Below are positions 1 through 37,031 of a stretch of 37,031 bases of DNA, one piece after another; position 1 is the stretch's first letter; each line of letters starts with the position of its first letter. The stretch is from the NCBI GenBank assembly GCA_003602635.1, contig QQSJ01000002.1, positions 1-37,031 of the forward strand, in the 5' to 3' direction. The notes beneath the pieces are model-generated. The model saw nothing but the letters and a program-made list of their open reading frames with translations, did not search any database and was not told where the DNA came from. Both the position numbers and the translations under genes were made by a program. Source of the DNA: Candidatus Poseidoniales archaeon (GTDB lineage Archaea > Thermoplasmatota > Poseidoniia > Poseidoniales > Poseidoniaceae).

Positions 1-956
1 CCGCCGTATTCCGTCCACCATCCTTCGACAAGTTCAGCCTCGGCTTCGGGCATGTCGAAGGGGATGCGCTCAACTTCAGCGAGCATCGAGATGAGGAAGA
101 GGGCGCCACCAAGAGGCAAGAGGAAGAGGTTCCATGCGCCGGATTGGCCTTGGAAGGTGACGATTTCAACGAAGTTGAACGAACCGGACACCACGCACAC
201 CGAAAGCACGGTGAGGAGGAGCGGGATCTCGTAGGAGGTCAGTTGCACCGCCGATCGGATGCCACCGATGAGGGTGTACTTGTTGTTGGACGCCCAACCG
301 CCAAAGAAGACGCCAATGGGCGCAATGCCGAACACCGCCATGGCGAACAGCACGCTGAGTTCGGGGTTGGCGCCGTAGATACCAGCACCCATGGGGATGA
401 GCCCGAGGATGAGCACCGTGGATGAGATGACGAGGTAAGGCGCCACTTCGAACACGAGTTTGTCTGCACGCTCAGGGACCATGTGTTCCTTGATGAGGAA
501 CTTCATGCCGTCCGCGATGTTCTGGAAGAAGCCAGGGAAAATGGCGAAACCCATCCACGAACGGTTGTTGACACGGTCGACCGTGGGGCGGTCGGGGTCA
601 TGGTTGCCAAAACTGGCGTTGAGCCAACGGTTCACGGCGCCGATGGGCCTGCCGATGAACGGGACCATGTCCCACCATGCGCCGGCCGTGGTGCCGTTCT
701 CGCCGATCCACAACGAGCGAAGCGAGGTCATGGCGCCACGACGGTCCATCATGCGGCCGAGCTGCTTGCGCTCGATCCAGAGGATCATGAACATCGAGAG
801 CATGATGGCCGCAAAACCGACGAGTGACGTGATCAGCGCGCCGGTGAACGCGGCGATGGCTTCGGCCTGACCCTCAAGGGGAGTGCCGTCAAGCAGGTTG
901 ACGATGGCTCCGCCAAGGTTGTCGTAGACAAGCGAGCGAACGGTTGGGAGCTCCAT
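1..956 (-). CDS. nuoH: NADH-quinone oxidoreductase subunit H (NuoH-like), 3' end outside window
   Basis: This is the membrane subunit of a complex I-like enzyme that joins the peripheral arm to the proton-pumping arm and forms much of the quinone cavity. I translated it by hand on the minus strand from the ATG at 956; it stays open to base 1, giving 318 residues without a stop. The family signature is clear near the end of the visible part (ERIPFDMPEAEAELVEG), and NIADGMKFLIKE plus VFEVAPYLV match the usual second segment. A GAGGTGA ribosome site lies 7 nt before the start, and the gene begins 11 nt after nuoD. One oddity: the normal GPNRVG loop after the first helix (ERKQLGRMMDRRG) is replaced by about 65 extra residues (roughly 75-140). 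The C-terminal helices lie outside the window. Confidence 0.93.
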   Translation of the reverse strand, partial: MELPTVRSLVYDNLGGAIVNLLDGTPLEGQAEAIAAFTGALITSLVGFAAIMLSMFMILWIERKQLGRMMDRRGAMTSLRSLWIGENGTTAGAWWDMVPFIGRPIGAVNRWLNASFGNHDPDRPTVDRVNNRSWMGFAIFPGFFQNIADGMKFLIKEHMVPERADKLVFEVAPYLVISSTVLILGLIPMGAGIYGANPELSVLFAMAVFGIAPIGVFFGGWASNNKYTLIGGIRSAVQLTSYEIPLLLTVLSVCVVSGSFNFVEIVTFQGQSGAWNLFLLPLGGALFLISMLAEVERIPFDMPEAEAELVEGWWTEYG

Positions 957-967
957 GGCGAATCACC

Positions 968-2107
968 TCAGCGGTCGGTCTCCCCGATGCATGGATCGAA
1001 GCTGCCCATGATGGCAGGAATGTCGGCCACCTTGTAGCCGATCATGGTCTCCGCCACGAATGGGATGGTGATGAACATCGGCGAGCGGATGGAAAGGCGG
1101 TACGGGTTCTTGCCACGTCCTTCGCCGCCGCCATGGATGTAGAATTGGCTGGCGCCGCGGGTGCACTCGTAGTTGCTGAACCCGGTGGCTCCGGCAGGGG
1201 CTCGGGTTGGCGCCTTGGCGAGGATCATCTCGTCGCCGTTGGAGTAGGTCGTGTTCTTGCCGCCGGGAATCTTCTCGATCGCATCGAGGATCATTCGGCA
1301 CGACATGCGCATTTCTTCCATCCGAACGCGGTAGCGGTCGTAGCAGTCGCTGCCCTTGACGCTGGTTGGCTTCTCCACGGCCGGCTCCCAGTCCAGTTGG
1401 TCGTACACAGAGTAGGGATGAGACCAGCGAACGTCGTAGTTGACGCCGGAAGCGCGAACGTTGGGGCCGGACACACCGGACTCCACCATGCTCTCAGCGG
1501 TCGCGTAGCCCACACCTTGCAGGCGAACCAGGAAGATGGTCGACTCGTCGAGGAGCATCTCGTATTCGTCGATGCGCTTCTCAAACAGCTTCACCTTGGC
1601 GATGAGGCGGTCGGCCCAGCCGGGTGGAATGTCGCGCTTGACACCGCCGATGCGGGGGTAGTTGTAGTGCATGCGGGAGCCGCCGAGTTCCTGAAGCAAG
1701 TCGAGGAACATCTCGCGCTCACGGAGCGCCCACGTCATGATGGTCAGGTTACCGACGTCAGGTCCGTAGGCACCGAGCCACATCAGGTGGCTGGCGATGC
1801 GCTGGCATTCCGCAGAAATGCAGCGGATGTATTCGGCACGCTCGGGCACTTCGACCTCGAGCAGGTCCTCGGCCGCGTAAATGTACGAATTCGACCAGGT
1901 CATGGCCGACACGTAGCACAAGCGGTCGCAGTACGGCGTGACTTGCGTGAAGTCGCGTGCTTCGGCGATCTTCTCGACGCCGCGGTGAATGTACCCAAGT
2001 TCTGCCTCGGCGTCGACGACGGTTTCACCGTCGACCTGAACGCGGAGCGTCCAGAGGCCGTGCGTCATGGGGTGCTGGGGGCCCATCGTGATCCACATCT
2101 TTGCCAT
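968..2107 (-). CDS. nuoD: NADH-quinone oxidoreductase subunit D (NuoD, 49-kDa type)
   Basis: This is the peripheral-arm subunit of the complex I-like enzyme. It descends from NiFe-hydrogenase large subunits and lines the quinone site with NuoB. The 379-aa product begins with the family hallmarks: GPQHPMTHG near residue 10, then AELGYIHRGVEKIAE. NSYIYAAEDL and an ending of GSFDPCIGETDR, close to the common D-P-x-x-G-x-x-D-R terminus, also fit. It is a separate gene here, not fused to nuoC as in some bacteria. A GGAGGTG site lies 6 nt upstream of the ATG, and nuoC ends 12 nt before it, so translation is within an operon. Length is typical for the family. Confidence 0.96.
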   Translation of the reverse strand: MAKMWITMGPQHPMTHGLWTLRVQVDGETVVDAEAELGYIHRGVEKIAEARDFTQVTPYCDRLCYVSAMTWSNSYIYAAEDLLEVEVPERAEYIRCISAECQRIASHLMWLGAYGPDVGNLTIMTWALREREMFLDLLQELGGSRMHYNYPRIGGVKRDIPPGWADRLIAKVKLFEKRIDEYEMLLDESTIFLVRLQGVGYATAESMVESGVSGPNVRASGVNYDVRWSHPYSVYDQLDWEPAVEKPTSVKGSDCYDRYRVRMEEMRMSCRMILDAIEKIPGGKNTTYSNGDEMILAKAPTRAPAGATGFSNYECTRGASQFYIHGGGEGRGKNPYRLSIRSPMFITIPFVAETMIGYKVADIPAIMGSFDPCIGETDR

Positions 2108-2119
2108 GATGACACCTCC

Positions 2120-2773
2120 TCACTTGACCCGGCCCTCGTCGACCGGCTTGCGGACGAAGCCTTGGGCGTCGTCGTACATCTCATTGTAATCGTGATAGCG
2201 GATTTTGTGCTGCTTCTGCAGCGGGTGAAATCCGTCGGGGCTGTCGTGCGGGTTGAGCACGCGGAACATGTTGTCGTGGCCGTCGAACTTGATGCCGACA
2301 AGGTCCCACGTTTCCTTTTCGTTCCAGTCCGCGCCGCGCCAAACGGATTGGACGCTGGGCACGCGAGGGTCGTCGCCTTGGGGAAGGGGCACGAGCATCT
2401 CGATTTCGAGGGGCATGTCCATGCCCGAAAGGTCACCGGCCACGAGCACGTGGGACGTGTTCGGCTCGGGATTGCTGACGGGCATGCGCTGGAGGTGGTA
2501 GGCGACCTCCCAGCCTCGCTGGTCGTCGCCTTCGGGAAAGTGGGTGCCGGTCACCATGGAGCAGTAGTTCACGCCCATGTCGTGCTTGAGGCCCTTGGCC
2601 ACGGTCAACACGTGAGGGGCTGGAACGGTGAGGCGGAGAAAGGCGTAGCCGTGACCGGCGGTGTGGTTGACCGACTCGGCCACCACGCCGAGGGCGGACC
2701 AAGCCTCTTCGGCTGCGGAGACGCTTGCGGCCACGGCCGCTGCGTTCTGTTCGGCGCTGATGCTCATGCCCAT
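2120..2773 (-). CDS. nuoC: NADH-quinone oxidoreductase subunit C (NuoC, 30-kDa type)
   Basis: This is the small scaffold subunit of the peripheral arm, which packs against NuoD. The 217-aa product holds the 30-kDa subunit signature near residues 148-175 ([19 protein letters not shown], then an arginine), a variant of the usual E-R-E-x-[DE]-[LF]-x-G-[IV]-x-F-x-x-H pattern. The C-terminal 40 residues ([16 protein letters not shown] and onward) are polar, as expected. The start at 2773 follows a GGAGGA ribosome site by 7 nt; a second ATG two codons later is possible. The gene begins 2 nt after the nuoB stop, so the two are almost certainly cotranscribed. Confidence 0.92.
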
Positions 2774-2775
2774 GC

Positions 2776-3369
2776 TCAGTCCTCCCCCACGATGAGCGGC
2801 TTCTCGCCGGCGCGGCCGGCGTCTGGAGCGCCGCCGATGCGGATGATCTTCTCACGCAACAGGCCAAAGCCGTCGATGAGCGCCTCGGGGCGAGGCGGGC
2901 ATCCGGGGATGTAGACGTCAACAGGAATGACCGTGTCAACGCCTTCGAGGATGTTGTAGGACTGGAAGTACGGCCCGCCGGAGATGGCGCACTCGCCCAT
3001 GGCGATGCAATACTTCGGCTCTGGCATCTGCTCCCACAGACGAACGATGGGGTCAGCGAACTTCTTCGACACTGGGCCGTTGACAAGCAGCACGTCGCTC
3101 TGGCGAGGCGAGGAGCGGAAGATGACGCCGAATCGCTCTGCGTCGAAGCGGGGAATGGCCGAGGCGGCCATCTCGATGGCGCAGCACTTGATGCCGAGGT
3201 GGAGGGTGAACAGCGATTTGCGACCGGCCCAGTTGAAGAAGCGGCCGGCCAACACCGACAAGAATTGCTTGAGGCGCGTGGCCTTCAGAGACTCGTCCGT
3301 AACGTCGCCAACGAAATCGAGCAAAGCCGAGCTGTTGAACGCGGCGTAGTTTTGTCCTGGTTCGCTCAT
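2776..3369 (-). CDS. nuoB: NADH-quinone oxidoreductase subunit B (NuoB)
   Basis: NuoB carries the terminal 4Fe-4S cluster (N2) that passes electrons to quinone. In this 197-aa protein all four expected cluster ligands are visible: the adjacent pair in GIKCCAIEM, the cysteine in [10 protein letters not shown], and the one in [15 protein letters not shown]. The spacing and surrounding residues match the family. A GAGGTGA site precedes the ATG by 6 nt. It sits between nuoA and nuoC in an A-B-C-D-H order. The N-terminal 50 residues are poorly conserved in this family and give no further information. Confidence 0.96.
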
Positions 3370-3378
3370 GTGTTCACC

Positions 3379-3846
3379 TCAGATGTAGATGCGGCCGCGC
3401 TTGCGGAACACGTGCCAGACGCCAAGCGTCATGATGGAGAAGAAGGCGGCCAGCACGAGCAAGCGGCTGATCGCGGTCTCAAGGTCACCGTCCGTGGTGG
3501 CGGTGGCGTCGTTGATCACAAAGCCTCCAAGCGCCATGAACATGAACGCGACGTCGAACACCAGGAAAATCAGCGCATACCAGTAGTATTGGAAGTGAAA
3601 TTGAATCATGGCGTCGCCGACAGGCTCAGAGCCGCACTCATAGGTCGAAAGGCGGCGCGGGTAGAGGCTGTGGTCGGCCTCGTACCCCTCGAGCAAGTAC
3701 GAGGTGGTCTTGTGCGGCTGAGAACGGTCGGTCCGTGGCCGGACAAAGTACGACGTCAGAAAGGCGCCAAAGGGCACGAGAAAGCCGACAAGCGTCATCA
3801 ATCCGACAGCGAGGTAGGCATCGGTCACCGTGGTCACGTCGGTCAT
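3379..3846 (-). CDS. nuoA: NADH-quinone oxidoreductase subunit A (NuoA)
   Basis: This is a three-helix membrane subunit at the junction of the two arms of complex I. The 155-aa product has a first helix at about residues 10-32, a charged loop with the family signature STYECGSEPVGDA, and then FHFQYYWYALIFLVFDVAFM forming the second helix; a third helix lies near residues 125-145. The loop cysteine is part of the ECG-x-[DE]-P motif that changes exposure during turnover in studied complexes. It is the first gene of the nuo operon visible here. The ATG at 3846 has no strong ribosome site. The 157-nt region upstream holds a palindrome and a TATA-like stretch. Confidence 0.95.
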   Translation of the reverse strand: MTDVTTVTDAYLAVGLMTLVGFLVPFGAFLTSYFVRPRTDRSQPHKTTSYLLEGYEADHSLYPRRLSTYECGSEPVGDAMIQFHFQYYWYALIFLVFDVAFMFMALGGFVINDATATTDGDLETAISRLLVLAAFFSIMTLGVWHVFRKRGRIYI

Positions 3847-3924
3847 TTTGAGACCCCACAGGAAGGCATACGCTCCCTTGCTTCGTCCACCTGTGGTCCC
3901 TCCATAAGCGTTCCCGATTCGCCC

Positions 3925-3945
3925 AATTTTTAGGGCGCCCTAAAA
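3925..3945 (-). promoter_or_regulatory. Perfect 18-bp palindrome with TATA-like flank upstream of nuoA
   Basis: Positions 3928-3945 read TTTTAGGGCGCCCTAAAA, an exact inverted repeat. Read on the minus strand, the CCCTAAAAATT half makes a plausible TATA region, which would place the transcript start near 3900 and leave a leader of roughly 55 nt for nuoA. A palindrome overlapping a TATA box is the expected geometry for a repressor operator in archaea. The TTAGG/CCTAA half-sites resemble those of DtxR-type metal regulators, but that link is inference. The sequence TTTTTAGG occurs again near phnD and the Fea1-like gene, and TTTTAGG occurs before phnC. Confidence 0.5.
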
Positions 3946-3979
3946 GGGCAACGTCGCCCCTGCCAATGGGGGCTTATCC

Positions 3980-3999
3980 GAAGCCGAATTTCGGCCTTC
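3980..3999 (-). terminator. Small hairpin just after the 1173-aa protein gene
   Basis: Four bases after the stop codon of the gene ending at 4004, the minus strand reads GAAGGCCGAAATTCGGCTTC. This can fold into a stem of GAA/TTC and GCCG/CGGC with one bulged base and a short AAATT loop. There is no downstream T-run, which archaeal terminators normally need, so this is only a candidate 3' structure. Confidence 0.25.
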
Positions 4000-4003
4000 A
4001 CGG

Positions 4004-7000
4004 TCAGCCTTGAGCGTGGAAGAAACGCGCCCAAGATGCCTGCAATGAATCGTGCTGACGAGCGCTCAGTTTGAACGCGGTGTAGACCATGGAAATCGGT
4101 CCGATGAGGGAGCCTGGCACCACGAAGAGCAACGCGAGAGCCCCTTCGCCTCCTGTGATCAAGGCTCCAACGAGGGCAAGGCCAAATCCTGCACCGGGCA
4201 CCACAAAGAAACCAAGCAGCAACCAGAGAAGGGTGCTGCCGATGCTTCTGTACGCCGTTTGATGGCCGGTCATGTCTTCAAGTTGGATGACCTCCTTGCG
4301 GAACATCATCGATCGATAGAGGTTGACGCCTGGGATGATCATCATCACGACGTGGTTCGTTCCACCAGGACCAAGACCGGCGTGTTGCTTGAGTTCCTCT
4401 GCACGACGATGCATGTAGAAGAGCATGTAGAGACCAAACGTGATCGGCACATAGAGGAAGAAAATCAAGCCCCAAGACGAATGCGGCACGGGGCTATGCG
4501 CGGGCATTGGAAGCACCTCGTCCATGTCGAACTCGACGCTCTCTCCTGAAGCGGCCCGGCCTTCGCGCGCTGCTGCCTGCTGCACCTTCCGGAGGGCGGC
4601 AGCTTCCTTTCGAGCCTCCATCATCGGCCCTGCGGCCCGAGCCATCACGCCAAGGGCGACCACGGCGATGAAAATCACACCGATGTTGGTGACGCTTTGG
4701 GCCGTGAGGCCGAGACCAAGGAAGCCATCGTCTGGGATGCCTGTGACGGACAACTCAACGTTCTCACGGGTAAACACACCTCCGTCTTTGGGCTCCACCG
4801 AGAGCGTGAAGCGGAATTCATCCTCGATGGTGGCTCCGTAAGGCGGCCTGACGTCGACCATGATCATCAGGACTTCACTGGGCTGGAGCAGGCACATCAG
4901 GTCGCCTTCTTCGATCCGGCAATCGCCGCTTCCGTCGTCTTCGATGTCCACCGTCCACCCACGTTCGCCAGGAGAGGCGAAAATTCGTGCATCGGTGGGC
5001 ACGTTCCCTTCGTTGACCACACCGACCTCGAAGGTCGCCTTGTCTGGGAAGGTCACGTTGAGTTCGGTCGGCGTCGTGGTCAAGTCGAAGCCCAAGTCTT
5101 CGATGATCCTCACGTCGAGCACCACCGAGATGCGTCCATCGCGGTTCGCGGTGTTGTTTTCGCTCAGCGCCGTGACATCAAGCGCACCGCCGTCCCCGGT
5201 CTCAGCGCTTGGGTTGACGGTGATGATCAACTCGACAAGAACCTCGTAGGGTCGAATTTCGTAGTTTTCGAGGTTCTCTGTGAGTCCGGCGTTGACCTGA
5301 GCCATCTGGGCTGCTTCCTCGTTGCGTTCAACGATGGGTTCGTTGTTTGCATCGAACATGAACCGTGCTTCGGCGACGTTCCAGATGCCGTAGCCCTCTG
5401 GAATGTAGACAGGCCCGTTCACAGGCAGCCCGTAGACGAGCACTTCACGCGTGGCCAATCCTTCGAGGCCTGAGAAATCGAACACGGCCATGTCCATGGT
5501 CGCGTTTCCGGTGTTGCGCACCCAGAGGTTGATGCTCGTGCTTCCGCCCGGTGGGAGTTCAACACGCTGGGTGTCGCCCGAAAAGCCGTCGGCCAGTCGG
5601 AGGTCCATGCTGTAGACCTTGTCGAAGCGTTCAGCGACGAAGGTCACTTCCTTCTGATTGTCTGGAAGACCGTCGCCATCGTCGTCCTGTGCGCCGTTGT
5701 GGTCGAGGTTGATCACCCTGACTTTGATGTTCGTTGAATCACGCTCTTCGACCCCTTCGACCTTCACCATCAGGGCGACGTCAAGGGTGTCACGAGCAGG
5801 CACCTGGACCTCGATGATGGTCTGATCCTGTTCGTCGACAAAACGCGTGGTCCATTCGCTCGGGGTTTGAGACATCACCACGCAACGGAACGTCGCGTCC
5901 ACGTTGCCCTGGTTCTCGATGGTGATGGGGAATTGCAACCATGCGTTGACCTGCCCTCGTTGATTGGAGACGGGGGCCTCAATGTCCATGCCGTGCGACT
6001 CGGCCACGGTGGCCTGTACGGTCGCTTCGTCGTAGGCGGCCCCGCCCGAATTGGGCAGGACGCTCACCACGATTTCCACCTCCTCGGTGGCCAACGCATT
6101 CTGAGGAACGGTCACCGTCATGGTCACGTCCGCGCTGCGGTCCGAAGCATGCTTCGAGCCGAGTGAAATGGTGCTCACGTCAAAGGCCACGGTCCAGCCG
6201 CCCTGGGGGGCGCTGGCGCTGATGCGGAAACTGTCAGCTCCGTTTCCGTTGTTCGTGACGGTCACGGTGGTGGTTCGGGTCGTGCCCGGTTCGATGTTGG
6301 AAATCATGCTCTGAGGAATGGACACAGAAGCACCCTTGGTTTGCCCGAGGGTGATGCGCAATTCTGCCTCGCAGGCCACGGTTCCGCCGTCGCGGCCTTG
6401 AATCACCACGGTGGAGACCGAATCCGCGTTCAGCGAGTCGTCCGGTTCGATGTTGAGGGTAAAGGTCCGCTCATCAGAGGACGTATCGTAGGGTAACAGC
6501 CCAGAGGAGGCCCCCTCAACGCTCACCCAGTTGGCCTTGGCGCCGGTCCGTGCAACGTTGATGTTCCACTCGGCGTTGCCGGTGTTGTCGAAGGTGACTT
6601 GCACCTGCCCTTGTTTGCCGGGATCAACGCGGATGTTGGTCTTCGAGAGGCTGGCCTCACAGGTGCGAAGTTCAGGCACTTCGAGCGAAATTTCTTCGGT
6701 GTCGCTGGCGTTTTGCGTAGGGTCGTTCTGCACCGTCGCCGTGATGTCCCAGCAGAAGGTCTCCGCGTCTTGGCCGTTGGGCACGGTCGTGGACACGACG
6801 ACGGGTTCCGTCTCCTCACTGGCGACGCTCACCGATGAAGGATCGAAGGAAATCGAGAAGTCGTCCACGCTTGCGCAGCCTGGGTCATCGCGCTCGCTTG
6901 CAGCGAACACCACCGTCGCCTCGGCCTGGCCAGTGTTTTCGACTTCCATGTCCCATTCAACGGGGTCCTCTCCAGCCCAAGTCAGGTCAGCTGGTCCGTC

Positions 7001-7525
7001 CATGCGAAGGTCGACGCCGTACACCACACTTCCCGAACCGTCGCCGGCTTCGGTGGTGACCGTTCGCTCCTCGTTGGCGGGTTGGCCAGGGGGCTCAGGT
7101 GGCTCGGGTTGCTCGGTGGCGGCGGCAGTGATGGTGGTGTCGCAATCGCCTTCCGCGGTTTGAGACAGGGTGACGTTCATGGTCGTCTCTTCGTAACTTC
7201 CAGCATCAATGGGACCTGGAATCTGTTGGATGACGGAGGAATACTGTCCACATTCCTGAGTTTGCCCTTCGCTGGCCGACAACTGAACGGTCACAGGGTT
7301 CGACCCTGTGTTGTACACGCGAACGGTGTATTCACCCGACTCACCGGGATTGACGGTGAGGGTCGACGGTGTCACCGTCAGAACGATGCTGGCGTCACGT
7401 CCGTCGGCCGCAGCGGGGGCGAGCATCGGCGTGAGGCTCACCAACATGAGGGAAATCAGCAGCAAGGCGCGCGCCTTTGTGCCGGTCGGCGTCCCGTGCA
7501 TGCAGTTGGGTGGGGACCTTCCCAT
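4004..7525 (-). CDS. Large secreted/membrane CARDB/NEW3-type repeat protein with DUF4234-like C-terminus
   Basis: The predicted product is 1173 aa from the ATG at 7525. I chose this start because GGAGGT lies 5 nt upstream; a longer frame exists to 7597 but would overlap the upstream gene. A signal peptide follows (ALLLISLMLVSLTPMLAPAAA). Residues about 45-930 are a string of immunoglobulin-like beta domains of the CARDB/NEW3 kind, marked by recurring phrases such as NPGESGEYTVRVYNTGSNPV, ENTGQAEATV and NEGNVPTDARI. A helix near 935-955 anchors it. After a charged linker come several more hydrophobic segments, including GLYMLFYMHRRAEELKQHAG, which resembles DUF4234 membrane domains. It probably displays an adhesive or binding stalk at the cell surface. 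Its ligand is unknown. It follows the protease gene by 26 nt. Confidence 0.85.
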   Translation of the reverse strand: MGRSPPNCMHGTPTGTKARALLLISLMLVSLTPMLAPAAADGRDASIVLTVTPSTLTVNPGESGEYTVRVYNTGSNPVTVQLSASEGQTQECGQYSSVIQQIPGPIDAGSYEETTMNVTLSQTAEGDCDTTITAAATEQPEPPEPPGQPANEERTVTTEAGDGSGSVVYGVDLRMDGPADLTWAGEDPVEWDMEVENTGQAEATVVFAASERDDPGCASVDDFSISFDPSSVSVASEETEPVVVSTTVPNGQDAETFCWDITATVQNDPTQNASDTEEISLEVPELRTCEASLSKTNIRVDPGKQGQVQVTFDNTGNAEWNINVARTGAKANWVSVEGASSGLLPYDTSSDERTFTLNIEPDDSLNADSVSTVVIQGRDGGTVACEAELRITLGQTKGASVSIPQSMISNIEPGTTRTTTVTVTNNGNGADSFRISASAPQGGWTVAFDVSTISLGSKHASDRSADVTMTVTVPQNALATEEVEIVVSVLPNSGGAAYDEATVQATVAESHGMDIEAPVSNQRGQVNAWLQFPITIENQGNVDATFRCVVMSQTPSEWTTRFVDEQDQTIIEVQVPARDTLDVALMVKVEGVEERDSTNIKVRVINLDHNGAQDDDGDGLPDNQKEVTFVAERFDKVYSMDLRLADGFSGDTQRVELPPGGSTSINLWVRNTGNATMDMAVFDFSGLEGLATREVLVYGLPVNGPVYIPEGYGIWNVAEARFMFDANNEPIVERNEEAAQMAQVNAGLTENLENYEIRPYEVLVELIITVNPSAETGDGGALDVTALSENNTANRDGRISVVLDVRIIEDLGFDLTTTPTELNVTFPDKATFEVGVVNEGNVPTDARIFASPGERGWTVDIEDDGSGDCRIEEGDLMCLLQPSEVLMIMVDVRPPYGATIEDEFRFTLSVEPKDGGVFTRENVELSVTGIPDDGFLGLGLTAQSVTNIGVIFIAVVALGVMARAAGPMMEARKEAAALRKVQQAAAREGRAASGESVEFDMDEVLPMPAHSPVPHSSWGLIFFLYVPITFGLYMLFYMHRRAEELKQHAGLGPGGTNHVVMMIIPGVNLYRSMMFRKEVIQLEDMTGHQTAYRSIGSTLLWLLLGFFVVPGAGFGLALVGALITGGEGALALLFVVPGSLIGPISMVYTAFKLSARQHDSLQASWARFFHAQG

Positions 7526-7551
7526 GAAAGACCTCCGCCTTGGCGCGCCCC

Positions 7552-10500
7552 TCAGGCGTTCAAGAATTCGGACCTCGATGTCCCGCATTTGGGGCATGCA
7601 TCAGGCAAGGTGCAACCCGGCGTTCCAGGGAGATGGAAACGAGCACCACAGGTCGGACAACCAAGCATTGGACCGGTGATGGTGCCTCGGCATGCCCAGC
7701 AAGGCGCCGTGGGCACAGAGGCTGGATTGGCCGCGGGAGGCCCCACAACGGCAGCGGCGGGGGCGGCTGCAACCGGCGCTGGAGCCAGCGAAGGCAGAGC
7801 CTGCAGGGGCACCTTTGGGAGAGGCGGCAGGTCCTCCGTAGCGGACCCCGCACGACGCAAGACCAGCACACCTGCCACGATCAGCACGAGGACAAGCCCG
7901 CCAACCGCGGCGCTTAGCGCGCCTGAACCTTGGCCTTCGTCGGACACCGAACGGGGCGCGACCAGCGTGAGGGAGGTCTCCCCGTCCAAACGGACGTTGT
8001 TGATCTCAAGGGTCAGCGGGGCTTCGCCGCCGGCGGTGCTGGTGTATGTCACGCGAAGCACGCGGGACGCCCCGGGGTCCAAACTGACGGTCGAGGCCCC
8101 GTCGATGGTCACCTCCCAGCCCTTGGCCACGTCAAACTCAACCCGTTCATCGAACGCCATGTTGCCGCTGTTGACCAGCGTCCAGGTGATGGTGCCGTCG
8201 TCCTCTGCCGTGGCGGGCGTGCTGCCGTCAAGGCTGACCTGAATCCGTCGGTCCTCAGCGACCAACATCGTCACGTCATCGCGGCGCTCGAATCCGTCTC
8301 CGGTCAGGACGACGGTGAACGAAGGTTCGGTGTTGGCGGCGAGGGAAGGGGGCAAGACCACGTCACAACCGACCACCTCGAAATCACCGACCGCGACCGC
8401 ATCTGGGGATTCGCATGAGCCGAACAACCCAGGGTCGAGGTCAAGTTGCACGGAAGGCGACCAAGGGGCTTCGCCGCTGTTCCCTACCAACCATTCGAAG
8501 CGGAGGGTCTCCCCCGTCGGATGGCTGCCCGAGCCAAACGGTGTGGTGTACGACGTGCCGTCCTCGAGCACAAGGCGGCTGAAGTCAAGCGAGGGAGCGG
8601 GCAATTGCCGCACGTCCAGCGGAGCCGTCCACGTGAAGCGCCCTTCAGCATCGCTGAGGCGCACCTCGAGGGTTCCCGAACGTCCTGCGCCGTCGCCGAC
8701 CAGCGTGTAGACCACGTCCTTCGTGTCCGTCCAGCCCAAGGAAATCGGGTCAAGCGGGGACGAGATGCTCCACCCTGAGGGCAACTGGAAACTCGGCGTG
8801 AGATCCAAGTCGACGTTGCCTCTGTTTTCCAAACTGAGGTAGAGGCCCACGGACGCATCGGGTCGCAACGCAGGGAGGCTCGATTCAAGCGAGATGCCAA
8901 CGTCACGCACCGCCAGAACCTCCATCGGGATTTCCAAGGACGTGGACACGGCCGGATCGGTCTGGGAAATGGCCACCACGGTCACGGTTCGTTCAGCGCC
9001 GGCCACGGTCTTCACAGAAGGCGGTACGACGGTGATGTTGACCGCGCGTGCTGCGCCCTGATTCATCAAACCGGTCGATCCAGAAGAGGCCCCTGGTTCA
9101 GAGCCAAGGTTGTCGAATCCAGCCGCCCATCCGGTTGGAGATTCCAGAAACAGGTCGTAGCCGATTGGGCCGTTCCCGTCGTTGGTCAATGAGAATTGGA
9201 AGGTGGTGGGGTCCAGCGGGTGAACGGGCACGACGCTGTAATCCAGAGAGAACCGTGCCTCGGGCAGTGGGGGCACTTCGAGCGTGAGGTTGTACGGGTA
9301 GGCGACCCCGTTGTCAACGTCCAAGCCCGTCAACGGAATCCGGTACGTGCCCGGGGCTGGTCGGGCCTGGTGAACCACGGTCACCGTCACGAAATCTTCC
9401 CCGCTTCCTTCGAGGGTGAAATTGGCCAACGTGAGCCCCACGTACCAACCTGGAGCGGTGCCGTCGCTGATGCGCTCAGCCTCGCCCGCAGACAAGGACG
9501 CGTTGGTTCCAATCAGGGCGGTGTTGGTGAGCGTGATGTTCCACGACGACGTGGTCTGCGTCGAATCCGCCACCCGGAGTGCTTGTTCGGCGGCGGAGAC
9601 TTTGACGCCAGGAGCGCTGACGTTGACCACGGTGATCAAGTCGTTGTTGTCTTCGAGCACCTCGTCCATGACGTCGTCGGGGTCCACCCGCACGATGACT
9701 TCGGAGGAGCCGGCCGCCGAGGGCGTCCAACTCCACGGCAAGGAACGGATGGAACCTGGGAACAGGTCAAGCGTCGTCCGGTCCAATTCTGTACCGTCCA
9801 CCAACAAGGCGACGTCAACGGCCTCGGCCTTGACGTTCCCCATGTTCATGACCTCGGTGGTGATGGCGACGGGGTCGCCAACCTGTGGAATGCTGACGTC
9901 CATGGCGAAGCTGCTGGGGACCATGAGCGGGTCCGGACGAAGGTCATTGACGCCTTGTCCGGAGACGGCGATGGAGTAGGGTTGAGAGCGGCTTCCCGCG
10001 TGATTTGCATCCTTGACTTTGACTTCCCAGATGCCTTGTTGAGCCGAATCGATGAGCACGACCTCGACGTTGTTGAGGGTGTCACGTGAACCGGCTTGGA
10101 TGCTTCGGCCGTTGCTGAACACGTTCCCGAGGTAGGTGATGCCGTCGGGCGAAGTGACCTCAAGGTCGAGGTCGTTGACCAGTTGGGTGCTGGAGAAACG
10201 AGAACCGCGCTCATCCGACCATGCAACGACGACCTTGAACGGGCTGCTTGAGGCGCTGACGTTGAACACGTAGGACTTGCTTTGCCCCGTTGAAGAGAGG
10301 AGTGAGCGGTCGTCGACCCAGATGCCGCGCCCCGCGGACGGTGCCAGCGTGTCGCGCAAGTTCACGCGACCCCAGCCCTCGTCGTCGTTGGGGATGTTTC
10401 TCGTGCCCATGTCCTCCGCACCAAGGATCAGCAGCGCCTTGATCAGCGCGCCTTGTGGTTCTGGGCGAAGGGCGATTTCCACGAGGTATTCCCGAATCAG

Positions 10501-12099
10501 GGCCGCCGCACCTGCAGCGTTGGGCGTGGCCATCGAGGTTCCTGTGTATTCGAGGTAGTACTGGTTGGACCATGTCGCACTCCCGGTGTCGCCCGCTTCC
10601 TGAGCCCTGCATGAGCGAACATAGCCACCAGGTGCTACCACATCGGGCTTGATGCGTCCATCGTCGGTCGGTCCCCGGGAGGAACCCGACATCATGGTGT
10701 CCGGCGCCCCGCTGTACCGGTTCTGGTGGTTGCCGACCGTCAGGGTGTTCTTGGCGGTGGACGGTGCGCCAACCGTGCCCGTTCCCGGCCCGTCGTTGCC
10801 GGCTGCGAAGAGGACGAGCAGGCCTTCTTGGTTCGCGTGGGTGCGGTCGTAGGCGGCCGTCCGATCGTCGATGTCCTCAGCGGACGACGTGTACTTCCCT
10901 TGGTCGCTGGCCTGTGAAGAGCCCCAAGAGTTCGTGTGGATACGCGCCCCTTGGGAGTAGGCTTGGTTGAGGATGTAATTCAGGCTCGGCGAGAGGAATT
11001 GGCCGTTGTTGTCGTTCTCCATGGCTTGGAAAATCAGTTCAGCCTGCGGAGCAACCCCCGCATAGCCGCCTCGGCTTCCGTCGCCAAGGACCGTGCACGC
11101 AACGTGAGTCCCGTGTCCTGAATGCATGTCGGCGGTCGAGCCGTCGCCCACCACGTCGGCGTTTGAGAGCACGCGGGTTCCGAAATCACCGTGGTCGGCG
11201 TCAAGTCCGGAATCGGCCACGGCGACGATGACGCCTGAACCGTTCAGGGAGGTCGTGAACCCGTTGGCGACGTTGCTGACTTCCATGTGTTGACGAGCGT
11301 TGTCGTTTGCAATGGCGAAGGTCGGTTCTGGACCGACCCACATCACGGAGGGTTGGAGCAGCAGCCCCAGCACGTCTTCCGTCGCAAGATCGCCTCTCCA
11401 ACGGCCGTCATCAACGGCTTCATGGCCATCGAGGACCGTGGAAGCCACGTCATGGAGGTCTTGCTGAATCACATGCTGACCGTACTGGAGATCAACCGTC
11501 GAGATGGGCCCGTCGAGGTCACGCCAGCCTTCCAGTCGAACCTCCGTCCCCTGAAGCGCACGTTCTCCACCCGTCAGCAAAAGGACATCGAGCAGCGCAT
11601 CGTCGAGGAACATGCCCACTGGAACGTGGTGAACGCTTCGAACGGCGGCCATGCCTTCGAGGCCTTCGAACGCCGCGGGCGGTGCCTGCAGAATGAGCCC
11701 AGACGGCGCGACAAACTCCCGAACGGTCACCCCCTGAACGCCAGCGAGGTCCTTCCGTGCCGAGGTCAATGGCACCTCAAGGTCCACGATGACCAGCCGG
11801 AGATCCGCACGAGGCGTCAGCATCGTTTCGGACAGCGGTCGGTCGAGCAGCAACCCCTCGTCGCTGAAGCGCCCAAGCCGGCTGTCGGCGAACGGCGACC
11901 GGTCGTCAAGCGAGGAATCCAGCGCGTACGTGCCCGCCAAGGTGTGGTAGGTGTCCGGTTGGAGTTCGAAAAACGTCGGTGCCCAGCGCTCGGCGTCGAC
12001 GACCGAAGCCTCCTCGCCTGGCGCAAGCCATCCAGACCACGTGGAAAGGAGAAGCAGGAGCACCAACGCCAGCGGCCTAAGGGCACGGCCGTTGGTCAT
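7552..12099 (-). CDS. Secreted subtilisin-like (S8) serine protease, membrane anchored, with zinc-ribbon tail
   Basis: This 1515-aa protein is a surface protease that would cleave external proteins. I chose the ATG at 12099 because a signal peptide follows directly (RALRPLALVLLLLLSTWSGW) and a TATA box lies 27 nt upstream. The catalytic triad is complete: Asp near 296 (VAVADSGLDADHGDF), His near 329 (HSGHGTHVA) and Ser near 522 (YTGTSMATPNAAGAAAL), with the oxyanion Asn near 435 (FAAGNDGPG). The beta-sandwich after it (SSPFKVVVAWSDE, LVNDLDLEVTSPDG, GIWEVKVKDANHAG) resembles that of KP-43-type subtilases. Several CARDB-like domains fill residues 680-1380. A transmembrane helix lies near 1398-1418. 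The final 97 residues are a proline/alanine linker and a cysteine-rich module (CWAC, CPTC, CPKC). Confidence 0.93.
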   Translation of the reverse strand: MTNGRALRPLALVLLLLLSTWSGWLAPGEEASVVDAERWAPTFFELQPDTYHTLAGTYALDSSLDDRSPFADSRLGRFSDEGLLLDRPLSETMLTPRADLRLVIVDLEVPLTSARKDLAGVQGVTVREFVAPSGLILQAPPAAFEGLEGMAAVRSVHHVPVGMFLDDALLDVLLLTGGERALQGTEVRLEGWRDLDGPISTVDLQYGQHVIQQDLHDVASTVLDGHEAVDDGRWRGDLATEDVLGLLLQPSVMWVGPEPTFAIANDNARQHMEVSNVANGFTTSLNGSGVIVAVADSGLDADHGDFGTRVLSNADVVGDGSTADMHSGHGTHVACTVLGDGSRGGYAGVAPQAELIFQAMENDNNGQFLSPSLNYILNQAYSQGARIHTNSWGSSQASDQGKYTSSAEDIDDRTAAYDRTHANQEGLLVLFAAGNDGPGTGTVGAPSTAKNTLTVGNHQNRYSGAPDTMMSGSSRGPTDDGRIKPDVVAPGGYVRSCRAQEAGDTGSATWSNQYYLEYTGTSMATPNAAGAAALIREYLVEIALRPEPQGALIKALLILGAEDMGTRNIPNDDEGWGRVNLRDTLAPSAGRGIWVDDRSLLSSTGQSKSYVFNVSASSSPFKVVVAWSDERGSRFSSTQLVNDLDLEVTSPDGITYLGNVFSNGRSIQAGSRDTLNNVEVVLIDSAQQGIWEVKVKDANHAGSRSQPYSIAVSGQGVNDLRPDPLMVPSSFAMDVSIPQVGDPVAITTEVMNMGNVKAEAVDVALLVDGTELDRTTLDLFPGSIRSLPWSWTPSAAGSSEVIVRVDPDDVMDEVLEDNNDLITVVNVSAPGVKVSAAEQALRVADSTQTTSSWNITLTNTALIGTNASLSAGEAERISDGTAPGWYVGLTLANFTLEGSGEDFVTVTVVHQARPAPGTYRIPLTGLDVDNGVAYPYNLTLEVPPLPEARFSLDYSVVPVHPLDPTTFQFSLTNDGNGPIGYDLFLESPTGWAAGFDNLGSEPGASSGSTGLMNQGAARAVNITVVPPSVKTVAGAERTVTVVAISQTDPAVSTSLEIPMEVLAVRDVGISLESSLPALRPDASVGLYLSLENRGNVDLDLTPSFQLPSGWSISSPLDPISLGWTDTKDVVYTLVGDGAGRSGTLEVRLSDAEGRFTWTAPLDVRQLPAPSLDFSRLVLEDGTSYTTPFGSGSHPTGETLRFEWLVGNSGEAPWSPSVQLDLDPGLFGSCESPDAVAVGDFEVVGCDVVLPPSLAANTEPSFTVVLTGDGFERRDDVTMLVAEDRRIQVSLDGSTPATAEDDGTITWTLVNSGNMAFDERVEFDVAKGWEVTIDGASTVSLDPGASRVLRVTYTSTAGGEAPLTLEINNVRLDGETSLTLVAPRSVSDEGQGSGALSAAVGGLVLVLIVAGVLVLRRAGSATEDLPPLPKVPLQALPSLAPAPVAAAPAAAVVGPPAANPASVPTAPCWACRGTITGPMLGCPTCGARFHLPGTPGCTLPDACPKCGTSRSEFLNA

Positions 12100-12120
12100 G
12101 GTGCAAAGGCCTCGCGAGAC

Positions 12121-12130
12121 CGCTATATCG
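12121..12130 (-). promoter_or_regulatory. TATA box for the subtilisin-like protease gene
   Basis: The minus strand reads CGATATAGCG here, centred about 27 nt before the ATG at 12099. That spacing fits a transcript starting at or next to the start codon, and no ribosome site is present, so the gene is probably leaderless. This supports choosing the internal ATG over the longer frame to 12147. Confidence 0.5.
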
Positions 12131-12156
12131 CTTGGGGTATCCTGCACGTTCCCGCA

Positions 12157-12774
12157 TCAGAAGGGCCACGCGCGCCGGTCCGTGCGGTCAGCAAACTCCT
12201 CTGAGGCCCACGTCCCCACATCGTGGCGCCACGTTTCTTGATGACTTTGTCCGGCATAATCGGTCCACGAAACGGAGGTTTGAACCGTGTAATTCGCCCA
12301 AACGGTGTGCCCGACGATCTTCATTTCAAGGTCATCTCCGGCCACCGAACTGTGGGCTGAAAGGACGTCGAGGAACACCGACATGCGGCCAAGTTCCTCG
12401 CCCATCTCATCCTCAAAGGAGACCACCACTTCGAGGTCTGTGACGGCCCTGCTCCCGGTGTTGTGGATTTCTGACATCATGATGTGACCGCCGTTTTGCA
12501 TGTAGACCGTGTCCAAGGTCAGCCCATCCCTGGGCAGCATCCAGTACCACCCGCTCATCAACAACCCAAGAAGCACAATGAGGGAAAGGCCAGCGAGGGC
12601 GACTTTGCCGGGCTCCACTTCTCGGCGCAACTGCTTGAGCCGATCCGCCGCGTCCTGAGCGGCGCGGAGCACGTCCTCTTCGTCCGTGGATCCATCGCCG
12701 TCCACACGGTCACGGAGGCGTTGCAGAATGCCCTCCTTGGAAGGTTCCGGGTTGAACGGGGCGTCATCACGCAT
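12157..12774 (-). CDS. Single-pass membrane protein of unknown family
   Basis: I do not recognise the family. From the ATG at 12774 the product is 205 aa: an acidic, charged cytoplasmic N-terminal part of about 60 residues (ILQRLRDRVDG, VLRAAQDAADRLKQLRREVE, likely helical), one membrane helix near 62-84 (VALAGLSLIVLLGLLMSGWYW), and an external domain of about 115 residues with an immunoglobulin-like beta pattern (MSEIHNTGSRAVTDLEVVVSF). A GTG at 12789 is an alternative start but would overlap the upstream gene, which stops 2 nt before the chosen ATG. Tight spacing suggests cotranscription with the 1563-aa gene. It could be an accessory or anchor for the large surface proteins around it; that is inference. 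Confidence 0.8.
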   Translation of the reverse strand: MRDDAPFNPEPSKEGILQRLRDRVDGDGSTDEEDVLRAAQDAADRLKQLRREVEPGKVALAGLSLIVLLGLLMSGWYWMLPRDGLTLDTVYMQNGGHIMMSEIHNTGSRAVTDLEVVVSFEDEMGEELGRMSVFLDVLSAHSSVAGDDLEMKIVGHTVWANYTVQTSVSWTDYAGQSHQETWRHDVGTWASEEFADRTDRRAWPF

Positions 12775-12776
12775 CG

Positions 12777-15700
12777 TCACACCACCCACGCCAGTCCGCT
12801 GGCCACGGCCGAACTGATCGGCTCCACCACCAAGATGTGCCGCGTTTCCACCGCACCACCGGTCAGGGACCCAATCAGGGACAAGTCGCTCGCCATCCCG
12901 TTGACGCCGACGGTGGACGCGGTCGGCAGGATGCCGGTGAATTGGGTGTCCAGCAGCACGCCCCGGCCGTCGATGCTCAGGTCCGACATGAACGGAACGC
13001 CTTCCAAACGCGGTTCTCGGTCTGCTGGGGTCAGCTCGGCGTTGGCCGTGGCGATGACACGCCCTGTGGTGATTCCGTCGAGGATGATGATGGGGTACAC
13101 GCCGCCAACCCGGTGCATGTGGATGGTGGCTCCTTTGAGGTTCTCGCCGACGACTTCCATCGACGAAAGCGTGAGGCCGGGGCTGGAAGGAACGTCTGAG
13201 GCGCGCAGGTAGAGTTGACGCACGCCCGAACCGCTGGAGGCGATTTCAACGCCAAACCGATCCGTGGTTTTGAGCTGGAACCGAGACGGGAGGTCCTCGG
13301 CGATCATCGTCACGTCGCCTTTGCTGTCGATCGCCCTTCCGTAGGCCTGCACGAAGAGATCCATGTCCTCCCCCGTGGAAGAGTAGTCCATGGTAAACAG
13401 GCCTTGGAAGGAGGTCTCCTCACGGATGTCGTACACCTCTGAGGGTTCGGCTGCAAGGTGCAGCTCGCCAGGCAAATCACGCATGAACACCGTCGCAGGC
13501 CACCACCGACCGTCGACGAAGCGATGTTGTTGGATCATCAATGCCTCTGCAGAGCGCCCGTCCACTTGGAACTCCTCCGGCACGGTCACGTCAAGACGCA
13601 ACACGTCGCCGATGGTGGCCGAAACGTCGGTGCTTCGCGGCACGTCAAGGATCAACGCTTCTGAGCGGGTCAGGGTCGTGTGGTCGATGAAGACGGCATG
13701 GGCCGAGGCAAGGCGCACGCCCACGTCGTAGCGCATGTCGAGGGTCAACCGTGGAACGGTCAGGTTACGCTCTTGGAAGAACACGGCGTCCATCACGACG
13801 TCGTGCGGATTTTGCGTATCGAACCCGGTCAAACGGAGGTCCACGTCTTGGCCTGAAATCCCCTTCACAAGGATGGTCATGTCCTCGTAGTCCGGTTGCC
13901 ATTGGGTAAACGCGAGATCGAATTGGTAGGTGGGAACGCCGTCAATCAAGCGGAAGTCGTAGTCCAAATCGATGGACCCTGCGGGGAGCGAAGGCAACCA
14001 TGTTCGAATGTGCCAAGCGCGCCGCTCGGTCAAATCGATGCCTTGTTCGCTCCAATTTTCGAGGTCGTAGGATTCCTTTTCATCCTCGCTCAACCGCCCG
14101 TCGGCGAGCACCTGCATCACGTCTCGAGCGCCAACCACACCGGCCGATTCAAGGACAAGAGCGCCTTGTTCAAATTCGTCTTCGTTGAGACGAGCGTCCT
14201 CCCAGATGGTCTCTAGGGTGATCCTGCCCGAAAGGGTGAGGCGGTCCAGCGTGCTCAGGTTGAGGTCCACGTCCACCCGCTCATCGGCCTCCATGGACAA
14301 ACCATGCACCCATTCTGGTGCGGGTGGCGTCGTTCCTTTTCGCAAATCCACGGTGAGGTTGAACGCTTCGCCCGTCTCCAAATCCATGCCGATGGCCAGG
14401 TCGCTTTCCTCGCTGATGGACCCACCGAGGTCTTTGGTCAGCGCATGGACGAAATCGTTCGCCACGCGCCCAAAGGCAACCAAGTCACCGAGGAAGAAGG
14501 ACAGCCCTTCGACGCCCTCTTGGTCACCGAAATCTGGCAGCTCGAGCCCTTCAGAATCGGCCCCTCCGGGAACGGCCATGACGATCTCCGCTGGCAGGGG
14601 TTCAATGACGGCACGTCCGTTCAAGCCAAGCAACGGGTCGTCGTAGGTCGTGCCATCTTCGAAGAGAAGGCGCAGCGGTTCAGAAGACGTACGCTGCAGT
14701 TCAACACGGCTGTTGCCTTCGGGGCCAAGCGCACCTTCTTCCAGAGGCGAGAGGCGCCGCATGCGGAGCACGTCAGAAATGCGTACGGAGAGGCTTGTTT
14801 CGTCACCGTCGACGGAGAAACGAACGTGATCTCCGTCCATGGTCAGGGGTACCGTTCCGTTGCTGGATTGGATTTCGACCGCTTGAAGTGGCGTGCTGGC
14901 CACGTAACCGACCTCTGAACCCAAGACCAATTCGAACTCAGCAGGGAGGCCAACAAGACGCAACGCGTTGCGCTGGTCACCGTCTTGACCTCCGTACGTG
15001 ATGGTACCAATCGGAGAGCTTGCTTCGTAAATCAGCCGCTCAGGCTGTTGAACCAAACGCAGTTCGTCGGGCCGGTTGGAGATCATCGCCGCCTGTTTTT
15101 GGGCGACGCTCATGTTCGGCCCGTCGTGGGAAACGTGCCCAACGATCAACGGCTCAGTGCTGGAACCTACCAACGCAAGCACGCGTTCGCTCGTCAGGGG
15201 ATCGAAGGACTGCGTCACCCCGGAAATGCCGCTGACACGAGCGCTCATCGCAACAGGAACCAGCGGGTCAACCGGCCCGGAGCGGCCCTGCACCACGGCG
15301 ATGGCGGCATCGCTCGAGAGCAAGAGGTGATCCTCGTCAGGAATCCAAGGCTGATCGCTGGACGACAACGCGAAACCGAGCGTGCCCACCTCTGCAGGAA
15401 CCCGCGCCTCACCGGTCGCCCATGCGGCCTTGACTTGCGTGTAGCAGGACACTTCGACGGTACCTCCGGCGCTGCCTGCGGTGCCGACCACCGCGCCGGG
15501 GATGCTGTTGACGATGGTGCCCAGGTCAAGGATGATTTCAACCAAGCCGAGCAAAGCGTTGTCCAGAATCTGTGAGATGGCGTTGAGGTCGGTGTTGTCA
15601 GGCCGTATGCGATCCACGCCGCTGGTGCCAAGTTCGAAACTGCCTGAAACCACGATGACTGGGGGCAAGTCCTCGACCACGAGTGTCATCGACGAGCGGT

Positions 15701-17468
15701 CAGGTGCGAAACCACCACGCTGGAAACTGGACCCAAATTCCAACATCGGAATGGAGGCCACCGCGGCCACGACGATGAGCGTGTTTGGTGGCGTTGCGGG
15801 GTTGATGGGCAAGGTCGGGTCGTTGACGTTGGTCGTGGCGTCGCCTGAGAAATTCTTGATGCCGATGAACAGCGACAAACGGTTCGGCATGTCGCCAGGC
15901 AGGTTGATGCTGCCTGGTGCTTCGCCAATCATGGTGAACAACGCGTTGATTTCCTCTTGAGGAAGGGTGCCGGACGGCAAGCCTCGAATCCAAATTCGTG
16001 CATCGGAAATGTTGCCAAAGTCGGCTTCGCCTTCGGGCATCTTCGAGCGGTCCTCGAAGTAATGTACGTACACGTCGGAATCGCGGTCGCTGAAGACCTC
16101 GACGGTGTCGAAACTGTTGTCTCCAAAGTTGTCGTTCCGAAGGGTCAGATCAATTTCTGAAGGCAGCCTCCGCCCTGTATCTGCGGGATGGAATCCCGTA
16201 TCGATGTACGCCAACTCCAACACATCAGGAACGGTGCCGTCGTTGGGCGGGACGTCGAAGTGAACGAAGCCGATGCCCACGCCGAAGGCGCACCGGTCGG
16301 CATGGCTGTCCACGCGAGGCTGATTTTCTGGATCGAACCAATCCTCGTCGGCACACTCGGTCTGTAGGCTGCCTCCAGGTGCATCCGGATTTTGGATGGT
16401 GATGGCGTAGGGTGCTGAGATGGACGTCAAGGAAAGGGTGTCCGCTCCCACGCCGCCACCAAGCAGGTCAAGCAACAGTTGAGTCACGTCGGTCACGGTG
16501 TCCGCGATTTCGAACGTGATGCGGTCCAAACCAACGCCCACCCTAAACTCGTGAGGAGGTTGCGTAAAACGCGTGTCGATGACGATGGAATAGGACTCCG
16601 AGTCTTGGACCGTGAAATCAAACGCGAACCCTTTCAGAAGGCTGACCTCAAGGAAGGCCATGTCGTCCCACAGAGGATCGTTTGCATCGATTTGATGCAC
16701 GCGCCATTGGAAAATCGGCCGTATCCAAAGGGTCTCTGGAATCAAGCCGGGCAGCGGACCGACGCCCCCGCTGGTGGTGATGTCCCACCCTTGGCCACGT
16801 TGGAGCAACCCCTGCACGGTGAGTTCCACAATGACGTCTTCAGCACCGTCGCCGTCGATGTCGATGTAGTTGTCAAACAGGTTGAGGTCGCCCCCGACTT
16901 GGATGTCACCGGTGAACGTGCCTGAGGTCCAACTTTCGTAGGAGGGGCCGTCGTTCTTGCTGCTGAAATTCAGGTAGATGGCGTAGGTGTTGATGCCGAT
17001 GGCGAGAGGATCGGTCAGCTCCCAATTTTCGACGGAAAACAAGGTCTGGAACAAGTTGTCAGGCAAGCCCGCTCCGCTGTGATTTTCAGCATCAAGAAGG
17101 AACTCGTATGCACGTGGATGGTCGGGCTCAAAGGGGGACGAATCCCGAACTTCTAAGCCGTCGAGGAAGCGCTCTGCTTCGACGATGGCGTCGCCTTCAC
17201 CAACGTCCCGTGCTGCAGCATCCACCGATGAGAGGGTGGTCGATGCGATGCTTTCAGCGATGAGGTCTGAGCTGCTGAGTGAGCGGTCTTTCAAAAGTTC
17301 GTCCAACGCGTCAAGAATGCCGAAATCATCCGAAGCGATCTCTGCGGTTGTCACCGGTTGGGCGATCGGGACAAGAAACAGCAGAAGAAGCACCACGGCG
17401 GGAGCCCGCCGTTGCACTTGGCTCGGCCTGACTCCGGGATGGAGCAGCCTCGCGGCGTCCTGCTGCAT
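12777..17468 (-). CDS. Giant secreted protein of unknown family (1563 aa)
   Basis: I do not recognise the family. The product begins with a basic segment and a signal peptide (PAVVLLLLFLVPIAQPVTTA). After an acidic helical region to about residue 120, the rest is long, beta-rich and acidic, with no obvious membrane anchor at the C-terminus. A calcium-loop-like DIDGDGAED lies near residue 205. A short phrase recurs through the protein: a hydrophobic strand, then D/G-L-P, then another strand (MTLVVEDLPPVIVVSG, LRLVGLPAEFELVLG, TVFMRDLPGELHLAA, VTMIAEDLPSRFQLKT), which suggests a repeated beta module. It starts 59 nt after the PKD protein gene. A structural or polymer-binding role at the surface is possible but unproven. 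Confidence 0.82.
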   Translation of the reverse strand: MQQDAARLLHPGVRPSQVQRRAPAVVLLLLFLVPIAQPVTTAEIASDDFGILDALDELLKDRSLSSSDLIAESIASTTLSSVDAAARDVGEGDAIVEAERFLDGLEVRDSSPFEPDHPRAYEFLLDAENHSGAGLPDNLFQTLFSVENWELTDPLAIGINTYAIYLNFSSKNDGPSYESWTSGTFTGDIQVGGDLNLFDNYIDIDGDGAEDVIVELTVQGLLQRGQGWDITTSGGVGPLPGLIPETLWIRPIFQWRVHQIDANDPLWDDMAFLEVSLLKGFAFDFTVQDSESYSIVIDTRFTQPPHEFRVGVGLDRITFEIADTVTDVTQLLLDLLGGGVGADTLSLTSISAPYAITIQNPDAPGGSLQTECADEDWFDPENQPRVDSHADRCAFGVGIGFVHFDVPPNDGTVPDVLELAYIDTGFHPADTGRRLPSEIDLTLRNDNFGDNSFDTVEVFSDRDSDVYVHYFEDRSKMPEGEADFGNISDARIWIRGLPSGTLPQEEINALFTMIGEAPGSINLPGDMPNRLSLFIGIKNFSGDATTNVNDPTLPINPATPPNTLIVVAAVASIPMLEFGSSFQRGGFAPDRSSMTLVVEDLPPVIVVSGSFELGTSGVDRIRPDNTDLNAISQILDNALLGLVEIILDLGTIVNSIPGAVVGTAGSAGGTVEVSCYTQVKAAWATGEARVPAEVGTLGFALSSSDQPWIPDEDHLLLSSDAAIAVVQGRSGPVDPLVPVAMSARVSGISGVTQSFDPLTSERVLALVGSSTEPLIVGHVSHDGPNMSVAQKQAAMISNRPDELRLVQQPERLIYEASSPIGTITYGGQDGDQRNALRLVGLPAEFELVLGSEVGYVASTPLQAVEIQSSNGTVPLTMDGDHVRFSVDGDETSLSVRISDVLRMRRLSPLEEGALGPEGNSRVELQRTSSEPLRLLFEDGTTYDDPLLGLNGRAVIEPLPAEIVMAVPGGADSEGLELPDFGDQEGVEGLSFFLGDLVAFGRVANDFVHALTKDLGGSISEESDLAIGMDLETGEAFNLTVDLRKGTTPPAPEWVHGLSMEADERVDVDLNLSTLDRLTLSGRITLETIWEDARLNEDEFEQGALVLESAGVVGARDVMQVLADGRLSEDEKESYDLENWSEQGIDLTERRAWHIRTWLPSLPAGSIDLDYDFRLIDGVPTYQFDLAFTQWQPDYEDMTILVKGISGQDVDLRLTGFDTQNPHDVVMDAVFFQERNLTVPRLTLDMRYDVGVRLASAHAVFIDHTTLTRSEALILDVPRSTDVSATIGDVLRLDVTVPEEFQVDGRSAEALMIQQHRFVDGRWWPATVFMRDLPGELHLAAEPSEVYDIREETSFQGLFTMDYSSTGEDMDLFVQAYGRAIDSKGDVTMIAEDLPSRFQLKTTDRFGVEIASSGSGVRQLYLRASDVPSSPGLTLSSMEVVGENLKGATIHMHRVGGVYPIIILDGITTGRVIATANAELTPADREPRLEGVPFMSDLSIDGRGVLLDTQFTGILPTASTVGVNGMASDLSLIGSLTGGAVETRHILVVEPISSAVASGLAWVV

Positions 17469-17527
17469 GGCTTCAGGCCGGCTTCGCCCGTTGTGAACCC
17501 TTCCCTGTCATGCATCGTCAAGCCCGA

Positions 17528-19810
17528 TTACTGCGGCCCATCAGAACCCTGGTCAAGCATGTCAGAAAGCGCTGCAGGCAACTCCAGTCGTCCACCGACC
17601 GATGCGGTGGTGCCGGCAGGCGCTTCCACCGCTTCGGTCGTGGGTTCTGTTTCGACCGCTGGTGCAACCTCTTGGGATGGCGAAACAGGCTCCGGTTCTG
17701 AGAAATCGTCGCCCACCAGGGCTTCCAATCCCGCCAGGCCTTCGTTCGGAGTGGAGGTTGCGTCCTCGCCGAGCAGCGATTGAGCCATGGGGTCCAGCGG
17801 GGCAGCAGGCGTCATCGGTGCATAGGCCACAGTCGGCGCCGGCTGGGTGGCCGCGGCATTGGGCTCAGCGCTTCCGTAGATGGACGCCATTTCTGCGGCT
17901 TTCGCGCGCTCGGCCTGTTCTTGTTCCGTCATCGGTTCAACCACATCAGAGCGCTGCTGGGACGAGGGCATGCTGCCGCGCCTGCGCAGCAGCACGATGG
18001 CCCCAGCCACAACAGCGACGATGACAACGCCGGCCAGAACCGCTCCTCCGGATGAGGAAGAAGGCGGAGCGGCTTCGACCTCGAAGGTCCATACTGCACG
18101 GTCGCTGTTTCCGGCAGGATCGAACACCGTGATGACCACCACGCGTTCCCCAGCGGTGTCAAAGGTGACCTGAACTTCTTCACCAAGGAGGTCCGCATCG
18201 TCGTCCGGAACGCCGTTCCCGTCCGAATCCGAAAGCGGATTTAGGTCCCAATGGATGCTGAGGGTTGCTGCTGCATCGACGGGATCGGCCGCTTCAACGC
18301 GCACCACGTTGGAAGCCCCTGCGTCCACAGAGGTGGGCAAAGCGGCCACAGAGGTCGAGGCAAAGCTGGGCAGGGTACGGTCCACAACCACCACACGGCG
18401 CTCAAGCACGTCCGTGTTGCCGCTTGGGTCGGTGACCGTCAGACGCACCATGTGCTCACCAGACTCGGCCCAAGACGCCACCACCGTGGCGTTCTGACCC
18501 GCTGGAGACCCGTCGATTGACCAAGCGCACACGTCCACCAGATGGTCATCGGTCGAGGCTGCGCAGGACAGCCGAAGAACGGCGTCTGGGTCGAGGCGGT
18601 ACCCGTCGTCAACAGGTTGCTCATCGCCGAGGGAAGACACCGCAGCATTGGGTGGCGTCACGTCCGTGACCGTGACGTCGTGTTGAACCATGGCCGTTCG
18701 TCCGTCCACGTCCCGCACGTGAAGCGTGACGGTGAAGGTCCCAGGCCGGTCCCAACTGGCCTGGATGGTGTTCGCTGAACCCCACGTGCCGTCGTTGGTG
18801 GCGTCACCGTCGTTGTCATCGTCGGCTTCCGCATCCACGTCCCACAACCAGTCCACCAACCGGTTCAACCGGTCTGGGGTCGAAGAAGCGTCCAGAACGA
18901 TGGTTTGTCCAAGGGTCGTGGAGGCGTTTTCATCGTCTTCGATCACCGGAGCCATCGGTGGGTCCAGGGTCAAACGCACCGTGATTCGAAGGTCGGCCGG
19001 AGCTGCTCCGCCAGAGATGGCATCGCCGGCGTCCAACAACAGGTGCATGGGCACTCCGGCCAAGGAAGTGGGGACGGTCCAGGTCAGCGAGGACGTGCTG
19101 GCAACGTCAAGCAGGGCCGTGCCCGCAGCAGGAGCATGCTGAGCACCTCCTTCCCAAGCCGAACGTTGCGCGTCGGTGAGGAAGGCAAGGTCGCCTGCGC
19201 CGTCAAGCCCCCATGCTTCGATCTGGACGGAGGTCCCCGCATCGAGGGACAGGCCTTCGTCCTGCGTGAGCCACATGCTGGTGTTCTCAAGGGCAGCAAA
19301 GAGGTCGTGGACCACCGTGAGCGCTCCATCGTTCAGCACCGAGACCTGCACGCTGATTTGGGCGCGAGCGCCCCCTTGATCTCCCTGTCCTTGGTCGCCG
19401 TCGTGGGCAAGGTTGTCAACGACCAGCGACCACGTCTTTGCGTTGATGGACGCGGGGACCTTCCAATGGAAGACCTGCGCTCCAATGGCCGACTCTGTTG
19501 ACACGGGCGTGGTCACGGCGTTGCGGTAACTTTGGCCAAGTTCGTACGGCGCCTTTCCTGCATCGTCAAACACCAGCAGATCCACGGCGTCGTCGACCAC
19601 GAGCACATCGAACGCGAGGACGGTGCCCGGTGCATGCTCACCGAGATTGATGTCGAGGCATGACCCTCCATCGACCGCCACGGCGCCCGTGACGGCGGAC
19701 AGTTCTGCAGAGGCGCAAGAGGGGACGGCGCGGCCTTCAGCCGCGCTGGCATGAGGCATGGAGGCGCAGAGCATCAGCAGCACCAGCAGGGCCCCTAGGA
19801 CACGACGCAT
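17528..19810 (-). CDS. Secreted PKD-repeat protein with C-terminal membrane anchor
   Basis: The 760-aa product is predicted from the ATG at 19810, where a signal peptide follows (RRVLGALLVLLMLCASMPHASA); a longer frame to 19909 would overlap the RNase Z gene. Residues about 30-280 form a beta domain of unknown type. Three PKD-like domains follow at about 290-383, 385-477 and 480-580, each ending in the typical pattern (RPGTFTVTLHVRDVDG, ESGEHMVRLTVTDPSGN, TAGERVVVITVFDPAGN). Aspartate-rich DDDNDGDATNDG and DSDGNGVPDDD inserts look calcium-binding. A helix near 590-609 with RRRG after it anchors the protein, leaving an acidic, Q/A/P-rich cytoplasmic tail of about 150 residues. PKD domains usually mediate protein or polysaccharide contacts on the surface. 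Confidence 0.88.
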   Translation of the reverse strand: MRRVLGALLVLLMLCASMPHASAAEGRAVPSCASAELSAVTGAVAVDGGSCLDINLGEHAPGTVLAFDVLVVDDAVDLLVFDDAGKAPYELGQSYRNAVTTPVSTESAIGAQVFHWKVPASINAKTWSLVVDNLAHDGDQGQGDQGGARAQISVQVSVLNDGALTVVHDLFAALENTSMWLTQDEGLSLDAGTSVQIEAWGLDGAGDLAFLTDAQRSAWEGGAQHAPAAGTALLDVASTSSLTWTVPTSLAGVPMHLLLDAGDAISGGAAPADLRITVRLTLDPPMAPVIEDDENASTTLGQTIVLDASSTPDRLNRLVDWLWDVDAEADDDNDGDATNDGTWGSANTIQASWDRPGTFTVTLHVRDVDGRTAMVQHDVTVTDVTPPNAAVSSLGDEQPVDDGYRLDPDAVLRLSCAASTDDHLVDVCAWSIDGSPAGQNATVVASWAESGEHMVRLTVTDPSGNTDVLERRVVVVDRTLPSFASTSVAALPTSVDAGASNVVRVEAADPVDAAATLSIHWDLNPLSDSDGNGVPDDDADLLGEEVQVTFDTAGERVVVITVFDPAGNSDRAVWTFEVEAAPPSSSSGGAVLAGVVIVAVVAGAIVLLRRRGSMPSSQQRSDVVEPMTEQEQAERAKAAEMASIYGSAEPNAAATQPAPTVAYAPMTPAAPLDPMAQSLLGEDATSTPNEGLAGLEALVGDDFSEPEPVSPSQEVAPAVETEPTTEAVEAPAGTTASVGGRLELPAALSDMLDQGSDGPQ

Positions 19811-19835
19811 GTGACTGACGTCGCTGCTGCGGCTT

Positions 19836-20840
19836 TCAACGTCTGCCTTCCACGAGCAGACAGGCCCGCCATCCAGTGTCCTCTCGCACGAGGTGGTGCA
19901 CCGTGCCATCCGAATGCACGGTCAAGCGGTCTCCGTCCGCCAACGCCACGCATGGCAACGTGCCCTCAAGCACCGCTTTTGCTTCTGCTAAGGAAGGTCC
20001 AGCCTCGCTCAGTCTGGCGCTGAAATGCGTCAACGCAAGACCACGAGCGCCGAGGTGTTGGGCCGTGCGCGCAGCGCCTGCAGCCGTGCTGTGGAGGTGG
20101 TTGGCAGCGCGATCCGCGTGCTCCTCGAGGTAGGTGGCCTCGTGAACCAGCACGTCGGGCCCGGGCGAGTCCCCGGTCAGGCCTGGAGACGCCGTGTCTC
20201 CCGACACGACAAGGCTGGCCGAGGGCCCATCGATTCGCCATCCGCACGATGGAACGGAGTGAAGGGACACAAGCGGTGTGAGCACGTGATCGGACCAGCC
20301 GTCGGGCGTCCAAGCCGCCGAGGATTCGGTCAGGCCTTCGCCCGTGATGGTGATCCAGCGGCCCGTGGCCACATCGCCAAGACGCCAGATGATGGGGTAC
20401 CCCAACAGGTCCTCAGTGGCTCCAAGTTCACGCCAGACTCGCATCTGGCGCCACAGGTCTGATGCGGGCAAATCCCCGGGCGGCGTGCCTTCGAAACCAT
20501 GCTGCAGCGCATGTTCGAAGGTCGTACCGCTGACCGGCCCTGCGACGATCAGCGGTTCCTCACGACCGTCCAAACCCGAGGTTTGCAACCACGGAAGCAG
20601 CCCCCATGTATGGTCGAGATGGCCATGAGTCAGCAGAACCGCGGCAACGCGGCGGCTGCGAAGCCTTGGCGTGCCCGGCTCAGTCTTGAGGTGACGACGT
20701 GCCGCCGTGAACCGATCCTGGAAGCCTTCCCCGGGATCGAGAATGACCAAGCCTTCGGGGCAAGCGAGCACCGACCCGCTGACGGCACGCTTGGTGGTCG
20801 GACGAGCCGAAGCCGTACCAAGCACGTGGAGGTCCAACAT
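19836..20840 (-). CDS. rnz: RNase Z-type metallo-beta-lactamase (tRNA 3' processing)
   Basis: RNase Z trims the 3' trailer of pre-tRNAs in the cytoplasm. The 334-aa product has the metal-binding motif LLTHGHLDHTWGL (residues 69-81, H72, H74, D76, H77), a VVSGDTASP aspartate motif, and the RNase Z block of HEATYLEEHADRAANHLHST followed by LALTHFSAR. The HST and THFSAR phrases separate RNase Z from other members of the superfamily. Length fits the short (bacterial/archaeal) form. It starts 9 nt after the PRC-barrel gene and lies downstream of ribosomal protein L15e, so it belongs to a small RNA/translation operon. The PKD protein gene starts 25 nt after its stop. Confidence 0.92.
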   Translation of the reverse strand: MLDLHVLGTASARPTTKRAVSGSVLACPEGLVILDPGEGFQDRFTAARRHLKTEPGTPRLRSRRVAAVLLTHGHLDHTWGLLPWLQTSGLDGREEPLIVAGPVSGTTFEHALQHGFEGTPPGDLPASDLWRQMRVWRELGATEDLLGYPIIWRLGDVATGRWITITGEGLTESSAAWTPDGWSDHVLTPLVSLHSVPSCGWRIDGPSASLVVSGDTASPGLTGDSPGPDVLVHEATYLEEHADRAANHLHSTAAGAARTAQHLGARGLALTHFSARLSEAGPSLAEAKAVLEGTLPCVALADGDRLTVHSDGTVHHLVREDTGWRACLLVEGRR

Positions 20841-20849
20841 CGAAGCACC

Positions 20850-21092
20850 TCAAGGAAGGGGGATGGGCGTTTCCGGGAACCACCGCAAGACGACAACGTC
20901 CCCGACGCCGCGGATCCATCGCCACGGGACCGCGACGTCGATGCTCTGCTCAACCAAGTCGGTCGGCGTTTCTGTGACGAAGAGATGGGAGCACGCCATC
21001 CCTTCCAAATCGATGACGGCGTCATGCACGCGCCCCAAACGGCGACCGTCGGGAAGGTAGACTTCCTTCCCACGCACGGCGGTGACGTCCAT
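20850..21092 (-). CDS. Small PRC-barrel domain protein
   Basis: The product is 80 aa from the ATG at 21092, which has a GGGAGGG ribosome site just upstream; a longer frame to 21158 would overlap the L15e gene. The whole protein is one PRC-barrel: GKEVYLPDGRRLGRVHDAVI at the start, then a second strand set ending in VPWRWIRGVGDVVVLR. PRC-barrels occur in RimM (ribosome maturation) and, in archaea, in CdpB-type cell-division proteins of about this size. Its place between L15e and RNase Z favours a translation or RNA role, but a division role cannot be excluded from the sequence. Confidence 0.87.
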   Translation of the reverse strand: MDVTAVRGKEVYLPDGRRLGRVHDAVIDLEGMACSHLFVTETPTDLVEQSIDVAVPWRWIRGVGDVVVLRWFPETPIPLP

Positions 21093-21154
21093 GACCCTCC
21101 CTCGTCGATGAACAGGGGGGTCCAACCTTGAACCCAACGTCGAGAAGACGACGT

Positions 21155-21760
21155 TCACTTGCCGCGGTTGAGGTTCGCCTTGAGCGAGGGTCGGAGCTTC
21201 TCAGCGCCCTTGCCCTTGCTGCGGACGAGACCACGTCCGCGCTTACCGGCGGAGGTGAGGCCACGGGCTGCACGGCCGCGGTGGCTGTTGTGGCCGTTCG
21301 CCTGAGAGAACACGCCGAGTTGCTTGTCAGCGATGATCGCAGGGTGGTGCGTATCGATGAGAATGACCTCGTAGTACTTGTGCTTGCCATCTTGGCCAAC
21401 CCAGTAGGAGTTGAGGACTTCCAAGTTGGGGTAGTGACGAGCGCAGCGCTCTTCGGCGATGCGCTGGATGTTCTTGCCCATGGTGATCTTTCGGACACCG
21501 GCCTTGGAGGGCTTGCGCTTCATGTGCACCTTGCCCTTGCGCAGACCACCGCGGCGAACGCGGGTGCGGACGACGACGACGCCTTGCTTGGCCTTGTAGC
21601 CGAGGCGGCGTGCGGCGTCGATGCGCGTGGGCTTCTCGACACGATCGAAGACGGGAGCACGGCGCCATTGGGCCATGCGGGTCTGCCGGTACATGTGGGG
21701 CAGAGCATCCTTCGGCTGCTGCCAGGTCGCGCGGACGTGGTGGTAGAGTCCCTTGGTCAT
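21155..21760 (-). CDS. rpl15e: 50S ribosomal protein L15e
   Basis: This large-subunit ribosomal protein is found in archaea and eukaryotes but not bacteria, so it fixes the domain of the host. The 201-aa product is strongly basic and matches the family throughout: LYHHVRATWQQP at the start, APVFDRVEKPTRIDAARRLG, the glycine/arginine stretch VRTRVRRGGLRKG, and LEVLNSYWVGQDGKHKYYEV. Length is normal for archaea. A GAGGTG ribosome site lies 5 nt before the ATG, and a TATA-like TGATAAAGG lies about 37 nt upstream, predicting a leader of roughly 10 nt. It is probably the first gene of the operon containing the PRC-barrel protein and RNase Z. Confidence 0.97.
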   Translation of the reverse strand: MTKGLYHHVRATWQQPKDALPHMYRQTRMAQWRRAPVFDRVEKPTRIDAARRLGYKAKQGVVVVRTRVRRGGLRKGKVHMKRKPSKAGVRKITMGKNIQRIAEERCARHYPNLEVLNSYWVGQDGKHKYYEVILIDTHHPAIIADKQLGVFSQANGHNSHRGRAARGLTSAGKRGRGLVRSKGKGAEKLRPSLKANLNRGK

Positions 21761-21794
21761 ATGGACACCTCAGCGAGTTGCCGACCTTCCACCC

Positions 21795-21801
21795 CTTTAT
21801 C
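21795..21801 (-). promoter_or_regulatory. TATA-like element for the L15e operon
   Basis: The minus strand reads TGATAAA here, inside a GC-rich stretch. A start about 26 nt downstream would fall near 21771 and leave a leader of some 10 nt that contains the GAGGTG ribosome site. Support is positional only. Confidence 0.4.
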
Positions 21802-21984
21802 AGCCCTCCCCCGGGGGTTTGAGCCTCAACGTGGGCGTTCCGCCGGATGTTGAGCGCCTCCGTCAGCGCATGAATCGACGTCCAAAGGAGGGGGCTCCGA
21901 CGGAAAAAGGAACCCTTCCGAGTCTGCTGGATGGAGGTCTGCAAGCGGGCAAATTGATGAGGACAACCTCACACCGGACGGGCC

Positions 21985-22386
21985 ATGGAGGTCGTTTTGG
22001 TGGACATGGCTTGGCTCAAGCCTCACGAAGAAGTACAGTCCCACCGGGTGGACGAGCTTCGGTCGCAATTCGAGAAGGAGGGGCATGTGGACCTGCCCTT
22101 GTTGGTGGACCGCAGCACGGGCACCATCCTCGACGGGCATCACCGGTTCACCGTCGGCCAAGTGCTGGGTCTGCACCGCATGCCTGCCTTGCTGTTTGAT
22201 TACCTCGACGAAACGCGGATTGCGGTGGACACCTGGCCCGGGTGCGGCCGTGAACACATCACCAAGCAGGAGATCATCGATTTGGCGTTGCGAGGTGAGC
22301 GGACGCCGCCAAAGACCAGCCGCCACCACATCGACGTGCCCATTCCGACCATCGAGGTGGCGCTGGCCGACCTCCGCGACCCCTGA
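21985..22386 (+). CDS. Short ParB/SerK-like protein (DGHHR motif)
   Basis: This 133-aa protein belongs to the ParB/sulfiredoxin-like fold. It has WLKPHEEVQSHRVDELRSQF, then the core LLVDRSTGTILDGHHRFTVG at about residues 40-59, and a C-terminal GERTPPKTSRH. The DGHHR box and the PPKTxRH tail resemble the free-serine kinase branch (archaeal SerK, staphylococcal SbnI) more than chromosome-partition ParB. Those enzymes are longer, and this copy lacks any DNA-binding domain. It could be a compact nucleotide-dependent kinase or a binding domain only. The ATG at 21985 is the likelier start because it keeps the first beta strand; an ATG at 22006 is the alternative. It converges with the rhodanese gene, leaving 2 nt between stops. 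Confidence 0.75.
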   Translation: MEVVLVDMAWLKPHEEVQSHRVDELRSQFEKEGHVDLPLLVDRSTGTILDGHHRFTVGQVLGLHRMPALLFDYLDETRIAVDTWPGCGREHITKQEIIDLALRGERTPPKTSRHHIDVPIPTIEVALADLRDP

Positions 22387-22388
22387 GC

Positions 22389-22778
22389 CTATTCGGCCAA
22401 TCCAGCCGCTTTGATGGCACGCCATCCGCCCCACACCGACCACACGTCGGTGTACCCCATGTCGATCAACGAGGCGCCGGCGATGGCGCTGCGAAACCCG
22501 CCACCGCAGTACAGGACGAGGCGTGCGTCAACCTTCGTCACCAAGGCCTCAATGTCCCGTTCAAGGACGCCCTTGGAGAGGTGCACGGCTCCTTCGAGGT
22601 GGCCTGCCTCAAATTCGTGCTGTTCGCGCACGTCGATGATGATGAGCTCCGTTGCATCCCGAAGCATCGCGGCGAGGCCATCGCCGTCGCACTCCTGAAT
22701 CCGGCCTCGGCAGGCTTCGACACGGGCCAAAAACCGCGCAGGGTGGGCTTTCGCATGCGCCAAACGATCTGCGTCCAT
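22389..22778 (-). CDS. Rhodanese domain protein
   Basis: This single-domain sulfurtransferase-type protein of 129 aa has an N-terminal helical segment of about 30 residues and then the rhodanese fold: LIIIDVREQHEFEAGHLEGA near residues 45-64 and the active-site loop LYCGGGFRSA with the catalytic cysteine near 91. The loop CGGGFRS matches active single-domain rhodaneses, which carry sulfur as a cysteine persulfide. Its partner is unknown. It starts 51 nt from the divergent RNA methyltransferase gene. A sulfur-relay role, for example in tRNA thiolation, would be consistent with the RNA methyltransferase next door but is not shown. Confidence 0.9.
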   Translation of the reverse strand: MDADRLAHAKAHPARFLARVEACRGRIQECDGDGLAAMLRDATELIIIDVREQHEFEAGHLEGAVHLSKGVLERDIEALVTKVDARLVLYCGGGFRSAIAGASLIDMGYTDVWSVWGGWRAIKAAGLAE

Positions 22779-22829
22779 GGCGGCTCAACCTAGCATCAGG
22801 CTCATGACCGCTTCGTCGGCTGCCCCATC

Positions 22830-23543
22830 ATGCAGCGCCAGGGTGTTGTGGCCGCAGAAGAGGCGCTTGCTTCTGGACAAGCCAGAGCCATCCTGGTTCT
22901 GAAGGACCACGACCAGCACATTGCAGGCTTGTGCGAGCAAGCCCGGGCCGCAGGCGTCCCGATTCACGAGATCACCGAGCGCGACATGTGGAGGATGGCG
23001 CAACCCGGTGGCGAATCCTCACCGCGCGTGTTGACCTTGGTGGGCCGGGACCCAGAGGTTGCAAACGTAGAGGAACTCGTGACGCGTGGTGGCCTCCTGC
23101 TGTGCCTCGATGGTGTCGCCTATGCGGGTAACATGGGGTTCTCAGTGCGCACCGCGGAAGTCGCAGGTGCAGCGGGCGTGGTGCTGGCCACCGACCAACC
23201 GATTCCCGGCCGTGCATGGAAGGACCTCCGTCACAGCAGCATGCAAGCGACGCGTTTCATCCCCGTCGTGGAAGGCCGCATCGAGGGGATCATCGCATCA
23301 GCCAAAACAGCGGGATTCCGCATCGTGGCGGTTGAAGACGTTGGTAGCCACGACCTGCCAGAGGTGGATTTGACCGGCGATGTGATCGTGATCGTTGGGG
23401 CCGAAGCCGAAGGCGTCAGCGCCACGGCCCTCGAAGCGGCGGATGCCGTGGTGCGTTTGCCGATGCATGGCTTCGTTCCGTCCTACAACCTCCAGGTGGC
23501 GGTGGCCTGCGCTTGTGTGGAAGCCGCCCGTCAGCGGCGGTGA
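22830..23543 (+). CDS. SpoU/TrmH-family RNA 2'-O-methyltransferase
   Basis: The family transfers a methyl group from S-adenosylmethionine to a ribose 2'-OH in rRNA or tRNA through a knotted SPOUT fold. The 237-aa product has an N-terminal substrate-binding part (VVAAEEALASGQARAILVL) and the three SPOUT motifs: NMGFSVRTAEVAGAAGV (residues 101-117, with N101 and R107), IVGAEAEGVS (about 188-197) and LPMHGFVPSYNLQVAVA (about 210-226). Which nucleotide it modifies cannot be told from sequence; both 23S rRNA Gm and tRNA Gm enzymes look like this. The frame extends upstream to 22794 without another standard start, so the ATG at 22830 is the simplest choice. No ribosome site is visible. Confidence 0.92.
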   Translation: MQRQGVVAAEEALASGQARAILVLKDHDQHIAGLCEQARAAGVPIHEITERDMWRMAQPGGESSPRVLTLVGRDPEVANVEELVTRGGLLLCLDGVAYAGNMGFSVRTAEVAGAAGVVLATDQPIPGRAWKDLRHSSMQATRFIPVVEGRIEGIIASAKTAGFRIVAVEDVGSHDLPEVDLTGDVIVIVGAEAEGVSATALEAADAVVRLPMHGFVPSYNLQVAVACACVEAARQRR

Positions 23544-23577
23544 CGGCCAAACGCCTCTTAGGCTCCCGAGGAAGGGG

Positions 23578-23585
23578 TTTTAGGG
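23578..23585 (+). promoter_or_regulatory. TATA-like TTTTAGGG element before phnC
   Basis: TTTTAGGG sits in a GC-rich surround, centred about 26 nt before a GTG at 23606. That is the right spacing for a leaderless transcript beginning at the GTG. The same core appears before phnD and the Fea1-like gene and inside the nuoA palindrome, so it may be a shared regulatory box as well as the TATA element. Confidence 0.45.
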
Positions 23586-23605
23586 AAGGCGAAATCCGAC
23601 AAAGC

Positions 23606-24280
23606 GTGGACGACGAAGCGATGCTGTCCACCCGCGGGCTGTCCGTTGGATACGACCATGCGTTGGTATCGGACATTGACTTGGACGTCTTTCCGGGCGA
23701 CATCATCGGAATCATCGGGGCTTCAGGAATCGGAAAAACCACGATTTTGAGGACCTTGGCCGGCTTGATCCCCCCGTTCCAAGGCAACCTCGAGCACTCC
23801 CTTGTGAAGAACGGAGAATTGGGCTACATCCCTCAGCGGCTTGGCCTCGTTCGTCACGCTTCCGTTGAACACAACGTCGCCTTGGGAGCACGGGCCACCG
23901 CACGCAAGCCGCCGGAGGGCACTTCGTCGGTTCGTCAGTGGAAAGCAACGGTCACCCACGAAGCGATCAAAGCGATGGGGTTGACCGAGAAAACCCGTGA
24001 ACCGGTCCGGCGGCTCTCAGGTGGTCAACAACGCCGTACCGCCACCGCACGCACCCTTGCCCAGCGGCCTCGCATCATCCTCGCCGATGAATTTCTCAGT
24101 GAACTCGATGCAGAAAACGTCGAGATGGTGTTTGGCGCCATCCACCGGCTTGTGAAGGAAGACGGCTCTGCCTTGGTGGTGGTCGAGCACAACGTCGAGC
24201 GCGCGTTCAGGTATTGCACGCGGGTGCTTCGGGTTCGCGACGGTCGACTGCACCCTGTTCAGGGCGGTGAGAGCGAATGA
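23606..24280 (+). CDS. phnC: Phn-type ABC transporter ATP-binding protein (PhnC-like)
   Basis: This is the ATPase of an importer that also includes PhnE- and PhnD-like proteins. From the GTG at 23606 it has 224 aa; an ATG at 23621 is the alternative start. All ABC motifs are present: Walker A GASGIGKTT (about 38-46), a Q-loop in LGYIPQRLG (about 72-80), the signature RLSGGQQRRTATA (about 136-148) and Walker B RIILADEFLSELD (about 156-168), followed by a switch histidine in VVEHNVERA. Spacing resembles the phosphonate transporter class. The gene overlaps phnE by 4 nt (ATGA). The transported substrate need not be a phosphonate; no C-P bond cleavage genes are visible in this window. Confidence 0.88.
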   Translation: MDDEAMLSTRGLSVGYDHALVSDIDLDVFPGDIIGIIGASGIGKTTILRTLAGLIPPFQGNLEHSLVKNGELGYIPQRLGLVRHASVEHNVALGARATARKPPEGTSSVRQWKATVTHEAIKAMGLTEKTREPVRRLSGGQQRRTATARTLAQRPRIILADEFLSELDAENVEMVFGAIHRLVKEDGSALVVVEHNVERAFRYCTRVLRVRDGRLHPVQGGESE

Positions 24281-25185
24281 ACCGGGGCACCCTCAACATT
24301 GGGCTGCTGACGTTCGGCCTGCTGCTGCTGACGGTGGTGGTCCTGAACGATTTGGCCGTGGGACAATGGTCGCGCTTTGAGGGAGGATGGGACAACCTTC
24401 GTCGTCTGGTCACAGAAAGCCTCTGGCCACCGGATTGGACGGTTCTGAAGGCACGCAATTACCCGGTCTGTGAAGCTGCCTTTGGTTTCATGTGTTCCAA
24501 AGCCTACCTTGGGATGCTTGAGACCCTCAAAATGGCCTTCGTAGGAACCGTGATCGGTTTCCTTGGAGCCATCGTGTTGGCGCCTCTGGCAGCGAGCAAC
24601 CTCGCGCCTTCATGGGTCGGAGGGCCTGCCCGCCTCCTTTTGGCCGGCATGCGCAGCCTTCCCAGCATCATTTGGGCCATCCTCTTCGTGGCCATCGTCG
24701 GCCTGGGGCCGCTCGCTGGCGTTCTCGCCATGGCCTTCTACACCGTGGGCTACCTCGGCAAACTCCAGTTTGAGTCCTTTGAAGGGCTGGCCAACGGACC
24801 CATCGAAGCGGCCCGAGCCATGGGGATGAACCGGACGGAGACCTTCCTTTTCGTGGTCATTCCCGAATCTGCGAACGGGTTGATCAGTCAACTGTTGTTC
24901 ATGTTCGAATACAACGTCCGGCATGGCAGCGTGCTTGGATTGGTGGGGGCAGGTGGCATTGGGTACTACCTGTCGTATTACCTCGGATTCCTTCTCTATG
25001 ACGCCGTGATGGCGCTCATTCTGGTCATTTTCGTGGTCGTGGTCGCCATTGAAGCCGTCTCACGACGGCTTCGTTCCTTCCTCTCGGAATCCGATGACGT
25101 CCCCAAAGCCAGTTGGATTTCCGTCCTCATGAGCCCCGACCGTGCCGCGGCGGCTGACGCCACGTCGACGGACGCTGAGGTATGA
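24277..25185 (+). CDS. phnE: Phn-type ABC transporter permease (PhnE-like)
   Basis: This membrane channel subunit of 302 aa has about six predicted helices. The first is at 6-24; an external segment with two cysteines (YPVCEAAFGFMCSKA) follows, then the conserved permease core begins (YLGMLETLKMAFVGTVIGFL). The cytoplasmic coupling loop is clear: EAARAMGMNRTETFLFVVIP near residues 184-203, followed by RHGSVLGLVGAGGIGYYL, a phrase typical of PhnE proteins. The C-terminal 35 residues are polar. It starts inside the end of phnC. The order ATPase-permease with the binding protein on the opposite strand is unusual for this transporter class. Confidence 0.92.
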   Translation: MNRGTLNIGLLTFGLLLLTVVVLNDLAVGQWSRFEGGWDNLRRLVTESLWPPDWTVLKARNYPVCEAAFGFMCSKAYLGMLETLKMAFVGTVIGFLGAIVLAPLAASNLAPSWVGGPARLLLAGMRSLPSIIWAILFVAIVGLGPLAGVLAMAFYTVGYLGKLQFESFEGLANGPIEAARAMGMNRTETFLFVVIPESANGLISQLLFMFEYNVRHGSVLGLVGAGGIGYYLSYYLGFLLYDAVMALILVIFVVVVAIEAVSRRLRSFLSESDDVPKASWISVLMSPDRAAAADATSTDAEV

Positions 25186-25194
25186 GGTAGGAGG

Positions 25195-25507
25195 GTGAGC
25201 GAACGCGGCCTCGCGGCCCTGCTCATCGCCCTGATGACGGTGCCCCTGTTGGCCCACACGGCCCCCTACGTCTACGGAAATCCCAAGGAGCCGAGCACGG
25301 TCTTTGCTGCACCCTTACCTCACCTTGCAGGGGCTGCTCATGGTCGGCTGCTTGGCCACGTTGGCCTTTGCACCGTCCTATCCACGGTTGGTGTTTGCAC
25401 TGTCCTACAACGCCCTCTTTGCCGCGTTGCAGGTGATGGTCGGCGCGGCAGTGGTCCTGCTGGTGATGCGGCAGGAACGAAGGCATCAGATGGCGCTCAC
25501 TGCGTAG
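25195..25507 (+). pseudogene. Small membrane protein gene broken by an apparent +1 frameshift
   Basis: A GTG at 25195, preceded by AGGAGG, starts a frame reading SERGLAALLIALMTVPLLAH and then TAPYVYGNPKEPSTV. Near 25303 the plausible coding frame changes: the +1 frame continues with LLHPYLTLQGLLMVGCLATL and two more hydrophobic helices and stops at 25507. Removing one T from the TTT at 25303-25305 would join the parts into a protein of about 103 aa with three helices. The original frame instead runs into a low-hydrophobicity stretch to 25644 over the antisense gene. It lies 9 nt after phnE, so it probably belongs to that operon. A sequencing or assembly error is as likely as a real mutation. 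The overall look resembles small DUF3311-type membrane proteins, but that is tentative. Confidence 0.55.
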
Positions 25508-26682
25508 ACGCCACCCGTCCAACTGGACAGCAGAATGGCGCCGTCTTCCGCCACCGCCAAGCCCACGATGAACAGGTTCGTTGTGGCGATAAGGGTGGAT
25601 TCGATGCCCGAATCACCGGGATGGGCCACCCAAACCTCGCCTGAGCAAAAGTCGCCGTAAAGGAACCCGCCGGTGGGAGCCAGCACGGACGGCTCAAGCC
25701 ATGGACCACCGAGAATGGAACAGCGGCCGTCCTCATGGCCGTAGGTCAAGACCGGGTCGACCAGACCCTCCCCTGGTTCAGTGAGCGGTGTGTCGCAGGG
25801 TGCGTCGGCCGAAAACGGCATGTGCCCTTCGCGTTCGTTCCATCCAAAATTGGTCGGATCATCCCACGACGGGATGTGGTTCACTTCCTCCCAACACCAT
25901 TGGCCAACGTCGGCGATCCACAATCCTCCGGTTGGATCTAGGGCCATGCGGAACGGATTGCGAAGACCATGGTGAAGCAGGAACCCATCGTGGTCGTCGT
26001 GGTCGCCGGAAACGTTGCTTGCGGATACGGCTGAACCGTTGTCGATGGAAAAGTGGAGGATGCCACCAAGCAGCGAGGAGGTGTTTTGCCCGTGCCCGTA
26101 GGGGTCGTTGGAACCTCCACCATCGCCCACGGACAACAGGAAACTGCCGTCCGCCAACCTGATCAGGTCAGCTCCGTTGTGGTTGCGTTTGACCTGTGGA
26201 AGCCGCAGCACAACCTCTGGAACGGCGTCCAGGCCTTGCTCAAGGTCGAGGACGGCCACCACCACATCCGACACGTGCGAAGGGTCGCAAGGGCCTGCCT
26301 CGACGTAGACGATCAGGGCTTGATTGGTGCTTTCGTTGGCGTTCATGGCTTCGAAGGCAAGCAGGCCCTGTTCGTTGTGGCAGGTGCTTACCAATGAGGT
26401 CAGGTTGACCGAGATTTGTGCCTCGTTCTCAGCCCAACGAGCGATGGTCCCGTCCAGCATGCTGACGATGACGTCGGCTCCAAGAGGAGCGATGTCAATC
26501 ACCGCAGCCGACGTCTCCAGCCGCAGATCGCAGCTGAGGTTGTGTCCTGACGTGAGTTCACAACCGCTGATTGGCTCGGGCTCTGGCCACTCAAACGCTG
26601 GAGGAGATTCCTCCTCCGCAGGGCCGAGGCACCCGCTCAGCACGGGCAAGACCAGCATCAAGCCCAACACGATTGGGCGCAT
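25486..26682 (-). CDS. Glucose/sorbosone dehydrogenase-like (PQQ-type beta-propeller) lipoprotein
   Basis: The 398-aa product starts with a lipoprotein signal (LVLPVLSGC, cysteine near 18) and folds as a beta-propeller of the soluble aldose dehydrogenase family. Visible marks are KRNHNGADLIRLADGSFLLS, VGDGGGSNDPYGHGQN, and GLRNPFRMALDPTGGLWIAD followed by VGQWCWEEVNHI. Family members with these motifs often bind PQQ and calcium and oxidise sugars outside the membrane, but some homologues have lost activity, and cofactor use cannot be confirmed here. Additional cysteines (about six) may form disulfides. It follows phnD by 26 nt on the same strand, so both are likely in one transcript. Its last 22 nt overlap the end of the convergent small membrane gene. 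Confidence 0.88.
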   Translation of the reverse strand: MRPIVLGLMLVLPVLSGCLGPAEEESPPAFEWPEPEPISGCELTSGHNLSCDLRLETSAAVIDIAPLGADVIVSMLDGTIARWAENEAQISVNLTSLVSTCHNEQGLLAFEAMNANESTNQALIVYVEAGPCDPSHVSDVVVAVLDLEQGLDAVPEVVLRLPQVKRNHNGADLIRLADGSFLLSVGDGGGSNDPYGHGQNTSSLLGGILHFSIDNGSAVSASNVSGDHDDHDGFLLHHGLRNPFRMALDPTGGLWIADVGQWCWEEVNHIPSWDDPTNFGWNEREGHMPFSADAPCDTPLTEPGEGLVDPVLTYGHEDGRCSILGGPWLEPSVLAPTGGFLYGDFCSGEVWVAHPGDSGIESTLIATTNLFIVGLAVAEDGAILLSSWTGGVYAVSAI

Positions 26683-26708
26683 GACTCTCCCTCGCTCGGT
26701 GCGTCCGC

Positions 26709-27830
26709 TCAGTTGGCGATTTTCTCATTGAAGTAGGCTTCAATCCCAGGCACGTTCTCGATGGAGTCACCGTAGGTCCCGAGGTGGGACTCGGTGTCAA
26801 TGATGGTGAACCCTGGCGTGCTGAAGACGGCATCGAGGACGTCAAGGTCCGCTTGGCTGCCGCCGTCGTTTGGCCCGAGGCTCATCGTGCGGAGGGCTTC
26901 CTGCAGTGCGGTCACCTGTGCCGCGTCCATGTAGGCTGGGTTGAACATCACAGGATGGCTGGGGGCTCGTCCGAGTCCGTCACCGCCGTTGGCGCTGTAG
27001 TTCACGCCGTGGAAATCCGCGGTGCTGTTGAAGTCGCCTTCGAAGCACCAGTCCTCGGGCGTCTCACCGCAATAATCGGGAACGGTGGGGTCCTTGGCGA
27101 AGGAGATGTAGTCGGTGGCATCGCCGGTGCTGTGTTCAGCCAAGCATCGGAGGGAACCGATGTACTTGTGATAGCGCGTGCCGCTGGAGGGAATGGACGA
27201 ATCCTCTGAGAAGTGGTTGCGGACCGTGTCGGTCAAGGAATCAATCGTGTCAGGGTCACCGACGACTTCGACGTAGCCGTTGCTGATCATGAAACCCATC
27301 GGAAGCAGCATTCCGGAGCTGCCCAGGGCAGAGGTGTGGCACGAGACCTTGCCTTCCATGAGGGCGAAGGGGTCGGTGTCAGGGTCATCGTCAAGATCGG
27401 CCTGAGCGATGTCCGAATCCACGTGGACCCATGCAATCGCCTTGTAGAAGGGGCGACCGTCTGCCTTCTGTTCAGCAGCGAGGACTTCAAGCCCGTGGGT
27501 TTGCCAGCTAAGCCATGCAGCCCCGCCGTCCATGAAACCGATGTCAGCGTGTCCGAACCGCAAGGCCTCAATGGCGCCTGCAGCGCTGGTCACGGGGTAA
27601 ATCTCAACCTCCATGCCCAGAAGTTCAGCAAGACGGTCGGCAAACTCCTGGGGGTTTTCCTCCGTGTTCTGATACTCCTCTTTGGTTTCGAAGGCGATCG
27701 TCAAGCAGTTGTCTTGGTCTTCGCAGGTTGGGAAGCTCACCGAACTGGAAAGGCAACCCGAAAGCCCTGCTGAAACCATGACGAGGCACATCAGGAGGGC
27801 GTGAACAGCGGGAAGGGCGGCGCGAATCAT
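26709..27830 (-). CDS. phnD: Phn-type substrate-binding lipoprotein (PhnD-like)
   Basis: This is the binding component of an ABC importer. The 373-aa product has a lipobox (VSAGLSGC, cysteine 26). It then follows the PhnD/PBP type II fold: LAELLGMEVEIYPVTSAAGA, IEALRFGHADIGFMDGGAAW, a GKVSCHTSALGSSGMLLPMG block that normally contacts the ligand, and a C-terminal helical end. It differs from common PhnD proteins by several extra cysteines (TCEDQDNC, YCGETPEDWC) and a long acidic insertion. The ATG at 27830 lies about 25 nt after a CTAAAAAG box, so it is probably leaderless. It is divergent from the Fea1-like gene with 139 nt between them. The substrate is unproven: phosphonate, phosphite, phosphate ester or a metal-related ligand are all open. 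Confidence 0.88.
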   Translation of the reverse strand: MIRAALPAVHALLMCLVMVSAGLSGCLSSSVSFPTCEDQDNCLTIAFETKEEYQNTEENPQEFADRLAELLGMEVEIYPVTSAAGAIEALRFGHADIGFMDGGAAWLSWQTHGLEVLAAEQKADGRPFYKAIAWVHVDSDIAQADLDDDPDTDPFALMEGKVSCHTSALGSSGMLLPMGFMISNGYVEVVGDPDTIDSLTDTVRNHFSEDSSIPSSGTRYHKYIGSLRCLAEHSTGDATDYISFAKDPTVPDYCGETPEDWCFEGDFNSTADFHGVNYSANGGDGLGRAPSHPVMFNPAYMDAAQVTALQEALRTMSLGPNDGGSQADLDVLDAVFSTPGFTIIDTESHLGTYGDSIENVPGIEAYFNEKIAN

Positions 27831-27850
27831 GGGTTGCCCACAGGAGGTCT

Positions 27851-27930
27851 CTTTTTAGGACTTGCGAAATATCCTGCTTTTCGTCCATCCTTAACCAAGT
27901 TACTAAGATGACTTTTCTCATTTTTAGGGC
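27851..27930. promoter_or_regulatory. Divergent control region with two TTTTTAGG boxes between phnD and the Fea1-like gene
   Basis: Within the 139-nt divergent region, TTTTTAGGA occurs at 27852-27860 and TTTTTAGGGC at 27921-27930. The first, read on the minus strand as CTAAAAAG, lies where the phnD TATA box should be. The second lies about 20 nt upstream of a separate TATA box for the Fea1-like gene. ATTTTTAGGGC is shared letter for letter with the nuoA upstream region. The region is also much more AT-rich than its surroundings. Joint regulation of both genes is a reasonable inference. Confidence 0.5.
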
Positions 27931-27940
27931 AGACGAAAGA

Positions 27941-27947
27941 TTATACC
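27941..27947 (+). promoter_or_regulatory. TATA box for the Fea1-like gene
   Basis: TTATACC begins 29 nt before the ATG at 27970, with its centre about 26 nt upstream. This matches leaderless transcription. No ribosome site precedes the ATG. Another ATG at 27951 is in a different frame. Confidence 0.55.
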
Positions 27948-27969
27948 AAAATGCCGATTCAGGCCGTCC

Positions 27970-29109
27970 ATGACGAAGACCATTCGTGCCCTTGCCCTGA
28001 CACTGACCTTGCTCCTTGCTTCCCTTGCGGGTTGCGTTGCAGAAGACGACTCAACGACCCCCGCCGAGGAGGTCAAGCCTGAATTCCTGGACGCATCCGA
28101 CGCCGGATACACCTACGCGTCCGACGTGGACAACCACCGTTCGCTGATGCTGGACCTCTGCGACATCAAGACCGCAGCCAGCGAAAGCGACTGGGACACC
28201 GCCACCCAGATCTACATGAACGGCAAGAACGCTCAGAAGGACGACGGTTCCTTCCGCACGCTCGCTGGATTCGCTGCCGCCTCCGGCAAGAACCACAACT
28301 ACGACGCGTACTACGGCATGGACGGCGCCATCGGCGGCCACATCATGCAGGCGCTGAACGGTGACGGTGATTTCGCCGGCACCTCGGACACCGTCCGCTA
28401 CCAAGGCATCGCTAAGCTGACCGCCAACATGGGCATGGTCGGCTACACGATCCACGAGATCAACGCCGCTGTGGCCAAGGCTGACGCCGGCAACATCGAC
28501 GACGACACCGGTGCACCTCACAACTGGGACGAAGGCTGGGCCTTCTTCCACGGACCGGATGAGCACTACGGTTGCTCTCCTGCCAAGGTCATGGAAAAGC
28601 GAGCCGCTGATTTCGGCACGGCCGACGCTGACGGCGTTGCTGCGACCTTCAAGGCCACCGAGCAAGCCATGGTCGACGGACTCGCCGCCCTCCAAGCGGG
28701 CGACGAAGCCGGCTACGACGCAGCCGCCGAGACCGTGATGAAGAACATCATCATCACCTACTCCCAGGCGACGCTGAAGTACACCTCCAAGATGGACAGC
28801 ACCGACAGCGCCGAGAAGTACCAAGCCGAAGGCTATGCCTTCTGGAAGACCATGGAGGCCTACAGCGCTGAACACACCAATGCATGCATCAATGCGGATG
28901 GAAACGTGACGTACGTCGGAAACGGAGACGCCACCACGTGCGGTGAAAACGAATCTTTCGACGCCCACTACGGAGCAGACAAGATCAACGAAATCCTCAA
29001 CCTTTCCGACGCTTCAATGCAGGGAACGTCATACGACGTGGCTCCGCATCTAGAGATGGTGTGGGCTCACTACGGCATCACGGAAGCCGACATTGGTTCA
29101 ATGGCCTGA
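27970..29109 (+). CDS. Fea1/phytotransferrin-like iron-assimilation lipoprotein
   Basis: The 379-aa product starts with a lipoprotein signal (LLLASLAGC, cysteine 22), so it should sit on the outer face of the membrane. The mature part resembles the algal Fea1 (low-iron-inducible periplasmic protein) family in several ordered places: an early IYMNGKNAQKDDGSFRTLAG region, VGYTIHEINAAVAKADAG, the block NWDEGWAFFHGPDEHYG followed by KRAADFGT, TYSQATLKYTSKMD, AEGYAFWKTMEAYS and an ending HYGITEADIGSM. Known relatives (algal FEA1, diatom ISIP2A phytotransferrin) bind ferric iron at the cell surface. I recognised this from memory of family patterns, not a search. It is divergent from phnD and shares a control region with it. 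Four late cysteines may pair. Confidence 0.72.
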   Translation: MTKTIRALALTLTLLLASLAGCVAEDDSTTPAEEVKPEFLDASDAGYTYASDVDNHRSLMLDLCDIKTAASESDWDTATQIYMNGKNAQKDDGSFRTLAGFAAASGKNHNYDAYYGMDGAIGGHIMQALNGDGDFAGTSDTVRYQGIAKLTANMGMVGYTIHEINAAVAKADAGNIDDDTGAPHNWDEGWAFFHGPDEHYGCSPAKVMEKRAADFGTADADGVAATFKATEQAMVDGLAALQAGDEAGYDAAAETVMKNIIITYSQATLKYTSKMDSTDSAEKYQAEGYAFWKTMEAYSAEHTNACINADGNVTYVGNGDATTCGENESFDAHYGADKINEILNLSDASMQGTSYDVAPHLEMVWAHYGITEADIGSMA

Positions 29110-29240
29110 GCCAAAACCCGCACAGCGGGACACACCTCACTGGAGGCCATGAGCAAGGGCATTACACCCAACATGCTCTTGTTCATGGTCGTCCTTCCGA
29201 GAAAAGATGCGACATGCCTGCAATGAGCATGGCGCTCGGT
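29110..29240. other. Convergent intergenic region after the Fea1-like gene
   Basis: This 131-nt gap between convergent stops contains a small CCCGC-ACA-GCGGG hairpin at about 29117-29129 and a longer imperfect inverted repeat (CATGAGCAAG at 29148, CTTGTTCATG at 29178). Neither is followed by a T-run. I see no gene that can be supported. Confidence 0.4.
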
Positions 29241-30521
29241 TCAGGCAAAGTCGAGGTCGATTTTCTTCGGCCCACGAATGCTGAGGATCTTCACATCGAT
29301 GGTCTTGCCCACGGCGTAGAACATGTCGATGTGGTCCATGCTCATCCCGTCCATCTTCGAAATGTGGACCATGCCGGTGACTTGCCGCTCGACCAACGCG
29401 ACCAACAAGCCGTGGAAATCGTCCTTCTTCCGACCTTGGTGGTTGACCACCGTGCCGGTGTAGGTTCCTCCCACTTCGAAGGCCGTGAGCGGATCGACGG
29501 TCTCCGTGTTGTCGCCATCGGATGGGGGCGTCACGTCCTCCCAACGAAACTTTGCTTCGTTGCCGAAGAGCACCTTTCGGACATGCTCGATGGGGTACGT
29601 ACCCTCGCCGTCGATGCCTGAATCGTCCCAAGGTTGGGTGTGCCGAACGGTCAGGCCAGGCGTCATGTCTTCCGTGACCTTCGAGCCGTCCCGGCGGTGG
29701 AAGGTGACGGTAAGGCGAGGGCCGCGAAACAAGGTGGAGAAGAACCCGCCATCCACGGCGATTTCAACGGCCGAGTGGTCCGCACGAGTCCACCCTTTTG
29801 GAAAATCAGCGTCAATGAAGTCCCCTGTGTGGCGCTGGCCGCCGTCAAAGGTCAGCACGTCCCACGTACCGAACCGCCGCAGCAAGGCGTCTTGACGGGC
29901 GATTTCCTCGTCGCTTGCGGGCTCCCGCGTGGCCAAAAGGGCCTCGATCTTGGCAGGAAGGTCCGCCACCGTCGACACCTCTGGGTGCGCCAACACCTCC
30001 TCGCTGAGGTTCCCCTTCGGATTGGCCAGCACCACGATGGGGAGGACTTCGAGCATCTCAACGCGATCGATGGACAGCGAACAGCGCTGCAGCATCCGGA
30101 CCTTGGCCCGCAGTTTTTCGATGACCGGCTTGGGCGGCTCGCCCTTGTCGAGCAAGCGCTGTTGCACCAGATCGTTGTCTTGCAGATGGACGTCTCCGCC
30201 CCAGTTCTTGACTTCGAGCAGAATCACGGCCCGGTCGGTGATGGCGATGACGTCGACTTCACCCGAGCCCCGCGGTCGATCTGGATCGGGGATTCGGATG
30301 GCCAGATGCACATGCCGCGTGCTTTTGACGCGCTTCGCGGCCGCGCCCACGGCGTGCTCCGCTTTCCAAGAGCGGACCTCGCGCTGGGGCATGTGCTCTC
30401 GACGGGCGGACCGGGTGGAACGCCACCAGCCGATGCGCGCCAAGGGCCCCATGGCAGGACAACCGAACCACTCCATTTGAACCGCGTGCCCACCCGTGAG
30501 ACGGCCAGGGGGCACCGTCAC
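29241..30521 (-). CDS. NERD (nuclease-related) domain protein fused to an S1 RNA-binding domain
   Basis: The longest frame gives 426 aa from a GTG at 30521, which overlaps the desaturase stop as GTGA. The first 43 residues look atypical, so ATG starts at 30476 or 30392 are real alternatives. The N-terminal part is a NERD domain: RGSGEVDVIAITDRAVILLE then VKNWGG, giving the nuclease-like D90, E103 and K105. A middle region of about 200 residues is of unknown type. The last 75 residues are an S1/OB fold (VGGTYTGTVVNHQG, HGLLVALVERQVTGMVHISK, VGKTIDVKILSI). NERD proteins are thought to act on nucleic acids, and S1 binds RNA, so an RNA-directed nuclease or sensor is plausible. It is last in a run of overlapping lipid-type genes, perhaps only by position. 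Confidence 0.83.
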   Translation of the reverse strand: MTVPPGRLTGGHAVQMEWFGCPAMGPLARIGWWRSTRSARREHMPQREVRSWKAEHAVGAAAKRVKSTRHVHLAIRIPDPDRPRGSGEVDVIAITDRAVILLEVKNWGGDVHLQDNDLVQQRLLDKGEPPKPVIEKLRAKVRMLQRCSLSIDRVEMLEVLPIVVLANPKGNLSEEVLAHPEVSTVADLPAKIEALLATREPASDEEIARQDALLRRFGTWDVLTFDGGQRHTGDFIDADFPKGWTRADHSAVEIAVDGGFFSTLFRGPRLTVTFHRRDGSKVTEDMTPGLTVRHTQPWDDSGIDGEGTYPIEHVRKVLFGNEAKFRWEDVTPPSDGDNTETVDPLTAFEVGGTYTGTVVNHQGRKKDDFHGLLVALVERQVTGMVHISKMDGMSMDHIDMFYAVGKTIDVKILSIRGPKKIDLDFA

Positions 30522-31345
30522 CCGCGCCGACGCTTCGTCACGGCTTCGGCGGAGGGGAGGTACAGGTCGTCAGCCAAGCCGACCAAAGAGAGCAGGCGCA
30601 GCAAAAGGAAGGAAGCGTCCACTTGGCCATTGAGCAACCCGTGGCGAGCGGACCGGGGGAAGGCGTGGTGGCCAGAATGCCAGCCTTCCCCGAGCGAAAC
30701 AAGCGCCACGAAACGGTTGTTTCGGGCGGCTCCGGCGCCGTCGAAGTCCTGTTTGCCCCACAGGTGGCCGACGGAATTGACCGAATCGCCGGCGTTGTAG
30801 AACACGACCCCGGCGACCCATGCGATGGCCACGCCCTCCCACGCCATCAGGAAGTACGCGACCACGAAGGGGAGCGCTTGCGTGGTTGAGCCGACGATGT
30901 AGCCGAAGCGGGTCGAAAGGAAGCGGAGGAAGCGGTCCTCAAGCACGTCCTTTGCACGCTCATCATGGCCACCGGGGCTCATCTGACGAAGGAACATGTC
31001 CACGATGTATCGCAGCGGTCCGCCCAGCGCGTACAACAGGCAGACGCCTCGGTTTCGAACCCCAAGGTACCAGCCACAGTGAGCGTACCAGAACCCGTCG
31101 TGCACCGGGCTGTGCGGATCGTTGGGACCGTCCGAATCCGCATGATGACGACGGTGGTTGCCCACCCATTCTGCAGGCGGACCCGCCGGAAGACCGGCCA
31201 ACACCAACGCATAGAGCACCGGCTTGCGCAAGGTGGCCGAACGGTGGGTCAAGACACGGTGGTAGGCCACGGTGACCCCGAAACCCACCGAAAGGTACCA
31301 GACGAGAAGCAGGGCCCCCATCGAAAGGAGCGTTGAGGGCTCCAT
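30518..31345 (-). CDS. Delta-9-type acyl desaturase (membrane diiron)
   Basis: The enzyme inserts a double bond into a fatty acyl chain, normally acyl-CoA, using O2 and an electron donor. The 275-aa membrane protein has all three histidine boxes: HRVLTH (residues 29-34), GNHRRHHAD (62-70, HRRHH at 64-68) and GEGWHSGHHAFPRSARHG (219-236), in the order and form of the delta-9 class. Four or so helices surround them. It is slightly short compared with bacterial homologues because the N-terminal leader is minimal. It lies 2 nt downstream of the unknown 298-aa gene and overlaps the NERD-S1 gene by 4 nt. An acyl desaturase is noteworthy in an archaeon with isoprenoid membranes, and with its ketosynthase neighbour it suggests a secondary lipid. 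Confidence 0.92.
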   Translation of the reverse strand: MEPSTLLSMGALLLVWYLSVGFGVTVAYHRVLTHRSATLRKPVLYALVLAGLPAGPPAEWVGNHRRHHADSDGPNDPHSPVHDGFWYAHCGWYLGVRNRGVCLLYALGGPLRYIVDMFLRQMSPGGHDERAKDVLEDRFLRFLSTRFGYIVGSTTQALPFVVAYFLMAWEGVAIAWVAGVVFYNAGDSVNSVGHLWGKQDFDGAGAARNNRFVALVSLGEGWHSGHHAFPRSARHGLLNGQVDASFLLLRLLSLVGLADDLYLPSAEAVTKRRRG

Positions 31346-31347
31346 CC

Positions 31348-32244
31348 TCAGTTCTCCAAACCTAGTTCGGTGCGCATGCGCTCAAGGTGACCGTGGGTGT
31401 GTTCGACAAAGAAGCCGTGCATCAGGAAACGGTAACTGAGGCCGGTGGGGCCGACCAAAATCATCGGGAAGCGGTTGTAGGCGATGTCCGCAAAGTGGCT
31501 TGCTCCGACGATGTCGTCGATGAGCAGGCCCACCGAGTGATCGAACTGGAAGGAGTTGATGGCCGCCTCGTATTCTGGCGCGGTGAGCCAGAAGCAAAAG
31601 GTGGTCTTGAAGAGTTCATGGGCGGTTTCAAAATCGAGGAACTGCGTCCACTTCTTTCGGTCCACGCCGTAGTCGATGCGCACCGGCTTCCAGTTCTCCC
31701 AAGACAACTCGTCCTTGGGCACGGGCCAGCGGGAACGGTCTGGGTCCGTCAAATCCCGCATCGTCATCAGCACGCCCTGATCGTGGTGAACAAAGGTCTG
31801 GACCATCAGGTCTCGAATCATTTTCGGGTGGATCAAGACGGGATCGACTTCCTCCTGGCCGGCGTTGTCGATGACGAAGTTGAGCAGGTTGGATTCGGCC
31901 CAGAAGTGACGAAGGATGAGGACGTTGGCTTCTGGTCGGACGAACCACTTCATGAAGAAGCAAATTTGCCATTGCAGGAAGCCATGAGCACGCCACTGAA
32001 TGGGCGAGAGCCGCTTGAGGTAGTAGGTGATGTGGAGGGTGATGGTCAGCAGGACTTTGAGCGTCGGCAGCACGATCCGTCGAAGCGGGTTTTGCAGGTC
32101 CTTCGTCCAATATTCCTTCGCGATAGGGTCGAGCGGCAGGGCCTCGTCGCTGGCCATCGCGTCCACGATGGTGGCCGGCATGCGGCCGTTGTTCCTCGAC
32201 ATGGCTTTGCGGCGCTTGCGCTCCATGCGAGCGGTGCTACTCAT
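31348..32244 (-). CDS. Unknown protein of an acyl-product operon, with conserved-looking His/Asp/Glu sites
   Basis: I do not recognise the family with confidence. The 298-aa product has a basic N-terminus, a hydrophobic stretch near 57-78 (RIVLPTLKVLLTITLHITYY) that may be a membrane helix or amphipathic segment, and then several possible metal-site phrases: LRHFWAESNLLNF, VQTFVHHDQGVL and, near the end, FFVEHTHGHLERM. These, and its genes' company, suggest an oxidative or ferritin-like enzyme, but no standard motif is complete. The ATG overlaps the end of the diiron protein gene by 8 nt, so the two are translationally linked. It lies between that gene and the desaturase. Confidence 0.8.
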   Translation of the reverse strand: MSSTARMERKRRKAMSRNNGRMPATIVDAMASDEALPLDPIAKEYWTKDLQNPLRRIVLPTLKVLLTITLHITYYLKRLSPIQWRAHGFLQWQICFFMKWFVRPEANVLILRHFWAESNLLNFVIDNAGQEEVDPVLIHPKMIRDLMVQTFVHHDQGVLMTMRDLTDPDRSRWPVPKDELSWENWKPVRIDYGVDRKKWTQFLDFETAHELFKTTFCFWLTAPEYEAAINSFQFDHSVGLLIDDIVGASHFADIAYNRFPMILVGPTGLSYRFLMHGFFVEHTHGHLERMRTELGLEN

Positions 32245-32980
32245 CGTCCATCTCCTCCAGTTGCAATCGGTACAGACGAGCCACGACCTTCGCGGTCATC
32301 TCGATGCGGCCCACGACCTCGGGGCCCGTGCAAACCTCGTCGAGCATGGCGTAGAACCGTTGCATGTGATCGTCGTCGTTCGCGCCATGGTAGGTCATGA
32401 AACGTGTGATTCCTTCACGCTCGCACAGCTCTTCCATGCGCGTGGCCCACCCTGTTGCCATCCGTTCGCCGAGGCCTTCGATGATCCACATCGCTCCGAG
32501 CATGTCCACAGGATTGGGTTGGCTCGCGCGTTGCATCATGAAGGCGTGGAAGGCTTCGCTGCCCACGTTTTTACCGCGGTTGAGGATGGTGTCAAGTTCC
32601 CCGCCAGCGTTCACGTAATCCTGTTCGAGCATGGTGTAATCGCGGTGTTCGTCCACGGCGTGTCGAAGGATCATCGAGCGAAGTTCGCTGTGGGCACGGT
32701 CCATCGAGGACGCGGCTCGGGCAATCCAGCGGGAACCCTCGACCACTTGTTGCCGCAGATTGACGAGCAGGCGCCGATGGTCGGCCAGCGTGTAGGTGCC
32801 CAGGTCGAGGCGCCGAAGCAACGGTACGGTCACAAGGTCGCGCTCGAAGCCGATCCACACGCGCAACAGCCGCCGCAGGGCATCTTGGGCGTGCGCTCCC
32901 AACTCAGGAACGTCGTTCGCGCCAATGGCTTCCGCCGCCTCCTGCACAGGAACGCCGTCGATTGCAATGTTACCGTCCAT
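32237..32980 (-). CDS. Heme-oxygenase-like diiron oxidase/oxygenase (HDO) family protein
   Basis: The 247-aa, largely helical protein resembles the TENA/PQQC-like 'iron-containing redox enzyme' group that includes UndA, which makes terminal alkenes from fatty acids, and BesC. Candidate iron ligands appear in the usual two-helix sets: E81 in RQQVVEGSRW, H107/H112 in RHAVDEHRDYTMLEQDY, E168 in MWIIEGLGERM, and H198, D202 and H205 in TYHGANDDDHMQRF. That is the E-H-(D/E)...E-H-D-H arrangement expected of HDO enzymes. Ligand numbering is my own count and approximate. The start overlaps the ketosynthase gene by 11 nt. It probably oxidises the ketosynthase product or its acyl precursor; the reaction is unknown. 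Confidence 0.78.
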   Translation of the reverse strand: MDGNIAIDGVPVQEAAEAIGANDVPELGAHAQDALRRLLRVWIGFERDLVTVPLLRRLDLGTYTLADHRRLLVNLRQQVVEGSRWIARAASSMDRAHSELRSMILRHAVDEHRDYTMLEQDYVNAGGELDTILNRGKNVGSEAFHAFMMQRASQPNPVDMLGAMWIIEGLGERMATGWATRMEELCEREGITRFMTYHGANDDDHMQRFYAMLDEVCTGPEVVGRIEMTAKVVARLYRLQLEEMDDE

Positions 32981-34112
32981 CGTTGTCCACCACCGTCAGA
33001 TGCATGTACGTCGTGTTGAACCGTCCACTCTCAGGCACAAAGCACATGATGCGCTCACCGACCTGAGGGTTCTGTGTTCTCATGAACTCGTCGAGCATGA
33101 TAAACAGTGATGCTGCGCCCGTGTTGCCCCGAGTGTAAAGATTCGTCCACCACTTTTCTTCAGGGATGCCGACGCCCGCCGCATCCAGCATGTCGAGGAT
33201 CTTCGGACGGAAGTGATGGGAAGAGTAGTGGCAGAGGAAGTGGTCCACTTCAGAGGGCACGTTGAGGCCCTCTTGCACCAACCGCACGTAACCGTCAACA
33301 CCCAGCCGGACGATGTGGTCGAGGAGACGGACCTCTTGGCGGAGCAGCAAAGCGCCTTCACGTTCCGCGTCGGCGTAGGTGTCGTAATCCTGCCATGTTC
33401 GTTCCTCGTCGGTTTTGCCGCTCGAGCCGACGCTCATGCACGTGGGCAGGGCGTGCGCATGCGACCAGCCCTTCATCCAGTCGATGCGGAAGGACAACCC
33501 CTTGGGGCGCGGGGAGGTTTCCAACAACAGTGCTCCGGCGCCGTCTGAGAGCATCCAACGGAGAAACTCGGTGTTGAAATCCACGGTTTTCTTGGCGAAA
33601 GTCGACTCGGTCGCGGCCTCGTACCGTTGCCGTTTGAGCAATCGGGAAGGCATCTCCGTCGCGATGACCAGCGCCGCCTCATGCTCATCGCAACGAAGGG
33701 ACAGCCACGCGCCTTTCAGCGCCATCATCGACGAGGAACAAATGGACTGGGCCGTGAGGATCTCCACCTCGGCCATTCCCAATCCTGCCTGAACAAAGGA
33801 CGCGAGACCTGGAACGGGGTGGTCTCCTTGCGTCGAAGCAACGGCGAGCATCCCGACTTGGTGAATGGGCCGAAACGCGCGGTCCATGCATTCCTGTCCG
33901 GCATGAACGGCCATTTGGGTGTTGGACACCGTGGTGCGCTGGTTGGCGTCAATGCCGTAGTGCCGTGTTTGGATGCCGTTCGCTTTCTGAATCTGCGTGC
34001 GCAGACCCGAAGGTTGGCCGTTGACTGCGCCGAGGACGCCTTCCACTTGATCGTTGGTGATGGCAGGGCCGGGCAGGTGCCAGCCGGTCGACGTGATGTA
34101 GACGGGTTTCAT
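32970..34112 (-). CDS. StlD/DarB-like beta-ketoacyl synthase III
   Basis: This is a condensing enzyme of the FabH-related thiolase fold, 380 aa. The N-terminus (YITSTGWHLPGPAITNDQVE, then NGQPS and NGIQTRHYGID) resembles DarB/StlD proteins, which join two beta-ketoacyl chains into a dialkyl cyclohexanedione on the way to dialkylresorcinols and flexirubins. The catalytic set is present: C125 in AQSICSSSMMAL, a histidine near 295 in FLCHYSSHHF, and N330 in TRGNTGAASLFIM. Its ATG overlaps the stop of the His-rich membrane protein gene (ATGA). No aromatase (DarA-like), acyl carrier protein or acyl ligase is visible here, so the product could also be a simple ketone, hydrocarbon or cyclohexanedione. 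Horizontal acquisition from bacteria is plausible. Confidence 0.88.
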   Translation of the reverse strand: MKPVYITSTGWHLPGPAITNDQVEGVLGAVNGQPSGLRTQIQKANGIQTRHYGIDANQRTTVSNTQMAVHAGQECMDRAFRPIHQVGMLAVASTQGDHPVPGLASFVQAGLGMAEVEILTAQSICSSSMMALKGAWLSLRCDEHEAALVIATEMPSRLLKRQRYEAATESTFAKKTVDFNTEFLRWMLSDGAGALLLETSPRPKGLSFRIDWMKGWSHAHALPTCMSVGSSGKTDEERTWQDYDTYADAEREGALLLRQEVRLLDHIVRLGVDGYVRLVQEGLNVPSEVDHFLCHYSSHHFRPKILDMLDAAGVGIPEEKWWTNLYTRGNTGAASLFIMLDEFMRTQNPQVGERIMCFVPESGRFNTTYMHLTVVDNDGR

Positions 34113-34711
34113 TCAGAGGCCCTCCACGGCAAGGTGGACACGCCGTTGTCGCGCTCCCATTTCCAACAACGGTACATTTCCAACATGTAGGGCATCACGA
34201 TGAAAATCCCCATTCCGACGATGTAGGTCATGGCAAAGTTGCCGTTCATCCCAAGGGATTCTTCGCGCCACTGAAGGCTCATGTTTCCGGCCCAGTTGAA
34301 GGTGACGAAATTGACGAAGGTCTCCCATCGACGCACGATGATGAGCAGGAGAATGAAGAACGGAAGGGTCGCGAGGTAATTGTGTGCATGCACTTCCCAA
34401 ATGCTGATTTCTCGCAAATCCTGTGCATAGTGCACGTCGTAATGCGCGACCAATTCATGGGCCACCAAGGCCATGATGCACATGATCAACACCAGCACGT
34501 TCACCTCAAACAACAGCCCCAGCAAGATGGGGATGCCAACTTGGAACCCCATCAGGGCGTGGACCAGAGCTTCACGAAGACCGGCCGTTGATTCGATTTT
34601 GGTCGCGCGATGGCAAAACCAGTCCACGCCACCGGCCACACCCCACAGGGGAAGAAGGACGTAGAGCAGGATGTTCAGCACGATGGTGCTGGCGTCCAAG
34701 GTCGGGTCCAT
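34109..34711 (-). CDS. His-rich multi-pass membrane protein of the acyl-product operon
   Basis: I do not recognise a named family. The 200-aa protein has about five hydrophobic segments (about 9-27, 50-66, 68-86, 112-126, 160-178). Histidines cluster on what should be one membrane face: WFCHRATKIES, EALVHALMG, VAHELVAHYDVHYAQ and WEVHAHNYLA. Such spacing recalls membrane diiron enzymes such as desaturases and hydroxylases, but the standard boxes are not met. It opens the operon that continues with the ketosynthase, and the two overlap by 4 nt. A TATA-like TTGATAC lies 26 nt before the ATG, so the mRNA is probably leaderless. It could be an oxygenase or a membrane partner of the ketosynthase. 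Confidence 0.8.
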   Translation of the reverse strand: MDPTLDASTIVLNILLYVLLPLWGVAGGVDWFCHRATKIESTAGLREALVHALMGFQVGIPILLGLLFEVNVLVLIMCIMALVAHELVAHYDVHYAQDLREISIWEVHAHNYLATLPFFILLLIIVRRWETFVNFVTFNWAGNMSLQWREESLGMNGNFAMTYIVGMGIFIVMPYMLEMYRCWKWERDNGVSTLPWRASE

Positions 34712-34733
34712 GGGGATGGTACGACCCTACCCC

Positions 34734-34740
34734 GTATCAA
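34734..34740 (-). promoter_or_regulatory. TATA-like element for the acyl-product operon
   Basis: The minus strand reads TTGATAC, centred 26 nt upstream of the ATG at 34711. No ribosome site is present, which fits a leaderless first gene. The next five genes are packed with overlaps or gaps of 2 nt, so this single promoter could serve them all. Confidence 0.4.
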
Positions 34741-34757
34741 GGACACTCCGAAGCGGC

Positions 34758-35210
34758 TCACGCCTGTTTTCGTCCGAGAAGGACGCCCAGGTTGTCCGCT
34801 TCAGCGTGCCAGCCAGACAAATGCACCGTTGGCGCTGGCAGGGTGCCGGGGCCTTCCCCGTTGACGGTTGACATCACCTCGTGCAGGCTCGCAAGCGTCG
34901 TCGGAGAAGGCATGCCGTCGACGTGTTCGTTGGGCGCAAGGTACCACAGCACTTCAGGAATCCTCCCGCCGAACACCATGGGCGCACCAACCACCACCGG
35001 ATCGTGAAGGTCAGTGAAGGAATCCTGTTGGCACATGAGCCACACGCCCACGTCGTGAGGCGCCGCAAGGCGGGAGTTGACCGCCTCCACAAGATCGCGG
35101 AGCGCCTCCCGAAGGGCTTGCTGACGCAGGTGCAGGAAATGATCGGTGTTGCCCAGACCCATCGCAGTCGTCATGTCGTTGAGGGTCCACCCGAGGATCA
35201 TCGAAGCCAT
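34758..35210 (-). CDS. Hypothetical protein, 150 aa
   Basis: I do not recognise this protein. It appears soluble, with a helical region near residues 20-48 (DHFLHLRQQALREALRDLVE) and a mixed beta remainder (DVGVWLMCQQDSFTDLHDPV, VVGAPMVFGGRIPEVLWYLA). There is no signal peptide or membrane helix. The ATG at 35210 lies 26 nt after a TATA box, which favours this start over the ATG at 35174. It ends 46 nt before the acyl-product operon's first codon and could be read through into it, though that operon seems to have its own promoter. It is divergent from the FAS1 gene. Confidence 0.68.
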   Translation of the reverse strand: MASMILGWTLNDMTTAMGLGNTDHFLHLRQQALREALRDLVEAVNSRLAAPHDVGVWLMCQQDSFTDLHDPVVVGAPMVFGGRIPEVLWYLAPNEHVDGMPSPTTLASLHEVMSTVNGEGPGTLPAPTVHLSGWHAEADNLGVLLGRKQA

Positions 35211-35233
35211 GCAGGGGAAGACGCATGACCTGC

Positions 35234-35239
35234 TATAAC
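35234..35239 (-). promoter_or_regulatory. TATA box for the 150-aa hypothetical gene
   Basis: The minus strand reads GTTATA, centred about 26 nt before the ATG at 35210. Together with the plus-strand TTATAA about 105 nt away, it makes a divergent pair of leaderless promoters. Confidence 0.5.
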
Positions 35240-35340
35240 CTCAGGAAAAGCGAGCGCATCCTGTGGCAAAAGGGACGCTGTGCCCTGTTGGGGACACGGA
35301 CGCAAGGGGGTTCGTGCATCGTAGTGTGAGAAACACCTGA

Positions 35341-35346
35341 TTATAA
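35341..35346 (+). promoter_or_regulatory. TATA box for the FAS1-repeat gene
   Basis: TTATAA is centred about 27 nt before the ATG at 35371, the expected distance for a transcript beginning at the start codon. It is the clearest TATA box in the window. Confidence 0.6.
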
Positions 35347-35370
35347 CGCACATTGCGTGCCAGCGAGGAC

Positions 35371-37031
35371 ATGAAGAAATCCGCCGCGTATGTGCTCATC
35401 GTCCTCCTGATGGCCTCAACCCTGCCGCTCAATGCCAGCGCTGACGCCAGCCAAGACATCCCCTCGAACGCGGTGGCCACAGGCGTTCACGACTCCCTCG
35501 TGGCCGCCTTGACCCACGCCGACTTGGTGACGACCTTGCAAGGTGCAGGGCCCTTCACCGTCTTTGCCCCAACCGACACCGCCTTCGCCGAAGCGGGCAT
35601 CGATTTGAGCACCTTCGACACGCCGGAGGAGAACGCGACCCTCACGGCCATTCTGCTTCACCACGTGGTGGCTGGATCGGTGCCTTCGAGCGCCCTTTCG
35701 GACGGCATGTTCGCCACAACGGTGAACGGTGACCGCGTTCAGTTTGGCGTCGATGGAAACGGCGTGACGGTCAGCAACGCCAACGTCACCACCCCCGACG
35801 TCCTCGCCTCCAATGGCATCATTCACGTCATTGACAGGGTCATGCTCCCGCCGGTTGACATCCCGAGCACCGCCCAGACCACAGGCATCCACAACAGCCT
35901 CGTGGCCGCGGTGATTCAGGCCGACCTCTTGACCACGTTGCAAGGACCTGGGCCGTTCACGGTCTTCGCGCCCACCGACCAAGCCTTCGCCGACGCAGGC
36001 ATTGACCTGGCAGCGCTCGACACGCCCGAAGGCAAGGCGACGTTGTCTGACATCTTGCTCTACCACGTGGTCGGCGCCGATGTGCCGGCCGCGAACGTCA
36101 CCGAATGCATGACTGCGGACGCCGTCAACGGCCAGCCGCTCGCGTTCACCGTCGACGGTGGCGTGATGGTGAACGACGCCAACGTGGTCCTCACCGACGT
36201 CATCTCCAGCAACGGCTTGATCCACGTCATCGACAAGGTGTTGATGCCAACGGACACCCCCAACGACATCCCACGCACGGCTCAATGCACGGGCCTGCAC
36301 AACTCATTGGTCGCCGGTGTGATCCAAGCGGAACTGCTCGAAACCTTGCAAGGCGCTGGACCGTTCACGGTCTTCGCACCCACGGACCAAGCCTTCGTCG
36401 ACGCCGGCATTGACCTGGCCGCGCTTGACACCCCTGAAGGCAAGGCCACGCTCTCCGACATCTTGCTCTACCACGTGGTCGGCGCCAACGTGCCTGCCGC
36501 CAACGTGACCGAGTGCATGACCGCGAACGCGGTCAACGGTCAACCGCTCGCCTTCACCGTCGACGGTGGCGTGATGGTCAACGACGCGACCGTCACCCTC
36601 GCTGACGTGAGCACGAGCAACGGCATCATCCACGTCATCGACAAGGTGCTGACCCCAACGGACACGCCAAACGACATCCCGCGCACGGCTTCGTGCACGG
36701 GCAGCCACGCTTCCTTGGTCTCGGCCGTGGTCCAAGCAGAACTGCTCGAAACCTTGCAGGGCACTGGACCCTTCACGCTCTTCGCGCCGACCGATCAGGC
36801 CTTTGCTGATGCTGGCATCGACCTGGCTGCCCTCGACACGCCCGAAGGAAAGGCCGCTTTGTCGGACATCCTCCTCTACCACGTCGTGGCGGGAAGCGTC
36901 CCTTCGTCCGCCGTGACGGAATGCATGTCGGCGGACGCCGTCAACGGTCAACCGCTCGCCTTCACCGTCGACGGTGGTGTGATGGTCAACGACGCGACCG
37001 TCACCCTCGCTGACGTGAGCACGAGCAACGG
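35371..37031 (+). CDS. Secreted tandem fasciclin (FAS1) domain protein, 3' end outside window
   Basis: Translated by hand from the ATG at 35371, the frame is open to the window end (553 residues and 2 bases). A signal peptide comes first (AYVLIVLLMASTLPLNASA). Four FAS1 domains follow, the last incomplete, each with the H1 box (GPFTVFAPTDTAFAEAGIDL and close copies), the LLYHVV segment and the H2-like NGIIHVIDKVL. FAS1 domains mediate adhesion in many organisms. Domains 2-4 share a 408-bp period and two cysteines each (CTG and TECM), absent or different in domain 1. The short DIPSNA and TPNDIPRTA linkers join domains. A surface adhesion role is likely. The number of further domains and any membrane anchor lie beyond the window. 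Confidence 0.93.
   Translation, partial: MKKSAAYVLIVLLMASTLPLNASADASQDIPSNAVATGVHDSLVAALTHADLVTTLQGAGPFTVFAPTDTAFAEAGIDLSTFDTPEENATLTAILLHHVVAGSVPSSALSDGMFATTVNGDRVQFGVDGNGVTVSNANVTTPDVLASNGIIHVIDRVMLPPVDIPSTAQTTGIHNSLVAAVIQADLLTTLQGPGPFTVFAPTDQAFADAGIDLAALDTPEGKATLSDILLYHVVGADVPAANVTECMTADAVNGQPLAFTVDGGVMVNDANVVLTDVISSNGLIHVIDKVLMPTDTPNDIPRTAQCTGLHNSLVAGVIQAELLETLQGAGPFTVFAPTDQAFVDAGIDLAALDTPEGKATLSDILLYHVVGANVPAANVTECMTANAVNGQPLAFTVDGGVMVNDATVTLADVSTSNGIIHVIDKVLTPTDTPNDIPRTASCTGSHASLVSAVVQAELLETLQGTGPFTLFAPTDQAFADAGIDLAALDTPEGKAALSDILLYHVVAGSVPSSAVTECMSADAVNGQPLAFTVDGGVMVNDATVTLADVSTSN
35479..37031 (+). repeat. Tandem 408-bp FAS1-coding repeats
   Basis: Unit 1 spans 35479-35880 (402 bp) and is divergent. 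Units 2 (35881-36288) and 3 (36289-36696) and the partial unit 4 (from 36697) keep an exact 408-bp period, judged from the recurring TTCACCGTCGACGGTG at 36145, 36553 and 36961. The last 95 bases of unit 4 in view differ from unit 3 at only about two positions, so the copies are recent or kept alike by gene conversion. Short-read assembly may have collapsed or misjoined such repeats. Confidence 0.85.

Follow-up and report, generated by a model that had tools for sequence, protein, structure and literature searches.

Marine Group II (Poseidoniales) are among the most abundant archaea of the surface ocean, and their iron acquisition is scarcely described in the literature that we searched. The locus considered here raises the question of what a relative of the algal Fea1 proteins does in such an archaeon. 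The window analysed is a stretch of 37,031 nucleotides from a Candidatus Poseidoniales archaeon (contig QQSJ01000002.1), and an earlier note, made from the sequence alone, had proposed that one of its lipoproteins traps iron at the cell surface. The best explanation, and one that we consider likely, is that the protein traps Fe(III) at the surface, is repressed by iron and supplies ABC importers.

The FEA1-Related Lipoprotein

The FEA1 gene (27970..29109, + strand) encodes 379 aa from its ATG, with the lipobox cysteine at residue 22. PF07692 (Fea1) matches residues 45–280 significantly, at 89.6 bits and an E-value of 2.7e-25 against a gathering cut-off of 25, and the NCBIfam equivalog NF038033, "FEA1-related lipoprotein", matches residues 26–377 at 308.6 bits and 5.3e-92 (cut-off 250). 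The two profiles bear out the family assignment of the earlier note, and all the phrases that it quoted (NWDEGWAFFHG, KRAADFGT, TYSQATLKYTSKMD, AEGYAFW and HYGI-x-x-x-D-I-G) are found in this frame. The interval given there, 27831-29109, stands as to the frame itself, but its first 139 bp (27831..27969) are noncoding and form a divergent promoter. The lipobox reads LAGC, and its cysteine is invariant across 48 aligned relatives, as expected of the 379-aa lipoprotein that had been claimed; the protein is predicted to carry a secretion signal and a surface anchor. The Fea1 of a congener is 83% identical.

Because NF038033 exists, the family is already named by NCBI and is not newly found here. 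The name comes without a function, and no study of the role of the family was found in the literature searched; the links to operons, to a transferrin and to iron boxes are the additions made here. The likeness to the algal FEA1/ISIP2a phytotransferrins consists of the domain match over residues 45–280 and of the predicted secretion and surface anchoring, whereas the archaeal protein has a lipid anchor in place of a transmembrane helix and has a single domain. Algal members of the Fea1/ISIP2a family are induced by low iron, and Ot-Fea1 is iron-loaded (PMC4855317).

The AF2 model of the protein is mainly helical (pLDDT 91.8, pTM 0.90). Foldseek returned nothing better than E 1 in the PDB, the top Z score in VIA was 7.1, to unrelated helical bundles (imelysin 3n8u had a Z of 5.5), BFVD gave no confident match, and no solved relative of Fea1 or phytotransferrin was found by sequence. 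We do not call the fold new because the PDB, VIA and BFVD searches may have missed a relative. An alignment of archaeal Fea1 with a bacterial relative (L217, see below) shows that they share H56, D62, E163, H184, D187, E188, E287, Y271, R96, R143 and R211. These residues are candidates for binding a metal or an anion, the first eight being candidates for carbonate-dependent Fe(III) binding. Some FEA1 proteins (L063, L074 and L088) are 550–618 aa long and have extra Cys-rich repeats of the C-Y-N-x-V-x-H type before the C-terminus, which are possibly extra metal sites.

The Divergent Neighbor is a Transferrin Homologue

The gene divergent to FEA1 (26709..27830, − strand) encodes a lipoprotein with the features of a transferrin lobe and of an ABC substrate-binding protein (SBP); we call it TF. 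It matches PF00405 (transferrin) at 32.8 bits (cut-off 20.3) and PF12974 (phosphonate-binding) at 80.3 bits, and it scores 45.9 bits against the PhnD equivalog, under the cut-off of 261.1. When the single sequence is searched with phmmer, transferrin-family chains come first (lactoferrin at 1.7e-11), and HtxB/PhnD come later at 2.6e-4. With a profile of 27 sequences, lactoferrin is reached at 1.9e-37, and the transferrin family makes up all of the best 60 chains listed. The top Foldseek matches of the AlphaFold model (pLDDT 85.9) are melanotransferrin at 2.2e-12 and the lactoferrin C-lobe at 5.9e-12. In VIA, transferrins align over 280 residues with a Z of ~21 and an rmsd of about 4, and PtxB/HtxB tie with them.

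In the alignment, D101, Y129, Y223 and H292 fall on the Asp-Tyr-Tyr-His iron ligands of transferrin, which we take to be Asp63, Tyr95, Tyr188 and His249 in human numbering. T166 falls on the anion-site Thr120 (SCHT motif), and C164/C229 fall on C118/C194. Of the single-lobe proteins compared, 25 of 27 at FEA1 loci and 12 of 12 at loci lacking FEA1 retain the full set of four ligands; both cysteines are kept in the window protein and throughout the 27 and the 12. The anion-site Arg124 is absent, being Gly here and Lys in most single-lobe relatives. Because of this Gly, we term the protein a transferrin homologue and not a typical transferrin. As read from the alignment, it is a transferrin homologue with intact predicted iron ligands, and it probably serves an import pump.

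The neighbor thus has in common with animal transferrin, lactoferrin and melanotransferrin its sequence, its fold, the D/Y/Y/H ligands, the Thr of SCHT and the C118/C194 pair. It is unlike them in being a single lobe, in its lipid anchor, in the Gly or Lys at Arg124 and in its link to an ABC permease. With the SBPs PhnD, PtxB and HtxB it shares the PF12974 match, the fold and PhnC/PhnE-type partners, but it falls under the PhnD equivalog and has the transferrin ligands and cysteines instead. Many Poseidoniales transferrin proteins are two-lobed and ~700 aa long (for example, L066:13359-15494). The lobes within one such protein are 19–61% identical, consistent with an archaeal duplication. Their ligands have often decayed, being intact in the N-lobe of 8 and the C-lobe of 3 of 22 two-lobed relatives.

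A review (PMC7676907) credits McQuaid 2018 with tracing both ISIP2a and transferrin back to phosphonate-binding periplasmic proteins. That connection is therefore already known, and the same work may cover part of the kinship with transferrin. No description of an archaeal transferrin or of an archaeal Fea1 system was found in the literature searched, in which McQuaid 2018 is represented by the review.

Gene Neighborhood and Importers

The TF gene is followed by a gene for a glucose/sorbosone dehydrogenase-like (GSDH) lipoprotein (25486..26682, −; PF07995), and this order, with GSDH 3′ of a single-lobe TF gene, is conserved. At 2–4 kb from TF lie a PhnC-like ABC ATPase (23513..24280, +; the probable true start is the ATG at 23621) and an ABC permease of the PhnE family (24277..25185, +). 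The permease scores 235.5 bits against TIGR01097 (cut-off 216.7), and the ATPase scores 129 bits against the PhnC equivalog, under its cut-off of 266.1. In the window, FEA1 itself lies outside any importer operon; the next gene (29241-30521, −) is on the opposite strand. That gene encodes a NERD nuclease-related domain fused, unusually, to an S1 RNA-binding domain at the C-terminus, and a similar gene lies downstream in the related locus L123.

The relatives show two layouts. In one, the order is FEA1-(two-lobed TF)-PhnC-PhnE, and a TF-GSDH pair lies nearby. In the other, the order is FEA1-(CarboxypepD_reg protein)-Peripla_BP_2-FecCD-FepC-flavodoxin-HugZ/CREG. In two close relatives of the window, L123 and L127, a FecBCD operon comes after FEA1. 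Where the sequence extends 8 kb or more to each side of FEA1 (30 loci), a TF, PhnE or FecCD gene is no more than 10 kb away in 27; we estimate the chance expectation at a few per cent, given 1–2 TF genes per ~1.5 Mb genome. The first same-strand gene 3′ of FEA1 is the leader of a FecBCD operon in 26 cases, TF in 18, flavodoxin in 9 and PhnC in 5. The phytotransferrin (pTF) gene cluster of diatoms includes a CREG protein (PMC7972479), and in this it resembles the archaeal FEA1 operons that have a HugZ/CREG-fold protein.

The second layout lends itself to a different reading, in which Fea1 assists the uptake of haem or siderophores by FecB-FecCD-FepC and HugZ/CREG and holds a chelate, not inorganic Fe(III). 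Many relatives do have FEA1 first in an operon of Peripla_BP_2, FecCD, FepC, flavodoxin and HugZ/CREG-family genes. However, many other loci have FEA1 directly 5′ of TF, PhnC and PhnE with no FecBCD genes, and the constant feature across loci is the iron box described below, not the FecBCD set. We consider the accessory role unlikely, and we keep to a surface trap for Fe(III) that would feed more than one kind of importer.

Iron-Box Operators

The sequence TTAGGNNNNCCTAA is the published IdeR/DtxR consensus (PMC8464063). A perfect copy lies 5′ of FEA1 in 71 of 78 relatives, which are not 78 independent events because related genomes share ancestry, and 5′ of 23 of 28 single-lobe TF genes. Perfect boxes number 181 in the 1.24 Mb of FEA1-relative loci as against 0–1 in Markov shuffles, and in these loci, they never occur 5′ of internal operon genes such as PhnE and FecCD. 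In the FEA1 promoters of the relatives, the TTTMGG-N4-CCKAAA palindromes overlap or flank BRE/TATA-like sequences. Whole genomes of 1.5–2.2 Mb contain just 2–5 distinct perfect TTTMGGN4CCKAAA sites; those of one genome (G022) include sites 5′ of TF, of both FEA1 copies and of flavodoxin.

In the window, the palindromes at these genes are degenerate. The divergent TF/FEA1 promoter contains TTTAGGACTTGCGAAA (27854..27869, +), which is at the orthologous position in L123, L124 and L127, and TTTAGGGCAGACGAAA (27923..27938, +), which abuts a BRE/TATA-like ATTATA 5′ of FEA1. A third, TTTAGGGAAGGCGAAA (23579..23594, +), precedes the probable start of PhnC by 27 bp. A perfect palindrome, TTTAGGGCGCCCTAAA (3929..3944, no strand assigned), lies 5′ of the complex I genes nuoA-B-C-D (968-3846, −), and it is conserved at the matching locus of the congener G111 (L228). 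Its position suggests a possible iron control of complex I, which would make these genes an iron-sparing target. The predicted control of FEA1 and TF by an iron-type switch in the relatives points to iron scavenging as the probable role; the degenerate boxes at FEA1, TF and PhnC here weaken the case for the window itself.

The genome of the window (G000) encodes an untyped DtxR-family gene (G000:C19). The DtxR family includes manganese sensors, and the operator might accordingly belong to another member, such as an MntR-like one, with the set being a manganese or general metal regulon. Against this, the flavodoxin, transferrin-lobe, FecCD, HugZ/CREG and complex I genes are iron-type targets, and the box matches the consensus of an iron regulator (PMC8464063). 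We regard a manganese regulon as quite unlikely, and we take the switch of the Fea1 system to be a predicted iron repressor.

Perfect boxes were also observed at other genes. One is 5′ of a DeoC/LacD-family aldolase gene of the congener (L231:1501-2715; G111:C52), and it recalls the iron-responsive class I FBA that diatoms have (PMC7972479). Another, present in both G000 and G111, adjoins a gene for a small Cys-rich zinc-ribbon-like protein of 88–119 aa (L220/L225, near 1501), which in G000 matches no Pfam family.

A Proposed Mechanism

The surface iron role that the earlier note proposed is strongly supported by the context, namely, the transferrin-homologous neighbor and the iron-uptake operons and IdeR/DtxR-type boxes of the relatives. 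In the mechanism that we propose, lipid-anchored Fea1 would trap Fe(III) at the cell surface, perhaps with carbonate. We know of no endocytosis in archaea; without endocytosis of the diatom type, a pump must follow the trap. Iron would then be handed from Fea1 to the SBP of an ABC importer, which here would most likely consist of the divergent transferrin-lobe lipoprotein and the PhnC/PhnE-like ATPase and permease 2–4 kb away. In the relatives, iron from Fea1 may also go to the FecB-FecCD-FepC system. The substrate of the ABC system would be iron rather than phosphonate, and when iron is plentiful, a DtxR/IdeR-type repressor would shut the genes. The sequence itself supplies the family, the lipobox, the transferrin homology and ligands of the neighbor, the conserved operons, the operators of the relatives and the DtxR-family gene.

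Some observations run counter to this. FEA1 of the window is outside an importer operon, and the perfect box is at complex I, while those near FEA1 and PhnC are degenerate. The neighbor also matches PF12974 (80 bits), the permease passes the PhnE cut-off, and Arg124 appears as Gly. FEA1 is also patchy in the order. That the ABC genes encode a conventional importer of phosphonate or phosphite, which Fea1 adjoins for unrelated reasons, is nevertheless very improbable, since the PF12974 score of the SBP, the PhnE-level permease and the equal alignment of PtxB/HtxB and transferrins in VIA are set against an SBP and an ATPase that fall well under the PhnD and PhnC equivalogs, four retained transferrin iron ligands and boxes of the IdeR/DtxR type.

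On the iron trap reading, the locus combines a trap at the cell surface, a receptor of the transferrin type, a pump and a predicted switch in one concrete system. It supplies marker genes for archaeal iron stress and makes the sensitivity of archaeal iron uptake to carbonate, and hence to ocean pH, testable. For work on how transferrins arose, the neighbor offers a prokaryotic relative recognizable at the sequence level. A stronger proposal is that the single- and two-lobed transferrin-lobe lipoproteins of Poseidoniales are working ABC-receptor transferrins, among the closest prokaryotic kin of animal transferrin, and form one iron-repressed system with a lipid-anchored phytotransferrin. We give this an even chance; if true, both eukaryotic strategies for surface iron coexist within one archaeal regulon.

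Distribution

Of 149 Fea1-related database loci, the best 80 are from MAGs and single-cell genomes of Poseidoniales or "Euryarchaeota", except for three bins with bacterial labels. Because these loci are nearly all of such origin, the marine archaeon suspected in the earlier note is confirmed as one of the Poseidoniales (Marine Group II). Three MAGs labelled Rhodobiaceae, Rhodobacteraceae and Dehalococcoidia (L160, L176 and L187) hold Poseidoniales-like contigs with Fea1 or TF that look like misbinned Poseidoniales. Contamination as the source of Fea1 and TF was rejected, as both recur across many Poseidoniales MAGs and single-cell genomes. Spread by phage, plasmid or virus is unsupported because searches of phages, plasmids and viral contigs for Fea1, and of viral contigs for the transferrin-lobe protein, gave no relative.

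Within the order, Fea1 is patchy, with 39 of 145 genomes over the NF038033 cut-off, and the 34 of 389 genomes of the phylum that pass PF07692 are all within the order. PF00405 is matched in 125 of 145 Poseidoniales genomes and in 113 of 389 genomes of the phylum, nearly all of them Poseidoniales. It was not matched in the control genomes, nor among 298 genomes of the phylum of the Rhodobacteraceae-labelled bin except for the misbinned genome. Likewise, among 329 genomes of that phylum, only the misbinned genome itself matched Fea1. A search of 281 genomes from the phylum to which the Dehalococcoidia-labelled bin belongs gave one further clear Fea1 (G796), a 386-aa lipoprotein of ~26% identity that scores 85.7 bits against PF07692. 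Fea1-related lipoproteins are encoded at L217:1821-2978 and L218:3-494, in two genomes of the same phylum; an SBP near the latter did not type as an iron one and was left out of the evidence on iron context. Fea1 seems to be genuine but rare in that phylum.

Follow-up and report, generated by a model that had tools for sequence, protein, structure and literature searches.

A ketosynthase, diiron-protein and DUF6999 gene cassette shared by Poseidoniales archaea and bacteria, a candidate source of an acyl-derived product

The window analysed here is a 37,031-nucleotide stretch of DNA from a Poseidoniales (Marine Group II) archaeon, and on its minus strand, from 34711 to 30518, lie five genes (A to E) that overlap or nearly touch. 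These encode, in order, a His-rich membrane protein of 200 aa (gene A, 34109-34711), a 380-aa ketosynthase (KS) of the StlD/DarB family (gene B, 32970-34112), a predicted HDO-type diiron protein of 247 aa (gene C, 32237-32980), a DUF6999 protein of 298 aa (gene D, 31348-32244) and a membrane fatty-acid desaturase of 275 aa (gene E, 30518-31345). They are followed on the same strand by gene F (29241-30521), whose 426-aa product has NERD and S1 domains (NERD-S1). The overlaps amount to 4 bases between A and B, 11 between B and C, 8 between C and D and 4 between E and F, with a gap of 2 bases between D and E. All six open reading frames are present at the minus-strand places given by the initial annotation. 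A further minus-strand ORF of 150 aa (34758-35210) ends 46 bases upstream of A; it is conserved in the window's genus (59-67% identity in congeners), was not seen elsewhere and is possibly a genus-level extra gene. Between congeners, dN for genes A-E (0.02-0.19) is far below dS (0.8-1.6).

Gene B was matched by NF005293, the StlD/DarB family model, over residues 1-378 at E 2e-107, the score of 359 bits lying under the curated cut-off of 450; the operon KSs all score about 330-390 bits against this model. Against the DarB model NF053539, gene B reached 312 bits where the cut-off is 550. The closest PDB match is the stilbene ketosynthase StlD (5gk0), which aligns over the full length at 3e-72, compared with 4.5e-9 for FabH. 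Moreover, Cys125, His295 and Asn330 are identical in all KS sequences compared, including StlD and FabH. The operon KSs group in a single clade of the KS tree (support 0.994) with fusions of KS and HDO (see below) nearby, and this clade lies outside the one that holds the DarB-type KSs together with StlD. Its sequence shows gene B to be a KS with all three catalytic residues retained, whose best family match is StlD/DarB and whose clade stands apart from DarB and StlD themselves. Its earlier description as DarB/StlD-like fits that family match and the closest structure, but the gene belongs to a sister lineage. Since it scores below both curated cut-offs and falls in that separate clade, ring formation is only a lead, and DarB-like chemistry is treated throughout as a lead and not as a result.

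These comparisons also bear on whether B and E might be ordinary fatty-acid synthesis genes, a FabH and a desaturase that became neighbours by accident. Such a reading could draw on the placement of E in the generic desaturase family PF00487 and of B in the KAS III superfamily. However, FabH-type family models matched gene B at E 1e-16 to 1e-25 (for FabH 2e-16, against 2e-107 for StlD/DarB), the same bacterial genomes carry FabH-like copies separate from the operon KS, the gene order is conserved across domains, and in the KS tree FabH-like sequences form the outgroup. We therefore rejected a FabH identity on the family scores and the tree, and consider the accidental pairing very improbable. 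Nor did any HMGS model match gene B at E up to 1, so that the KS groups with neither of the ordinary enzymes, FabH and HMG-CoA synthase, against which the initial annotation had proposed to check it.

The HDO assignment of gene C is clearer in its relatives than in the window itself. PF14518 (Haem_oxygenas_2) is matched by 38/42 gene C relatives, the best at 9.4e-12, whilst the window's own copy gave a weak match (E 1.2e-4) at 22.4 bits, below the cut-off of 28.9. This family is common to gene C and the HDOs UndA, MboA, PolF and SznF. Searched against the PDB, the gene C profile best matched 3dde (8e-9), with a weak match to MboA. By sequence, the gene C proteins are not specifically UndA-like. 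Among 46 HDO sequences, KS-HDO fusions included, E81, H107, D114, E142, E168, H198, D202 and H205 are invariant and E111 nearly so. The HDO superfamily rule is a ligand set of three His and three carboxylates (PMC13108848). In gene C the His of this set are H107, H198 and H205 and the carboxylates include E81, E168 and D202, all invariant in the cassette HDOs, from which we infer a diiron site.

Genes D and A are the two members with the least precedent. Gene D was initially annotated as an unknown protein, but it already belongs to a named family, matching DUF6999 (PF22523) at E 8e-85 and 284.6 bits against a cut-off of 27; no paper on DUF6999 was found in the open-access literature. Its AlphaFold2 model (pLDDT 82) is all-helical, and a fold search with this model found nothing in the PDB at an E below 0.6. 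Scattered low-ranked fold matches to PolF and mini-bacterioferritin were not counted as evidence. Across distant relatives R112, H113, H154, D155, D204, N230, D235, H276 and E281 are invariant, and the three His (H113, H154, H276) and four carboxylates (D155, D204, D235, E281) among them are compatible with a putative metal site.

Gene A belongs to no known family, with no match in Pfam or NCBIfam. Its model (AlphaFold2, pLDDT 90) is that of an integral membrane protein with five long helices, and a fold search with it gave nothing usable. The invariant residues are D30, H34, E47, H51, H85, E86, H90, D92, E106, H108 and H110, and the His, Asp and Glu residues lie mostly near helix ends expected on one side of the membrane. 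This placement resembles that of membrane diiron oxygenases, and we regard gene A as a candidate membrane metallo-oxygenase. A distant relationship to FA_hydroxylase was rejected, as profile comparison with the FA_hydroxylase proteins of the distant clusters described below gave a probability of 0.2%.

We scanned 84,980 species genomes for DUF6999 with patterns built from four sequences of the window's clade, remoter forms being sought separately, and obtained 75 loci. In 74 of these A-B-C-D share one order and one strand; the lone exception, L089, begins inside C at a contig end. The hosts are Poseidoniaceae and, among bacteria, Rheinheimera, Arsukibacterium, Alkalimonas, Vibrio rumoiensis, Shewanella, Reinekea, Endozoicomonas, Gynuella, Granulosicoccaceae, Cellvibrionaceae and a Myxococcales MAG, with one cassette, that of Pseudoalteromonas sp. 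THAF3, located on an 800-kb plasmid. On the evidence of gene order, A-B-C-D is a conserved block in two domains of life, and the co-occurrence in marine archaea and bacteria that the initial annotation had proposed to look for is found. The tight spacing of the genes and the retention of the block bear out the operon it described, and the five-gene operon A-E is real. Within the Poseidoniales, KS and DUF6999 were found in the same 31/194 genomes, which represent 4/21 genera, all of one family; as the genes are linked and the genomes related, this match states co-inheritance and is not an independent statistic. Block conservation and this co-occurrence led us to reject a chance neighbourhood in one genome. 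Besides A-B-C-D, no gene is common to all bacterial loci. Gene F adjoins the cassette in the window's genus only, and NERD-S1 was therefore rejected as part of the system.

Searches for the KS in Gammaproteobacteria and for DUF6999 in 399 Pseudomonadota genomes identified nine more distant clusters (L135-L137, L148-L153), all of which hold KS, HDO and DUF6999 together. In 7/9 the KS and HDO are a single polypeptide of about 625-655 aa, always beside DUF6999. Nothing else argues as strongly as this fusion for a common intermediate of B and C. Upstream of five of the distant clusters are an FA_hydroxylase and an FA_desaturase, and upstream of a sixth an FA_desaturase only. As a control set we took 15 DarB/StlD-clade loci (+/- 1.5 kb) and four longer loci of the family; no relative of C, D, A or E was found in any of these.

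The slot after D is occupied by a desaturase in 29/37 complete archaeal loci, and its occupant varies. Gene E (PF00487 FA_desaturase, E 1e-17; 64.8 bits, cut-off 29.7) is of the SCD-like type, with conserved boxes H29-x4-H34, H64RRH67H68, N190xxxH194 and H223xxH226H227. Loci of the window's genus and others of the Poseidoniaceae carry an enzyme of this type after D, and the Myxococcales MAG has one ahead of A. A desaturase of another subfamily, 39-46% identical to that of the distant bacterial clusters and without a BLAST match to E, takes the slot after D in 19 more archaeal loci. Since one desaturase has been exchanged for another that is not its orthologue, this part is likely functional. 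Equally, desaturation is not essential to the core, since 8/37 archaeal loci and the gammaproteobacterial A-B-C-D loci have no adjacent desaturase. By comparison of gene content, the core is KS-HDO-DUF6999, to which membrane protein A is added in the window's clade and a frequent but replaceable desaturase in many loci. The five-gene operon originally proposed, with a NERD-S1 gene behind it, is thus upheld for its core, and for A in this clade, but the desaturase can be exchanged and NERD-S1 is a genus-level neighbour.

A tree of B, C and D together, rooted with the distant clusters, places the archaeal versions as one group beside the Myxococcales MAG and within bacterial diversity. The simplest reading is probably a transfer from bacteria to an ancestor of the Poseidoniaceae, followed by patchy retention or spread.

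The source of acyl substrates was considered in both domains. Near the cassette there is no dedicated ACP, ligase, aromatase or exporter. The initial annotation's remark that an ACP and a ligase were missing is correct for this neighbourhood but not for the genomes, as each of the 11 Poseidoniales genomes tested has a gene for an AMP-binding protein (acyl ligase family) as well as a long open frame with ACP domains. These ACP-bearing frames span 2,000-3,050 aa, the shortest sitting on a small contig; the one that was scanned has a PfaA-related KS-AT-ACP-KR-DH arrangement (865 bits, TIGR02813 cut-off 1010). The cassette brings no ACP or ligase of its own, so that in bacteria ordinary fatty-acid synthesis can supply the substrates. 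Fatty-acid degradation genes are present in all Poseidoniales genera (PMC6461757), and acyl-CoA and 3-ketoacyl-CoA from this degradation are likely substrate sources in the archaea. It had also been argued that archaeal membranes are isoprenoid and that a special lipid must therefore be involved. This premise is weak, because G1P dehydrogenase is absent from the order, for which mixed lipids have been suggested (PMC6461757, PMC7852524).

From these data we lean towards the view that the cassette is a mobile, bacterial-type system whose product is a lipid or small lipophilic metabolite derived from acyl chains and oxidised with O2. The KS would load an acyl chain on Cys125 and condense that chain with another acyl thioester, probably a beta-keto one, these substrates being supplied in the archaeon by beta-oxidation or by the PfaA-like synthase encoded elsewhere in the genome. 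The condensation product would be handed straight to the HDO, whose diiron centre would oxidise it by oxidative decarboxylation, aromatising dehydrogenation or hydroxylation. DUF6999 may carry out an obligatory third step or shield the intermediate, whilst A and the desaturase would modify the alkyl chains at the membrane.

In dialkylresorcinol and stilbene routes the oxidising step is supplied by DarA/StlC. The HDO, perhaps with DUF6999, could take the role that DarA has in dialkylresorcinol clusters, and a 2,5-dialkyl-1,3-cyclohexanedione, or an aromatised or oxidised descendant of it, is the leading product class, although as a specific assignment it is doubtful. A dialkyl-cyclohexanedione/resorcinol pathway proper, in which the KS both condenses and cyclises as DarB/StlD do and HDO/DUF6999 stand in for the DarA aromatase, yielding a long-chain dialkylresorcinol or a hydroxylated or quinone derivative, is likewise possible rather than probable. 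The shared KS family, StlD as closest solved structure and the invariant Cys-His-Asn favour it, as does the fact that a DarA/StlC-type oxidising step is otherwise absent and that relatives have the KS in one polypeptide with an O2-dependent oxidase. Against this, the operon KS lies outside the DarB/StlD clade and below both curated cut-offs, StlD itself being inside that clade. Moreover, the contexts do not mix, as neither the 15 DarB-clade loci nor three family members on plasmids have an HDO or DUF6999 neighbour. Compared with the DarA-DarB-DarC clusters (Pseudomonas chlororaphis HPR; flexirubin-type), the cassette is alike in the NCBI family and triad of its KS and in its likely acyl thioester substrates, and differs in having no DarA or DarC beside the KS but an HDO, DUF6999, A and a desaturase instead. 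With respect to DarA/DarC, bacterial loci show no third shared gene besides A, C and D, and archaeal loci add only the desaturase. A genome search with the unnamed gene beside a reference DarB, which had no positive control, found nothing, a negative that carries no information on DarA.

A head-to-head condensation followed by oxidative decarboxylation is a second route to be weighed, and an unlikely one. Here the KS would form a linear beta-keto or alpha-alkyl-beta-keto acid, as OleA does, and an UndA-like HDO would remove CO2 to yield an enone, long-chain ketone or alkene. UndA sets a precedent for O2-dependent fatty-acid decarboxylation by an HDO (PMC13108848), the KS-HDO fusion would suit the hand-over of an unstable acid, and the nearby desaturase and fatty-acid hydroxylase point to long chains. 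Nevertheless, the C proteins bear no specific likeness to UndA (see the profile matches above), the StlD/DarB family differs from the OleA family, and no alkene report from cassette hosts was found in the literature. The Claisen-type joining of acyl chains is carried out in marine gammaproteobacteria by OleABCD and Pfa clusters. Compared with these clusters by family names (PMC6463001), the cassette has no noted OleB/C/D partners and its KS is from a different branch of the thiolase superfamily.

A protective role unrelated to a dedicated product has also to be considered, in which the HDO limits peroxide and the KS and desaturase merely adjust acyl chains as an adaptation to oxidative stress or of the membrane. 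The Acinetobacter HDO DtpC guards against endogenous peroxide in desiccation (PMC13232832), and the cassette hosts are largely aerobic aquatic microbes. However, DtpC adjoins katE and not a KS, and the KS-HDO fusions, like the compactness of the block, suggest that the enzymes share an intermediate, which makes this explanation quite improbable, well below the decarboxylation route.

Returning to the favoured acyl-derived, O2-oxidised product, the parts of the cassette come from known enzyme families except for DUF6999 and A, whilst for their combination, as for the KS-HDO fusion, no description was found in the open-access literature. The HDOs covered in the part of PMC13108848 consulted use free acids or amino acids as substrates, and none of them was seen tied to a KS, whereas the cassette HDO adjoins or is fused to one, beside DUF6999. 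We put forward, as a tentative and bolder proposal, that KS-HDO-DUF6999 may be a new, widespread C-C-bond-forming and diiron-oxidising machine for an unknown lipid class common to marine gammaproteobacteria and surface-ocean archaea, with DUF6999 a new metalloenzyme family and A a new membrane oxygenase family.

In the surface ocean, Marine Group II rank with the most abundant archaea not yet cultured, and for them a cross-domain operon of a KS and several predicted O2-using metalloenzymes is a concrete candidate for an acyl-derived product. Such a pathway would give DUF6999 and protein A, two families lacking a function, a biochemical setting and would define an enzyme made of fused KS and HDO. 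The same core is present in culturable bacteria (Rheinheimera, Arsukibacterium, Alkalimonas and Vibrio rumoiensis), so that the chemistry can be approached without growing the archaeon. Lastly, the genome of Caulobacter vibrioides has hits to both DUF6999 and the KS family.

A PfaA-like megasynthase of 2,935 aa was identified on a contig of one Poseidoniales genome (locus L160:5446-14250 on G000:C46), with the domain order KS-AT-three ACP-KR-DH, and this protein scores 865 bits against TIGR02813, which lies under the cut-off of that model. Long ACP-bearing frames were found in all 11 Poseidoniales genomes tested (the L160 genome and 10 others with equivalents), both in those that carry the operon and in those that lack it. 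From its sequences, this archaeal order is predicted to encode a polyketide-type fatty-acid synthase, and our literature search found no paper on such an enzyme in Poseidoniales.

Natural fusions of the ketosynthase (KS) to the predicted HDO-type diiron oxidase adjoin DUF6999 in Pseudomonadota at L135:7974-9851, L136:8328-10256 and five further loci, often accompanied by an FA_hydroxylase and a desaturase. These loci are a separate, uncharacterised cluster type. Another StlD/DarB-family KS, sharing 41% identity with gene B, lies on a Streptomyces plasmid (L132, 4718-10536). It belongs to a different KS cluster, apparently unnamed, which supplies an ACP of its own as well as an FAD oxidoreductase, an SCP2 protein, FabF and a P450.

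Beside the operon, the window encodes an FEA1-related lipoprotein (27970-29109, plus strand; NF038033, 309 bits), whose family is low-iron-inducible. FEA1 relatives also occur just downstream of gene D or E at loci L049 and L052. This neighbourhood is suggestive, since all of the predicted oxidases require iron.

Directly upstream of membrane-protein gene A is a 150-aa ORF (34758-35210, minus strand), which is 59-67% conserved within the genus and had no match in the family search. Once extended, the best-match translations of gene D at L036 and L037, and of gene C at L040 and L051, contain internal stops, possibly reflecting frameshifts, sequencing errors or alignment-extension artefacts. Lastly, three very large predicted proteins of 1197, 1563 and 793 aa are encoded on the minus strand (4004-7597 and 12777-19909). 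The family search returned nothing for the 1563-aa protein and Ig-like or PKD matches for the other two; all three are probably surface proteins.
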